Source: Cruoricaptor ignavus
GTDB lineage: Bacteria > Bacteroidota > Bacteroidia > Flavobacteriales > Weeksellaceae
DNA: 49,414 nucleotides
Reading direction: 5' to 3'
NCBI RefSeq assembly: GCF_900141665.1
Contig: NZ_FQYI01000012.1
Coordinates: 1 to 49,414 of the forward strand
A program made the translations under genes and the position numbers. This document shows positions 1 to 49,414 of this stretch, one piece after another. A model generated the notes under the pieces. It did not search any database and was not told the DNA's origin. It saw only the letters and a list, made by a program, of their open reading frames with translations. Each line of letters begins with the position of its first letter. Positions within the stretch are counted from its first letter, which is position 1.

Positions 1-95
1 GGAAATAGTTGATTTTCAATCATTTGCATTTTTGAGATTAGTAGACAATTCATTACGGCTCAGAAGGTTACAGGTTTGAATCCTGTCGAGCTCAC
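1..95. repeat. Left copy of 95-bp terminal direct repeat (attP region)
   Basis: Bases 1-95 are identical to 49320-49414, the last 95 bases of the window. Both copies are cut by the window edges, so the simplest reading is a circular molecule with a redundant end. Bases 52-95 are the 3' half of a tRNA-Arg gene. Bases 1-51 are not tRNA-like (no D arm, no 5' acceptor strand), so this is not a host attL carrying an intact tRNA gene. Confidence 0.9.
52..95 (+). other. att core: 3' half of a tRNA-Arg(ACG) gene
   Basis: The anticodon loop TTACGGC lies at 53-59 (anticodon ACG at 55-57), followed by the 3' anticodon stem (60-64), variable loop (65-69), T stem ACAGG/CCTGT (70-74 and 82-86) around the loop TTTGAAT, the acceptor strand CGAGCTC (87-93) and discriminator A94. 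No CCA is encoded, as is usual in Bacteroidetes. The 5' half is missing. Pairing with the 5' side of the anticodon stem fails from base 51, which sets the left edge of tRNA homology. Integration here would rebuild the host tRNA. Confidence 0.8.
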
Positions 96-137
96 AACGG
101 CTAAAGCCTTTCCCACAACGGGTTTTAGCCGTTTTTT
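96..137 (+). terminator. Rho-independent terminator right after the att core
   Basis: A 10-bp stem (96-105 with 124-133) encloses a 18-base loop and is followed by a T run to 137. After integration it would terminate the rebuilt host tRNA gene. In the circular phage it would separate the repressor operon, which reads toward attP, from the integrase gene. Confidence 0.8.
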
Positions 138-169
138 CTTACTTCTCGACCTGACTGGCAAATGCTTGA

Positions 170-190
170 TGTCAACATGAATGTCAACAT
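170..190 (+). repeat. Two direct copies of TGTCAACAT (candidate integrase arm-type sites)
   Basis: TGTCAACAT occurs at 170-178 and 182-190, 12 bases apart, directly before the integrase start. A third copy lies at 49270-49278 on the other side of attP. This placement on both arms of the core is what arm-type sites of a tyrosine integrase look like. Function is inferred. Confidence 0.5.
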
Positions 191-202
191 TATGCTAATC
201 TT

Positions 203-1444
203 ATGCGCAAACAATTAAAAGAGCTCCCAAACGGATGCTCACGCACCGAGGTCTACATTTCGCCGAAAAACTACAAGACGATCCGCTCAAAATCTCAGAT
301 GCCAAAATATTGGTTCGTAGAGTGCCGGTTCTTCGACCCGAAGTTTTCCGAGAAATATCCCAATGGTTTCCAGTACCGTCGTAAATTTACAGCGACCGAC
401 CCTAAAGAATCGAAACTTTATGCTGAGGTTTACAAAGAAGAAATGGAAAAGGCGTTGGACGAATTATTCTATAATCCTATAACTAAGGAATTCGCCGCCG
501 ACAAATCACGGAAGCTTCACCCCGGATTACTTTTCTTCGATGCCATCAAAATGGCGAATGAAAAGATTTCGCCCGGCTACAAAAGCAAGAACCACGGCGT
601 TCAGGTCCGGTGGATGCTCAGCCGCATCAAAGAACACCTATACATCTCTCGGCTTTTCGAAGTTCGGATTTCCGATGTGCGCACCTGGCACATTAAAAAT
701 CTGCTTGATATAATGGATTTAACGCCATCGGTTTATAATCGCTTCCGCTCCTACCTGATGCGATTGTTTACAGAGCTTGTGCAATACGGCTGTGTTGAGC
801 ATAACTTCATCCGAGATATTTCCAAGCAACAGGAAATCCCGAAAGTTCGCGCCGTGATGTCTCCGGAAAAGTTTGACGCAGTATTCAAATATCTGGAAAT
901 CCGCTGGCCCAACCTGTTCCGCTACGCAATTATCTTCCATTACTCCGGTGCGAGAAGCACCGAGCTGATGAAGCTGAAGGCAAAGGATGTGGATTTGGCG
1001 AAGAGAGAATTTCAGATAACGATCATCAAAGGTCACCAAAATTCCCGGGTCAAGAAGGCTATCATCCCATCGGCATTACCATATTGGGAAAGCCTGATGA
1101 GCGAGGTTAAGGATGGCGAAGAATTCCTTTTCAGCAGGTATCAGAAACCCGGAAAGATTGAAGTTGATGCGAGAACGATAACGGTAAAGTGGCGTAAGTA
1201 TATTAAGAATTGTAAGGAAATTAAAGATGCTAACGGAAACATTATCGAAGTAACCGAAGATTTTTACTCGCTAAAGCACCTTTTCTTAGATAAGCTCGAC
1301 AAGTTACAGCACGAAGCTAAAATCATCGACATCAATTTGGCGCAGGGTGCCGCAAGCCACACCAGCTCCAGAACTACGAGTATCTATACGGTCGGAAGTA
1401 AGGATAGGGCGATTGAAACATTGAAGCGGATAAACATTAAATAG
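203..1444 (+). CDS. int: Phage integrase, tyrosine recombinase
   Basis: This protein would carry out site-specific recombination between attP and the host tRNA-Arg gene. It is 413 residues with an N-terminal arm-binding and SAM-like core-binding region (about 30-210) and a C-terminal catalytic domain. Visible catalytic positions are R251 (SGARSTEL), K276 in the beta-hairpin, H386 (ASHTSS) and the nucleophile Y395. Box II reads YSLKH (355-359), so the usual His and Arg positions are Tyr and Lys. I recall this as a recurring variant in Bacteroidetes integrases. The gene starts 108 bp after the att core and ends before a strong terminator, the usual placement for a tRNA-targeting integrase. Confidence 0.93.
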   Translation: MRKQLKELPNGCSRTEVYISPKNYKTIRSKSQMPKYWFVECRFFDPKFSEKYPNGFQYRRKFTATDPKESKLYAEVYKEEMEKALDELFYNPITKEFAADKSRKLHPGLLFFDAIKMANEKISPGYKSKNHGVQVRWMLSRIKEHLYISRLFEVRISDVRTWHIKNLLDIMDLTPSVYNRFRSYLMRLFTELVQYGCVEHNFIRDISKQQEIPKVRAVMSPEKFDAVFKYLEIRWPNLFRYAIIFHYSGARSTELMKLKAKDVDLAKREFQITIIKGHQNSRVKKAIIPSALPYWESLMSEVKDGEEFLFSRYQKPGKIEVDARTITVKWRKYIKNCKEIKDANGNIIEVTEDFYSLKHLFLDKLDKLQHEAKIIDINLAQGAASHTSSRTTSIYTVGSKDRAIETLKRINIK

Positions 1445-1447
1445 AGG

Positions 1448-1483
1448 TATGTCTGCGACATCGATGTCGTAGGCATATTTTTT
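1448..1483 (+). terminator. Terminator of the integrase gene
   Basis: A near-perfect 15-bp hairpin (1448-1477, two G-T wobbles) centred on TCGA is followed by a run of T. It starts 4 bp after the integrase stop codon. Confidence 0.8.
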
Positions 1484-1490
1484 ATTAAAA

Positions 1491-1515
1491 GAAAAAACCG
1501 CCTTATGGGGCGGTT
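1491..1515 (-). terminator. Terminator of the leftward accessory operon
   Basis: The stem AACCGCC (1496-1502) pairs with GGCGGTT (1509-1515). On the minus strand the hairpin is followed by a T run (complement of the A run at 1492-1497). It sits downstream of the HTH gene at 1602-1859 and faces the integrase terminator. Confidence 0.8.
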
Positions 1516-1601
1516 AAAATCTTATTCGCAATTCACTTGGTTCGATTAAAAAGAAGTAATACTTAAATTCCATCAGCGAACCACGCTGCAAATATATTAA
1601 T

Positions 1602-1859
1602 TTAAATTATATCGTCATTCAACTTCACTTCGATTTCCAGCACATCAAAAATCCTAACCAGCAAATCCCAGTTCAAACTGAATTTCCCCATCTCGAACCG
1701 CTGAATGGTTGACCAGCTCATTTCCGTGGCATTTGCAACTTCCTGCTGTGTCAACCCCTTCTCTTCCCTGATTTTTCTTACTGTTTCAGCTAATTTAGTC
1801 CGTTTTTTCAGTACCTCCTCGGTTACCGCCATTTCATAATTTTCCGCAAAAATATCCAT
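1602..1859 (-). CDS. XRE-family helix-turn-helix regulator
   Basis: This 85-residue DNA-binding protein has a classic XRE/Cro HTH at about residues 28-65 (GLTQQEVANATEMSWSTIQ is the helix-turn-helix). Such short proteins are either transcriptional regulators or antitoxins of the HigA type. No toxin-like partner is next to it: the upstream gene, 2 bp away, is a tyrosine recombinase. It is the last gene of the accessory operon, so it may regulate that operon, perhaps through the palindrome at 9473-9492. That link is inference. Confidence 0.8.
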   Translation of the reverse strand: MDIFAENYEMAVTEEVLKKRTKLAETVRKIREEKGLTQQEVANATEMSWSTIQRFEMGKFSLNWDLLVRIFDVLEIEVKLNDDII

Positions 1860-1861
1860 TT

Positions 1862-2854
1862 TTATAATTCTCGTGAAAAAAAGTTGTGATTTGATATATC
1901 AATTGCGCTTTCCAGCTTGCCAATTCTAATGTAGCTCATAAAAGCCCCCTCGGTCTTATGCCCGGTAATCTTCATAATGCTCGGCCTATCTATTTTCGCC
2001 AGTTCCGCCAAGCTTGCAAATGTTCTCCGCGCCGTGTGGCTGCTTATTTTTGAATATTTCGGCACCGTTTCTTCAACGAATTCTCCTCCCTTCGTATAGT
2101 ACAGTCTAACCGTATCAGTCAATCCGCACTCAAATCCAATCTTTTTAAGATAATAATTATAATGCTGGTAGCTGAACTTCCTGCCAAAATCGTAGTTGTG
2201 CTTTTCCAAAATCTTCTTAATCATCGTATGCATCGGCACCACCGCTTCAATCTTCGTCTTTTGGGAAAAATAATGGATGAACTGCATTTCCTCAACCTCA
2301 ATTATGAACTTCTTGGGATTTCTAATGAATGCCAGAAAATCAGAAATTCTCATTCCGCAAAAGCAATGCATAATGAATATGTCACGAATTCGGCTCATGG
2401 CCTCACTATCAAACTCGTAGTTATAAAGCGTCTGCAAATCCTTCCAGCTCAAATAAATTTGCACGGACTCCTCCCTGATCTGTCGAATTCCAAAACCAGT
2501 CCGCATCGTCAAACCTGCGAGATGAGCACGATTAACAATGCTCTTCAACTTCGCAATGTTGGTGGAAATCGTATTCTTCCGAAATTCAAGCTCGGAAGTA
2601 AGGAAGTTCCTGTACAGTTCCGCCCAATGTGGCGATATTTCGTCAATGTAGACGGTGCCATACTTTTCTTCATATTTCTCAATCGTCATCAGGAAGGTTT
2701 TGTAGGTGCGAATGCTTCCGCCGCTGTAAATATTTCCGTCCGGCGTAAGGATTTCGCCGTTTTCTGCCGCCCTCAAAAACTGCCGCACCACCGCAACGAA
2801 TTTAATTCTTACATTGCGAACAGGTAGGTTTCCAGATTTCATCACCTCGTTCAT
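1862..2854 (-). CDS. Second tyrosine recombinase
   Basis: A tyrosine recombinase of about 330 residues, distinct from the integrase. The N-terminal SAM-like domain lies at about 20-130 and the catalytic domain follows, with canonical boxes: Arg in GMRISDF, SHTARR (His-x-x-Arg), GHKT and Tyr in FMSYIR. The ATG at 2854 overlaps the stop of the upstream ParB-like gene as ATGA, so I prefer it to the ATG at 2863. Its place at the end of the PP-loop/helicase operon, away from attP, argues against a role in phage integration. Possible jobs are resolving dimers, inverting a segment, or mobilising the accessory cassette. Its target site is not visible. Confidence 0.85.
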   Translation of the reverse strand: MNEVMKSGNLPVRNVRIKFVAVVRQFLRAAENGEILTPDGNIYSGGSIRTYKTFLMTIEKYEEKYGTVYIDEISPHWAELYRNFLTSELEFRKNTISTNIAKLKSIVNRAHLAGLTMRTGFGIRQIREESVQIYLSWKDLQTLYNYEFDSEAMSRIRDIFIMHCFCGMRISDFLAFIRNPKKFIIEVEEMQFIHYFSQKTKIEAVVPMHTMIKKILEKHNYDFGRKFSYQHYNYYLKKIGFECGLTDTVRLYYTKGGEFVEETVPKYSKISSHTARRTFASLAELAKIDRPSIMKITGHKTEGAFMSYIRIGKLESAIDISNHNFFSREL

Positions 2855-3432
2855 ATCTCCCACGATTTTGAAAATTCCCTGTCAATATATACATCCGCAA
2901 TCTTCCGCAACCGCTTCAACCTTAGGAATTCATCCGCATCAATTCCCAAAGTCTTGCAGATGACTATTTCCTCAACGCCTTCATTCAACATCCTTTGCAC
3001 CAGCTCGGCGTTACCCTCAATTCTATGAACGCCTCGTGCCTTGTTGAACTGCATAGTCGCCGCCAATCGCTTGTCCATCGAATGATTCAATACTATCAGC
3101 GGCTTGTAATTGAGCTTCAGCCACTTCTCTCCGGTAATCTGGTTGCGGTGGTCTCCATCCACGATGACGAACTTCCTCTTCTCATAATCAAATATGGAAA
3201 TTATCCCGAAGCAGAAACCGTTTTCCTCGATTGAAATCTTCAACAGCTTCATCTTGTCTTTCGCAACATAATTCGGGTTATAGTCGTTCGCCTCCACCAG
3301 CGACTTATGCACCATTTTTGGATAAAGCACCGGAAAATCAATACCTTTTTCGTTGTAGATTTCCTGCTCCTGCAATTGTAGGAAGTCTTCTACCGTGTCG
3401 ATGAACGGCACCTTGATATCTATCGTTTTCAT
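2851..3432 (-). CDS. ParB/Srx-fold protein (IbrB-like)
   Basis: About 193 residues. A ParB N-terminal-type nucleotide-binding fold is suggested by DYNPN (about residues 50-54) and the box VDGDHRNQ (about 91-98), which takes the place of GERRxRA in ParB. A small helical region with an HTH-like helix follows. The ATG at 3432 overlaps the stop of the PP-loop gene as ATGA, so it is preferred to the ATG at 3447. ParB-like proteins beside a PAPS-reductase-like enzyme recall the IbrB/IbrA pair of E. coli prophages. ParB-fold domains are now known to bind or hydrolyse CTP or ATP. The actual role here is unknown. Confidence 0.7.
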   Translation of the reverse strand: MKTIDIKVPFIDTVEDFLQLQEQEIYNEKGIDFPVLYPKMVHKSLVEANDYNPNYVAKDKMKLLKISIEENGFCFGIISIFDYEKRKFVIVDGDHRNQITGEKWLKLNYKPLIVLNHSMDKRLAATMQFNKARGVHRIEGNAELVQRMLNEGVEEIVICKTLGIDADEFLRLKRLRKIADVYIDREFSKSWEI

Positions 3433-4559
3433 AAAATTTCCATCCATTTTTGCCTTCTTTTTTCCGCCGGGTCAACCTCGGCGTTGTCAATAGGCTTGTA
3501 ATTATTTATGTCTGTAATTAGAATTTGGTTGACCTGCTGCCTGAAAACATAGTTGTTCTCAAACTGCTTTGAAAATCTCTCGCGAAAAATGGTCGCGTGC
3601 TCCTGATTTGGAAGCGTGTCCAAAAGGTAATCGCGATATTCCTTCCAGCTCGAAAACCTTTCCGGAAGCGTGTTTGCCTTGTAAATTCCATCCCTACCCG
3701 CATATTCCTGCGCCGTTGCGGTGCCGGGAATCCTGTCAATCATTTTGTCAACTGTTTCCGGCTCGAATTCCTGCAAAAGCCTTATGCACTCGTATGATTT
3801 CGTGTGAATCAGATTTGCCAACCTCATCTTATTCGGATTCATCCCCTTCCAATAGAACAAGTCGTAAATCTTGTTGTATGGAAGTTGGAATTTGCCGAGA
3901 TAAGTCCACACATCAGAAAACCGCCAGTCGTAAATCGGATAAAAATTCACGCTGTTTTTCCTCTTCGTGCTCCACGGAATACCCGGAACGCCTTCATTCT
4001 TCGTTACGGCCCGAAACCTGTTCAAACTCTCGTCAGCTCTCAACCCGATAATCTGGGCCACGCTCTCCCTACCTGCGAACATTTCCTCCATACACTTAAT
4101 CAAGCTGACGAAACCATACATTTTGATTGAAGAATCGTTCATCTTGCTGGCTCCGACCTTGCTCACATCCCAATCGATAACCTTTTTGGAAATTTCGTTC
4201 TTCGGTCTTATCCAGATTTCCTCTTTCTCCGGGTTCCACGGGTCTAAGACATTCGTGCTGATGCTTGAAGGATTCGGCAGCTTGGCGTGAATCTGAAACC
4301 AAATCGGAATCACGAACTCATCCGCCATCATCTGCTCGATGAAGTCCACCGTATGCTTATACTCAACTTCTTGATCAAGGAAGAACAGGTAAAACATCTT
4401 GTTATGTTTCCGTGCCGCCTGCAGAGCCAGATGAGTAGTCACCGTGCTATCCTTTCCACCGGAAAGACTGACTACAATAGTTTCATAATTTTGAAATATG
4501 TAGTCCATCCGCTCGACTGCGGCTTGGTATACATTCTTATTGTTGTACTTCTTCACCAC
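3429..4559 (-). CDS. PAPS-reductase-like PP-loop enzyme (IbrA-like)
   Basis: 376 residues. The PP-loop ATP-pyrophosphatase signature SLSGGKDST lies at residues 31-39, and the fold matches the phosphoadenosine-phosphosulfate reductase superfamily. PP-loop enzymes adenylate a substrate; relatives include CysH, DndC (DNA phosphorothioation) and IbrA. The Cys-Gly motif at the C-terminus of true CysH reductases is absent, so sulfate assimilation is unlikely. The gene is flanked by an unknown 284-residue protein (23-bp overlap) and a ParB-like protein (ATGA overlap), so the products are probably made together. A nucleic-acid or nucleotide modification role is inference. Confidence 0.8.
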   Translation of the reverse strand: MVKKYNNKNVYQAAVERMDYIFQNYETIVVSLSGGKDSTVTTHLALQAARKHNKMFYLFFLDQEVEYKHTVDFIEQMMADEFVIPIWFQIHAKLPNPSSISTNVLDPWNPEKEEIWIRPKNEISKKVIDWDVSKVGASKMNDSSIKMYGFVSLIKCMEEMFAGRESVAQIIGLRADESLNRFRAVTKNEGVPGIPWSTKRKNSVNFYPIYDWRFSDVWTYLGKFQLPYNKIYDLFYWKGMNPNKMRLANLIHTKSYECIRLLQEFEPETVDKMIDRIPGTATAQEYAGRDGIYKANTLPERFSSWKEYRDYLLDTLPNQEHATIFRERFSKQFENNYVFRQQVNQILITDINNYKPIDNAEVDPAEKRRQKWMEIL

Positions 4560-5391
4560 TTCGCAAAATATTTATCAATTTGTTGTGCCGCAAAATCGCA
4601 TCTCTGGTGTTTTTCAACTGTAGTTCGTCCGCCCCGAAGATTCCAGAAGATAAGAACACGATTTTCCCGACCTTCTCCTTCTTCAGCACATCGTAAATCT
4701 TGAACTTCAACTTCGGCTGGTTGCTCGTAACCACATATGCATCGCCGTATTGATTTGAATTCGCTAAAAACGCTTCCTGCTTCGATTTCAGATTGTCCAC
4801 ATACTTAATGAGCTCGTGAACTACCTTCGAACGCGTCTGCTGTTGCTCAATTACCAGCTCACGCTTCAACTTCTCATACCCGGCGATTTCTTCGTCTGTA
4901 GGTTGATAGTTAATCGTCACGCACTCGATTTCATCCACTCTGCAATCGATAAACGGTCGAATATCCTCGGCATAATTTTCGACCGTGTTCTCCTCTCCGG
5001 CGTGAAAATTCAGCATCGAAGTTCCAAAAACGGAAGTGTCGATGAACAGGAACGGTCGCACAATATTCTTCTCATCGTAGCGAAACATAAAATCATCGAT
5101 GATTATAGTTTGCTTCGCCAGTTCCGTGAATCTAAAAATCTTACCATATGGATGCACATAAATTCCGTTCTTAACCAGCACATCCACGAGGAATAGCGTG
5201 GTGTTGGAATCGCACAGCATTATTTTTTCCAGAAAATATTCGTCCTGCATAAGCCTTTTCATATCGATTACCTCATCGAAACCTTCCAGCAATGGTGACT
5301 CCGAGTGGTAAATCGCTATTTTTTTTCCTTCAATACCGCTGATGAACGCAGCTCTCTCGTCGAAATCTCTGCTGACTAAAAATTTTTTCAT
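4537..5391 (-). CDS. Unknown protein of the PP-loop/helicase operon
   Basis: 284 residues; I do not recognise a family. The N-terminal half looks alpha/beta (alternating hydrophobic strands such as KIAIYHSE and TLFLVDVLV), and about 160-215 is a charged helical stretch, possibly coiled coil. The C-terminal part (GKIVFLSSGIFGADEL) looks like another alpha/beta unit. No signal peptide or membrane helix is visible. It overlaps the helicase gene by 4 bp (ATGA) and the PP-loop gene by 23 bp, so it is an integral member of the set. It is the most informative gene for finding relatives of this cluster because it lacks a common domain. Confidence 0.75.
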   Translation of the reverse strand: MKKFLVSRDFDERAAFISGIEGKKIAIYHSESPLLEGFDEVIDMKRLMQDEYFLEKIMLCDSNTTLFLVDVLVKNGIYVHPYGKIFRFTELAKQTIIIDDFMFRYDEKNIVRPFLFIDTSVFGTSMLNFHAGEENTVENYAEDIRPFIDCRVDEIECVTINYQPTDEEIAGYEKLKRELVIEQQQTRSKVVHELIKYVDNLKSKQEAFLANSNQYGDAYVVTSNQPKLKFKIYDVLKKEKVGKIVFLSSGIFGADELQLKNTRDAILRHNKLINILRSGEEVQQ

Positions 5392-7028
5392 AAATGTTTT
5401 TTGATGTAATTCTTAAGTTCTGTTTTATCTTTCAACATCGTTTTAATCTCTTCTGAAAGGTTTCCCTTCCTTGCCAAATTATTGGCTATCCGATGCTCGA
5501 TTCCGCATTCCGTCCTGAAGTCGTAGATGTCCATTTCACGCGTTTGCCCCTTGCGGTCAATCCGCCCGATGCACTGCTTCCGCTCATTGTATTTAAATGA
5601 ATTGCTCCAGAAAATGATGCGGTTGCAATGTTGAAGTCCGTTCAGTCCTGTGCCTCCGGAACTCATCGTCGCCACGAAGAACTGCTTCTCACGGTTCGTG
5701 AAAGCCTCCTTCTCTTCATTCCTATTGTTCCTGTTGTTTCCCGTGAACACGGCACAGTTTTCCGGCCCGAGAAACTCAACCAACCTTTCCAGCTCGTAGA
5801 TATACTTGCAGAAAATTATCGTCTGACCATTCCGATAATCAGCCTTTTCCAGCAAGCTGTATTTAAAAGTGTTCAGATTAGTAATGCCTTCGTCGGTAGC
5901 TTTGAAACCGCAGGAAGCCTGTTGCATCTTCGTGAAGTAGAGGAAAATAAGCGCCGCCGGCACAGGCATATCTTTATCGAACTTGTCCATTTTTTCCAGC
6001 AGCTCTTCCTTCAGCCGGAAATATTCTTCGGATTGCTCCGGTGTCATACCACATCTGAACTCGTGGAAATTTTTCCCCGGCAAATCCATCACATCTTCTT
6101 TCCTAACTTGGTAGGTGTATGGCTCCACGAGGCCCATCAGGTAATCCACATTCTTATAACCGATAATGTCTCCACGGTCATCGCAGATGAGGTACTTCTC
6201 CTCGAAGCTTAGCCAGTTGCGCTCCCCGATAATCAAATCTGAAAGTAAGCCGTACTGCATAAACATATCCTTTATGCTCTCCGCCGGCGTTCCAGTCATA
6301 ATTAGTTTGTACGAAGCTTTATCACAAACTTCCTTTATTCTTCGGGAACGCTTCGCTGTCGGCGTTTTGCAGTTGTGGCTCTCGTCAATGATGATTTGCG
6401 TTTGGTTGTCCACGAATTTCATCACTTCCAGAACGGTTCGGTCGCTTGAGCTCATTGATTCAAGTCCTACGATTTTCCATTCCAGAGTGGTGTTTTTCGC
6501 CCATTTGTCGATTTCTTCGCGGAAGTTTTTCTTCGTGGAAACAGGGCAAAAAATCAAAACCTTGTTGATTTGACCAGCTTCGAAACGGCTAATTGCCAAG
6601 TCCACCGCAACCTTTGATTTTCCCGTACCGGTGTCGGCGAACAATGCCGATACTTTCATAGAACAGCAGAAGCGCAGGGCTTGCGCCTGATGAAGCATAC
6701 TGCCTTCGTGAACTGGTGTCACATCGTCTTTCAATCGCTCGTGCAGCGGAATTTTGCGGCGTTCCTTCTCGCACTTGTTGATGACTTCGTGGAACTGTCG
6801 ATAAATGGAATCTACGATTTCGTTCGCCTTGCTTTCCTCCCAATTGGGATGCTGGGCGGGGCAGTAGACTTTCACGAACGGCTTGATTTTGTCGTTTACG
6901 ATTTCAAACCAGCAGCTGTATTTGGTTTGACCGTAGTTGCGTTTGTACGAGAAGTAAAGGCGATTTCCGCCTTTACTTTCGTATATTTTAGATCCTTTTA
7001 TGCGGCGTTGAAGTGCTTCCAGATCCAT
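5388..7028 (-). CDS. SNF2-family (SF2) helicase/ATPase
   Basis: 546 residues with a complete helicase core: Walker A FADTGTGKS, DEAH-box variant IIDESHNC, motif III LIMTGTPAES, and the C-terminal motifs SSGGTGLNG and QCIGRIDRKGQ typical of SNF2 proteins. These ATPases translocate on double-stranded DNA and remodel bound complexes. The start overlaps the stop of the upstream gene by one base. A separate HARP-like protein is encoded upstream at 7580-8167; in the phage's other SNF2 helicase (42039-43694) a similar domain is fused to the N-terminus. In this operon the helicase probably works with the ParB-like and PP-loop proteins. Confidence 0.88.
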   Translation of the reverse strand: MDLEALQRRIKGSKIYESKGGNRLYFSYKRNYGQTKYSCWFEIVNDKIKPFVKVYCPAQHPNWEESKANEIVDSIYRQFHEVINKCEKERRKIPLHERLKDDVTPVHEGSMLHQAQALRFCCSMKVSALFADTGTGKSKVAVDLAISRFEAGQINKVLIFCPVSTKKNFREEIDKWAKNTTLEWKIVGLESMSSSDRTVLEVMKFVDNQTQIIIDESHNCKTPTAKRSRRIKEVCDKASYKLIMTGTPAESIKDMFMQYGLLSDLIIGERNWLSFEEKYLICDDRGDIIGYKNVDYLMGLVEPYTYQVRKEDVMDLPGKNFHEFRCGMTPEQSEEYFRLKEELLEKMDKFDKDMPVPAALIFLYFTKMQQASCGFKATDEGITNLNTFKYSLLEKADYRNGQTIIFCKYIYELERLVEFLGPENCAVFTGNNRNNRNEEKEAFTNREKQFFVATMSSGGTGLNGLQHCNRIIFWSNSFKYNERKQCIGRIDRKGQTREMDIYDFRTECGIEHRIANNLARKGNLSEEIKTMLKDKTELKNYIKKHL

Positions 7029-7567
7029 TACTTTATTTTGATATCCACATTGAAGAAATCAAACCAGCGTTTCTCAATTTCCCGCTGGATGTCTTCCCAA
7101 GTTTCCATCTTCCTGGGGTAAGCGGAAGCTCCCGGTGCGAAGAAAGAAATCATATTGAAATCCACCACCAGCTCATCTGTATACATGTGGCTAAACTGGG
7201 TGCCTGATGTGGTTCCGATGGCGATTTTCCTCGACTTTACAAGGTCTCTAATGGCAGGTAATAGGAATGGTGAACCGCTCGACCATATAATTTCTTCTAC
7301 CTCTTCCTTTCCGCCGAAAATCTTCGGCTTGAACTCATCTAAGTGGTGGATTTCCCAGAAAATCTTCTGGAACGATCTTGGATGCGGGTCGTAGTCTACT
7401 ATCCAGAATTTTTTACCTTCAGAAAGGTATTTAAACTGTAAAACATTCATCCCTCCCTCATCACCGTATCCGGAAATGGTATGGGACAATTTCCAGTCGT
7501 GGTTTGGATTTGGGGTGCCTCCTTGGTACCCCGTGCTAATTGTAAGTTTTTTAATATCGATTGACAT
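7028..7567 (-). CDS. Unknown protein upstream of the SNF2 helicase
   Basis: 179 residues, family not recognised. It is rich in aromatic residues and glycine, soluble-looking, with no signal peptide. The stop codon overlaps the helicase ATG (TAATG), a sign of translational coupling. It starts 12 bp after the HARP-like gene. Confidence 0.7.
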   Translation of the reverse strand: MSIDIKKLTISTGYQGGTPNPNHDWKLSHTISGYGDEGGMNVLQFKYLSEGKKFWIVDYDPHPRSFQKIFWEIHHLDEFKPKIFGGKEEVEEIIWSSGSPFLLPAIRDLVKSRKIAIGTTSGTQFSHMYTDELVVDFNMISFFAPGASAYPRKMETWEDIQREIEKRWFDFFNVDIKIK

Positions 7568-7579
7568 TTTTTTAAGTAT

Positions 7580-8167
7580 TTAAAGGTTTTCTAATTCTGT
7601 TTTTAATTGTGCTAAAATATCTTCTTGCTTTTTAATTTCTGCTTCGATGTCTTCCCTCCGGCGTTTCTTTTTCGGCATTTTGATTTCGCACCAGCCTTCG
7701 GCGATGGCTTCCTGCACATCGTCAAAGCGAGTGCGAGCAACAGGAAAATTCTGAATCTCGAAGTGTCCGTTTTCTATCCGGGTATTCCAGTTCTTTACAG
7801 AACCGCCAGATTGATATGTACCGGAAATCCAGATTATATTGTCGCCGAGCTTGGCTCCGGAATCCCTTCCCCAAGCCTTGGCGATTGTTCTGCCGAACAG
7901 CTCAACAGCTGCACGATCGCCTACGGCACGGAATTTTTTTATTAGAAGTGAGCAGGTTTCCACCGGCTCTTCACCGGTAGTGCCGTATATTTCCATAAGC
8001 GCCGCCTTTACATAATCTTCGATGCTGTCGTCGAAAACCCATTCTTCGGTTTTCTTATCCCAAGACCCACGAAGGTTGCGGGCCTTGGTTACGAACTCCC
8101 TGTTGAAAGGTGTTTTTACACGTATTTGGTAGTTTTCTTTGTCGTGTGTGAAATTGAAGTCTGACAT
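7580..8167 (-). CDS. HARP-like domain protein
   Basis: 195 residues. The N-terminal 50 residues (strand, PFNREFVTKARNL, then SWDKKTEEWVF) match the small HARP-like module that precedes SNF2 helicase cores in SMARCAL1-type proteins and their phage relatives, where it helps bind branched DNA. A middle region of unknown fold follows. The C-terminus (about 158-195) is a lysine-rich segment plus coiled coil. It lies two genes upstream of the SNF2 helicase and may supply its DNA-binding module in trans. Confidence 0.6.
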   Translation of the reverse strand: MSDFNFTHDKENYQIRVKTPFNREFVTKARNLRGSWDKKTEEWVFDDSIEDYVKAALMEIYGTTGEEPVETCSLLIKKFRAVGDRAAVELFGRTIAKAWGRDSGAKLGDNIIWISGTYQSGGSVKNWNTRIENGHFEIQNFPVARTRFDDVQEAIAEGWCEIKMPKKKRRREDIEAEIKKQEDILAQLKTELENL

Positions 8168-8208
8168 GATTTCTGATGCCGAATTGCTGTTGCCGCCAGA
8201 TTTAGATT

Positions 8209-8463
8209 TTAAATATTTATTTCTTTTACCCAGTTTTTAATTTCAAATTGTAGGTTTTCCACATCCTGATTTTTCTGCACGAAAAGGTAATCCGGATGGT
8301 CAGAGAACATTACCACAAGGTCAAAGTCTCCCCATACATCCACGACATCTGCAGCTTCTGTCAGTTTGCAATACTCATCGAATGTTAATACATTCATCAA
8401 AGCGATATTGCCAATCGCAGTCTCTTTTTTAAGTCCTTTAAGGATTATTTCTTTCGTTATCAT
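8209..8463 (-). CDS. Small unknown acidic protein
   Basis: 84 residues, acidic, no recognisable domain, no membrane segment. It lies 2 bp from the stop of the upstream gene and about 40 bp before the HARP-like gene, in the same leftward unit. Confidence 0.6.
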   Translation of the reverse strand: MITKEIILKGLKKETAIGNIALMNVLTFDEYCKLTEAADVVDVWGDFDLVVMFSDHPDYLFVQKNQDVENLQFEIKNWVKEINI

Positions 8464-8465
8464 TT

Positions 8466-8681
8466 TTATTTTCTTTTGTAATATTTTTCAATAAAATTTT
8501 CTGCACATTCTTCTGGATTATCTCCATCGATTCCGGAAAGAAATACAAACCCGGGAAGGAATGCTATCCACTTTGTTTCTCCCGGCATAGCATCGGCTAA
8601 TACGACATAGCCAATTATTTCATCATTATCATTTCTCCTAATTTGCTGTCTTTGATAATCGTAATCAGATAAGTAATACAT
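8466..8681 (-). CDS. Small unknown protein
   Basis: 71 residues, rich in Tyr and Asp, not recognised. Part of the leftward accessory unit, 41 bp after the preceding gene. Confidence 0.6.
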   Translation of the reverse strand: MYYLSDYDYQRQQIRRNDNDEIIGYVVLADAMPGETKWIAFLPGFVFLSGIDGDNPEECAENFIEKYYKRK

Positions 8682-8722
8682 AGTTTATAAATTTTGATTT
8701 TAATTTTGAAAAATTGGCTGCC

Positions 8723-9412
8723 TTACGCAGCAGCCTTAGCGTTTTTTCTTGTGTATGGTTTTCTTTTTAATTCTTGGTAGCTGTTGTATTTCCGAATTTC
8801 TCTCGTGCTACCATCGTTCAGCAAAATCTGGAAACTGTTTCCTGTTTTGCTTTCCCATACCAGCCGCCCGACTAAATCTTCGGTCCCGGCAAACTTTACA
8901 TTTCTTCCGGATCCACTCCACACATTTACATTTACTGAAACCCAGATTTTTTTGTTCTTAATTCTCAACGCGCGGTTTCTTTCCCATCTGCGCTGTTCTA
9001 AGTTTCTAACAATCTCCTTGATTTTCTCTTGGCGTGCAGTAAGCTTTTCCTTTCTGTTTTCTTCCCGGAAATCCACTTTTTTCCGGAAGGCCGTGAAGTC
9101 TTTTTTGAACGATTTTAAGATTGTGTATTTCCCAGTTTCAGCCGAGTATACACCAACGCTCCAGCAATCATCTTCCACATTGTTGGAAGTTTCGCAGTGC
9201 ATTTCGCCACGGCTAAAGAAATTCCAGTGGTCTGAAATCCTGTAAGAGCCGTCCGGTTTGTGGCCCCAAGAAATGTTAGTTGCTGAGTAAAATGAATCGG
9301 AATAAGGCGATTTTGAAGCGATTTCAACGCCTTCGATAAGTTCCTTAATTTGGCTGATTGTTAATGCCTGATTAAGTGCGCGGTACAGTGCCGCTTTAGC
9401 TGAATTTTTCAT
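8723..9412 (-). CDS. Unknown protein, first gene of the accessory operon
   Basis: 229 residues from the ATG at 9412. The frame stays open to 9499, but that longer start would lie upstream of the promoter at 9468-9499, so the shorter form is preferred. The middle (about 95-155) is a highly charged helical region rich in Arg and Lys. The C-terminal 60 residues look beta-rich (IWVSVNVNVW, QILLNDGSTREI), and the end is basic. Family not recognised. Its operator-controlled promoter suggests that the whole operon down to the terminator at 1491 is regulated. Confidence 0.7.
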   Translation of the reverse strand: MKNSAKAALYRALNQALTISQIKELIEGVEIASKSPYSDSFYSATNISWGHKPDGSYRISDHWNFFSRGEMHCETSNNVEDDCWSVGVYSAETGKYTILKSFKKDFTAFRKKVDFREENRKEKLTARQEKIKEIVRNLEQRRWERNRALRIKNKKIWVSVNVNVWSGSGRNVKFAGTEDLVGRLVWESKTGNSFQILLNDGSTREIRKYNSYQELKRKPYTRKNAKAAA

Positions 9413-9467
9413 AATGTTTAACGCCGTGTTTATAGTGTTGCCGACACTTTTAGTATTAATTACACTG

Positions 9468-9499
9468 CAAATATATAGCGTAAACGCTATATGAAGCAA
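9468..9499 (-). promoter_or_regulatory. Promoter with palindromic operator for the accessory operon
   Basis: Read on the minus strand: TTG (9497-9499), a 21-base spacer, then TATATTTG (9468-9475), a match to the Bacteroidetes TAnnTTTG -7 element. Within the spacer and overlapping the -7 element is a perfect 9-bp inverted repeat, ATATAGCGT-AA-ACGCTATAT, at 9473-9492. A protein bound there would block RNA polymerase. Confidence 0.7.
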
Positions 9500-9570
9500 G
9501 TTTTTAAATGTTAATTTAATGTTAAATTTTATATTTTTTTTCGTCCATCTTACTTTAAAAATTTGAAGCC

Positions 9571-9601
9571 AAAAAAGCGGCTACAAACCGTAACCGCTTT
9601 T
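9571..9601 (-). terminator. Terminator overlapping the stop of the 76-residue HTH-like gene
   Basis: The stem AAAAGCGG (9573-9580) pairs with CCGCTTTT (9594-9601); on the minus strand a T run follows. The stop codon of the gene at 9581 lies in the loop. It separates the short unit 10160-9581 from the operon that starts at 9412. Confidence 0.75.
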
Positions 9602-9811
9602 CATCTCTTTTAGTAATTCACTCTGCTCGGTGTGGACTTTCTCAAAATGTTCGAGAAGTTTCTCAAACTGATCATCGGTAAACTTGTGATAACCAACGCT
9701 TCCAACCTTCTGCCTGACCGAAGAGTAACTCAAACCCAACACTTCTGATACCTGCCGAGAATTGTAACAGAAGGATTTGATTAAAGTTAATGATTTCTCG
9801 TGATGTGTCAT
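9581..9811 (-). CDS. Small HTH-like protein
   Basis: 76 residues. Residues 18-38 (NSRQVSEVLGLSYSSVRQKVG) have the spacing of a homeodomain-like helix-turn-helix. A charged helix completes the protein. It is second in a two-gene unit with its own promoter (10209-10240) and terminator. A regulatory role is likely but the target is unknown. Confidence 0.65.
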   Translation of the reverse strand: MTHHEKSLTLIKSFCYNSRQVSEVLGLSYSSVRQKVGSVGYHKFTDDQFEKLLEHFEKVHTEQSELLKEMKSGYGL

Positions 9812-9812
9812 T

Positions 9813-10160
9813 TTATTTTCTGTACTTTTCTTTCAGGTCTTCATACCTGTACTCCATCTTAGCGAGAGCTTCTCTAAGCATCTCAGAAGTCGGCTCAACC
9901 TCTACCGCGAAGATTTCTGAGTCATAGAATATTGACTCGCTCTCTTTGTTTTCTGAAACCTCAAAAACGAGGTAGAATCTGTTACTTACATAGTCTATAC
10001 CTACAAAGTAGGTATTCTCTTCTTTGAATCGCTCACTGGATTTCACGAACTCTTGAAGTGTTCGTGTCCCTATTCCGCCTTGGTCTCTTAGTTCCATGTT
10101 AAGACCTAAGAATCTTTCTTCTGGTTGATTCACTTCTCCGATGATCTGTAGTGTGTTCAT
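9813..10160 (-). CDS. Unknown protein expressed from its own promoter
   Basis: 115 residues, not recognised; mixed alpha/beta character, acidic, with a helical basic C-terminus. It is preceded by a near-consensus Bacteroidetes promoter and ends 1 bp before the HTH-like gene. The unit is outside both the early and late operons, so it may be expressed in the lysogen. Confidence 0.65.
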   Translation of the reverse strand: MNTLQIIGEVNQPEERFLGLNMELRDQGGIGTRTLQEFVKSSERFKEENTYFVGIDYVSNRFYLVFEVSENKESESIFYDSEIFAVEVEPTSEMLREALAKMEYRYEDLKEKYRK

Positions 10161-10208
10161 GACTTTAAATTTTTAATTATTATTGTTTGTTGTTTTATTT
10201 TTACACTA

Positions 10209-10240
10209 CAAAGATACAACATTTTTTGATATATACAAAA
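10209..10240 (-). promoter_or_regulatory. Strong Bacteroidetes-type promoter
   Basis: On the minus strand TTTTG (10236-10240), a 19-base spacer and TATCTTTG (10209-10216). This is the best match to the TTTG/TAnnTTTG consensus in the window. It should drive the genes at 10160-9581, with an AT-rich leader of about 40 bases. Confidence 0.75.
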
Positions 10241-10282
10241 TAAACATATATAAAATATTAATTTATAACCATTATAAATAAC

Positions 10283-10308
10283 AAAAAAAACCGGCAACTC
10301 GTGCCGGT
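10283..10308 (-). terminator. Terminator of the late operon
   Basis: The hairpin ACCGGCA/TGCCGGT (10290-10308) is followed on the minus strand by a run of eight T. It lies about 70 bp after the last late gene. Confidence 0.85.
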
Positions 10309-10329
10309 ACAGATGAAACATCTCACTTT

Positions 10330-10355
10330 CCTGCGAGTAGTTAGCGCAGGTTTTT
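10330..10355 (+). terminator. Possible plus-strand terminator
   Basis: CCTGCG (10330-10335) pairs with CGCAGG (10345-10350), followed by five T on the plus strand. It would stop rightward transcription from entering the late operon in antisense. Confidence 0.45.
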
Positions 10356-10376
10356 CACATATTCACAAGGAGTAGT

Positions 10377-11117
10377 TTACTCATTGTATAAAGCAGTTAT
10401 TTCCTCTTTGGACAATACTCTATTGTAAATCTTTAAGTCTTGTAAATTACCAATGAAAGGAAACGATGATGCACCACGCTGACCGATGAAGAGAATATCG
10501 TTAGCCCAATTTCCTATTAAATCTCCTGCATAAGAATCGTGTTGTATGTAAGAAAGTGAGCCGTTAACGTAGATTTGGTTCTGTGTAACGCCTAAACTCC
10601 TGTCGATTGTCGTCACTATATGAAACCAATTCCCGTTATTTATGTTTACTGTTGAATTACCTATGTTATACCCCCAAGGATGATGGTCAGAAATTTCCAC
10701 TCTACCTACAAGAAAATCATTTGTAAAGACTCCAAAAGCATTATTGTTATTAAAGTTCGTGGATAATTCGACAACAACTCCTGTTTCCGTCTGAGTTGTC
10801 TTAATCCAAAACGAAATACTCACTTTATCTGAATTAATAGGTAACGGCAAAACAGTTTTAACACATCCATTTATAAACTTCAATGATTGAGTTCCTTCTT
10901 TTCTACCAGTATCGAAAGTGAGCGTACCAGTCATTATACCGTTTAATCCATTCACGGAACTATCAGCAGTATTGCCGTTAAAATTGTATGCTAATATATA
11001 ATCAGTTAGTAATGGGAATGTTTGCCAAAAAACCACTCCATTTTTTGCCAAACCTTTTACGATTTGACCATTGATAGCAACTCCTTTGAAAACCTGATTA
11101 TTCTTAACTGCTCCCAT
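10377..11117 (-). CDS. LamG/concanavalin-A-like adhesin, tail-associated
   Basis: 246 residues. After a 35-residue N-terminal segment, residues 40-246 form a LamG-like jelly-roll domain: YNFNGNTADSSVNGLNG, ISFWIKT, WFHIVTTID and the closing LQDLKIYNRVLS are characteristic. Such domains bind carbohydrates. Last gene of the late operon, overlapping the collagen-like gene by one base. Likely a receptor-binding or decorative virion protein. Confidence 0.8.
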   Translation of the reverse strand: MGAVKNNQVFKGVAINGQIVKGLAKNGVVFWQTFPLLTDYILAYNFNGNTADSSVNGLNGIMTGTLTFDTGRKEGTQSLKFINGCVKTVLPLPINSDKVSISFWIKTTQTETGVVVELSTNFNNNNAFGVFTNDFLVGRVEISDHHPWGYNIGNSTVNINNGNWFHIVTTIDRSLGVTQNQIYVNGSLSYIQHDSYAGDLIGNWANDILFIGQRGASSFPFIGNLQDLKIYNRVLSKEEITALYNE

Positions 11118-11812
11118 TATGCCCAGTAATAAATATTATTAGGATTAGAAGCACTCAATGTCTTAGCTGTGGCTTCATCTGATGCGAGAATAACACTTAC
11201 TGATGTGCCATTTGCACCCGTGTCGCCCTTATCGCCTTTGTCTCCTTTCACGCCCTGAATACCTTGTATTCCTTGCGCTCCCGTTTCTCCCTTATCTCCC
11301 TTATCTCCCTTATCGCCTTTATCTCCTTTCTCTCCTTTAATCACGGAAATTTCACTCTTCTTCGCATAGTCTGAAAGTTCCTCCCTCCTTACATAACCTT
11401 CCAAACTCGCAGCGCCTCCGATGTTAATAACGCTCGTCTGAAGATTAACAGGCACCGAAACATCCCCATCCACTATCGTGAACGGCTGTATCCCATCATC
11501 CCCGCAACCGCAAGGCTCCCTGCTTATCTTTACCTTCGCCCTGTAAAACGGCTGCCTTTTTCCCGCAATCTTGGCAAAAAACCACACGGAAAACACATTC
11601 CCCGCACCTTTCTGCTTCAAAGGATTTAAGTCAAATGCCACCGTATTCCTCTGCTGAATCCTCGGTAATTGAATTCCAATAGTCCGCTCTCCAATCCTTA
11701 CCTCCGCCTCCACATCGGATATACCGCTCATATCCTCGAACGGCAATAAAATGTTCGGAAGCGTGCTGTCAAATAGGTAGCAAAAACTTCCTGTTGTTAA
11801 ATTACACGCCAT
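11117..11812 (-). CDS. Collagen-like repeat protein, tail-associated
   Basis: 231 residues. The first 120 residues are beta-rich and resemble the virion-anchoring domain of Bacteroidetes phage fibre proteins. At about 160-210 there is a run of Gly-X-Y triplets (GEKGDKGDKGDK and similar), expected to form a trimeric collagen-like stalk. A short tip domain follows. The repeated GGCGATAAG-like DNA makes the region prone to length variation. Likely a thin fibre next to the LamG adhesin. Confidence 0.8.
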   Translation of the reverse strand: MACNLTTGSFCYLFDSTLPNILLPFEDMSGISDVEAEVRIGERTIGIQLPRIQQRNTVAFDLNPLKQKGAGNVFSVWFFAKIAGKRQPFYRAKVKISREPCGCGDDGIQPFTIVDGDVSVPVNLQTSVINIGGAASLEGYVRREELSDYAKKSEISVIKGEKGDKGDKGDKGDKGETGAQGIQGIQGVKGDKGDKGDTGANGTSVSVILASDEATAKTLSASNPNNIYYWA

Positions 11813-11869
11813 TTTTTTACATATAATTTTTTTCGTGTTAAGAAAATCGAAAAAAATTAACCTATAGGT

Positions 11870-12316
11870 TTATTTCTTAAGTTCAAAATGTGGTGGATCC
11901 GTGAACCTCCAGTTTCCACCCCATTCTACCTTTATTCCCAATTTCTGCGCTGTTAAAAGAATGTGTACGGCAATCTCTTTCAACCTTCGTTCTGCTTCCC
12001 TGCCGCTTACCTGCACCTTGCCATCGAAATACGGATACAAGTCCACAGCATACCCGTATCCATCGGCTTTTGGCTGGTGGTTGCTCTTGTTCTTCACGCC
12101 ATCGGCGTTGGTTACCTTCGGGCCCGGCTTCGTTCTGCCCTGCGCATACAGTTCCTGCTGCCTCTTCACAGTCCTCACGCCTTCCACCACAGTGAAATCG
12201 TGCGGAGAAAACCTTATAGCTTCTGAAAGCACCTTTACCAAATCAGGATGCACGCCTTCCAAACTCTTGAGTGACCTGCCTCCAAATGAATACTTTGGTT
12301 TGTCGCAATTTTCCAT
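11870..12316 (-). CDS. Endolysin, M15-family peptidase
   Basis: 148 residues, whole protein one peptidase M15 domain (L-Ala-D-Glu or D,D-carboxypeptidase type). Zinc ligands and active site are visible: SNH (H80), GYAVDLYP (D92), and WGGNW followed by DPPHF (D140, H143). It cleaves peptidoglycan cross-peptides to release virions. There is no signal peptide, so it depends on a holin. It sits 4 bp after the spanin-like gene, completing a lysis cassette. Confidence 0.88.
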   Translation of the reverse strand: MENCDKPKYSFGGRSLKSLEGVHPDLVKVLSEAIRFSPHDFTVVEGVRTVKRQQELYAQGRTKPGPKVTNADGVKNKSNHQPKADGYGYAVDLYPYFDGKVQVSGREAERRLKEIAVHILLTAQKLGIKVEWGGNWRFTDPPHFELKK

Positions 12317-12320
12317 TTTC

Positions 12321-12977
12321 TTAGAATCTTATTAAGTTATACGAAACGCCAACGCCAATCGCTGGAAACGCCCTATTCATCTCGGGCGAATAGTAATAGC
12401 CTCCCTGAACGCCAATCCCAAACTTTTTTTTTGGAATAAAAATCTCCTGCCGGAAGGTTTCAATTCCGTCCACCTTAAAATTTGGATCGGGCGATGTAAC
12501 GCTAATCTCTGTGGCGTTGCCGTGCTTATCTTTTTTTGTTGCAACGATTTTTATGTCTGCGTTGTAGGAATACTTAACGCTGTTAGAATCCTTGTTGTAA
12601 GCTATCTGCATATATTTTCCCTTCCAAGTTTGGATGTTTGATTTCAGTTCGCTGATTTCGGCATCCTTGGCGAGAAGTTCGCCTTCCAGTTTCGCCTTGA
12701 TTTCCGTGAGTTCCTGGATCTTCTGCGTTCTGCGCTGAACATCGGGGATGAGGTTGTCTAACTTTTTCTTGAGAGAATCGCTGTGAACGACCTTCGTGAT
12801 TTCCTTCTCCCTGATGACCGTCGTGGTCGCCACGGTGTTGCCCGATGGCGTGGTGTAGGTAATGGTTCTGTTCTGCGGAACGGGAACATATTGAATTTTC
12901 GGATTTAGTTTTAACCACACATTAAAACCAACAGACACAAGCAAGAGTGCCAGTAGTATGTAGACTATTTTCTTCAT
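12321..12977 (-). CDS. Membrane-anchored coiled-coil protein, candidate unimolecular spanin
   Basis: 218 residues: an N-terminal membrane helix (3-23), a periplasmic stretch with a coiled coil at about 70-115, and a beta-rich C-terminus ending in GVGVSYNLIRF, which has the alternating pattern and terminal Phe of outer-membrane beta-barrel strands. A protein that spans from the inner to the outer membrane fits the unimolecular spanin type, which fuses the membranes in the last lysis step. It is placed between the coiled-coil membrane gene and the endolysin. Family assignment is inference. Confidence 0.6.
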   Translation of the reverse strand: MKKIVYILLALLLVSVGFNVWLKLNPKIQYVPVPQNRTITYTTPSGNTVATTTVIREKEITKVVHSDSLKKKLDNLIPDVQRRTQKIQELTEIKAKLEGELLAKDAEISELKSNIQTWKGKYMQIAYNKDSNSVKYSYNADIKIVATKKDKHGNATEISVTSPDPNFKVDGIETFRQEIFIPKKKFGIGVQGGYYYSPEMNRAFPAIGVGVSYNLIRF

Positions 12978-13261
12978 TTTATCTTCGGTTTTGCGATTTG
13001 TTCTGCCTTCGTGAGAGTGGAATCAGCACGCTCTATCAAAAGTTGCTGCTCCTCGTTCTCGTGCCTTAATGCCTTGTTTTCCGTTCTCATTTCCCAAACC
13101 TTGTCAGTCAGTTCGTTTACCCTGTCCACGGCTTCGTCACGCTGCCTGCGCATATCCACATAGGCGGTGACGCTCACGGTGGCTATGGTTGCTGTAAGAC
13201 CGTAGAATGTCCAGTTGATGAAATCCTTTGGATTCGTTAAATCCTTCTTCTGCTCTGCCAC
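12974..13261 (-). CDS. Small membrane protein with coiled coil, candidate holin or spanin partner
   Basis: 95 residues: one membrane helix at about 17-36 (WTFYGLTATIATVSVTAYV) and a coiled coil at 40-85. It overlaps the next gene by 4 bp. The single membrane segment and position before the endolysin suit a lysis function; holin and inner-membrane spanin component are both possible. Confidence 0.55.
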   Translation of the reverse strand: MAEQKKDLTNPKDFINWTFYGLTATIATVSVTAYVDMRRQRDEAVDRVNELTDKVWEMRTENKALRHENEEQQLLIERADSTLTKAEQIAKPKIK

Positions 13262-13269
13262 CGTTCATA

Positions 13270-13701
13270 TTATTTTATCCAATAATTAAAATTAACCCCG
13301 AAGGTCAGCCGCTCCTTCACCCTCCTCTTCGTCGTCACCTGCTGCCACCACATCCCCGTGGGTTCTATACTGAATCGGCTGGTTCTGTCCATAATAATCG
13401 GTCCGACACTGATTCTCACATAGTCCCCGTTCGTATCCGCCTGCATAAAGCCGAGCCCGTCGAAGTTGTATCGTGCCCCGATGCTGTAGGAGAATTTGTC
13501 CTCCAGATTTCTGTAGCCGATGCTCCCCACTGCGTAGAGGCTCCCCGTGATGTTGTAGCCCCCGCTGGCGAATACTTCCCAGTCCTTACCGATAATAGGC
13601 TCCCCCGCCTCGCTGGCGAAGCGAAAAGCGTTGGAGTTCAGCCCGATGAATGCTTGGGCGGAGAACAACGCTGGTAGGAGAGTGAGTATTAGATTTTTCA
13701 C
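13270..13701 (-). CDS. Predicted outer-membrane beta-barrel-like protein
   Basis: 143 residues with a Sec signal peptide (MKNLILTLLPALFSAQA) and a mature part made of alternating hydrophobic strands (YAVGSIGY, FSYSIGARYNF, VRISVGPII, TFGVNFNYW). The C-terminus has the aromatic strand typical of outer-membrane proteins. It starts 1 bp after the tail-fibre gene. A phage outer-membrane protein could block receptors (superinfection exclusion), alter the envelope, or assist lysis with the spanin-like gene downstream. Confidence 0.65.
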   Translation of the reverse strand: MKNLILTLLPALFSAQAFIGLNSNAFRFASEAGEPIIGKDWEVFASGGYNITGSLYAVGSIGYRNLEDKFSYSIGARYNFDGLGFMQADTNGDYVRISVGPIIMDRTSRFSIEPTGMWWQQVTTKRRVKERLTFGVNFNYWIK

Positions 13702-13702
13702 A

Positions 13703-16700
13703 TCAATAATTATTAATCGTTACGAAGTAGGTATCCTCATCTCTGTAGACATTAGCGGTTGACCCCTGCTTGCCGCTAACGGCATCCCCGCCCGCCATTG
13801 CGATGCTTACGCCGCTGCCCGCCTCGAAGCGCACATTGCCCTGCCCAATCTTGATGTATGTGGCGATAAAGTTTTCCTCCGCATCCTTGGACAAGGTGAT
13901 TACCACATCTTTGCCGCTCTTGACCTTTACTTGGCATTCGTTCTGGTGGACGCCGTTGGCACCCACATCTGTGTTTAGTGCAGATTGCACCACTACCGAC
14001 TGCCTGATGCCCCTGATCTGGTCTATGTAGTTCTTGATGGCGTCGCTGTTGGGATTTCCAAAGAAAAACTTCACGAGTGGGTATTGGTCTTTAGCCTGCT
14101 CGAAATTGCTCCACCCCACCCGTATGGTCTTGTATTCCTTGTCAAATGTTGACACATCCTCCCGAACATTCTGCGAGCTCCAGTCGTACCCGTAGATTAG
14201 TGGCTCTGCCGTTCCATCTTCGGTAATCCCGAGTGCGGTGACATAGGCTTCAATATCCCCGCTCACGGGGCGGTAGCCTTTAAAAGATATCCCCTTCACC
14301 CCCCTGCCATCGAAGTCCTTCCACTTGTTCACGGGCGTATCGAAGTATCCCTCATCGGGGAAGATGGTGCCATCTGCCTTCACATACCCGTAGTTCCACC
14401 CCGTTTCTGTCACTTGGCTTACCTCGTCCCCCTTCAGGAAGGATTTAAGTATCAGGTCGTAGGCTTCGTGCGTGTGGTTGATGTCGGATTTTCTGCTGAG
14501 AATGATTGGCAGGTTGTCAATATCCTTAATCTCGTGCCTATGCTCCTTAAAACCGTTGATTTCTAAGTTTCCATTACCTATCAGGGATTGCCCGTTGATG
14601 GTTTTTAATTCTTCCCTATGCACGAAGGTGTCAGCCAAGCCATCCCAAAACCCGTCTATCCCGAATTCCTTGGTTACGATGCCATCATAATCGTGGTACT
14701 CTATCCCTATGGTATTATCGGTCAGGTAAATGGATTCTATATATCTTACCCCTTGAATACTCCAAGATACATATTGCTCGTTACCATTCTGGTCGGTATA
14801 ATCTAATATTAGACTTCCATCATCTTCCCAAAGACTGTCTATGCTTCGGATGCCTTGGGAAGTGCCCCCGCCTCCAACCTCTATGTTGGATATCATCTCT
14901 AAAACTTCCTCCGTGGTCATCACATCCAGCCTCCGAAGCCAAGCCTCAACATCAAAATCGTCAAGGTTGCCAGCATCCCTGTCAGCCTTGTGAGAAACTA
15001 TCAAATTGCCAATATTCACAATAACAGCGTTCCAAGCCGACCCATCAAATGTCAACAGAGCAAAGCTGTTCGCAGGTACCACAATGTTGCTCGCATTAGG
15101 ATATGTACCCTCGCCAGCAAAACCCCAAACCTGCCCCGCAGGAATCACCGTGGATGGCTTTATCATCCCCAGATACTTCACCGCATTGTTCCTGAATAAT
15201 TCCGCAATCACCCTTCTGGTGTTCCCATCCTTGTCCGCAAGTATCAAATACTGGAAGATGTCATTAGGAGATTCCAAGTTTTGAACAGGCTTGTCCAATT
15301 TCCTTGAAATGTCCGCAGCCAGCTTAGCATCGGCATCCTTCCTTGCCGCAACCTCTTTCCCCAATTCTGCATTCACCGTGTTCAGCCCAGCCTGCAAAGC
15401 CGAATCCGCATTCTTCCTGTTGTTTTCCTCGGTTTCCAACCTGCCCAGAATCGCCGCATCCGCATCATACAATTTCTTATTTACCTCCGCCTGCGCCCTG
15501 CTTATAGGCTTGTCATAATCCGAAGTATTATCCACGCTTCCCAACCCCAAGTCAGCCTTTGCCAGATGTACGATTCCAGTCTTTCCATTGACCGACTGCA
15601 CAGCACCACCCGATGAGGTAATGTTCGGCAGCTGATGGTATGGCACCTTGCCATCAGCCCCGAGCGTTGCCAATCCTCCCGCTACACCAGCAGTGGATTT
15701 ATCCAGCTTGGAATTAATCGCCTCCCGTGCCTGTCTTGAAAGCGGCTTATCCTCGTCTGAAGTGTTGTTTACGGCTCCAAGTCCGATTTGCCCCTTGGTA
15801 ACTCTATGCGGGTTGCTAAAATCACCAATATGCGCATCCAGCGCTGCCTTGCCTGCTTTTGTGTCCAGCTCGGCTTTCTGGGCTATGGAAATCGGCTTCT
15901 GCGAATCGCTGGTGTTATCCACATTTCCCAGACCGATGTCAGATTTGTCAATCCTTACATCCCCGATTTTTCCGTTGACAGATGTAACTTTTCCCTGCGC
16001 ATTTATTCCGATAGGCAATTGCTCGGGCTTCACTTTTCCATCCGTTCCCAGAGTGGCAATGCCATCTGGCTTCCCCTCCCTCGCTGTGTCTATCTTGGTT
16101 TTTAACGCTTTCGAAACCGCTTCAGAAATTGGTTTGTCAGCATCAGAAGTGTTATCAACATTCCCCAGTCCCACCTGCTGCTTGCTAACACGGTGCGGAT
16201 TACTATAATCGGAAATGTGATTGTCAACAGAACTTTTGGATGCCTTGGAATTCAATGCTTCCTGCGTGGCTTTTGAAACTGGCTTGTCGGCATCTGAAGT
16301 GTTGTCAACACTTGACAATCCTAAATCAGATTTACCAAGCACCACATCCCCAGTTTTTCCGTTCACAGAACTTACCTTCCCTCCGGAAGATATCGCCGGT
16401 AGCTGCGAAGCTGTAATCTTACCATCTGTACCCAAAGTGGCAACTCCCCCGGGCTGCCCCAATGCCGACTTATCCACCTTCCTGTCTAAGCCCGCCTGAA
16501 CAGCCTGAGAAATCGGCTTCTCTACATCCGCCGTATTATCCACTCGGGAAAGCCCTACATCTCCCTTCGTAACCCGATGCGGATTGCCGTAATCCCGGAT
16601 ATGCTGGTCTAACTTAGCTACATCCGCCTTGGAAGCCAGTGCCTGAACAGCAACATACGATAGCGGTTTTTCCTTGTCCGAAGTATTGTCAACCCTGCCA

Positions 16701-16909
16701 AGACCAACCTGATTCTTAGACACCCGATGAGGATTGTCAAAATCTGACAAGTGGTCTTCGATGTCAGAAACATCAGGAATGTCTGCCTTGTTCGCCTTGG
16801 TTTCGTTGATGTCGTCAATCACATCAGCTACCCTGCCCCGAGTGTTTCCGTATTTGTTAGTTTCCTGCCGAATCTGCAGGGATTTATCGTTTATTGATTT
16901 TTCGCTCAT
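13703..16909 (-). CDS. Tail fibre protein with tandem repeats
   Basis: 1068 residues. From about residue 40 to 480 it carries seven copies of a motif like GLGNVDNTSDADKP, four of NPHRV[ST]K and three of ATLGTDGK, the repeat types of long tail fibres. A coiled-coil stretch (about 480-530) and several globular domains with the receptor-binding tip follow. It is the longest gene after the tape measure. Expected role: host recognition. Confidence 0.85.
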   Translation of the reverse strand: MSEKSINDKSLQIRQETNKYGNTRGRVADVIDDINETKANKADIPDVSDIEDHLSDFDNPHRVSKNQVGLGRVDNTSDKEKPLSYVAVQALASKADVAKLDQHIRDYGNPHRVTKGDVGLSRVDNTADVEKPISQAVQAGLDRKVDKSALGQPGGVATLGTDGKITASQLPAISSGGKVSSVNGKTGDVVLGKSDLGLSSVDNTSDADKPVSKATQEALNSKASKSSVDNHISDYSNPHRVSKQQVGLGNVDNTSDADKPISEAVSKALKTKIDTAREGKPDGIATLGTDGKVKPEQLPIGINAQGKVTSVNGKIGDVRIDKSDIGLGNVDNTSDSQKPISIAQKAELDTKAGKAALDAHIGDFSNPHRVTKGQIGLGAVNNTSDEDKPLSRQAREAINSKLDKSTAGVAGGLATLGADGKVPYHQLPNITSSGGAVQSVNGKTGIVHLAKADLGLGSVDNTSDYDKPISRAQAEVNKKLYDADAAILGRLETEENNRKNADSALQAGLNTVNAELGKEVAARKDADAKLAADISRKLDKPVQNLESPNDIFQYLILADKDGNTRRVIAELFRNNAVKYLGMIKPSTVIPAGQVWGFAGEGTYPNASNIVVPANSFALLTFDGSAWNAVIVNIGNLIVSHKADRDAGNLDDFDVEAWLRRLDVMTTEEVLEMISNIEVGGGGTSQGIRSIDSLWEDDGSLILDYTDQNGNEQYVSWSIQGVRYIESIYLTDNTIGIEYHDYDGIVTKEFGIDGFWDGLADTFVHREELKTINGQSLIGNGNLEINGFKEHRHEIKDIDNLPIILSRKSDINHTHEAYDLILKSFLKGDEVSQVTETGWNYGYVKADGTIFPDEGYFDTPVNKWKDFDGRGVKGISFKGYRPVSGDIEAYVTALGITEDGTAEPLIYGYDWSSQNVREDVSTFDKEYKTIRVGWSNFEQAKDQYPLVKFFFGNPNSDAIKNYIDQIRGIRQSVVVQSALNTDVGANGVHQNECQVKVKSGKDVVITLSKDAEENFIATYIKIGQGNVRFEAGSGVSIAMAGGDAVSGKQGSTANVYRDEDTYFVTINNY

Positions 16910-16912
16910 TTC

Positions 16913-17212
16913 CTATTCAAATGTGTCATCAAAAGACAAGTCAAATATTTTCATTTCATCAACCTCTCCCGGCTCGTGGCGGTACTCGCAAACACAGTTG
17001 TAATTGTACAGCACATCGGTAAGCTGGTTGATGCTATTTATTTTCTCTCCGTTTACCGTTATAGAATCAAATGGGATGTTTTTAAATAATACCCCGCCAG
17101 TCAAAATGTTGTCAATGGTCACCAATCCCTTCAAATCACGAGCAGAATAGATTCTTGCATAATAATCAATCCCAACCCGAAAGGTCTTGTAGTCAATAAT
17201 CCTAAAATCCAC
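16913..17212 (-). CDS. Small virion-module protein, unknown
   Basis: 99 residues, beta-rich, acidic C-terminus. The N-terminal sequence (FRIIDYKTFRVG, RDLKGLVTIDNI) hints at a small tail or connector domain. It overlaps the upstream gene by 11 bp and ends 3 bp before the tail fibre. Confidence 0.6.
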   Translation of the reverse strand: MDFRIIDYKTFRVGIDYYARIYSARDLKGLVTIDNILTGGVLFKNIPFDSITVNGEKINSINQLTDVLYNYNCVCEYRHEPGEVDEMKIFDLSFDDTFE

Positions 17213-17786
17213 CGCTAATCGTTTTGAATCTCACCCCAGTTAGCTTTTTTGTCTTCCCGCAACTGCACGCGCCTTTACATCCGCATACTTTCGGGCATCC
17301 GCAATCATCAAACTTTTCATAATCCTCACGAACTCTGCACAAGTATTCCTTCACGCTCTCATACGCCTCCCTACCCATTGACCGATATTTGTTGCTGAAA
17401 TCCGTAACCTCCTTCAAAGGCGTTGGCAAGCTGAATTCATTGTTCTTCCGAACCGTGCCGTTCGCCGTGTCATTCATCTGGTTTATCAGCAGGTACCGGG
17501 CATAGCTGTAGTAAACCCACACGCGCTTGAATCCCATATTTAGGTAACTCCTGCCGTTCCATTCATAACTTCCGCAGCCTAACAGCCGCTTCCATTTCTC
17601 TTCTTCGCTGTCAAAATTTTCCAGAATCTCCTTCACGAAGTCGTAGCAGAACAGCGGAATAATGTCAAACTGCAAGGCTTCGTCCACCGCGATGCACAGC
17701 TTCTTCAAATCGCAATGAACAGCAACATCACCGATGCAGTCAAAGTCTCTAGGAAACAAATACTTATTGTAATGCTGGCACTCCAT
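17202..17786 (-). CDS. Head-tail module protein with cysteine-rich tail, unknown
   Basis: 194 residues. The N-terminal 150 residues are helical and resemble small connector-like proteins found after portals. The end (about 158-178) has eight cysteines in CGCPKVCGCKGACSCG, a possible metal cluster. It overlaps the portal gene by 23 bp. A role in head completion is a guess from position. Confidence 0.6.
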   Translation of the reverse strand: MECQHYNKYLFPRDFDCIGDVAVHCDLKKLCIAVDEALQFDIIPLFCYDFVKEILENFDSEEEKWKRLLGCGSYEWNGRSYLNMGFKRVWVYYSYARYLLINQMNDTANGTVRKNNEFSLPTPLKEVTDFSNKYRSMGREAYESVKEYLCRVREDYEKFDDCGCPKVCGCKGACSCGKTKKLTGVRFKTISGGF

Positions 17787-18975
17787 TTTCTACGCCTTTT
17801 ATCGGTATAAAACTTATCTGCCTTCCCAGCAGTTTTGACATCACTGTTTCCAGCTTGAATCTTTCGGTTTCATTCTGCTCCCAGTAAAACCGCTTCATCT
17901 CGCTGTATGTGTCCGCAGATGTGCCGAACAGCGCGCCGCTACCCGAGAAAACCAGCGCCTCCGGAATGTTGTTGAAAGCCCCCGTTATCTTCTGCCGAAG
18001 CGATTTTTCCGTGCTCTCAAACAACTTGTCATCAAACTGCGCCTTTATAAGGTCTATCTTGAAAACCTTGTCAATATCATCCGCAGACCCAAGCGGAACA
18101 TCCACCACCATCACATCCGCAGCGTTATCGCTGCCAAGGTTGTCCTTTAATACCTTGTTGAACTCATCCACATCCCCCGGCTCCGCCTCGTCATCTTGGA
18201 ATTTCTTTACTATCACCTTCCCAAGCCACCCGGTCCTCGCCTGAGAGTTGTTGTAAACGCTTATCCTGTATTCCGTGTCCATATCGTTATACACAGAGTC
18301 CCAAGGCGGTAATGCATATGGATATTTCGGTGTCAGATTCAAATAATAAACCTGACCGCGATAATTTTCCACCAAGTCTTTAGGCGTAGGATTTATGATT
18401 CCCTTCAACCTGCAGTCGTTCAGCATCTGTGCCTTAACAATTGTGGGATCCTCGGTGTATGGATAAAACCACTTCGTGGCTTTGTTTTCGGATTTCTGGA
18501 AAATACTCTTTCCCTCCTCCTGTACCAGCTGGTAGAATTTCCCGGGAAATTCGTCATCATCTTCTTTGCTTCTCGCCATTAAAACAGAATCCAACACCCT
18601 TAGGTTATACCTCTCTAACTGTAGCTGTGATGACTGCCTGAATTTCCAAAATATGTGAAAGAACACGCCATAGTGCATCGCGATTTCCGCCGCAGCATTG
18701 TCCGCAATGTCGTTAATGGTTTCTCCGCGCGCGTTAACCACGATATTGTCGGTAACCCCATCACCCGAGATGTATTTAGCCATCATATTACTCGCCCTTC
18801 TTCCTGTTGGAGAATTATGAATTATCTTCTCCATTCTCAGGGGATACAGATTGTCGGAATCCCTCAGGTATATCTTTTTGTCGTCTGCCGAAACAGAATT
18901 ATCCCTGCCGAACAACTCAAGATTGGTCGCACGCAGGGATTTTTTCTTTGCCTTTATCTCTCCAAAAGGAAGCAT
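17764..18975 (-). CDS. Portal protein
   Basis: 403 residues. It has the architecture of Bacteroidetes phage portals: N-terminal clip-like region, central alpha/beta part, and the wing region near the end, with LRQKITGAFNNIPEAL followed by a helix ending in RFYWEQNETERF. It forms the dodecameric ring at one vertex through which DNA is packaged. Unusually it lies downstream of protease and capsid genes and far from the terminase. Confidence 0.75.
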   Translation of the reverse strand: MLPFGEIKAKKKSLRATNLELFGRDNSVSADDKKIYLRDSDNLYPLRMEKIIHNSPTGRRASNMMAKYISGDGVTDNIVVNARGETINDIADNAAAEIAMHYGVFFHIFWKFRQSSQLQLERYNLRVLDSVLMARSKEDDDEFPGKFYQLVQEEGKSIFQKSENKATKWFYPYTEDPTIVKAQMLNDCRLKGIINPTPKDLVENYRGQVYYLNLTPKYPYALPPWDSVYNDMDTEYRISVYNNSQARTGWLGKVIVKKFQDDEAEPGDVDEFNKVLKDNLGSDNAADVMVVDVPLGSADDIDKVFKIDLIKAQFDDKLFESTEKSLRQKITGAFNNIPEALVFSGSGALFGTSADTYSEMKRFYWEQNETERFKLETVMSKLLGRQISFIPIKGVENGVPALQ

Positions 18976-18980
18976 AAGAT

Positions 18981-19523
18981 TTATTTAACTTCTTCGTCTA
19001 TCTCTTTGGATTGCAGGTAAACTTCCAACTCATCTTTTTTCAGGCTTTTCCATTCCGATTCCTCATAACCTTTTTCAGCGGCTTCCTTCTGCATCTCCTT
19101 CAATGTTTTAGTGTTTTTTTCTTCAGGCTTTTTCCCTTCCGCCTGAGGAAGAACTTTGAATTCAGCCTTCCTATCTTTTAGCTGCTCATCCGTTCCAATC
19201 TCCAGATATTTTCTTGCGAAATCTTCCGTCATCTGGTGCCCATATGTCCTTATCTTGAATGACCTGCCCGCACCTTCGTCATATTGCTCATAAGTGTAAA
19301 TCTTGTGCGCATCCCTTAGCTGAAATGTCTTGCTTGTGTCCATAGTGGTGGTTTTTATTTGTTGGTTAGCCGTGAACTTCGCCCAGTCCTGATTGAAAGT
19401 ACACGGTACGCAGCTCGGCATATACCCGAACTTTTCTTTGAATAATCTCTTATACTCATCAAGCAGCTCGGATGAATTCCTCACCCGAGAACTGCCTAAT
19501 GATATCAACTCCTCATATGTCAT
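18981..19523 (-). CDS. Head-module protein, unknown
   Basis: 180 residues: an alpha/beta N-terminus with two cysteines (PSCVPCTF) and a charged helical C-terminal third rich in Lys and Glu. It is between the tail-tube candidate (1-bp overlap) and the portal. Possibly a head-completion protein. Confidence 0.6.
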   Translation of the reverse strand: MTYEELISLGSSRVRNSSELLDEYKRLFKEKFGYMPSCVPCTFNQDWAKFTANQQIKTTTMDTSKTFQLRDAHKIYTYEQYDEGAGRSFKIRTYGHQMTEDFARKYLEIGTDEQLKDRKAEFKVLPQAEGKKPEEKNTKTLKEMQKEAAEKGYEESEWKSLKKDELEVYLQSKEIDEEVK

Positions 19524-20107
19524 TACGCCGCGAATAATGAGTCAAAATCCGCTACCGCATTGCTACCATCTCTCGGCTTGTAAACCAATGGTGCGTACTG
19601 CTCCTGCGCATCCTCATCAGACTGAAGCGGAATCAGCGCAGGACCACCATTCTCAACAATGTCAAATGTATAGTCCCCTGTGCTTAGCCCGTTTTCAAAT
19701 CCATAGATTTCAATCACATCGTTGGATGCCTGCAAAGCAACCACGAATCTGCCGTGATCAAGCTTGTCAAGAATACACTTCTGCTCAGATGTCAAGCCCG
19801 CCGAAAGAATGTTCACGGTGTGGAGGTACTGCACGAATCCGTTGTCATTCTTGGATTTAGCATAAAATCCTTTTATGGAATTTGAACTGGAAGGAAGCTT
19901 TATCCTCACTCCGGTTTTCCCCGGCTTAAGTACCAGCGATGTGGTAAAGTCGCAGTTTGCACCAGTCACATTAATGGTGGACGCTGACCTGTCAATGTCA
20001 TTCCAGTTAATTATCACCGCTTCCTGATGGTATTTCCTCACTAGCGAGCGCACGCACGAAAGGTCAAAACCCTGTTGTAATTCTGCACAAATATTAGCTG
20101 TTGCCAT
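19523..20107 (-). CDS. Candidate tail-tube (or head-tail) protein
   Basis: 194 residues, mostly beta, no cleavage signal. The segment VVALQASNDVIEIYGFENG, followed by a strand-rich end, resembles the tube proteins of Bacteroidetes siphoviruses that I know. It lies 16 bp after the capsid gene. A head decoration protein is the alternative. Confidence 0.5.
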   Translation of the reverse strand: MATANICAELQQGFDLSCVRSLVRKYHQEAVIINWNDIDRSASTINVTGANCDFTTSLVLKPGKTGVRIKLPSSSNSIKGFYAKSKNDNGFVQYLHTVNILSAGLTSEQKCILDKLDHGRFVVALQASNDVIEIYGFENGLSTGDYTFDIVENGGPALIPLQSDEDAQEQYAPLVYKPRDGSNAVADFDSLFAA

Positions 20108-20123
20108 TTCCCTGATTTTAAGT

Positions 20124-21254
20124 TTAAATAGCTAAAAGGACATTATTCTTCTTAGGCATTGCCGGCCCGAAGTAGCCGCCGCCCTTCATATACACCTTGT
20201 CATCATCTCTGGAATACCACATATCGAAGAAGTTCAGGTTTGATGTTTCCTGCGTTCCGATAAGAAGATTTTCCTTGTAGGTAAGCAATATCCTGTTCGG
20301 ATTCACCCTCGCCGCGTTAGCATTGGTAATCTCCCTTCCATTCCAGCCGCTGTTCAGCTCGGTGGTTTTGTTGATGATTTCATCCCAAACTCCCATAACG
20401 CGGATTGGAATATTGTGGAAGGTCAATCTTTCATAATCAAAAGCCGGAGCCCCAGCTACCTTCTGCGGGTCGATAACCTGCAATCCGTTGCAGCAGCTCT
20501 TGTCACTAAGCCTGTTGAAATACAGGGCAAGCGCCATTGCGTTTTTCTTTGTCATCCTGAACTCAACGGGCTTGTCAGTCATCCAAGATTCGTTGTAGAA
20601 CCTCACATACATCTGCTCCAATATCTCATACACCCGCTCCCCGGAAAGCTCCTGCTCCGCATAGGTAGCACCTTTGTTTTCCGCAATCGCAATGGTGTTC
20701 CCCGCAGCCTCAGCACGAGTAAACCATCCGTCTACACCATTGAAGAAGCGAGAATTTGAGGATTTGTCCCCGAAATAAGCTACCCTCCATTGTGCCGCGA
20801 GATAGTTTGTTGTGAACTTTCTCTTCATCCACTCCACTATTGCAGACTGCATATACTCCTCGTTTTTCGGCTGGTCAGTCTGTACCATCTTCCACTGGCG
20901 GAAGAACACTAGGAACTCATCCGAGAATGACCTAAGACAAATTGATGTTTTACACTCAATCAATCCTAAATCCCAACGGTCTGTTGAAAAATTCAGTTGT
21001 GAGTCACATTCCGGGATTTCACAGACATTCGGGTCTGAGAACGGGAAGGATTGATAATCCGGCTGATCATCAATAATCGGCACCAAGCTGCCGTGTCTCA
21101 CACCGGTAATAACGGTGTGGTCGTTTGCGATGTCCGCTACATCCACCGATTCGGTGAAAATAGCCTCAGAGAACAGCATCTTCTCAGCTGAGGTAAGGTC
21201 GCTCACCATACCTACAATCTGGTCTCTGAAATTTCCTTCAAAAGTATTAGCCAT
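20124..21254 (-). CDS. Major capsid protein (HK97 fold)
   Basis: 376 residues. Length, position directly after the protease/scaffold gene, and features such as the C-terminal ILLTYKENLLIGTQ followed by FFDMWYSRDDDKVYMKGGGYFGPA fit HK97-type capsid proteins of Bacteroidetes phages. It forms the head shell. Confidence 0.8.
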   Translation of the reverse strand: MANTFEGNFRDQIVGMVSDLTSAEKMLFSEAIFTESVDVADIANDHTVITGVRHGSLVPIIDDQPDYQSFPFSDPNVCEIPECDSQLNFSTDRWDLGLIECKTSICLRSFSDEFLVFFRQWKMVQTDQPKNEEYMQSAIVEWMKRKFTTNYLAAQWRVAYFGDKSSNSRFFNGVDGWFTRAEAAGNTIAIAENKGATYAEQELSGERVYEILEQMYVRFYNESWMTDKPVEFRMTKKNAMALALYFNRLSDKSCCNGLQVIDPQKVAGAPAFDYERLTFHNIPIRVMGVWDEIINKTTELNSGWNGREITNANAARVNPNRILLTYKENLLIGTQETSNLNFFDMWYSRDDDKVYMKGGGYFGPAMPKKNNVLLAI

Positions 21255-21260
21255 GATATG

Positions 21261-22403
21261 TTATTTTTTAAGATTTAGAAACGCTCCCCTAATTTCCGAC
21301 CTACCTTCTTCCTTTTTGGTCTCTCTCGGCTTGTCCTCATCAATTGGTTTAGCGAAATTTTGATAAGTTTTCACGAGCTCCGTAGCCTCGTTCAGCCTGT
21401 TGGAAACAGATAAGTTTTCGGCTTTCAGGTTCTCAATCTCTTTCTTGAGTTCCTGAATTTTTCTGACATTGGCAGCATTCTCAGCCTTGATATTCTCTAA
21501 TTCCTCGATGGTTTCATCCGTTTTCTCTACAATTTCAGTAAGCTCCTCGCCACTGAATCTGAAAGTGTCTCCGTTTTGCATCAAATATTCACCACCGTTG
21601 CTCTCACCTGCCGGCTTACCGTCAAACCTCGCCTTGTCGCCAATCTTCGGCGTGTCGTCCTCGCCAAGCTCGAAGAAGTCTAGCTCGTTGTTTTCCGCAG
21701 TGTAGAGAATCTTGTTTTTCGGTCCTTCGCCGAATAGGAAATTCTCCACTCTCTTGAAGAAATCTTTCTTCTCTTTTTCAGTTTTGTTCATATAATGTCT
21801 TTTTTTAGTCCGTTGCTCAGCGTTCCTGCTCCTTATGGAATTCATCACGATTGAATTCTCAGGCGCATACACATTTTCAAACTCCGTGTAAAAGCCATAC
21901 TTAAGCGCCTCATCGGCACTCACGAAGCTATCTTGCGCCATCAGTTGCAGCGCCTCCTCCCTGCTGATATTCGTACGCTCGGCATAAAGGCTTGCGATCT
22001 GGCTGTCTACCCTGTCAAGCAAATCTGCTGTCTTCTTATGTTCTTCACGATTCCCTACGGTGTAGCACCACGCATTGTGGATGAAAGGCTCGGCGTACTG
22101 GTTACCTATCCTCTTATCTCCGGCAAGCAGAATGATTACGCCAGAAGAAGCACAGTAACCGTCCGCCCTCGTGGAAAGGCTCACGCCGTTCCTTGTCTTA
22201 TAGTTCAGTAGCTTGTTATAAATCGCAAAAGCAGTGGTCGTGCAACCTCCGAGAGTGTGGATGTTGACCATCACTTCATCGCCGCTTTCCGGGTTGATGG
22301 AATTCAGCGCCGAATTCAGGCTCTCAATGTCGAACTCGGTGCCGTCGTCATACCATTTGAATGGCACTATATCTCCGTAGATGTTAATTTCGTGCGTTGT
22401 CAC
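21261..22403 (-). CDS. ClpP-type prohead protease with C-terminal scaffold
   Basis: 380 residues. Residues 1-175 are a ClpP/SppA-like serine protease: LGG (51-53), nucleophile S86 in DGYCAS, H109 in PFIHNAW. Residues 205-380 are acidic with a coiled coil at about 295-345 and look like a scaffolding protein. An in-frame ATG at 21791 (M205) could yield the scaffold alone, as in lambda C/Nu3. It processes and shapes the prohead before packaging. Directly upstream of the capsid gene. Confidence 0.85.
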   Translation of the reverse strand: MTTHEINIYGDIVPFKWYDDGTEFDIESLNSALNSINPESGDEVMVNIHTLGGCTTTAFAIYNKLLNYKTRNGVSLSTRADGYCASSGVIILLAGDKRIGNQYAEPFIHNAWCYTVGNREEHKKTADLLDRVDSQIASLYAERTNISREEALQLMAQDSFVSADEALKYGFYTEFENVYAPENSIVMNSIRSRNAEQRTKKRHYMNKTEKEKKDFFKRVENFLFGEGPKNKILYTAENNELDFFELGEDDTPKIGDKARFDGKPAGESNGGEYLMQNGDTFRFSGEELTEIVEKTDETIEELENIKAENAANVRKIQELKKEIENLKAENLSVSNRLNEATELVKTYQNFAKPIDEDKPRETKKEEGRSEIRGAFLNLKK

Positions 22404-22536
22404 AATTTTAACTTTCTCTAATACAAAGATTTAGAGATAAAATCGTAATTTTGAGCTGAAACGATGTGTTTCAAAATGCCCGAAAACCCCGTATTTATCG
22501 GCATTTTGGAAGGTTTAACAGTAAATTCTGCGCAGC
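22404..22536 (+). promoter_or_regulatory. Divergent intergenic region with -7 element and long inverted repeat
   Basis: Between the leftward protease gene and the rightward small membrane genes. TAATTTTG (22446-22453) is a plus-strand -7 match. A 12-bp inverted repeat with one wobble (22469-22480 with 22500-22511, core CAAAATGCC/GGCATTTTG) follows. Neither side of the hairpin has a T run, so it may be an operator or RNA hairpin rather than a terminator. Confidence 0.45.
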
Positions 22537-22848
22537 TTGATTACCTTTTTAATAGTATTTTTCGTGTTTTTCTTCACCTCCAAGGCTGTGATTGATAGAA
22601 ATCGCAGAAGGAAGAAGCGCCGTACAGCTTGGCTTTTAGAAGAATCACTGCCAAAATCGGATGGTCAAAACACCGATAATAGATACATTTTGTACCACGA
22701 GAAGAAAATGGCAGACGATGCCGCCTATGAAGAGTATGTAGAATGGTGCAAATTCCACGGCGAAACCCCGATGAACAAGGAAGGCTTCGGATTAATCAGA
22801 AGTGAAGAATGGAAAATCGAAGAGAAGATAAGAAAGGCATTGAAATAA
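22537..22848 (+). CDS. Small membrane protein against the late operon (moron-like)
   Basis: 103 residues from a TTG start. The N-terminus is a membrane helix (ITFLIVFFVFFFTS) followed by a very basic stretch (RNRRRKKRR), so it should insert with the rest in the cytoplasm. The remaining 75 residues are acidic and aromatic. It is on the plus strand inside an otherwise leftward late region, with its own candidate promoter. Start choice is uncertain because no ATG precedes the helix. Confidence 0.55.
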   Translation: MITFLIVFFVFFFTSKAVIDRNRRRKKRRTAWLLEESLPKSDGQNTDNRYILYHEKKMADDAAYEEYVEWCKFHGETPMNKEGFGLIRSEEWKIEEKIRKALK

Positions 22849-23030
22849 ACTGGTACATCATCTACGCCGTGGCAATTGCCGCTCTCGCTTACTACGCAGG
22901 TTGGTTAAACCGTGAACTCAGGGAAACTAAAGAACTCTTGGAAATGTGCGAATACCGTTACTACAGGGAAATCAAAGTTTTTGATGAAGAAGGCTCAACG
23001 CCTGCTCCACCTTCCTTACGGAAACCTTAA
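22809..23030 (+). CDS. Second small membrane protein of the plus-strand pair
   Basis: 73 residues: basic N-terminus, a membrane helix (WYIIYAVAIAALAYYAGWL), then a charged helix. It overlaps the preceding gene by 40 bp in another frame and its 3' end overlaps the leftward gene at 22972. The clear membrane helix supports it being real. Function unknown. Confidence 0.5.
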   Translation: MENRREDKKGIEINWYIIYAVAIAALAYYAGWLNRELRETKELLEMCEYRYYREIKVFDEEGSTPAPPSLRKP

Positions 23031-23205
23031 ACCTGCTCGCAACAACGCCCTTCCTCTCCTTCGGGCTCTGGATAAACTTGTGTTTTTCGTACTCCTCACA
23101 AATAGTTAAATAGTCTATTGCCGCGCTGATAGATTTCACACCGACGCGGTCAAGTCTGTATAGGTATTCTAAATTTTCTGATATAAAATCCTTTACTCTT
23201 TCCAA
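22972..23205 (-). CDS. Small unknown protein, helical
   Basis: 77 residues, helical and basic, with a possible HTH (SRFKVSVRKVEQALSLL). It overlaps the Cys-rich gene by 13 bp. Last gene of the tail block before the plus-strand pair. Confidence 0.55.
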   Translation of the reverse strand: MERVKDFISENLEYLYRLDRVGVKSISAAIDYLTICEEYEKHKFIQSPKERKGVVASRFKVSVRKVEQALSLLHQKL

Positions 23206-23510
23206 AAACGGCAGGGTTTTACCGATTGTCTTAATTTAAAGCTTAGTACGCACCCGCAGTCACCACAGCTTTTCCCGGAAAGCCCCGGTATATCCCTGTC
23301 TGCAACCCTCTCACTCGCAATCTTCTCATCAACGAAAAAATCACAATCGGCACAGAAATTCTCCAGCCGGTCTTCCGCTATTAGATTCCATCTCTCAGAA
23401 TGCGATAAAAAGTTCCGTATGCCAACTATTACAGCCTTCAAATCTGTCTTATAGCTTGGATTCTCTTCTGACTTCCACTGTTCCATCAGTGTCTTCACCT
23501 TACTCCACAT
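23193..23510 (-). CDS. Small zinc-ribbon-like protein
   Basis: 105 residues. The C-terminal half has CADC and CGDCGC plus a later Cys (KPCRFW), four or five likely zinc ligands of a rubredoxin-like ribbon. It shares one base with the tape-measure stop. Its role in the tail module is not known. Confidence 0.6.
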   Translation of the reverse strand: MWSKVKTLMEQWKSEENPSYKTDLKAVIVGIRNFLSHSERWNLIAEDRLENFCADCDFFVDEKIASERVADRDIPGLSGKSCGDCGCVLSFKLRQSVKPCRFWKE

Positions 23511-26500
23511 TATATTTTTGAATTTTCCATTATCATCTTGCTCTCCGACAACTCACTGATACCCCTCTGACTTCCAGAATGCGTACCCTCGGCAGCTCCC
23601 TTGGCGACTGCGATTCTCAAAGTTTCCGCAAGCATTTCGCTATCAATAGATTCTTTGAATATATTCTGATTGCTTGCCACATTGGAAGGTACCACTCCAC
23701 CCCTTGCGAATAACGGAACACCGCCCCCCGCCATATTGATTGCGGAAAGCTGCGGTGCAAACATCTGCGCACTGCGCTTGTTGATGATAACCTCCCCGCC
23801 TTCCGCTTCAATCATTCCGGAAGGCGTCATCATCTTCACGCCGCCAGCGGAGTGTGAAGGCCCGTTTATTTTCATTCCTCGTGCCGCTTTTTTAGGTGAA
23901 GCGTTCACGCCAGCAATCTTAAGAACCATCGCCAAACCCTGTGCAATCTGTGCGGCGGACATTATCCAACCGATTGGTCCGGGATATTCTGCCAGCAACC
24001 TACTTACACCTAAGTAGGTATTAATTGTAGCTTGAGCAATCGATAGCGCTTTGTATGCCGCTGTATTTTCTTCAAATAATCCCGCAGCTTGACCCAATGT
24101 GTTAGCAATGGCTTGTAGTTTAGAATCTTCAACGGCTTGGCGGATGCGTTTCTCTTTCTCGGCGTATTGCTGCTCGATTAATGACTTCTGTGCTTCGAAA
24201 TTCTCGAAGGAAATAAGCTGATTGGCATAATCTTCCTCAAGCTTTTCCATATTCACGCGCCTCTCCTCCTCTGCCTGTGCCTGTCTGATGGCAAACTCTT
24301 GGCCTCCCTGCTCCTCCAAATCTATTATGCGCTGCTGGAATTCTATTTCCCTGCTAAGCCTCTCATCTTCCCTCTGCTGTTCTCGGAATTTCTTGCTGAT
24401 GTCCCCAATCTTCTGGTTGTAATCGGTTTCGTTTTCAAGTCTCTTGATGCGGAATTCCTCAGCAATGGCGTCAATTTCCTGCTGGTCTTTGATGCCAACC
24501 TTCGCCTTTTCTTCCTCAAGCCTAAGCTCCTCGTCTCTTAGTTGCTTTAATTTTTTAAAATACTCCAGCTCGGAATTGTATCGGTCTTGGTTGTACCGCT
24601 GGTCTGATTTTAACTTCTCGGCATTTACGGCGATGTGATTTGCAAGCTCGTTCTTGGCTATATTCACCGCCAAATCCGCAGATTTCTTCAGTTGCGCCAA
24701 ACGATCTCTGGCTTCCTGCTCAGCGAGCCGCTGCTGCTCCTTAATCAGTCTTTCCTGCTCTTTCCTCGCCTGTTCCGCAGCCCTAACCCGAGCATCGGCA
24801 GATTTCTTGCCATCGGCATCGTCTTTCGCTCTGGCTTCTCCAACCGCACCAGTGACCGTCTTGTTTTTGTTTTTCTCCACCTGTGCTCGTGCTGCCCTTT
24901 CCGATTCTACCTTCGCCTGCTCCCTTGCGTTTATGCTTCCAACATTCCTGCTGTTGATGCCACCCAAAGTCTCTCGGTTCTCAGTAATTGCCTTTTGCGT
25001 CTGGCTCTGGAAATTCTTAACCTTGCCAATCAGCGCATCAATGCCCTTGCCCAATCCATCAACATCGAAGGCAAACGCCGCCCTGATTATATCTCCTGCC
25101 GTTCTCGCAATCTCGGCGAACTGCAACATATCACCACGCATCCCCCTCAACACATTTGCGAACATCGTTGGAATTGAAGTAATAGCATCGCGGACATTCA
25201 TAAACGCAAGCTGGAAACCCTTCATCGCATCTCCCAGAAACTTCTGTATCGCCGCCAAAGAATTGTACCAGCCAATCTGAATGTATTTCCAAGCCTTTTC
25301 CACATCGGCTTGGAAAGCGATTACAGAATCGGACTTAAACGCTTCATCTTTCGCCTCCGCCAAATCTTTGTTTAGCTCCGCCAAGGTAACGGTCTGCCGC
25401 TGAAGCTCAGTCATATTGTCTATGGTATACTCCTGCGCTTTGTTCAGAGCCTCAAATATCTTTACCGCACCACCCGCATCCTCGCCAGCACCCCGAAAAA
25501 CATCCGCAGTGATTTGTGCTAACTGCTGCTGGTTGAGATTTGCCTCCTCGGCTTTCCTTGCTATCTCATCCAAGCCTTTGGCAACCGTGGTCTTTCCGTG
25601 CTGAATTCGAATTAACAGCTCATCCGTAAACGGCGCTCCAAAAGCATTTACCAGCGCATCGCGTGTTGCCTTCGTCTGTTCCTTCAGCGACAGGTATCCT
25701 TCCTTGATGGCATCTGGCAGCTTGTCATTATAGATGTCAAGCTCAATTCCGGCATTGAGTATGTTTATGAATTCCTGCGCCGAGTATCCTGCATCTGCGA
25801 GCAGCGGCCCATATTCTCTCACGCTTTCCGCGAATTCGTCATTCAGAACTCCTCCTCTCGCCAGTCCCTCAGTGTAAATTTTAAAGGCTTCATCTGATGT
25901 GATGCCAAAATCTTTCATCAGGGAATTCAACTCCCTAACTCGCTCCTGAAACTCGCCACCAAAAGTTTCCGAGAGTGCGGAAGCATTTTTCCTGAGAGCA
26001 TCCGTGGCTTCCCCCGAAGTCTGGGCAAGCTGCTCCACCTCCCTGTTCAGTACTCTTATCTCCTGATTGTATTCCCACATTTCCTTCACATAGGCACCCA
26101 CAGCCACAACTATGGCTCCCAGCGTTACCAAAATGGGATTAGCGGCAATAGCCGCCCACAGAGATTGGAACGCTGTCTTCAATCCGGTAACCATCGATTT
26201 TGCGGCACCCTGAACATCCTCCGTCATTCCTTTGATGGCATTTACAGAACCGAGCACATCGCCACTCCTCAGAAGCTCAGGCAGATCAGCAAATGCCTTC
26301 TTGATGCTGTCTGTATAATCACCTACCGAGCGCTGATTGTCACCAACGGCTTTATCCAGGGCTTTGAATTCGTCATTCAGGGCATCTGCTTTTTCCGAAA
26401 CTTTTTCCCACTGCTCTTCCAACCTTCGATATTCTTCGGTGTTCTCCTTCCCATCCATTCTCAACTTCACGAGCTGCGCACCGAGATTTTTAGATTCGAT

Positions 26501-26977
26501 TTTCAGAGCATTCAGTTCCTTGTTCAAATCACGGTAGGCACCCTCGTTTCCTACAATCTCTGTTCTGTTCCCCGCCAATAACTTGTTGAGCTCGGCATTA
26601 GACTGCCTTAGCTCCGAAACCTGCCTTTCCTGCTCGATAATCGTTTTTATATGCCCAGACTGAGCGGAAGCAAGTTCCTTTATAGAATCCTTGGTTTTAT
26701 CCGCCTCCTGTTTTATCATCTGGGTAGCCTCCGCATACTCCTCTGCCGAGATAGTACCCTTGGTGAATTCCTCGTTTACCTCCTCCTGAAATTTCTCCAG
26801 CGCGGACAAAGTCTTACCATATTCAAGGATTGTTTTCTTATCCTCGTTCAGCGCCTTTTTGTTCACCGCCAACGCCGCCGAAAACGCCTCTATCTGCTTT
26901 CTGTTTTCAATTATCTGTTTTTCAATCCCGGATAAATCGAAATTGAAGGTCGCTAAGTTTATATTTCTTTCTGCCAT
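23510..26977 (-). CDS. Tape measure protein
   Basis: 1155 residues, the longest gene. Long coiled coils at about 10-215, a hydrophobic segment at about 270-295 (ANPILVTLGAIVVAVGAYV), further coiled coils at 740-960 rich in Glu, Lys and Gln, and a Gly/Ala-rich end. This is the standard pattern of a siphovirus tape measure that sets tail length and enters the host membrane during DNA ejection. At 1155 residues a tail of roughly 170 nm is expected (0.15 nm per residue). Confidence 0.92.
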   Translation of the reverse strand: MAERNINLATFNFDLSGIEKQIIENRKQIEAFSAALAVNKKALNEDKKTILEYGKTLSALEKFQEEVNEEFTKGTISAEEYAEATQMIKQEADKTKDSIKELASAQSGHIKTIIEQERQVSELRQSNAELNKLLAGNRTEIVGNEGAYRDLNKELNALKIESKNLGAQLVKLRMDGKENTEEYRRLEEQWEKVSEKADALNDEFKALDKAVGDNQRSVGDYTDSIKKAFADLPELLRSGDVLGSVNAIKGMTEDVQGAAKSMVTGLKTAFQSLWAAIAANPILVTLGAIVVAVGAYVKEMWEYNQEIRVLNREVEQLAQTSGEATDALRKNASALSETFGGEFQERVRELNSLMKDFGITSDEAFKIYTEGLARGGVLNDEFAESVREYGPLLADAGYSAQEFINILNAGIELDIYNDKLPDAIKEGYLSLKEQTKATRDALVNAFGAPFTDELLIRIQHGKTTVAKGLDEIARKAEEANLNQQQLAQITADVFRGAGEDAGGAVKIFEALNKAQEYTIDNMTELQRQTVTLAELNKDLAEAKDEAFKSDSVIAFQADVEKAWKYIQIGWYNSLAAIQKFLGDAMKGFQLAFMNVRDAITSIPTMFANVLRGMRGDMLQFAEIARTAGDIIRAAFAFDVDGLGKGIDALIGKVKNFQSQTQKAITENRETLGGINSRNVGSINAREQAKVESERAARAQVEKNKNKTVTGAVGEARAKDDADGKKSADARVRAAEQARKEQERLIKEQQRLAEQEARDRLAQLKKSADLAVNIAKNELANHIAVNAEKLKSDQRYNQDRYNSELEYFKKLKQLRDEELRLEEEKAKVGIKDQQEIDAIAEEFRIKRLENETDYNQKIGDISKKFREQQREDERLSREIEFQQRIIDLEEQGGQEFAIRQAQAEEERRVNMEKLEEDYANQLISFENFEAQKSLIEQQYAEKEKRIRQAVEDSKLQAIANTLGQAAGLFEENTAAYKALSIAQATINTYLGVSRLLAEYPGPIGWIMSAAQIAQGLAMVLKIAGVNASPKKAARGMKINGPSHSAGGVKMMTPSGMIEAEGGEVIINKRSAQMFAPQLSAINMAGGGVPLFARGGVVPSNVASNQNIFKESIDSEMLAETLRIAVAKGAAEGTHSGSQRGISELSESKMIMENSKI

Positions 26978-28905
26978 TGCTGATAATCGTTTAACCTTAT
27001 GAACTCAGCGGATGCCTCGGACTCGCTGTAGTTCAGCTTGTTCAAAATATAGTACTGTTGTTCCTGTGAGAAGTAATATGCCGAATAAAGGTCTAGCAGA
27101 AGAGCATCGGCAGGGAATAAATTAAGCTCTATAGTGTGAATCCTCGCCTCATCAATCACCCTTTTCATATCGGGGTAATAATTGTTTATTACTTCCTGAT
27201 ACCCGATGAATCTTGCCGAGTGCAGCTCCGTTGCCGTTCTTTTTTCCTTTGTGGCTTCGCTGATGAGCTCCAAAGTCCCTGAATACGCGTTGCTTTCTAC
27301 GAAATAGTATCGGTTGGATGCCCCCTTATATTCTATGTGCGTGTTGCCATCTTTATCTTCTTTGACTTCCTGATTGTACATCTTCAGAACTGGAAGGCTT
27401 GCCAAATCTGAAGTGTAGGATTCCGCGGCGAACGAAAAGGATTTGTAAGCGGTCTTGCTATCGTTCAGGTTTTTATTGTTCACGGGGATAACGCCGTCAT
27501 AATGGCTCTGCCCCTCCTCTGTGTATTTGTATTCAAACGAGTTCAGCTGTGCGTAGTCGTCATAAACGAAAGTTTCCGTTTTCCTCCTTATGTACTTGTC
27601 CGACCAGTCTTTTGCTGTTTTGGGATTTAGCCTTTCGTCAACTTTCACATAATGCAGGTTTTCGGAAAACTCATCGGGATAAGCAGTTAGGCCGAAGCGA
27701 TTGTAGATTTCCTTTATGAAGTCGGTAGCCTTCATATCTCCTATAGCCTCGGTGACATCGATGTTCTCATCGGGGACTTTTGTAACCTTGATGCTGAGTT
27801 CACAATCCAGCACCGCCGTTATCTCGTTTCTATACGAGGCAAACAAAGTGAATGCTATGCTGTCCCCTGCGTTGAGCATTATTGACTTTTGGAAATTTAT
27901 CTCCGAATTCCCGCTAGCTTTTATGATAACTTCTCCAGCTTTGTGCGCCTCGTTAGCCTTCCTCCCTTTCTGATTTACAGAATATTTAAATTCATAAGAC
28001 ATGCTGGAAGGCTTCTTGATGCTGCCCTCTACGCTTATCTTGTACCTTCCCGCTTCTTTGACCGTTATCCATCCTTCTTCCTTCTTGTAAATCGTCAGCT
28101 TTCCATAAGGCGTAACCTCGGCATTTTCTACCCTATACCCATCCGCAAAGTCTATGAAGTAATATGCCGACCGAGGAAGCGGTGAAAAAACAGGATATGA
28201 CGAATATGCCACGAACCGATTGGAATTTCCAGTAAAGACATCCTTTGATTCGGCGTATACATCAGAGAACTTCGGGTAACTCATCCAAAGTCGGTTAAAC
28301 CTATCATCATCCACGATGCTGCCGCTATATGTGAATCCCACGCTCTCGTGAATCTTGTCAAAGATATACCTGCACCTCATAAAAGGTATCAAGTAATCTA
28401 TATTGATAGCTCCCTGATACAATGTTTTACCCCCAAAATCCGCAATGAGATATCGGTAATATTCGCTGCTTTGAGAATTTATTATCGCTGTTAAATTCTT
28501 CTTATGGTTGAACACCCCAAGCCAGTTCCCAGAGCTATCCGAAAGCTCCCTCAAAGTCTTGTTGGAAATCGCCTTGAAGAAGTTGATAATCCCCGAATAA
28601 ATGTAGATGCGGAAGGATTCGGAAACCTCCGAAATGTTTAGCCACCCCTTGGTTATCAAATCATACCCATCAATCTTCATCTGGGCGAAAGGCTTTTCGT
28701 AAGGTATCTGCGATGTGTCCGAAGGAATCCCTAATCCATCAAGAATCTGGATGTTTTTATCGGTCTTCGGCACGCTGAACGCATTGGTGTACGAAGCCTG
28801 CCTGTCCTTTAACTCGGCAATATCGTTCACCTGCATCGTGTACTTTATATCCGAATCCTGATATAAGTCCAGCGGCCTTCCGTTTACCCAAATCTGCGTT
28901 ATCAT
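26959..28905 (-). CDS. Large tail protein, probable tail-tip component
   Basis: 648 residues, beta-rich. Its N-terminus (VNGRPLDLYQDSDIKYTMQ) and overall length resemble tail proteins found next to tape-measure genes in Bacteroidetes phages. It overlaps the tape measure by 19 bp and the next gene upstream by 4 bp. Likely baseplate hub or Tal-like. No enzymatic motif is visible. Confidence 0.65.
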   Translation of the reverse strand: MITQIWVNGRPLDLYQDSDIKYTMQVNDIAELKDRQASYTNAFSVPKTDKNIQILDGLGIPSDTSQIPYEKPFAQMKIDGYDLITKGWLNISEVSESFRIYIYSGIINFFKAISNKTLRELSDSSGNWLGVFNHKKNLTAIINSQSSEYYRYLIADFGGKTLYQGAINIDYLIPFMRCRYIFDKIHESVGFTYSGSIVDDDRFNRLWMSYPKFSDVYAESKDVFTGNSNRFVAYSSYPVFSPLPRSAYYFIDFADGYRVENAEVTPYGKLTIYKKEEGWITVKEAGRYKISVEGSIKKPSSMSYEFKYSVNQKGRKANEAHKAGEVIIKASGNSEINFQKSIMLNAGDSIAFTLFASYRNEITAVLDCELSIKVTKVPDENIDVTEAIGDMKATDFIKEIYNRFGLTAYPDEFSENLHYVKVDERLNPKTAKDWSDKYIRRKTETFVYDDYAQLNSFEYKYTEEGQSHYDGVIPVNNKNLNDSKTAYKSFSFAAESYTSDLASLPVLKMYNQEVKEDKDGNTHIEYKGASNRYYFVESNAYSGTLELISEATKEKRTATELHSARFIGYQEVINNYYPDMKRVIDEARIHTIELNLFPADALLLDLYSAYYFSQEQQYYILNKLNYSESEASAEFIRLNDYQQWQKEI

Positions 28906-29732
28906 GATATTATCTGGTACTCCAGCTTGTTTTCATATACAAAGTCCCAATTGTTTTCTATCACCTCGTTGTCTAATGGCAACAGCCTTTGCCACATCGC
29001 CTGATCATCTGCTCCATTGGGATTGTAGAGATATACCTCCGGGGATTCTATCAAATCTGCAATCACCTCCTGAGCCTGCATCGGCGTTCTTGAGAACAAT
29101 GTTATCGTTCTCTCGGGCTCGGTCCTGTACTCCGGAATTGTGAAATTGTCAAACCTTAGCCTCTTCCTCATCGTTTCCACGGGCTTCCTCTCCTCGGTTT
29201 TTTTCTTGACTTCATACCGGTCGAAAGAATAATACTGCCAGCCGGCAAGCGAGTTCCTAAACCTTAGCACGGCGGCGCTGCAATGGTTGCTAATGAACAT
29301 ATCAGGCTCGGGGAAAAAATCGATGATTTCATTTCCTTTTATTCTCTGCGCAGGGAAGACGATGTCTGTGCCGGAAAACTTTATCCACTTGCCTACGATG
29401 AGTTCCTGACCGTCCCGCAGGAACCATTCCCTGTTTCCATCCTTCCTTCTGTGACCTAAAAGGAAGTTTTTCGTGAAAATCTTCACACCCCCCCTGTTCC
29501 GGAATTCAAATTCAAACCTCCTCATCCTTCCGTTATCCATCAGCGCCCGCACCGCCTGAGAGATGTTAAACTCCACGATGTTGTTTAAAGAAGGCTGGAA
29601 TTTAAAGTGTAATTCTTTCTCCGTGTCCAAGTTTTTCACCTTGAGATACACTATTTCGGCAACACCGGAAACGGTAAGCCAGATGTCATTCCCGCACAGG
29701 TAGTAATTGTTTTCAAGTCCGCTGATGGTCAT
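28902..29732 (-). CDS. Tail protein, possibly distal-tail-like
   Basis: 276 residues, mainly beta strands, no signal peptide. Coupled to its neighbours by 4-bp overlaps on both sides. Position next to the large tail-tip candidate and its size suit a Dit-like adaptor, but no diagnostic motif is visible. Confidence 0.55.
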   Translation of the reverse strand: MTISGLENNYYLCGNDIWLTVSGVAEIVYLKVKNLDTEKELHFKFQPSLNNIVEFNISQAVRALMDNGRMRRFEFEFRNRGGVKIFTKNFLLGHRRKDGNREWFLRDGQELIVGKWIKFSGTDIVFPAQRIKGNEIIDFFPEPDMFISNHCSAAVLRFRNSLAGWQYYSFDRYEVKKKTEERKPVETMRKRLRFDNFTIPEYRTEPERTITLFSRTPMQAQEVIADLIESPEVYLYNPNGADDQAMWQRLLPLDNEVIENNWDFVYENKLEYQIIS

Positions 29733-30193
29733 ACCGACATTTTTTCTGCGTTTCTAATTAATTCTTCCGCCACTACAACTGTAATAATCTGCCCGATTTT
29801 TTTCTCCACAAACTCTTTCACCTCGTTCGATTCCAGAACCTCTATCAAATCGGAACCTCCACGCTGATACCATGTGGTTCCCTTCTTCTCTATGCTTTTT
29901 GCCACCGCCCAAGCCCTGCTCCTCGCCTCGCTTCCCTGTAATCCGAACTTTGCACGCACCCATTTTTCAATAGCCTCAACAGGCGGCATGGAGCCGGGCT
30001 CCCTACCTTTGGCGAGCTGTTCAGAATAATGCCTACCCCAAACCTGCCCCCCTTCTTCAGTAGCCTTCACCTCCAAACTTCCAAGCCACTCTCCCGTGGC
30101 GTTCATTTGAAGCTGGTTAAATTTCGGTATCAGGAACAAGTGGACCACCTCCAGCATAATATCCTCTATCTGCCTGTCTGTTATATAGATCAT
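29729..30193 (-). CDS. Virion-morphogenesis/tail-completion-like protein
   Basis: 154 residues. The segment GREPGSMPPVEAIEKWVRAKFG followed by WAVAKSIEKKGT is typical of the phage virion morphogenesis (gpG/gp10-like) family that completes the head-tail joint. It overlaps the upstream gene by 77 bp, which is long; the downstream ATG codons would shorten it, but the N-terminus shown matches the family length. Confidence 0.65.
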   Translation of the reverse strand: MIYITDRQIEDIMLEVVHLFLIPKFNQLQMNATGEWLGSLEVKATEEGGQVWGRHYSEQLAKGREPGSMPPVEAIEKWVRAKFGLQGSEARSRAWAVAKSIEKKGTTWYQRGGSDLIEVLESNEVKEFVEKKIGQIITVVVAEELIRNAEKMSV

Positions 30194-30689
30194 CTGCGTA
30201 AGTTCTAAAAGTTCCGTATATCTTCAGCCCGCTGAAATTCTGGTCACCCAGAAACAAAACAGCTTCCGCATTCCACTGCTTAATCTCGATATCCCCTATC
30301 CCGAGCAGGCACCAGTCAATGACATTGTCACAAGTAAGACATTCAAACAGCGGCTCCACGATGCTGTCGCTGATAGATTCGCAGTACTCGTGGCCCGGGA
30401 TTTCGTTTCCATAATTGGTGCCGAGATTGGATGTCTTAACTGCGTATAAGATGAACTGGTCATCACAAAACCTATCCACTATCCCTCCGGTATAATATAC
30501 CTTCCTCTCTGAATACAACTTCCTCTGCCAAGTAAGTATCAGATGTACGCAGCACTTTTCATCCTCTGTGAGCCTTATGCTGTTCATTCCATCTTCCCCG
30601 TAGGCGTGGCGGAAGCTCCAGCAGAATCCACACTTCTGCTCGGCATTCAATACTTCGGATAGGTTTTTAAAAACAGCCGGTATTCTCAT
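30117..30689 (-). CDS. Cysteine-rich structural-module protein, unknown
   Basis: 190 residues with ten cysteines, beta-rich, no signal peptide. Family not recognised. Located between the small membrane protein and the tail-completion gene, so probably a virion or assembly protein. Confidence 0.6.
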   Translation of the reverse strand: MRIPAVFKNLSEVLNAEQKCGFCWSFRHAYGEDGMNSIRLTEDEKCCVHLILTWQRKLYSERKVYYTGGIVDRFCDDQFILYAVKTSNLGTNYGNEIPGHEYCESISDSIVEPLFECLTCDNVIDWCLLGIGDIEIKQWNAEAVLFLGDQNFSGLKIYGTFRTYADDLYNRQADRGYYAGGGPLVPDTEI

Positions 30690-30783
30690 ACATCACCTCG
30701 TTAATTATTTTCCAGATTATTAGCGCCAGAGCTCCTATTGCGCATACAGCCAAAAGGAATTCCGCTAACAGCTTTCTGTGCAT
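30667..30783 (-). CDS. 38-residue membrane peptide
   Basis: From the ATG at 30783: MHRKLLAEF, then a membrane helix (LLAVCAIGALALIIWKII). The frame is open to an ATG at 30861, but that extension is the tRNA-like sequence read as protein, so the shorter start is preferred. A single-helix peptide of this size could be a pinholin or a small inner-membrane effector. Confidence 0.5.
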   Translation of the reverse strand: MHRKLLAEFLLAVCAIGALALIIWKIINEVMYENTGCF

Positions 30784-30798
30784 ATTATTAGCTTTTAG

Positions 30799-30869
30799 CG
30801 CAGGGAGCAGGAATCGAACCCGCCCACTTGGTTTTGGACCTAGTCGCCAGCCTTGGAACATTCCCCCGC
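30799..30869 (-). tRNA. tRNA-like sequence with abnormal anticodon arm
   Basis: Read on the minus strand: acceptor GCGGGGG (two wobbles) with TCCCTGC, a weak D stem with G18-G19, stem CTAGG/CCAAG with one A-A mismatch around the seven-base loop TCCAAAA, a 3-base variable loop, T arm GCGGG-TTCGATT-CCTGC and discriminator G. T33 is replaced by C. If two loop bases were lost, it would resemble tRNA-Trp (CCA). It is probably a degenerate tRNA or a tRNA mimic. It starts 6 bases after the stop of the small ORF upstream. Confidence 0.4.
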
Positions 30870-30874
30870 TTTCG

Positions 30875-31039
30875 TCACACTCTCGCAGTGACCGCGTCCC
30901 TGATGCTCTTGGGCGTTAATTCCTTATCAGGCGGCAGCCACCCACGCAGATCATCTGTGTCTAACCCAGCCGCGAGACAACGGCACAAGGAATGAAACGC
31001 TACCGCCCTTACCAAGTTATCTTTTAGCCTTACCCGCAA
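30875..31039 (-). CDS. 54-residue frame overlapping the end of the chaperone-like gene; possible frameshift extension
   Basis: An open frame (54 codons from a TTG at 31039) overlaps the end of the 164-residue gene in the +1 frame. Its sequence (VAFHSLCRCLAAGLDTDDL, then RGWLPPDKELTPKSIRDAV) looks coding. There is no ATG and no leader. Before the stop of the upstream gene is GCT AAA AGA TAA; slipping +1 on AAAA would lead into GAT AAC TTG and fuse both frames to about 211 residues. Tail-assembly chaperones often carry such an extension. Confidence 0.45.
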   Translation of the reverse strand: MRVRLKDNLVRAVAFHSLCRCLAAGLDTDDLRGWLPPDKELTPKSIRDAVTARV

Positions 31040-31511
31040 TTATATTGTGGTAATCCTTCTCTATTTCCCTGTTCACCTTGTCAAGCTTCAGCTTCTGGTA
31101 GACCGCATAATACGGCAACTGCATTATCGCTTCGTGCTTCAGAATATCTCCCCCGGCAAGAGAATCCACCGTTGCGTAGGCTCCGAACTCGTTCAGCCGC
31201 TGAACTCCAGCTGCAAGCATTGCCGGCTCGGGATCGGAAGATAAAAACCTCTCCTCCAGCTCGGCAATCTTCTCTACCTCGTCATTCAACCACAACAGGA
31301 AATAGGTAATCTCGTTTCCGCTAAACTTCTCAATGTCAAACGCGGGATGCTGGCTCTTCATCACCGCAACCACCTGATCGTTGGCATCCTCTATTCTCGG
31401 CAATTCAACCCGCACCAAGCCGTACGGCAGCTCAATCAGCGGCTTGCTTCTAAATCCGCCAATGGAATCCGACCGCTTGCCAAACCTCTTGATTTTCTCC
31501 TCGATTGTCAC
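31017..31511 (-). CDS. Possible tail-assembly chaperone (G-like)
   Basis: 164 residues from a GTG start, acidic and helical, no recognised domain. Size, helical character, position at the start of the tail block and the overlapping frame after it resemble the G/GT chaperone pair that loads the tape measure. The candidate promoter just upstream leaves almost no leader, so the mRNA could be nearly leaderless. Assignment is from context. Confidence 0.5.
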   Translation of the reverse strand: MTIEEKIKRFGKRSDSIGGFRSKPLIELPYGLVRVELPRIEDANDQVVAVMKSQHPAFDIEKFSGNEITYFLLWLNDEVEKIAELEERFLSSDPEPAMLAAGVQRLNEFGAYATVDSLAGGDILKHEAIMQLPYYAVYQKLKLDKVNREIEKDYHNIIAGKAKR

Positions 31512-31515
31512 AATG

Positions 31516-31540
31516 CAAAATTAATAAACTATTCGTTTAC
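31516..31540 (-). promoter_or_regulatory. -7 element with abutting palindromic operator
   Basis: On the minus strand TAATTTTG (31516-31523) is directly preceded by a copy of the palindrome of the 34904-35053 array (31524-31540, GTAAACGAATAGTTTAT, one arm base changed). The geometry, palindrome touching the -7 element, is identical to that at 34896-34920. Confidence 0.55.
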
Positions 31541-31547
31541 TTTTATC

Positions 31548-32777
31548 TCACGAAATCTTGTAGGCAATCTTCGTTCTTTCCTGATTGTAAATAAAATAGC
31601 CCGCCGCTTCCGTAGGGTGGTCATATCCCGAAGATTTATCAGGCTCGCCGTTCTTGTAAGTCTGCTTCTCCAAGGCTTCCGCATAGTTCGGGCACTGGTC
31701 GTCGTTCACAAAATATGTGGCGATGCCTTCCTGATTCTTGAATGCCAAGTTCATCCGCGTAACCCTGTCTCGCACCGCTGGATTCTGCTTCCCGGAACGA
31801 ACCACGAAACCGTAAGAACGAATAACATCGTGGTCGGATTTGCCTGTGGTCTTTCTGTTCGCACCAGACGCATCTGGGTAAACAATAACCTTGTGACCGA
31901 AATACTTAGTCTTGATTAACTCGCAGAGTTCCTGCGTATCGTAGGCGTTCACAATCTCATCAACAGCGGAAATAATCTCGCCATCCTTGACATGAACTAT
32001 GGCGTTCATCTTCGTGACATTGAAGTCCATGCCGATGTGCAGAACATCCTTCGGCTGAATCGTTCTGTCCGTGCCGTTGAGGAAGCGGTCGTAATTCCTG
32101 TAAACCGTTCCCGATGTAAGATTGACGAATTCGCCGTTCAGATATGCCGCAAGCTGCTGTTCCGTGTATGTGGCTCTAAGAGTATCAATGTAGTTGGGCG
32201 GCAGGAAAGGATTATCGGCTGTCTTTGCGCGGATGATTACCCGATCCGCCGAAGATTCCTTCACGAAGAATTTATAGGCCCACTTGAAACCTTCAGGCGT
32301 TCCCACTACATCAGTCTTGTTGATTTCGCCATTCGGCAGCTTCAAACGATTACGAGCTATTATCATCGCAAACACTTCTTCCATCTTGTTGGCAGGAAGT
32401 ATGTCCGTTTCGTCTATCAGCGAATAACCCACCTCGTAACCTACGATGGATGAAGGATTGTCCATTGAACGCAGAATGATTCTGCCAAGCGGCGTGACGA
32501 ATTCCTTATCCGACCTGTTCAGTTTGAAAGCCATCCCGATGTCGTTGAAGATTTGCGAAAACTTCGGAAAGGCGATATCCCGAATCAGCCCGTATGTCGG
32601 AAGATAATACGCAACATCGATTCCCGGATAGCGAAGCTTCATCATTACGGCCTTGAAAATTCCGGCAAATGACTTGCCCGAACCGTAGCCACCGATTAGT
32701 CCGGTGTGCCGCGATTGCGAAAACAAAAACTGCTTCTGGTGTCGAAGCAGTCCGATTTGTGCCTTTTCATTGCTCAT
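31548..32777 (-). CDS. terL: Terminase large subunit
   Basis: 409 residues. ATPase: Walker A GGYGSGKS (29-36) and Walker B SLIDETD (119-125). Nuclease: D251 in HIGMDFNVT and D302 in VYPDASG, RNase H-like. It drives DNA into the prohead and cuts the concatemer. It overlaps the candidate small subunit by 11 bp. Confidence 0.93.
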   Translation of the reverse strand: MSNEKAQIGLLRHQKQFLFSQSRHTGLIGGYGSGKSFAGIFKAVMMKLRYPGIDVAYYLPTYGLIRDIAFPKFSQIFNDIGMAFKLNRSDKEFVTPLGRIILRSMDNPSSIVGYEVGYSLIDETDILPANKMEEVFAMIIARNRLKLPNGEINKTDVVGTPEGFKWAYKFFVKESSADRVIIRAKTADNPFLPPNYIDTLRATYTEQQLAAYLNGEFVNLTSGTVYRNYDRFLNGTDRTIQPKDVLHIGMDFNVTKMNAIVHVKDGEIISAVDEIVNAYDTQELCELIKTKYFGHKVIVYPDASGANRKTTGKSDHDVIRSYGFVVRSGKQNPAVRDRVTRMNLAFKNQEGIATYFVNDDQCPNYAEALEKQTYKNGEPDKSSGYDHPTEAAGYFIYNQERTKIAYKIS

Positions 32778-33201
32778 CTGGTGGCGGAATTTCGTAAACC
32801 TCTACCGCTTTTAGCGTTGTATCAACCTGCAGGGCTCCGCCATCAGCACCAGTAACTTCCACCTTCTTGGGCGGCGTGATGTTCTCCAGCTTGATGATTT
32901 CCTTTTCTACATCCATAATCGCTCGGATTCCCATAGGCGTGCCCTTGTAGTTCTCCTTTAGCGAACGCTTGAGCTGCTTCAGCTCGGCAATCTTGGCGGC
33001 CCGCTTCAGCTCTACAGTGATGTTCTCGTCCGACTTCCAACGCTGGTAGGCTTCACGCAGGTAATTCCGTGCCTGACGAATCTTGATTTTCCACTGCGTC
33101 TGCATCTGCTGAAGAATAACCCCGTCCTGAACGCCATCGATAATCCAATACTGCACCTGAATTAACCGCTTCTCACTCTCTATTTTCGTCGCTTTCTGCA
33201 T
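32767..33201 (-). CDS. Probable terminase small subunit
   Basis: 144 residues. The N-terminal 60 residues are compatible with an HTH (GVQDGVILQQMQTQWKIKIRQ), then helices with a long coiled segment and a flexible acidic end. Placed directly before the large subunit, as terminase small subunits are. It would bind the packaging site. No further motif is decisive. Confidence 0.65.
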   Translation of the reverse strand: MQKATKIESEKRLIQVQYWIIDGVQDGVILQQMQTQWKIKIRQARNYLREAYQRWKSDENITVELKRAAKIAELKQLKRSLKENYKGTPMGIRAIMDVEKEIIKLENITPPKKVEVTGADGGALQVDTTLKAVEVYEIPPPDEQ

Positions 33202-33452
33202 TATGTCTCATTCGGGTACATCCTCTTGATTACCTCGATGTGTCTTTTAAGTTCGTAAATTCTGTCACGAAGCTTGATGGCTTCGCGCTCCCTCATCTCG
33301 CGAATTGTCTCGGAAACATCAGCAATCGGTGATTCGTATGCCACCAAGGCATCTTCGTTTATGCTCTTCTCGCTCTCGAGATATTTAACTATCTGGTCTC
33401 TCATCTCAATCAGCGCTTGGTAGTTTGATTCGTTCATTTTCAAAATCTTCAA
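33201..33452 (-). CDS. Small coiled-coil protein
   Basis: 83 residues, almost entirely helical, heptad-like spacing at about 45-80. It overlaps the methyltransferase end by 47 bp and the terminase small subunit by one base. Unknown function; an assembly or packaging cofactor is possible. Confidence 0.55.
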   Translation of the reverse strand: MKILKMNESNYQALIEMRDQIVKYLESEKSINEDALVAYESPIADVSETIREMREREAIKLRDRIYELKRHIEVIKRMYPNET

Positions 33453-34875
33453 ATGTTAAATTGCCGTTTAAGTGGCTAAAATTAACATTTATCCCTCGCT
33501 TCTCGCAGTAGTTTAAATACCGCAATATGCATCCCTGCACATAAACCGGCTCAACTTCGGTAAATCTTCCAAGTCTCTGGGTGTGCTCACAGGCGATTAA
33601 CGCCGTTCCCGAACCAAGGAACCAGTCAATCACTATGTCTCCGGGATTGGTCGTGTCCAAAATCGCATCGGCAATCATCACCACCGGCTTCGGCGTTGGA
33701 TGGTTCTTCAATTCAAACCTATCGGGATTCGCTCTTGAAATGGCACTCGGATATTTCCAGACATTGGTTCTTATGCGGTCTTGCAGTTCGAGGTGTGAAA
33801 GGTGCTTCGCTGAATCCCCGTTCTTGAAGATGTAGCACCACTCGCTGTTGTCTTTGTAAAATTCTCCGCCGTTATCCAGCAAATCCTTGTTCCACAGCGC
33901 CTTCGCTCTCTCGTCTGAAAATATGAAGCATAACTCGTGCTGTGCTCGATAGAAAGAACCGTTCGCCATTAGGTCTTTCGCCCAAACGCAAACCTGCTTC
34001 GGCTGAGGATTGCCGTAAACCCTTCTCGCTGCTTCAGTCATATGCCAAGCGTGTCTGAAATCCATGAAGATGTAGTGAATCGCTCCGGGCACCGAATTTT
34101 CCACCGATGCCTTCATTATGCTGGCTAGGAATTCCGCAAACTCCTCATCATTCATCTCTCCCGAACCTTCGGCAAAATCCTTGTGCCGCTTGGTCGTCGT
34201 GTTCGTGAAGAAATCCGCAGGTAGATTATATGGCGGATCGCAATTCACAATCCGCGCCAGATCACCGCCCATAAGCTGTGCAACGGCTTCGGAATTTTTG
34301 AAGGAATCACACAGGATGCGGTGCCCGTTGATTTCGAAAAGGTCGCCAGCTTTAACGATGCAGTCCTTGTCCAAAACATAGACTTCCTCTTCCTCGGCAC
34401 TCTCAACATCGAACAAGTCAAACTTCTGTTCAAATCTCGGCATCGAAAATTCTGGAATTGATATCCGTTCACCGATGCTCGGAATGTCCAGATTGAATTT
34501 CTCCACGAAATCAAACAATCCCTGCTGGGTAATCTTTGCGTACGCTGATGAGTAAACCAATACCAACTCCGCCGCTTCTTCAACGCAGGCGCAGTCGATG
34601 AATGTTGCTGGCAATTCTTCTGGCACTTCGTGACCGAGCTGAACCAAGCGTTCCAAATCCAGCGTTCTGTGCTTCCCATCCAAGCAGTAGATTTTTCCTT
34701 CGTGCTCCCAAACCTTGAACGGATCAACGAACTGATACTGCAAAATGGAATTGATGAGCTTCTCGTCGCCATCGTCAATCCATTCCTTGAAATTCTCATC
34801 TTGGATGAATTCCAGTTCACGCCAGCGGATGTTCTCGGTCTTGAGAATTCGGCTTCTGATTTCTTGAGTCTGCAT
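33406..34875 (-). CDS. ParB-like domain fused to beta-class DNA methyltransferase
   Basis: 489 residues. Residues 15-130 are a ParB N-terminal-type domain with LDGKHRTLD (65-73). Residues 165-470 are a DNA amino-methyltransferase: motif IV DPPY (213-216) comes before motif I FLGSGT (419-424), the beta order, with PTPKP (393-397) as motif X. It methylates adenine N6 or cytosine N4, probably to protect phage DNA or mark it for packaging. First gene of the late operon, with a 15-base leader from its promoter. ParB-methylase fusions are common in phages. Confidence 0.88.
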   Translation of the reverse strand: MQTQEIRSRILKTENIRWRELEFIQDENFKEWIDDGDEKLINSILQYQFVDPFKVWEHEGKIYCLDGKHRTLDLERLVQLGHEVPEELPATFIDCACVEEAAELVLVYSSAYAKITQQGLFDFVEKFNLDIPSIGERISIPEFSMPRFEQKFDLFDVESAEEEEVYVLDKDCIVKAGDLFEINGHRILCDSFKNSEAVAQLMGGDLARIVNCDPPYNLPADFFTNTTTKRHKDFAEGSGEMNDEEFAEFLASIMKASVENSVPGAIHYIFMDFRHAWHMTEAARRVYGNPQPKQVCVWAKDLMANGSFYRAQHELCFIFSDERAKALWNKDLLDNGGEFYKDNSEWCYIFKNGDSAKHLSHLELQDRIRTNVWKYPSAISRANPDRFELKNHPTPKPVVMIADAILDTTNPGDIVIDWFLGSGTALIACEHTQRLGRFTEVEPVYVQGCILRYLNYCEKRGINVNFSHLNGNLTFEDFENERIKLPSAD

Positions 34876-34895
34876 TTATAGGCATAATTTTGCAA

Positions 34896-34922
34896 CAAAA
34901 ATAGTAAACTATTAGTTTACAT
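34896..34922 (-). promoter_or_regulatory. Late operon promoter
   Basis: TATTTTTG (34896-34903, minus strand) matches TAnnTTTG. The position of a -33 box is occupied by the palindrome at 34904-34920 and an AT-rich stretch without a clear TTTG, as expected if an activator, or relief of a repressor, is needed. It lies about 20 bases before the methyltransferase ATG. Confidence 0.6.
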
Positions 34923-35053
34923 TAAAATTCCTATTACATAAGATTAGTAAACCATTCGTTTACTTTTGATGGGTTGGTAAACCATTCGTTTACTTTTGAT
35001 GGGTTGGTAAACTATTAGTTTACTTTTGATCTGTTGGTAAACTATTCGTTTAC
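34904..35053. repeat. Array of five palindromes GTAAACNATTNGTTTAC, four at exact 30-bp spacing
   Basis: Copies at 34904-34920, 34947-34963, 34977-34993, 35007-35023 and 35037-35053. Each has perfect GTAAAC/GTTTAC arms around a 5-base centre. The last four are 30 bp apart (close to three helical turns) and share the linker TTTTGATNNGTTG. This fills most of the only gene-free stretch longer than 300 bp (34876-35220). Probable multi-site operator for late transcription; a centromere-like or packaging site is the alternative. Plus-strand TACTTTTG elements within the units leave rightward promoters possible. Confidence 0.85.
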
Positions 35054-35148
35054 TTTCAAATCCCTTCATTGATATGGTCTTCTGCACACTCTTACAAAAA
35101 GTAATTGTGAAGTAATACTTACTCTTTACTTTTTCTGTTTTTTGGGAA

Positions 35149-35178
35149 CAAAAAATGCCACCCGTATTATCAGGTGGC
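35149..35178 (-). terminator. Terminator of the early operon
   Basis: GCCACC (35157-35162) pairs with GGTGGC (35173-35178); on the minus strand the hairpin is followed by ATTTTTTG. It separates early leftward transcription from the late promoter. Confidence 0.8.
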
Positions 35179-35220
35179 TGGTGTAATTAAAAAACTGAGG
35201 GAGCAATCCTCTACAATCCG

Positions 35221-35457
35221 TTATTGGTTTACGATTTCGATATGCCTAAGCCTTACAAGGTCTCGGATGAATTCCTGTTCGTTGGTGGCTCTGATATCTT
35301 CGTTGGTGAGTGCTACGGCACGCTGGGCGTAGCCTATCATATACTCGTGGTTGTCAGCTGCCATAGCGTGCGGTGCGTTAATTCGCATCTGCGTTACGAT
35401 GTCGCCATAATCTGCGGCGTCAATGATTTCACCGTTGCAAGTGAATCTTATTTTCAT
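35221..35457 (-). CDS. Small unknown protein
   Basis: 78 residues from the ATG at 35457. A longer frame to 35559 runs through the inverted repeat at 35463-35497 and the end of the amidoligase gene, so it is not used. Sequence is mixed alpha/beta (MKIRFTCNGEIIDAADYGD). Last gene of the early operon. Not recognised. Confidence 0.6.
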   Translation of the reverse strand: MKIRFTCNGEIIDAADYGDIVTQMRINAPHAMAADNHEYMIGYAQRAVALTNEDIRATNEQEFIRDLVRLRHIEIVNQ

Positions 35458-35462
35458 TGTGT

Positions 35463-35497
35463 AAAGATAGGGAAATCTTACCAATCTCCCTATCTTT
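35463..35497 (-). repeat. Perfect 11-bp inverted repeat between genes
   Basis: AAAGATAGGGA (35463-35473) and TCCCTATCTTT (35487-35497) are exact reverse complements around a 13-base loop, just upstream of the gene at 35457. No T run follows on the minus strand, so it is not an obvious terminator. It may sequester the translation start or stabilise the upstream mRNA. Confidence 0.6.
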
Positions 35498-35506
35498 CTG
35501 ATTAGT

Positions 35507-36424
35507 TTAGGCGCTGAGGTCGATAGCCCTGTCCGCCGTGTAGTCAAGTAAACTTTCATTTAAGAATGCATTAAAGTTATCGGTTTCACCGTTCTGCTTG
35601 GCGTAGTCCACCAATCGCATACAGATGAGAATCCAGTTTTTGATTTTCGAGTAAGTCGTCGTGCCTGAATGGTGGCGGAATTCCACCGTGCCATAACGAA
35701 GCACGCTTTGCAGATTCAGCTTGAAATACCTGCTGAGGAAAAGCCTCCTGATACCTTCAAAGCTGCCAGTGTTCTGAATCCTCCGCTTGATGTTGTCTCC
35801 CACCGATGAAAGATTCCTGCAGTACTGGTTGTTATTTCCTCTTCTGGACACAGGCTGAATTTTATCAAACTCGCCTTCAAGATTCACGAAGGATTTGCAC
35901 AGGCTCTTGAAGTTCTCCGGAAGGAAATCGTTTACACCGATGTGAAGGTGAAATCCGCAAGACTTATTCACCTTTGCTTTCGCCCTGTTGAGAGCTTGGC
36001 AAACCTTCTTGATTTGCTCCAGTCCGTCAGTTCCCCGAAGCACCGGCGATACGATTTCATTTCCGTTGCCACCCCGGATTGAAGAATCAGTAACGATCTT
36101 CCAGTGGTCTCTCGTAAGGTGGTTGTAACCTTCGAACTGAATGTTGATTCCCACCCTGTTCATCTCTCTGACGATGTCTTCCCTGCTGGCACCGTAAACT
36201 TCCAGCTCGATTCCGAATGTTCTCTCGAAGGTGAATTCGAACGGAAGGTTTACGATTTCCGGACCTCTCTGGCTCATCCATTTTTTCCAGATGTTATGGG
36301 CGAATCCATAATTCCCATTCGTGATGTAGTGTGCAACATCTCGTCTCGTGAATCCAAGCTCATACAGTTTGTAAGCTTTTTGAGTCTTGTTCAGATTGCT
36401 GTTTAGAATCTCTTGAAGCGTCAT
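35507..36424 (-). CDS. Amidoligase-family (COOH-NH2 ligase) enzyme
   Basis: 305 residues. Family landmarks are clear: FGIELE (70-75), DSSI (113-116), NEIVSP (122-127), CGFHLHIG (156-163) and VEFRHHSGT near the end. These enzymes share the glutamine synthetase/GCS fold and form amide or peptide bonds using ATP. They are predicted to modify peptidoglycan, tag proteins or make small peptides. The N-terminal 60 residues include an HTH-like helix pair. It is in the early operon with its own possible promoter at 36450-36480. Substrate unknown. Confidence 0.8.
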   Translation of the reverse strand: MTLQEILNSNLNKTQKAYKLYELGFTRRDVAHYITNGNYGFAHNIWKKWMSQRGPEIVNLPFEFTFERTFGIELEVYGASREDIVREMNRVGINIQFEGYNHLTRDHWKIVTDSSIRGGNGNEIVSPVLRGTDGLEQIKKVCQALNRAKAKVNKSCGFHLHIGVNDFLPENFKSLCKSFVNLEGEFDKIQPVSRRGNNNQYCRNLSSVGDNIKRRIQNTGSFEGIRRLFLSRYFKLNLQSVLRYGTVEFRHHSGTTTYSKIKNWILICMRLVDYAKQNGETDNFNAFLNESLLDYTADRAIDLSA

Positions 36425-36449
36425 AATTCCCTGATTTTTAATTACATAT

Positions 36450-36480
36450 CTAAGATAAAGCGTTGTAGTAAACAGGGCAA
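36450..36480 (-). promoter_or_regulatory. Possible promoter for the amidoligase gene
   Basis: On the minus strand TTG (36478-36480), 20 bases, then TATCTTAG (36450-36457), one mismatch from TAnnTTTG. It starts 25 bases before the ATG. Confidence 0.4.
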
Positions 36481-36512
36481 GTCATTTCAAAAGATTAACT
36501 CTTAATTAGCAA

Positions 36513-36953
36513 TTACTTAGCACTGACAATGCGGTCCACGATTTCGCGGCGTTCCGTGTCCAATCTGTAGTAGTGGTGGATGATGAAGTTCCGCGCGGTG
36601 GTGTTCCACTCCGAAGGCGTCTTGAAATCCCTGAAGTTCAGCGGCTCGATACTGTCGTCGTAACGAAGCTCCCGAACGATTCGTGAGAGGTCTTGAATCT
36701 CGTCGTTGGCATCCGCCCAGCTCTCGGCATCTTCCGGAAATCGGCTTAGGAAATTATGCAGTCGCTCCTCCATTTCCTCTATGTAGCATTCTTCATCAAA
36801 GTTAAGCATTTCCTGCATCACCTCCAACATTCTCTGGTAGGCGTTCTTCTCATCGACCGAAAGGCTGGCGATTCCTTCGTTTTCGATTGCATCTTGGCAG
36901 TCACGCAGGTCCTGAAGTGTGTTCTGGAACCTGCAATAGGACATATTTGGCAT
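36513..36953 (-). CDS. Unknown phage early protein
   Basis: 146 residues, acidic and helical. The opening MPNMSYCRFQNTLQDLRDC is a conserved start of small proteins of many Bacteroidetes phages, but I know no function for them. Confidence 0.65.
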   Translation of the reverse strand: MPNMSYCRFQNTLQDLRDCQDAIENEGIASLSVDEKNAYQRMLEVMQEMLNFDEECYIEEMEERLHNFLSRFPEDAESWADANDEIQDLSRIVRELRYDDSIEPLNFRDFKTPSEWNTTARNFIIHHYYRLDTERREIVDRIVSAK

Positions 36954-36981
36954 AATGTTAAAGATTTAAAACTATGGCTAA

Positions 36982-37007
36982 ACTACCGCTTTGTTTGATG
37001 CGGTAGT
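36982..37007 (-). repeat. 8-bp hairpin after rusA
   Basis: ACTACCGC (36982-36989) pairs with GCGGTAGT (37000-37007) around a 10-base loop. Only a weak T stretch follows on either strand, so it may be a weak terminator or processing signal. Confidence 0.4.
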
Positions 37008-37012
37008 AATTT

Positions 37013-37450
37013 TTAACTGTTAATTAACTCCGTGAATTTCAGCTCGATTCTCGGCACCGTGCCGTATATCTTCCTGCTGTGCACTTCGCTTATTTGCGAA
37101 TCGTTCAGATAGACTATGCCTTCCAGTGAGTCAGCCGTGAGCTTGAAGAGGTTGTCTTGAAGGTCTGGCTTGGTGTCTTTGAAGAAGACTTCCCCGTTTT
37201 CTATTTTCCGGATTTTCGTCTTGCTGAACGATTTTAGCGGCGGAAAAACGAAGGTTGCATCCACTCTGACCGGGCCCGTGAAGGGCTTGAAGTTTGGCGG
37301 CAGTTGGGACTTTGCATCGTAGGCGAGGTTGCGCTCGTGGTTGGTAACGGTTTCGGATTGGTATTTGTGAATCTTTCCGTTTCGGACTGCGAATCGTGCG
37401 GACTGCTTGGGCTTCGGCTCGCCGAGAATCGTTATGCTGATGTGTTTCAT
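37013..37450 (-). CDS. rusA: RusA-family Holliday junction resolvase
   Basis: 145 residues. The RusA signature TKPDLQDNLFK (93-103) carries the catalytic acids D96 and D99; D107 and D117 (YLNDSQI) follow as in the family. It cuts Holliday junctions and branched DNA before packaging. The N-terminus ILGEPKPKQSAR is also typical. Confidence 0.9.
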   Translation of the reverse strand: MKHISITILGEPKPKQSARFAVRNGKIHKYQSETVTNHERNLAYDAKSQLPPNFKPFTGPVRVDATFVFPPLKSFSKTKIRKIENGEVFFKDTKPDLQDNLFKLTADSLEGIVYLNDSQISEVHSRKIYGTVPRIELKFTELINS

Positions 37451-37457
37451 TGGTTAA

Positions 37458-37538
37458 TTATTCGTGGATGTTTCCGATTAAATCCACTTCTACTACTTCC
37501 TTTTCCACAGGAATGTCTTTAAAATCTTGCTTTCTCAT
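37458..37538 (-). CDS. Possible 26-residue peptide upstream of rusA
   Basis: ATG at 37538 opens a 26-codon frame (starts MRKQDFKDIPVEKE) that ends 7 bp before the rusA start. It fills a 138-bp gap between genes in the right orientation. Length alone makes it uncertain. Confidence 0.35.
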   Translation of the reverse strand: MRKQDFKDIPVEKEVVEVDLIGNIHE

Positions 37539-37588
37539 AATTTGTAACTTTTTCGGAATCAACCGCAGGAATTTGTGTTATCCTGCGT

Positions 37589-38179
37589 TTATTGGTTTTT
37601 CACCTGCTGTTTTAGTTCGTTTAATTGCTTTTCTAATTCAGCGATTTCTCTCAATAACGGATTTTTAGAATCCTTTGTGAACGCTTCAAATTCTTCTTCT
37701 GATACTCTTTTACCTTTCACTAGAAAAATGCCAGCAGAATTTTTGAACGTTAGTTCATTTCCTTCGTCATCGTAGGTTCGTTCGTCCCAAAACCCAACAG
37801 AATTTTTGAACGTTAACATATTGCCGTCCTCGTCATAGGTTCGTTCATCCCAACAACCGTTAGAATCTTTATAAGTCAGTCGGTTTCCATTCTCGTCATA
37901 TGTTCGCTCAGACCAAAACCCACTATAATCTTTATAAGTTAATAAGTTTCCTTTGTCATTATAAGTAGATTCAATCCAAAATCCGTCAGCGTCTTTGTAG
38001 GTTAATCGATTTCCAGTATCGTTATAGGTTTCTTCAGTCCAGAAACCTTCAGAATCTTTTAAAGTTAACTGGTTTCCTTTGTCATCGTAGGTTTCTTCAA
38101 TCCAATAACCATCATCTTTGATATCTTTCTTATAAGCAATTTGCGAACTGTTGATGTGATAATATACTATTGTTTCCAT
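37589..38179 (-). CDS. Tandem-repeat (YD/RHS-like) protein
   Basis: 196 residues. After a 20-residue start come seven copies of a 20-residue unit of the form GFWxERTYDxxGNxLTxKD, then a coiled-coil tail (about 165-196). The repeats are also visible in the DNA with a 60-bp period, so copy number may vary by slippage. They resemble the YD-type beta-hairpin repeats of RHS proteins but are more regular. No signal peptide. Possibly a binding scaffold expressed early. Confidence 0.7.
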   Translation of the reverse strand: METIVYYHINSSQIAYKKDIKDDGYWIEETYDDKGNQLTLKDSEGFWTEETYNDTGNRLTYKDADGFWIESTYNDKGNLLTYKDYSGFWSERTYDENGNRLTYKDSNGCWDERTYDEDGNMLTFKNSVGFWDERTYDDEGNELTFKNSAGIFLVKGKRVSEEEFEAFTKDSKNPLLREIAELEKQLNELKQQVKNQ

Positions 38180-38232
38180 TTTTATTGATTTTTCGGTGAA
38201 ATATTAAATTTTGTTCTCAGTTATTGGCAAGG

Positions 38233-38640
38233 CTATGAAACAGTATCAACTTTTGAACGGCTAATCTGAATATCAAATTCAGGCTTATTCCCTTTTATGA
38301 TGGTGCGTACAAATCCTTTACTACCTTCGGGTATGTCTTCGCCTTCCGTTGCCCAATTAATTAAAGCGTGAATGAATTGCTGATTGACTTCTTTTTTCGC
38401 AATCCACATATTTCCCTTTGAAATTCCAACAAATGGTGTTTGCGTAAGTGGTGAAATTCCGAAATCAATCATTCTGAAAATACCGTCCACTATTTCGTGG
38501 AAAGTATCGATATCAATACCCCACTTATCAGCAAGTGCATTTTCCGTGATTAAATAATCTTCGTCTGGATTTTCCGTGTTCGTAAGCACGGCAGCAATTT
38601 CTTTTGCTTCGTCCCAATCTAATTTTACTGTTTTTGACAT
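38233..38640 (-). CDS. Unknown early protein
   Basis: 135 residues, acidic, mixed alpha/beta, no recognised motif. A helical segment at 35-60 (NALADKWGIDIDTFHEIVD) might be HTH-like. Starts next to the hairpin at 38671-38712. Confidence 0.6.
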   Translation of the reverse strand: MSKTVKLDWDEAKEIAAVLTNTENPDEDYLITENALADKWGIDIDTFHEIVDGIFRMIDFGISPLTQTPFVGISKGNMWIAKKEVNQQFIHALINWATEGEDIPEGSKGFVRTIIKGNKPEFDIQISRSKVDTVS

Positions 38641-38670
38641 TTGATTTTATTTAATTTTTGTTTGTTAATG

Positions 38671-38712
38671 TGAACTACCCACTACCCTAAAGGGATAGGG
38701 GATTTCTTGGAT
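38671..38712. repeat. Hairpin resembling an IS200/IS605 element end
   Basis: The order GAACTACCC, imperfect stem with CCC-TAAA-GGG tip (38685-38694), then GATTTCTTGG resembles the foot of many IS200/IS605 right ends and their omega-RNA scaffolds. No TnpA or TnpB gene is present. It is in a 94-bp gap between two early genes. It has no T run, so a terminator is not supported. Confidence 0.3.
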
Positions 38713-38734
38713 GATCATTTTTATTTACAACTTT

Positions 38735-39445
38735 TTACAAACCAAATTTGATTATAGCGACTTCGATTATGGCGAGGTATTCCTTTGCGTGCTTATTGTC
38801 GCCGTGCGTTTTTCTGACTTCCTTTTCAAACTCGTCTATAGAACCCGTGAAGCATCCGCAGTTGACCTTTATGTTGCCACCACCTTCCCTGAAGAAAGTC
38901 GTCGTGCGATTGTGCGAGCCGAAGTTCTGGAAGCTGCAGAAGTCATCGTTGGATGTAATTGTGGCGTTTCCCGAAATCCACGACATTACTTGAAGACTCG
39001 CAACTCCATTAACCCATGCGTTTCCTAAGATTCTTGAATAACCGCTAACCACAGCGTGATCAAAGACCTTGGCATCGTCTTGGATAATTACATGGTCAAA
39101 AACATAAGCACTGCCAAAAATCTTTGCGTTTCCACAAACCTTTGCATTACCGAATACTTGTGCTCTTCCATAAACCCTCGCTTCTCCATAGACTGATGCA
39201 TTCTCATAAATTAACGCATCCCCATTAACCAATGCGTTATTTAAAATTTTGGCATTACCGAATACTTGTGCATTGCCAGCGACCCAAGCGTTGTCTGATA
39301 GATTTCTTTCTTTCTCAACCCATCCCCCTAATTCTCCTTCGTCTGCATACATTGAATCTTTGGTTGCTTGAATCCTGAAGAGTTTTACCCCCATTGAGTT
39401 TATTATGGATTCCTCCGTTAGTTTGAAGTGTTTTTCCGTGTTCAT
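38735..39445 (-). CDS. Left-handed beta-helix (hexapeptide-repeat) protein
   Basis: 236 residues. Residues 40-180 consist of about 20 hexapeptide-type repeats (such as NAQVFGNAKILNNALVNGDA), which fold as a left-handed parallel beta-helix, as in YdcK-like and LpxA-like proteins. The acyltransferase catalytic His pattern is not evident, so an enzyme role is unclear. Such proteins are common in phages without known function. The C-terminus has two Cys in NCGCF. Confidence 0.75.
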   Translation of the reverse strand: MNTEKHFKLTEESIINSMGVKLFRIQATKDSMYADEGELGGWVEKERNLSDNAWVAGNAQVFGNAKILNNALVNGDALIYENASVYGEARVYGRAQVFGNAKVCGNAKIFGSAYVFDHVIIQDDAKVFDHAVVSGYSRILGNAWVNGVASLQVMSWISGNATITSNDDFCSFQNFGSHNRTTTFFREGGGNIKVNCGCFTGSIDEFEKEVRKTHGDNKHAKEYLAIIEVAIIKFGL

Positions 39446-39456
39446 TTTAGTTGGTT

Positions 39457-39642
39457 TTAAAATTCGTCATCGTCAACCTCCGTAGCTAGCCAGTTCTCGT
39501 AAGCCGCAGTAAAACTCAAAACACCATCTTCCCTCCGGAATTTCGCCTTCAAAAGACTGATGGCGTGCTCCTCGCTGTCCGCCCATACCGTGTAACTACC
39601 CTTGTAGCAGCCATTCGCCACATCAACCCTGTAACATTTCAT
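39457..39642 (-). CDS. Small unknown protein
   Basis: 61 residues, beta-alpha-beta appearance, acidic end. Same orientation, 11 bp before the beta-helix gene. Not recognised. Confidence 0.55.
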   Translation of the reverse strand: MKCYRVDVANGCYKGSYTVWADSEEHAISLLKAKFRREDGVLSFTAAYENWLATEVDDDEF

Positions 39643-39658
39643 AATTTAAATTTTTAAG

Positions 39659-40090
39659 TTATTTCCTTCTCTCAAGTAATTTTGTCACGAATTTCACGAT
39701 GCGGTTCATCTCCTCGGCATCCGCCAGCGAAAGATACCAGTACAGGTTTTCCATTTCCATTCTCGTGCTCCTGTAATGTTCCTGCCGCTCCTTCGTTAAA
39801 AACTTCTCGAACGCTTCAAACTTCCGTTCCAGCAATTCCGCATAGCGAGCCGTCTCATCATCAGCAGGCAGAAATCCTTTCTTAACCAGCTGTTTGTTAT
39901 GCCATGCAGCATAATTCATAGCTAAAATTGCCTGCGTTAATCTGTGCCCTACCTCCGCCTCGTTCTCCGGCGTTACCATAATCTGACTCCGCTTCCGCTC
40001 TTTCTGCTTTTGCTCGTAGCGCAACCTTTCAAGTCCAATCTTTTTGGCATACTCCGTGTCCGGTGCCTGTAAATATTTTGCCGCTGTCAT
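39659..40090 (-). CDS. Unknown helical early protein
   Basis: 143 residues, highly helical and charged. It overlaps the HTH gene by 4 bp (ATGA), so the two are translationally coupled. No known domain. Confidence 0.6.
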   Translation of the reverse strand: MTAAKYLQAPDTEYAKKIGLERLRYEQKQKERKRSQIMVTPENEAEVGHRLTQAILAMNYAAWHNKQLVKKGFLPADDETARYAELLERKFEAFEKFLTKERQEHYRSTRMEMENLYWYLSLADAEEMNRIVKFVTKLLERRK

Positions 40091-40425
40091 TGCTTTGATT
40101 TTTGAATTCTTGACCTCAATTCACTGTACTTTACGGCTCTGTCTTTCGCCGCCTCAATCTCTCTCCGGTAATTGTAAACCGTAGTCCTGCTCACGCCATA
40201 CTTCTTCGCTATCGCTCCAACGCTCTCCCCAGCTTCAATTGCCTTAATCACTTCCTCCTTCACATCAACCTTTGGATTCGGCTTCAATGTGAACACCTGA
40301 CCTTTACGCAGGTACACCGTCTTCCTTCCAGTTTCTTCCTGAACCCTCTTCGCTATCTCCAAAGCCTTCTCGGCTTGTTTTTTCAGCTTCCGCTCTTCCA
40401 TCGATTGCTGATTTTCTATGTACAT
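40087..40425 (-). CDS. HTH DNA-binding protein (resolvase-type HTH)
   Basis: 112 residues. Residues 57-92 (VIKAIEAGESVGAIAKKYG followed by VSRTTVYNYRRE) form a Hin-recombinase/homeodomain-like HTH without a catalytic domain. The basic coiled N-terminus may mediate dimers. It is in the early operon next to replication genes, and is a good candidate for the early-to-late switch factor that binds the palindrome array; that is inference. Confidence 0.75.
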   Translation of the reverse strand: MYIENQQSMEERKLKKQAEKALEIAKRVQEETGRKTVYLRKGQVFTLKPNPKVDVKEEVIKAIEAGESVGAIAKKYGVSRTTVYNYRREIEAAKDRAVKYSELRSRIQKSKQ

Positions 40426-41285
40426 AAATCTTCGTTTTCTTTTAAAAATTTAACCACCAATAAATTCTTCGCCTGCTGGTACACATAGCCGTTCAGCTCG
40501 GTAACCTTCACCGTTTTCGGCTCTTCTGACAACCTGCGAACCAGTTCGTCGTGACCTTGTTCCAACACCCTGATGTCGTACCGTGTGAGTAATAGCGGAT
40601 TTGCCTTCTCCCTCGCTATGAACTTCCGAAAGCAAAAGTTGTATGCCTGCGGAAATTTCCGCCTGTACGGAATAAATTCCTTCCGCTCGCACAGGTAGTT
40701 GTAAATCAAAAACGCCTTCTCACTGCTGCCACGCTCAGAAACTTCCCCACGGACGCTATCGATTATTTTTCTACTTGCGATTTCCTTCTCCTCCTGGGTT
40801 GGTTCTGCTGTTGGCGGTTTGAGAAATCCGCGCAACTTCTCTATGCCCTTCGTGTGCGCCACGCTCTCCACCTTGAAGTTGATATAAGCCGAAAGTATTT
40901 CCCCTGCCTGTATGGTGCTGAGATTGGGATAAACCTTAATCGGCTCCCCATCGGCATTCGGCAACTCTTTTTTTATCGCCATACGGTATGCCTCTATAAC
41001 CTCCTGCGCCGTTAGCGAGTAGCTCCTGAGCAGCGTTCCGAATTCAGCTTGGGCAAGCTGCATCTCGGCATCGTCCGTGAATTTCACCCCAAGCATCGTG
41101 ATTATCCTCGCCGTAAGTTTCTTACGCTCGGAATGTCCAAGCTCCCTGTCGTTCAGCTTCGGCGACATTATCTCTCGCTTGACGATGTCAGGTAAACTCG
41201 AAATATTCCGCGCCGTTAGCGAGTGCACTTGTCCCAGAAATCTTATTTCCGTTGGCTCCTCCGTTTTTTGTAACTCGTTTTTCAT
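40416..41285 (-). CDS. Replication-associated protein, unknown family
   Basis: 289 residues, mostly helical. It overlaps the initiator gene by 98 bp and the HTH gene by 10 bp. Members with similar sequence follow DnaD-like initiators in Bacteroidetes phages, so a role in replisome assembly or helicase loading is possible, but there is no Walker A motif. A start at 41168 (M40) would remove the overlap. Confidence 0.6.
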   Translation of the reverse strand: MKNELQKTEEPTEIRFLGQVHSLTARNISSLPDIVKREIMSPKLNDRELGHSERKKLTARIITMLGVKFTDDAEMQLAQAEFGTLLRSYSLTAQEVIEAYRMAIKKELPNADGEPIKVYPNLSTIQAGEILSAYINFKVESVAHTKGIEKLRGFLKPPTAEPTQEEKEIASRKIIDSVRGEVSERGSSEKAFLIYNYLCERKEFIPYRRKFPQAYNFCFRKFIAREKANPLLLTRYDIRVLEQGHDELVRRLSEEPKTVKVTELNGYVYQQAKNLLVVKFLKENEDLCT

Positions 41286-42042
41286 TTTCCTCTTTCCTCC
41301 GTTGTTCCCAGGTCCTGACCGCCGCTTGCCAGTCCTTCATCTTGTTTTTTCCAATCACCCAGCCTTTACTCTGATAATGCGCGCAGAAAGCTTCGGCTGA
41401 TATCCCGTTGTTGCGTTCGTTACAATACGCTTGCACCTCAGCGACTTCGGGCACCACAAAAACCTTTTCTTTTTTTCGCGCAACTTTTTTTCTTTTGGAA
41501 ATTCCTTTTTGAGATTTACCAGATAAATCATCCTGAAGAATTTCAAAAAATTCGTCTTGCGATAAATCTCCCTCTTTTGGTTCTTTTTCTAAAAGAACAT
41601 TGTTTTGTTTTTGTTTATGTTTATAATAGTCGTTACATTGGGGTGCCTCTTTGGGTACCCGATTGGGTTCCCTTTGGGGTGCCCGATTGGCGTTAAAATT
41701 TCCCCCCAATCGTACCCCCTTTATGTTACTTTCATCCTCATTGGCGTTAAAATTTACCACCAAAGAGTAGGTACCAAATGCCCTTTTCGACTTCCCAGAA
41801 TGATATTTTATCAAACCAGCGTTGATTAAATTTTGCCTCCACGACCGCAAACTTTTTTCGGTACACTGTAGAGCGTTCATTAATTCCCCGTTGGAAACTT
41901 GAAAAGACTGACTCCAGAACTCCTCGTTACAGATGTCTACCAGCTCTTGGTAAAGCGCCTGCTCGGAAGCCGTAAGAGAAAATCTCCTCCTCGTTTTCTT
42001 CAAAATATTTCTGAAAAAGTAACCGCTTAACTCCATTCTCAA
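41188..42042 (-). CDS. Replication initiator / replisome organiser (DnaD-like)
   Basis: 284 residues. The N-terminal winged helix (about 20-95, with NALQCTEKSLRSWRQNLINA) is typical of phage replisome organisers. The middle (about 112-135) is a low-complexity stretch encoded by a 12-bp direct-repeat array. The C-terminus (PEVAEVQAYCNERNNG, then GWVIGKNKMKDWQAAVRTW) is the conserved end of this family. It would bind the iterons and recruit host DnaB. Initiators with origins inside their genes are known in lambdoid phages. Confidence 0.8.
   Translation of the reverse strand: MRMELSGYFFRNILKKTRRRFSLTASEQALYQELVDICNEEFWSQSFQVSNGELMNALQCTEKSLRSWRQNLINAGLIKYHSGKSKRAFGTYSLVVNFNANEDESNIKGVRLGGNFNANRAPQREPNRVPKEAPQCNDYYKHKQKQNNVLLEKEPKEGDLSQDEFFEILQDDLSGKSQKGISKRKKVARKKEKVFVVPEVAEVQAYCNERNNGISAEAFCAHYQSKGWVIGKNKMKDWQAAVRTWEQRRKEENEKRVTKNGGANGNKISGTSALANGAEYFEFT
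41590..41776. other. Candidate replication origin (iterons within the initiator gene)
   Basis: Five tandem 12-bp units cover 41636-41695: CATTGGGGTGCC, TCTTTGGGTACC, CGATTGGGTTCC, CTTTGGGGTGCC and CGATTGGCGTTA. ATTGGCGTTAAAATTT occurs at 41686-41701 and again at 41740-41755. An AT-rich stretch (41590-41635) lies next to them, as a DNA-unwinding element would. Confidence 0.6.
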
Positions 42043-43694
42043 CTATTAAACAAAGACATAACATTGTCCACGATGGACATTTCCATTTTATCCGTAGCAC
42101 CAGATATCGTGTTCGCAATGTGCCGCTTCGACTGAATCATCTGGTATAGCTGTTCATCAATCGTATCCTTCCCAAGGAAGTAGGTGCACATCACATTGTT
42201 TTTCTGACCGAAGCGGTGAGCCCTGTCCTCGCACTGCACGCAGTCTGCATAAGTCCACGGGAACTCGATGAACGCCACTCTGGAAGATGCGGTAAGCGTC
42301 AAACCGACACCTGCCGCTTTAATGTTTCCAATAAAGATCTTCGTGTTTGGATCCGCCTGAAACTTGTCAACCGCCGCCTGCTTCTCATCCATTGAAGATA
42401 GGCCCGTAACGCTCACCGCCTTCGGATACCTTTCCTTCAACGCGTCAACGATTTCGTGCAGGTTGCAGAACAGTATGATTTTTTCTCCGGCTTCCGTAAT
42501 ATCGTCCACGAAGTCAAAAACCGCATCCAGCTTTCCTCTTGCGGAAATCCTTTTCAGTTCTCCCATCTTCACCATAATCTCTCCCCGAAGCTTGCGCCTG
42601 ATTTCTTCGCTGTTGCATCCGTTATCACGCAGGAACCGAACGAAATCATTCTTCGCCTTCTCGTAGGTTTCCCGAGTCGAAATTTCACAGATAATCGTTT
42701 GCCGTTCCTTTTCTGGAAGGTCGTCAAGAACATCTTTCTTTTCCCTTCGGAAATAGCAGTGCTTGTTAAGCAGGTAATTCAGCTCCTTAAGATTGGATGC
42801 ACCTTTGCCACCTTCGCAGTATCGGTTAAGGAAACCTCGCCTTCCTCCGAAATCTTCCAGCCTGTTCATAATTGCGATTTGCGGAAAAAGGTCGGCTGGC
42901 TTATTCACCACCGGCGTTCCGGAAAGTAGAATGACATTCTCTTTGCCGTGTGCCATCCTAAGCGTAAGTTTGGATTGTTGCGTGGCGGTTGATTTGCACT
43001 TGTGGCTCTCGTCCACGATTACGGATTTGAAAAGTTCGATGCGCGAATCCATCTCAATATCTCCGGCGTTCTTCATTCGCTTGGGATAATTCTTCACGAA
43101 GAATTTCTTAAGGCTCTCGTAATTGACGATGAACACATCCGCCAATCCGAGCTGCCAGTAGTTCTGCCAGTTATCCTTCACCTTGTCGTTCAGAATCATC
43201 ACCTTTTTGTCGCTGAACTTTTTCCACTCGCGTTCCCAGTTCATCTTCAGCGATGCAGGCACGATGCACAGGCACGGAAAGGCACCGCCGTGCACCTTGT
43301 CGATTCCGATGATTGTGCCGATGGATTGAATTGTTTTACCGAGTCCCGGCTCGTCGCCGTTCAGCAATCTGCGCAGCTGAACACCTTTTGCGATTCCCTG
43401 CTTCTGGTAATGGCGAAGTTCCGCTTTGATAGGAATCTCAACCTCTAGTTCCGGCATCGGCTCTATGTTTCCGATTTGCTCCGGCTCTACATTTCCCACG
43501 ATGATGTATTCTGCTCGATATTTTTGCGCTATGCGCTCTACATCAGCTCGGTAGATTAACGGCACCTCCCAAACTTTCTTCTTGAAGTTCCACTGTCTTG
43601 TTGGCAACTTCTTCACATCTTCCAGCTTCCTGTCTTTTTGGTAATTGAAAGGAATTGAGATATGGAAGCTGTCTTTAAATTCCACTATTTGCAT
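42039..43694 (-). CDS. SNF2-family helicase with N-terminal HARP-like domain
   Basis: 551 residues. Residues 1-70 (SFHISIPFNYQKDRKLED, then TRQWNFKKKVWEVPL) are a HARP-like DNA-binding module. The core has Walker A DEPGLGKT, VDESHKC, LLSGTPVV, AAGVGLTLT and CEDRAHRFGQ. SMARCAL1-type enzymes anneal or remodel forked DNA. It lies in the replication module between the initiator and recombination genes, so it likely acts on replication forks. It is distinct from the helicase at 5388-7028. Confidence 0.9.
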   Translation of the reverse strand: MQIVEFKDSFHISIPFNYQKDRKLEDVKKLPTRQWNFKKKVWEVPLIYRADVERIAQKYRAEYIIVGNVEPEQIGNIEPMPELEVEIPIKAELRHYQKQGIAKGVQLRRLLNGDEPGLGKTIQSIGTIIGIDKVHGGAFPCLCIVPASLKMNWEREWKKFSDKKVMILNDKVKDNWQNYWQLGLADVFIVNYESLKKFFVKNYPKRMKNAGDIEMDSRIELFKSVIVDESHKCKSTATQQSKLTLRMAHGKENVILLSGTPVVNKPADLFPQIAIMNRLEDFGGRRGFLNRYCEGGKGASNLKELNYLLNKHCYFRREKKDVLDDLPEKERQTIICEISTRETYEKAKNDFVRFLRDNGCNSEEIRRKLRGEIMVKMGELKRISARGKLDAVFDFVDDITEAGEKIILFCNLHEIVDALKERYPKAVSVTGLSSMDEKQAAVDKFQADPNTKIFIGNIKAAGVGLTLTASSRVAFIEFPWTYADCVQCEDRAHRFGQKNNVMCTYFLGKDTIDEQLYQMIQSKRHIANTISGATDKMEMSIVDNVMSLFNS

Positions 43695-43914
43695 TATAAA
43701 TATCTTTAATGTTGCAGGGAAATTTTTGACCGTTGGAATTTTCGAAGGTCAGCGCCGGTGGATTTACACTGATGATTTTGACGAGGTCGCCTTGTTTCCC
43801 GTACACTTTACCTCGAAATACTACATCCTTGTTGAGCATCTGGATAGTTCCTTCCAGGTGGTGTTTTTTTTTGCTGATGTAAGAATCCACGAATTCCCTA
43901 CCTTTTTTAGTCAT
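43675..43914 (-). CDS. Small beta-rich unknown protein
   Basis: 79 residues, basic N-terminus, then strands (VVFRGKVYGKQGDLVKIISV) compatible with a small OB- or SH3-like barrel. It overlaps the helicase start by 20 bp. No assignment. Confidence 0.6.
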   Translation of the reverse strand: MTKKGREFVDSYISKKKHHLEGTIQMLNKDVVFRGKVYGKQGDLVKIISVNPPALTFENSNGQKFPCNIKDIYNANSGI

Positions 43915-43928
43915 ACATCCACCAACTT

Positions 43929-44375
43929 TTATTTAAATTCTAATTTTAATTGCTCGTTCGGCTCCGGTAATACCTCGCCGAAAAAATCCATAGCCAGCTG
44001 CGCCAGCTTCTGCTCATACTCCATCCAACCTTTCGTGGAAAGCTCCGTGGTACTCATCGGAACTCTTAATACCTCTCCAGTTGCGATGTTCACGATTTCG
44101 CGATAATTGCACGCAGCCTTCAAGATTTCGTGCGTGTCCTTCGCCGAGTGAATCTCGCACCATTCCCTATAGAACAAGTCCTGAAAGAATGGCACGATGA
44201 AACCCCAGTAGAAAGCGTTCTGCGAATTCGTTCTCCTCCGGAAAACTCTCTGGATGATGATTTTTACTTGTTTGCCGGCGAACGATGCTAAAACTCTTCT
44301 GATTTTAAACCTGCTCGCCTGCGGAAGATTACCATCTTCCAACACCACCGCATCAATTTCCAGCTTCTCCCTCAT
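43929..44375 (-). CDS. NinB-like recombination protein
   Basis: 148 residues. The segment FRRRTNSQNAFYWGFIVPFF, followed by SAKDTHEILKAACN, matches the NinB/Orf recombination mediator type, which binds single-stranded DNA and replaces RecFOR. It ends where the exonuclease gene stop begins (1-bp overlap). Neighbouring Sak4 ATPase and exonuclease support the call. Confidence 0.65.
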   Translation of the reverse strand: MREKLEIDAVVLEDGNLPQASRFKIRRVLASFAGKQVKIIIQRVFRRRTNSQNAFYWGFIVPFFQDLFYREWCEIHSAKDTHEILKAACNYREIVNIATGEVLRVPMSTTELSTKGWMEYEQKLAQLAMDFFGEVLPEPNEQLKLEFK

Positions 44376-45136
44376 CAGGATGCTTTACAGAAAATTTTCC
44401 CGTCAGTAATTACCTCCCTGTTAGCTTCCAGAAACTCAATAAACTGCTCCACGATTTCAACCAGCAACGGCAGATCCCTGCCCTCCTCATACCGATACTC
44501 TTCTTCGAAGATTTCCCCTCCATCCTTCTTCCACTTGTAAATCAGGTAGGTGAAATCGCTGACGAAATTACCGTTGAAGTGCATCAGATAAGGATAAACG
44601 ATGTGTTGCCAGTTCTCCCGATACTTGAATGCTGAATAGTTGCTCGTGGTCTTCAGGTCCACAATCCTGAAAGGCAGAAGGAAATCGGTGAAACCGTACA
44701 TCCTTACTACTCCGTATCTTGTTTCCAGAAAACCTTCGTGGAAAGTTTGGCAAACCGAACCCTTGAGCGCACCTGCAATCGTCTTGCAATCGTGAATGTT
44801 GAAACCTTCGGTGATGCCTTTCCACTGCGCTACGATGAGGTGATTTTCAATATCGGAAACCAAGTGCATTTGCTTAGACTTCCTTCTTTCCACGAGGCAG
44901 TCAATAATCTCATTGAACATCGTTCCCTTGTCTGCCGCATAGCTATCTTCAAGCGGAACGCGGTTAATTTTACCGATAAGTTCACCGAATTTTTTCTGTT
45001 CAAATTCCTCTTCGGAAATCTGCGGGTTCTCGGTAAATCCATAGTACTTCTGGTACACCTGCGAGCTGTTGAGATAGCTCGCAAATGCATCCAGAAGCGT
45101 AGGGTAAATATTATACTTCGGCTGGCTCTGCAACAT
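44375..45136 (-). CDS. PD-(D/E)XK exonuclease (RecB/Cas4-like)
   Basis: 253 residues from the ATG at 45136; the frame opens to 45187 but that would overlap the ATPase by 77 bp. The catalytic signature GFTD, 8 residues, then IVDLKTTSNY gives Asp, Asp and Lys of the PD-(D/E)XK nucleases, followed by a conserved Gln/His segment (ENWQHIVYPYLM). It would resect DNA ends for single-strand annealing with the neighbouring ATPase. Confidence 0.8.
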   Translation of the reverse strand: MLQSQPKYNIYPTLLDAFASYLNSSQVYQKYYGFTENPQISEEEFEQKKFGELIGKINRVPLEDSYAADKGTMFNEIIDCLVERRKSKQMHLVSDIENHLIVAQWKGITEGFNIHDCKTIAGALKGSVCQTFHEGFLETRYGVVRMYGFTDFLLPFRIVDLKTTSNYSAFKYRENWQHIVYPYLMHFNGNFVSDFTYLIYKWKKDGGEIFEEEYRYEEGRDLPLLVEIVEQFIEFLEANREVITDGKIFCKAS

Positions 45137-46070
45137 CTTTGTGACTGTATTTTTTGGTTTCTTTATCGAACTTAAGGCCGAGCTCATCCGCCTTATTCTT
45201 TAGAAGTTTTCCTGCCACCGCCTTAGAATTGCCGATGTGGTCAAAGGCATCAATCCTTTTCACGAAATCATTTGCCATCGGCGCATCAGTGATTAAGTTG
45301 ATTTCGCCTCTGATTTCTTCCATCACCTCATCGTATTTTTCCTGCTCCTCGCCGGACTGCTTTAACCGGTTCTCGTAGGCTTCGATTACCTGCTTCGTAA
45401 GGAACTGATTTGGTGCAGTCTGATTTCCATCGGCATCTACGATTACTGGAAGCTTCATCACCGCCGGAAGATTGCAGGTGTTTTTCCCATCGTTCCTGCT
45501 GGTAGGATTGAAAGTAATCGTGCGTTCAGTACCGTTCATCTCTATGTAACCTACCAAATCCAGCTCGGTAACGAGCGAATCGTAGTTGGAACCGCCGAAC
45601 AGCGGCACATATCTGGTATCATCGCCTTCCGTTCTCGTTTCCCTATGCGCTACGAAAACGATATGCTTCTTCATAATACCAACCTTCTTGATTAGGTTGG
45701 TAAACATCGCTTTTCGCTCACCGTAGCCTTGCAGCGTAAGCATTCCGTTCGGGCGGCCCATCTTTGGATTATTCTTCACGATGTAGTCAGCCATATAGTC
45801 AAGCATCTTACCCCCGGTATCAATCACCAGCGTTTGATAGCTTGACAGATCCTCCCCAAGCACATCGATGAAATCTTGGTATGATTTTATTTGCACCGTG
45901 TCCACCCTGTGACTAGGGTGTACCCTGTGAATACCGCCATCGAAATCGAACAGCAGCGGTTTTGGTGCAGAAAGCGCCAGTGTAGTTTTTCCCGTACCGG
46001 CTTGCCCATAGATTAGTGCCTTGATGTACGGATTGATTTCCAGTTCGTTTGGTTTTTTAATTAATGCCAT
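45111..46070 (-). CDS. Sak4-like AAA/RecA-type ATPase
   Basis: 319 residues. Walker A YGQAGTGKTT (21-30), Walker B TLVIDTGG (80-87), and the sensor-like segment IVFVAHRETR mark the Sak4 group of RecA-core single-strand annealing proteins, which pair with exonucleases and phage SSB. The C-terminus is charged and helical. It is central to phage recombination. Confidence 0.82.
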   Translation of the reverse strand: MALIKKPNELEINPYIKALIYGQAGTGKTTLALSAPKPLLFDFDGGIHRVHPSHRVDTVQIKSYQDFIDVLGEDLSSYQTLVIDTGGKMLDYMADYIVKNNPKMGRPNGMLTLQGYGERKAMFTNLIKKVGIMKKHIVFVAHRETRTEGDDTRYVPLFGGSNYDSLVTELDLVGYIEMNGTERTITFNPTSRNDGKNTCNLPAVMKLPVIVDADGNQTAPNQFLTKQVIEAYENRLKQSGEEQEKYDEVMEEIRGEINLITDAPMANDFVKRIDAFDHIGNSKAVAGKLLKNKADELGLKFDKETKKYSHKDVAEPAEV

Positions 46071-46074
46071 CTTG

Positions 46075-46215
46075 TTAAGGATTTATGTTTTTTAATTCTT
46101 TATAGAAATTGTCCAGCGCCTGCATTTCGGCGTGCGTGAGCTCGTCGTGACCAAGCCTTTTACCGTTGACATACCATATGCCTCCGATATTTTTTATCTC
46201 AATTATTACCGTCAT
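46075..46215 (-). CDS. 46-residue protein
   Basis: ATG at 46215, stop at 46075. The sequence begins MTVIIEIKNIGGIWYVNGKR, a beta-hairpin-like start, then a helix. It fills the gap between the 62-residue membrane gene (17-bp overlap) and the ATPase gene (4 bp). Small but convincing from spacing and composition. Confidence 0.6.
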   Translation of the reverse strand: MTVIIEIKNIGGIWYVNGKRLGHDELTHAEMQALDNFYKELKNINP

Positions 46216-46387
46216 TTGTTAAAAAATTTATTGAGAGTCTTAGAACCACCGCAACCGCAGTAATGATGAATAGCAAAATAGTGTCGGTGTAAGACACTTC
46301 CGCTGGTGGCGTTGTTGCCTGAATTTCGCACTCGCACATAAGAAAGAATGCGGAAACCGCTATTAACAGATTAAATACCGTCTTCAT
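46199..46387 (-). CDS. Small membrane protein
   Basis: 62 residues with two hydrophobic segments: FNLLIAVSAFFLMCECEI (a signal-like helix) and ILLFIITAVAVVLRLSI. It overlaps the upstream gene by 17 bp. Function unknown; possibly affects host membrane early in infection. Confidence 0.6.
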   Translation of the reverse strand: MKTVFNLLIAVSAFFLMCECEIQATTPPAEVSYTDTILLFIITAVAVVLRLSINFLTNDGNN

Positions 46388-46634
46388 CTTTGCTTGATTT
46401 TAAATCCAGAAAAGCTTCGCAAGCGGCAAGAACTACCTTTGCGAAATTGTCGTCGTTCTGCATCACCAGAAGGATGTTCGCCGCTATGCTTTTAGCATCC
46501 CCCATCACCGCAGACATCAGCCTATCTGAATCTGCTTCCCGGGAAAGCAACAGCAAGTTGTTACCTTCCGGCATCTTCTCTAAGGCATTGTCGATAGCCT
46601 GCTCGAATTCTGTTCTTGGTTTTTTCGGTTTCAT
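46371..46634 (-). CDS. Small helical unknown protein
   Basis: 87 residues, acidic, helical, Ala-rich (MGDAKSIAANILLVMQN). Not recognised. Between two small genes of the early operon. Confidence 0.6.
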   Translation of the reverse strand: MKPKKPRTEFEQAIDNALEKMPEGNNLLLLSREADSDRLMSAVMGDAKSIAANILLVMQNDDNFAKVVLAACEAFLDLKSSKDEDGI

Positions 46635-46644
46635 ATCTTATAAT

Positions 46645-46857
46645 TTATCTGTAAATTCTTCTGTATCTATTTTCCAATCTCGATATCGCTCGTTTGGTTA
46701 TATCGAAATCGTGTTCGCATTTGGCAGCGATTTTCGGCATCTCGAAAAACCTTCTATAGTTTTCCTTATGCGTTTCCAATCGACTGTACGCTAACTCGAT
46801 AAGGTCCAGTAATTCATCGGCTTTTTCCAGCCGTAGTCTTTCTTCGTGTAAATCCAT
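46645..46857 (-). CDS. Small helical unknown protein
   Basis: 70 residues from the ATG at 46857. The frame is open further upstream to 47064, but that part reads as Arg/Gly-rich shadow of the gene at 46866-47045 and is dropped. The kept part is a coiled-coil-like helical protein. Confidence 0.55.
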   Translation of the reverse strand: MDLHEERLRLEKADELLDLIELAYSRLETHKENYRRFFEMPKIAAKCEHDFDITKRAISRLENRYRRIYR

Positions 46858-46865
46858 TAGTATTT

Positions 46866-47045
46866 TTATTTGAACATTCTTTCTCTTGCCTTTGCCCGGA
46901 TTTCTTCCCGGTCTTTCCTTTTCGGATTTCCGTGGGCGGTTCCCACGCCGCCCCGGATATCCATCAGCTTTTTCTCGACCTGACCGACAAAAGCCTTTAT
47001 CGTTTTGACCTCTCCTAAGAGAAGGTCTAATTCCTGTTCCGTCAT
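46866..47045 (-). CDS. 59-residue unknown protein
   Basis: ATG at 47045 overlaps the stop of the upstream gene as ATGA. Starts MTEQELDLLLGEVKTIKAF, a helix with coiled-coil spacing, then a basic tail (RKDREEIRAKARERMFK). The tight coupling supports a real gene. Confidence 0.65.
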   Translation of the reverse strand: MTEQELDLLLGEVKTIKAFVGQVEKKLMDIRGGVGTAHGNPKRKDREEIRAKARERMFK

Positions 47046-47320
47046 ATCCTGAAACTTCTTTCAATGCCGTACATCATATCGAAAACACCGGCCTCTGCCA
47101 TACGGCGTTTCCTGTCGGATATGATTGAATTGCGAATGTCCATAGCCCTTAGAATTCTCCGAGAAATCTCTTTTTGCTCCTCCTCAGGCAGCTGTCTAAA
47201 TTTCTCACCTCCATTATTCCATTTAAACTCCCTCCACTTCTCGATATACTCTTTAAGAAGTACTTCTCTTTTTCCGTTGTGAAAGAATGCTGATAAATCC
47301 AGCTCGATGATTTGTCCCAT
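47042..47320 (-). CDS. First gene of the main early operon, unknown
   Basis: 92 residues, charged and helical, begins MGQIIELDLSAFF. Its start is about 25 bp after the -7 element of the promoter at 47347-47378. Coupled to the next gene by ATGA. Function not recognised. Confidence 0.65.
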   Translation of the reverse strand: MGQIIELDLSAFFHNGKREVLLKEYIEKWREFKWNNGGEKFRQLPEEEQKEISRRILRAMDIRNSIISDRKRRMAEAGVFDMMYGIERSFRI

Positions 47321-47346
47321 AGTTTGACTGTTTTTTAATTACTCCA

Positions 47347-47378
47347 CAAAGGTAAACAAAAAGGTAAAATCTACCAAA
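47347..47378 (-). promoter_or_regulatory. Early leftward promoter
   Basis: On the minus strand TTTG (47375-47378), 20 bases, TACCTTTG (47347-47354). The spacer and flanks hold several GGTAAA/TTTACC motifs, so it is very likely repressed in the lysogen. Confidence 0.7.
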
Positions 47379-47399
47379 TATTTTACCATATTTTTTACC
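47351..47399. promoter_or_regulatory. Operator cluster of GGTAAA/TTTACC motifs
   Basis: GGTAAA at 47351 and 47363 and TTTACC at 47382 and 47394, plus TACC at 47372, lie over the early promoter. The 14-mer ACAAAGGTAAACAA (47346-47359) recurs at 47727-47740 over the second leftward promoter. Most likely bound by the repressor at 47786-48565. Confidence 0.6.
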
Positions 47400-47424
47400 T
47401 TAAAAAGTAAAATTTTTTGGCAAA

Positions 47425-47661
47425 CTATTGAAGTCCAGCTGCAAAATCTTTTTGTGTAAACCGTTCCGGATGATTTTTTTTTAATCTCGCAAATGTCTGC
47501 TTTACACTATCAAAACTTTTATAATAGTCGTTATATCTTGATAGCAAAGTGTTGAAAACCGTTTTCTGCTCGGCGTTCGGCATACTCATCAATAAGTTGT
47601 ATTCATCAATCATTTTAAAGTGTCGAAGTTTCGTAGGAGATAAATAATCAGCTTCTACCAT
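47425..47661 (-). CDS. Small early protein facing the repressor, unknown
   Basis: 78 residues, helical and basic, without a clear HTH. It is the first leftward gene opposite the repressor, the place of Cro/Apl-type proteins, so a role in the switch is possible. It has its own leftward promoter at 47728-47757 and a leader of about 60 bases. Confidence 0.6.
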   Translation of the reverse strand: MVEADYLSPTKLRHFKMIDEYNLLMSMPNAEQKTVFNTLLSRYNDYYKSFDSVKQTFARLKKNHPERFTQKDFAAGLQ

Positions 47662-47677
47662 ATTAAATTTTTATTAA

Positions 47678-47711
47678 TTTGTTTACTTTTTGATTTATTT
47701 TTATATATTTG
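47678..47711 (+). promoter_or_regulatory. Repressor promoter
   Basis: TTTG (47678-47681), 22 bases, TATATTTG (47704-47711). The spacer contains GTTTACTTTTTGAT (47681-47694), close to the linker of the late palindrome array. It lies left of the leftward promoter at 47728, so the two face each other. Confidence 0.6.
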
Positions 47712-47727
47712 AAAGTAAAATATATCA

Positions 47728-47757
47728 CAAAGGTAAACAATTTTATAATTTTTTACC
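47728..47757 (-). promoter_or_regulatory. Leftward promoter opposing the repressor promoter
   Basis: TACCTTTG (47728-47735, minus strand) is identical to the -7 element of the early promoter. The -33 position shows only a partial match. TTTACC motifs at 47753-47758 and 47764-47769 flank it. Confidence 0.5.
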
Positions 47758-47785
47758 TAAACTTTTACCTAACAAGTTACTAACA

Positions 47786-48565
47786 ATGGGATTGACCGAA
47801 ATAAAAAAGACAATCGAAATCCTAAAGAAGGAGCGTAAATTCAAAAACCAAGCGGAAATTGCAACGCATTTAGGTTACAACCCTTCCTATTTCAGCCGTG
47901 CCCTGAACTCCGGTGAAATCCCGTTTGAATTAGAGGAAAAGTTTTTTGAAGAATTCCCGAAGAAAGAATTTCTTTACAAAGGTATTGACGAATTCTTCTG
48001 GAAAGACATCCCGGAAGAAACTCCAAAAGAGAATCCCGATGTAGCTTCCGTAATGAACAGGCTTTTCCAAGTCACTAATTCAAAGCCTGTTGACTCAGTG
48101 TCCAGTGTTGCAGAGGATGATTATTCTTGGGTTGAATTCCAAGATCTTTCCGTTGCTGCCGGTGTAATGGGTGGCGCTAACCCCGATGTATTGCCCGATA
48201 CTAAAAGGAGATATATCCGAAATGAGTTTGAGAAAGGAAATTACCTCGTAGTTCGTGTGGATGGCGACAGTATGGACAATGGCGGAAAAGAAAGCATCCC
48301 CGATGGTTGCGAAATTCTCATTCGTGAATTCATCCCGAACGGTGCTATACCAATCAGGAATAACCTGTTCGTAATCGTTACCCGGGAAGGCACCGTACTT
48401 AAACAAATCGTAAAGCACGATATCACAACAGATTCGTTAGTGCTGCACTCTTACAACCCCAAATACAGCGATTATGAAGTGCAGATGGATGATGTTTTAC
48501 AGCTTTTTATTTTCAGGCGAATTACAAACTATCGCCCAATCGTACCCGATAATTATTTAAAATGA
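47786..48565 (+). CDS. LexA/CI-type phage repressor (XRE HTH + S24 peptidase)
   Basis: 259 residues from the ATG at 47786; the frame opens at 47690, which lies inside the promoter. The N-terminal HTH is at about 20-45 (NQAEIATHLGYNPSYFSRAL). The C-terminal S24 domain has a cleavage site Ala-Gly in SVAAGVMGG (A125-G126), nucleophile S162 (VDGDSMDN) and general base K206 (GTVLKQIV). RecA-stimulated self-cleavage should induce the prophage after DNA damage. It is the first gene of the rightward lysogenic operon. Confidence 0.9.
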   Translation: MGLTEIKKTIEILKKERKFKNQAEIATHLGYNPSYFSRALNSGEIPFELEEKFFEEFPKKEFLYKGIDEFFWKDIPEETPKENPDVASVMNRLFQVTNSKPVDSVSSVAEDDYSWVEFQDLSVAAGVMGGANPDVLPDTKRRYIRNEFEKGNYLVVRVDGDSMDNGGKESIPDGCEILIREFIPNGAIPIRNNLFVIVTREGTVLKQIVKHDITTDSLVLHSYNPKYSDYEVQMDDVLQLFIFRRITNYRPIVPDNYLK

Positions 48566-48566
48566 T

Positions 48567-49040
48567 ATGAAAAAGTTATTTATTCCCACTCTTCTATTCT
48601 CTGGATTGGCATTCGGTCAAATCAAAGAACAGAAGAATAACTTAAAGTGCACCACAGTTGGTGAATTCGGACACGGGGCACCTCTTCAACAAATGAAGAA
48701 ATGCCCCGGCAATACATATATGTTCGTTTACTTAGACGACCAGTACCGCAGACTGAACGAATTCAAAAGTTTTGCATTCAAAGATGTGGATGGCGCTTTC
48801 GATAACCTCTACAACACATTGATTAGAGTGCTTGAAGAGGAACCAATCGAACCAGTAATCCTCGACCTGCCAAACGATAAGCTTCACATCAATTTCAGTA
48901 AGGTTGGCGGAAAATCTTATGTTTCAATCACACAGCTGGTCAATAAAAGTTCTTCAAGAAGAGGTTACACCGGAAATATGAATCGTGAGCGAATCGATTT
49001 ACTGTTTGGAAAAACAAAATCCGATGACGATGGCAGATAA
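48567..49040 (+). CDS. Secreted protein in the repressor operon
   Basis: 157 residues with a signal peptide (MKKLFIPTLLFSGLAFGQ) and a mature part with two cysteines (KCTTVGEFGH, KKCPGN) that could form a disulfide. Family not recognised. Starts 1 bp after the repressor stop, so it should be made in lysogens. Exclusion of other phages or envelope change (lysogenic conversion) is a reasonable guess. Confidence 0.75.
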   Translation: MKKLFIPTLLFSGLAFGQIKEQKNNLKCTTVGEFGHGAPLQQMKKCPGNTYMFVYLDDQYRRLNEFKSFAFKDVDGAFDNLYNTLIRVLEEEPIEPVILDLPNDKLHINFSKVGGKSYVSITQLVNKSSSRRGYTGNMNRERIDLLFGKTKSDDDGR

Positions 49041-49263
49041 GAGAATGCTCGAACTCATTACCATTCTCAAAACCAATGGCACCATCCGATTCGCACAGCA
49101 GTTCTGCGATGCGGTAGGCCTATCCAAGCAGCACCTTTCCGCAATCAAGTCCGGAAGGCTGAAATTCTCTGCGGAACACATCGAAAAGGCGTGCCGAGAA
49201 TATGACATCAACGCCAATTGGATACTTGGTTTGTCGGAAAAAATGTACGGTTGCCGTTGGTAA
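49024..49263 (+). CDS. HTH regulator, third gene of the repressor operon
   Basis: 79 residues from the ATG at 49024 (ATG at 49030 is the alternative), overlapping the secreted-protein gene by 17 bp. HTH at about 25-48 (FAQQFCDAVGLSKQHLSAIK), in the style of CI N-terminal domains, followed by NWILGLSEKMYG. It has no S24 domain. It might control integrase or help the repressor. It ends 57 bp before the attP repeat. Confidence 0.75.
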   Translation: MTMADKRMLELITILKTNGTIRFAQQFCDAVGLSKQHLSAIKSGRLKFSAEHIEKACREYDINANWILGLSEKMYGCRW

Positions 49264-49269
49264 CATTAT

Positions 49270-49278
49270 TGTCAACAT
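49270..49278 (+). repeat. Third copy of TGTCAACAT (other arm of attP)
   Basis: Lies 41 bases before the end of unique sequence, on the far side of the att core from the pair at 170-190. See those for the interpretation. Confidence 0.5.
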
Positions 49279-49319
49279 CAAACATAAAAACTAACTAAAA
49301 CGGTAAAAATTAAATAATA

Positions 49320-49414
49320 GGAAATAGTTGATTTTCAATCATTTGCATTTTTGAGATTAGTAGACAATTCATTACGGCTCAGAAGGTTACAGGTTTGAAT
49401 CCTGTCGAGCTCAC
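49320..49414. repeat. Right copy of the 95-bp terminal direct repeat
   Basis: Identical to bases 1-95. Joining the ends here restores a continuous map: HTH gene, arm site, attP, terminator, integrase. Confidence 0.9.

Follow-up and report, generated by a model that had tools for sequence, protein, structure and literature searches.

Organization of the operon

The window analysed here is a stretch of 49,414 nucleotides from Cruoricaptor ignavus (contig NZ_FQYI01000012.1 of assembly GCF_900141665.1). In this prophage contig, eight consecutive ORFs lie on the minus strand from position 8167 down to 1602. The genes and the signals around them are:

7580..8167, minus strand: protein of 195 aa, encoded at the head of the block (ORF; PHROG 18108)
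7028..7567, minus strand: orphan protein of 179 aa (ORF without a family)
5388..7028, minus strand: SNF2-family ATPase, 546 aa (Pfam, PHROG 62)
4537..5391, minus strand: predicted pseudo-SNF2 protein, 284 aa (profile comparison, predicted fold)
3429..4559, minus strand: IbrA, PP-loop protein of the ATP-pyrophosphatase type with DUF3440, 376 aa (PHROG 2302, Pfam)
2851..3447, minus strand: IbrB, ParB/Srx-type protein, 198 aa (PHROG 2159)
1862..2863, minus strand: tyrosine recombinase, 333 aa (Pfam/PHROG; PHROG 1)
1602..1859, minus strand: Cro/CI-type HTH regulator, 85 aa, last gene of the operon (profile match)
1496..1515, minus strand: terminator-like hairpin 3' of the HTH gene (hairpin scan)
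9468..9490, minus strand: TATATTTG box (9475-9468) that directly adjoins a palindrome of 16 bp (9475-9490), putative promoter/operator of the 8723-9499 gene

The genes form a co-directional, coupled operon, as proposed in the initial annotation: gaps do not exceed 12 nt and all other junctions are overlaps. The 195-aa and 179-aa genes are separated by 12 nt, the 179-aa and SNF2 genes share 1 nt (TAATG) and the SNF2 and 284-aa genes share 4 nt (ATGA). Longer overlaps join the 284-aa gene to the IbrA gene (23 nt), the IbrA gene to the IbrB gene (19 nt) and the IbrB gene to that of the recombinase (13 nt), and the HTH gene follows after a gap of 2 nt. The identities first given to the SNF2, PP-loop, ParB-like and tyrosine recombinase proteins are all matched in Pfam and/or PHROG profiles (for the recombinase, PHROG 1 at E 5.6e-18).

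The operon had also been credited with its own operator-controlled promoter. However, the palindrome and TATATTTG box sit at the start of a separate ORF (8723-9499), behind which there is a terminator-like hairpin (8735-8716). A scan for sigma-70-type sites returned 24 against 23.0 expected, which is no evidence for or against a promoter. The proposed terminator is retained in part: a hairpin does follow the HTH gene (1515-1496), but it is weak evidence alone because the scan gave 19 terminator-like sites versus 10.3 expected in shuffles. In this prophage the operon does lie outside the structural and replication modules, whereas in some relatives the module adjoins terminase genes.

The 195-aa protein was originally described as HARP-like. 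We did not retain this label, which Pfam, PDB and profile comparisons leave unsupported: there is no HARP match in Pfam at E<=0.1, no relative among solved structures, and no similarity (hhalign) to the 384-aa family encoded upstream of SNF2 in relatives. Its PHROG matches (18108 at E 3.4e-26, and two weak ones) are to families of unknown function. The 179-aa protein matches no family of PHROGs, NCBIfam or PADLOC, and its single Pfam match is at the level of chance; searches of viral contigs and of 149 related genomes recovered only the protein itself.

The SNF2 ATPase and its putative degenerate paralogue

The 546-aa protein matches the Pfam family SNF2-rel_dom (3.9e-14) and the helicase family PHROG 62 (1e-89). 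Its catalytic motifs are intact (Walker A at residue 134, DESH at 215, motif VI at 489), and it carries an N-terminal extension of ~110 aa that is absent from the five relatives aligned.

Two proteins of the operon had been left unrecognised. One, of 179 aa, still lacks a homologue in profile and contig searches; the other, of 284 aa, can now be assigned as a dead SNF2 protein from its profile and predicted fold. Searched as a single sequence, it matched neither a family above the level of chance nor the SNF2 profile, and neither phage records nor genome contigs gave a match. The kinship emerged only once relatives from three loci were combined: the 284-aa family matches a profile of 47 SNF2 proteins in hhalign (probability 95.4, P 2e-8), a result reached by 0 of 60 column shuffles. 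A first AlphaFold2 model (2 rows, pLDDT 60) had no Foldseek match at E<=1e-3. The model built from a 3-row alignment (pLDDT 74, pTM 0.67, with residues 73-81 and 102-135 unreliable) had nine, among them Chd1 at 1e-5, and shows a Snf2 fold (VIA Z 12.4, 263 of 284 residues aligned). Profile and predicted fold together point to two RecA-like lobes of Snf2 type. In a pattern search, Walker A, DExx and motif VI were absent from all three sequences of the family. The 284-aa protein is, as predicted from profile and model, a degenerate paralogue of the SNF2 ATPase without its ATPase motifs. The operon resembles the Snf2 remodelling ATPases (Chd1, SRCAP, CSB) in the sequence family of the 546-aa protein and the fold of the 284-aa model, but the phage proteins are short and the smaller one lacks the three motifs tested.

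A protein of ~290 aa is encoded just upstream of IbrA in nine other loci, five of which have no SNF2 match. Its family shows weak similarity to SNF2 (probability 45%) and to the 284-aa family (5%), and 0 of 60 shuffles scored as high. The IbrA proteins found with the 284-aa protein (n=3) and with the ~290-aa protein (n=9) form one clade (12 of 129, SH-aLRT 92).

IbrA and IbrB

IbrA matches PHROG 2302 (7e-87) and the Pfam families PAPS_reduct and DUF3440, with SGGKDS as its PP-loop; IbrB matches PHROG 2159 (2e-33). These matches support the comparison with IbrA/IbrB made in the initial annotation, and the 19-nt overlap of the PHROG 2302 ORF with the PHROG 2159 ORF identifies the two as a phage IbrA/IbrB pair. 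As in the known phage pair (YbdN/YbdM in E. coli), the genes are of these two families, neighbours and on one strand, and frequently overlap; in this prophage, the pair is joined to SNF2, dead SNF2, recombinase and HTH genes. IbrA and IbrB owe their names to a phenotype of gene regulation in E. coli (activation of eib-type prophage genes). Conserved motifs of IbrB, from an alignment of 11 sequences, are DGxHR and N-(R/K)-A-(R/K)-G-x-H.

For cysteine counts and a tree, we used IbrA proteins of 330-480 aa only (155 of 159) and dropped copies of >=90% identity, leaving 129 representatives. PP-loop residues are kept at 90-99% in this set. The best cysteine column reaches 58%, and two proteins have no cysteine at all. 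CysH PAPS reductase has a C-terminal catalytic cysteine. IbrA scores 31-42 bits against CysH profiles with curated cut-offs of 154-254, and an assimilatory CysH identity was rejected on this score and on the lack of a conserved cysteine in the 129 representatives, so that the proposal passed the refutation test set in the initial annotation, a match of the PP-loop protein to a known assimilatory enzyme. Phage IbrA often bears a name taken from sulfate assimilation.

Distribution and gene neighbourhoods

Of 50,697 phage records, 215 contain IbrA and 153 contain IbrB (90 of each in Flavobacterium phages). The FCV-1 SNF2 query matched 114 of these records at E<=1e-20, from phages of Flavobacterium (90), Streptococcus (18), Lactobacillus (3), Listeria (2) and Fusobacterium (1). 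These counts are close to those of IbrA (Flavobacterium 90, Streptococcus 21, Lactobacillus 3), in a comparison of genus totals rather than of records paired one by one, with 60 of the 114 SNF2 records among the matches listed.

Viral loci were taken from the best 80 matches per scan, of at least 315 for IbrA, at least 563 for IbrB and 137 for an ectoine-synthase-like protein, and are not a random sample. Of the 133 IbrA clusters in these loci, 131 have IbrB at a distance of up to 3 kb in the same orientation, and 41 have a co-oriented SNF2 gene upstream of IbrA. In 24 of those 41, the SNF2 gene ends <=60 nt from the IbrA start. After 17 of the 129 representatives with too little upstream sequence were dropped, 69 of the remaining 112 have neither SNF2 nor the 284/~290-aa protein. 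SNF2 is an accessory to the IbrA/IbrB pair. A 'helicase' that adjoins IbrA in mycobacteriophage Gaia (gp102) has no match to the SNF2 or 284-aa profiles. Streptococcus thermophilus phage CHPC877 carries the arrangement SNF2-IbrA-IbrB.

Recurrence of the block had been set beforehand as a test of the initial annotation. In a prophage region of Bergeyella zoohelcum, the genes for SNF2, the 284-aa protein, IbrA, IbrB, recombinase and HTH regulator occur in the same order, with the recombinase (28% identity) and the HTH protein (45% identity) in the same place. The two phage regions have little else in common. The recurrence of six genes in order indicates more than chance. The first four are also present in a third contig, viral L122.

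The IbrA and IbrB genes of some relatives are flanked or separated by genes of the ectoine-synthase-like, GNAT or methyltransferase type, and N6/N4 DNA methylase genes neighbour the pair in relatives. Of 83 ectoine-synthase-like loci (from the best 80 of 137 matches, with a query set that itself came from IbrA/IbrB loci), 82 encode IbrA, IbrB or both at a distance of up to 400 bp or as a fusion; both are present in 68, and fusion to IbrB occurs in 12. The remaining locus, on an unannotated metagenome scaffold (L201), has neither nearby. One member of this family was examined and matches PF06339 (6.5e-42). On the IbrA tree, the ectoine-synthase-like gene requires one change only. GNAT genes, found within 1.2 kb of 23 of the 129 IbrA representatives, are scattered (18 changes versus a shuffled mean of 21.5). 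Two GNAT-like inserts (L074, L059) have no Pfam match and two others (L111, L106) have matches below the curated cut-off only; inserts in L039, L042 and L065 also have no Pfam match. The Cruoricaptor prophage itself has no match to the ectoine-synthase-like or GNAT profiles.

Possible function of the module

The cysteine pattern of IbrA, the linkage or fusion to ectoine-synthase-like proteins and the SNF2/dead-SNF2 pair lead us to predict a DNA adduct dependent on the IbrA PP-loop. We see roughly an even chance that the operon encodes a DNA-directed module powered by ATP, most likely one that modifies DNA. DNA or nucleotide modification, one of the functions suggested initially, fits the evidence gathered here best. 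We infer that DNA is the substrate, along with the chemistry and the role of each subunit. IbrA would adenylate a group on a base or precursor, to which a nitrogen or oxygen nucleophile would be joined instead of sulfur. IbrB, with its ParB/Srx fold, would handle the DNA or nucleotide as its partner, and the SNF2 ATPase would carry the complex along double-stranded DNA. The 284-aa protein could be a non-hydrolysing motor partner (DNA clamp, adaptor or regulator), and the ectoine-synthase-like, GNAT and methyltransferase enzymes of some relatives might tailor the added group. The genes found beside relatives suggest a non-sulfur mark. We propose only tentatively, as somewhat doubtful, that IbrA/IbrB form the centre of a phage pathway, so far undescribed, that hypermodifies DNA independently of sulfur, with a nitrogen-containing side group, SNF2/dead-SNF2 delivery and lineage-specific tailoring enzymes. 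The module's purpose is probably phage DNA protection or prophage regulation.

A precedent for adenylate-forming, ParBc-associated hypermodification of phage DNA is CmoX/CmoY, whose features include a cytosine carboxymethyl handle, CmoA, CmoX (SPPC + Arg) and an AMP-forming ligase; in that system, an adenylate-forming ligase and ParBc proteins occur in phage DNA-modification loci (PMC12783734). The enzyme families are, however, other than those of this operon. The Dpd system for 7-deazaguanine modification is also similar, in that ParB-like and SNF2-like proteins (the latter DpdE) accompany the modifying enzyme, but among the matches listed the only Dpd matches of the operon are those of SNF2 to DpdE. 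The ParB-like Dpd protein is DpdB (PMC12839542). In the texts examined, which were partial, a modified base is reported for no phage with the IbrA/IbrB module. Serratia phage eta has a ParB homologue and no modified base by HPLC (PMC3918226). It is no test of the modification reading, because no gene annotated as a PAPS reductase lies in the part examined (20 kb of 42.7 kb, with the ParB region).

The kinship to Dnd-type sulfur modification raised in the initial annotation would make IbrA a DndC or SspD, active in phosphorothioation or other DNA sulfur modification, with IbrB as a DndB-like protein or nickase and SNF2 replacing DndD or SspC. A PAPS-reductase-type PP-loop enzyme with an ATPase and a ParB-like or DNA-recognising partner is indeed the core layout of phosphorothioation systems (PMC12707154), and a DndC-like role was put forward for a PAPS-reductase-like protein of Mycobacterium abscessus prophages (PMC8092301). 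DndC and BrxP profiles match all nine IbrA proteins scanned, and in PADLOC the Cruoricaptor IbrA has matches over part of its length to DndC, BrxP and SspD. However, DndC is reported to use a cysteine dyad (PMC10853773) with no counterpart in IbrA, and the lack of a conserved cysteine disfavours sulfur chemistry of the CysH/DndC type. In addition, the operon ATPase is SNF2 rather than ABC (DndD) or Orc/Cdc6 (SspC), no DndE or SspB was recognised in the operon, and DndD, DndE, SspB and SspC are not among the PADLOC matches listed for 10 operon-side proteins (for SNF2, 25 of 30 families listed). Sulfur delivery may occur without an IbrA cysteine, and we regard the sulfur reading as improbable.

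IbrA/IbrB have been termed 'co activators of prophage gene expression' (PMC4490671), a label also annotated in one phage of Streptococcus and one of Faecalibacterium. With SNF2, they could bind or remodel DNA and switch prophage genes without a covalent mark; an HTH gene closes the operon in both Cruoricaptor and Bergeyella, and the E. coli K-12 pair ybdNM adjoins the LysR regulator that controls it (PMC9068703). Yet PP-loop conservation and linkage to ectoine-synthase-like, GNAT and methyltransferase genes argue for catalysis on a small group, and phage FCL-2, in which neither an integrase nor a repressor was seen, has the pair (PMC4541368). We consider regulation alone unlikely. Defence of the host against other phages was another early suggestion, and a prophage operon with its own regulator and recombinase, whose SNF2 protein matches DISARM, BREX, Zorya and Dpd helicases in PADLOC, might be expected of such cargo. 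These matches reflect shared helicase domains, however: SNF2 has many SNF2-level matches (25 of 30 families listed), including one to PbeA at 1e-6, IbrA matches at the PP-loop level, and the remaining matches are HTH-level ones and two weak ones. A full BREX, DISARM, Dpd or Zorya set was not found among the 10 operon-side proteins scanned, the operon has no recognised nuclease or other effector, and in ordinary phages the relatives' modules are surrounded by genes for packaging, lysis or replication. We found no support for the defence proposal and give it a small chance. Diaminobutyrate derivatives are the substrates of ectoine synthase and its GNAT partner in the ectoine pathway, chemistry that we counted in favour of nucleotide-pool or metabolite enzymes working off DNA (e.g., on amino acids or polyamines). 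IbrB would then be a small-molecule kinase like SbnI, which its profile matches weakly (5uje_A, E 0.0037). We think this very unlikely, as ParB/Noc chains match the IbrB profile better than SbnI, and the SNF2 and dead SNF2 proteins and the N6/N4 DNA methylase neighbours in relatives favour DNA.

The IbrA/IbrB pair is already known from phages; what is attached to it here is a predicted pair of active and dead SNF2 proteins. In the partial texts available, we found no description of an SNF2-IbrA-IbrB unit or of IbrB with ectoine synthase, nor any demonstrated IbrA/IbrB activity, and an earlier prediction of DNA modification is possible: Iyer et al. (2013, in NAR) may discuss ParB/PAPS-reductase pairs. 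If the sulfur-independent reading is true, many phage records are wrong to name a 'PAPS reductase'. A new base mark, if real, would bear on restriction evasion and on host detection of phage DNA. The module occurs in phages with laboratory hosts, for example mycobacteriophage Gaia (M. smegmatis mc2 155).

Operon structure and prophage setting

We identified eight consecutive, tightly coupled genes on the minus strand, and the account of them in the initial annotation is largely correct. Domain predictions for the SNF2, PP-loop/DUF3440 (IbrA), ParB-like (IbrB), recombinase and HTH proteins are firm.

8167-1602, minus: operon encoding, in order, a 195-aa protein, a 179-aa protein, SNF2 (546 aa), a 284-aa protein, PP-loop protein IbrA (376 aa), ParB-like protein IbrB (198 aa), tyrosine recombinase (333 aa) and HTH protein (85 aa)
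1515-1496: terminator-like hairpin after the HTH gene
9468-9490, minus: candidate promoter site (palindrome and TATATTTG box), belonging to an ORF separate from the operon
203-1444: integrase
47690-48565: Peptidase_S24-domain protein, candidate repressor

The 195-aa protein falls in PHROG 18108, a family of unknown function, and its identification as HARP-like is unsupported. Single-sequence family searches with the 284-aa and 179-aa proteins, both originally unrecognised, gave matches at chance level only, and the 179-aa protein keeps that status. The operon was also thought to have its own promoter and terminator. The hairpin after the HTH gene agrees with the latter, but the case for the promoter is weaker: the 16-bp perfect palindrome (9475-9490; one copy in the window), which overlaps a promoter-like TATATTTG box on the minus strand, lies in a separate ORF with its own terminator-like hairpin behind it (8735-8716).

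The window is a prophage or phage contig, based on genes for the integrase, tape measure, large terminase, Sak4-like and S24-domain proteins. Viral contig IMGVR_UViG_2700988704_000001 (49,414 bases) is identical to it in extent; in the genome, the window occupies positions 1-49414 of its contig.

Recurrence of the gene block

The block recurs elsewhere, a check proposed at the outset. Genes for SNF2, the 284-aa protein, IbrA, IbrB, the recombinase and the HTH protein occur in the same order in Bergeyella zoohelcum, from the same family group as the window's genome (identities 26%, 36%, 63%, 64%, 28% and 45%, respectively; blastp of window ORFs against a 19.9-kb stretch). Beyond these, the window's second SNF2 (42039-43694) matched the Bergeyella SNF2 (2e-8), a tape-measure stretch matched weakly (4e-5), and two overlapping ORFs within the IbrA region gave hits. 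Viral contig L122 encodes SNF2, a 276-aa relative of the 284-aa protein, IbrA and IbrB, in that order, near genes whose products, read by eye, resemble terminase and portal proteins. The 284-aa protein occurs in two genomes out of 149 related ones (its own counted), one out of 395 of the order (its own), none of 50,697 phage records and, by pattern scans that distant relatives may escape, in three viral contigs (its own counted).

The IbrA/IbrB pair and the SNF2 ATPase

Comparison with IbrA/IbrB was apt, and the operon belongs to this already known phage pair. Of 50,697 phage records, 215 contain IbrA and 153 contain IbrB, with Flavobacterium phages accounting for 90 of each. What is new is the recurring SNF2-IbrA-IbrB module, the dead SNF2 and the linkage to ectoine-synthase-like and GNAT genes. 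Our locus set combines viral contigs (best matches, a non-random sample) with nine annotated phages, and its IbrA proteins form 133 clusters at 90% identity. In 131 of these, IbrB begins no more than 3 kb from IbrA and shares its strand. SNF2 is nearby in 41/133 clusters (40/115 among those with >1.6 kb upstream), always on the strand of IbrA and starting upstream of it (41/41). In 24/41 its end lies no more than 60 nt from the IbrA start; in the remainder IbrB, a 284/290-aa protein or another gap intervenes. Both SNF2-IbrA-IbrB and SNF2-IbrB-IbrA orders are found. SNF2 presence (38/112) requires 11 changes on the IbrA tree versus a shuffled mean of 32. Thus, SNF2 has been repeatedly gained or lost, and inherited in between. 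A reverse search from one SNF2 returned 114 phage records, 60 of them listed individually (Flavobacterium 90, Streptococcus 18, Lactobacillus 3, Listeria 2, Fusobacterium 1).

A probable dead SNF2 paralogue

Profile and fold comparisons lead us to read the 284-aa protein as a dead SNF2 paralogue. Its family (3 sequences) aligns with 47 SNF2 sequences over 134 columns (hhalign probability 95.4, P 2e-8); no shuffled-column control came close (0/60; maximum 27 vs 66), and the reversed control scored 15. An AlphaFold2 model from the three sequences (pLDDT 74, pTM 0.67; residues 73-81 and 102-135 poor) has a Snf2 remodeller, Chd1, as its best Foldseek match (E 1e-5). The nine chains at E<=1e-3 comprise seven Snf2-family entries and two chains of vaccinia RNA polymerase entries. 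VIA-align, which re-examines Foldseek's own list, gave Z 12.4 for SRCAP over 263/284 residues. Searched with simple patterns, the SNF2 sequences show Walker A in 44/47, DExx in 33/47 and motif VI in 47/47 cases; the 284-aa family shows each of them in 0/3.

In nine other loci, four with an SNF2 match, the gene directly upstream of IbrA encodes a member of a second family, of approximately 290 aa, that also lacks these three patterns (0/9). This family matches SNF2 weakly (probability 45, P 2e-4) and the 284-aa family weakly (probability 5, P 0.007), with 0/60 shuffles reaching the score in either case. We read it, too, as a dead SNF2 paralogue, but with much less certainty. The twelve IbrA accompanied by a 284- or 290-aa protein form one clade among 129 (SH-aLRT 92).

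Tailoring-type neighbours

IbrA and IbrB are separated by at least 200 bp in 32/128 loci. In eight of these gaps the encoded protein is ectoine-synthase-like (PF06339 at 6.5e-42 for the one tested); two gaps encode GNAT proteins above a Pfam cut-off (L082, L136), two GNAT proteins below it (L106, L111) and one a methyltransferase (L043). Near IbrA in the 129 representatives, ectoine-synthase-like genes occur 15 times and GNAT genes 23 times, never together. GNAT matches lie within 2.4 kb of IbrA in 23 cases and elsewhere in the loci in 1 (p 3e-8, biased as the profile was built from neighbours).

We searched viral contigs for the ectoine-synthase-like family and took the best 80 of 137 matches plus three phage loci (83 loci; 58 clusters at 90% identity). 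In 82/83, IbrA and/or IbrB is either fused or lies no more than 400 bp away on the same strand; both are present in 68/83, and 12 are fusions to IbrB. The linkage is strong but not unbiased, because IbrA/IbrB loci supplied the query and the locus set already contained some of the contigs. Among 50,697 phage records, 5 hold the gene, two of them from mycobacteriophage Gaia; in four, PAPS reductase or ParB is annotated alongside, and the fifth is unannotated, with the pair absent nearby. In Gaia, the annotation of gp104 reads 'ectoine synthase/ParB multidomain protein'. The window has no match to the ectoine-synthase-like or GNAT profile.

IbrA chemistry and proposed mechanism

Dnd-type sulfur modification, noted initially as a more distant parallel, is disfavoured. 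Among 129 IbrA representatives the PP-loop (90-99%), GxRxxESxxR (95-100%) and DW residues are close to invariant, whereas cysteine reaches 58% at most in any column and is absent from two proteins. According to PMC10853773, DndC carries sulfur on a cysteine dyad. DndC- and CysH-type sulfur mechanisms are therefore unlikely for IbrA, although sulfur could be brought by another protein. A DndC-like role has been proposed for a prophage PAPS-reductase-like protein (PMC8092301), and another paper takes the phage gene as a true PAPS reductase (PMC10434257).

The comparisons establish the module and its recurrence, the dead SNF2, how cysteines are distributed in IbrA and the linkage with tailoring-type enzymes; the function of the module is a proposal. 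The PP-loop enzymes TilS, QueC and GuaA act by adenylation followed by attack of a nitrogen or oxygen nucleophile. By analogy, IbrA would adenylate a base or precursor, which such a nucleophile would then attack; SNF2 would move the complex on DNA, with the dead SNF2 as partner of the motor. Against modification, we know of no adduct. CmoX/CmoY are an earlier example of phage hypermodification that is adenylate-forming and ParBc-associated (PMC12783734). In DNA of Serratia phage eta, no modified base was seen (PMC3918226). That phage is not a test of the module, because the 20 of its 42.7 kb examined, which include the ParB gene, have no annotated PAPS reductase.

Other genes near the module and in the prophage

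The prophage holds another candidate locus for DNA modification (33406-34875 and 35507-36424, minus strand), where a protein combining ParB-like and N6/N4 DNA methylase parts (PHROG 498, 3.7e-64; Pfam, 1.7e-24) is encoded close to an Amidoligase_2 gene (5.3e-43). The second SNF2-type helicase (minus strand; PHROG 62, 9e-102) is near a Sak4-like annealing protein (45111-46070).

IbrA/IbrB are often beside packaging genes. In viral loci, the third or fourth gene downstream of IbrA belongs to one of two clusters (with 14 and 8 members), one represented by a large terminase (L064 10242-11417), and a second terminase family was found among 40 scanned representatives. A family of approximately 140 aa without a Pfam match (L072 7570-7992 and 18 relatives) is present in 19 loci, at most four genes away from IbrA. 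Another, of 218-432 aa (L133 326-1480 and 11 relatives), is upstream of SNF2 in 12/12 loci that have it, and its longer members have an N-terminus with Cys.

Small proteins are encoded directly upstream of SNF2 in several viral loci (for example L037 3837-4160; L051 5849-6169 and 6501-6836; L122 4578-4898; L173 4819-5109). Their N-terminal parts differ and their tails are alike (H-x-P-E-K ... I-x-E/D-L-K): two families match over the last 28 columns (hhalign probability 92.7), a third by eye only. The shared tail is possibly a docking peptide for SNF2 or IbrA.
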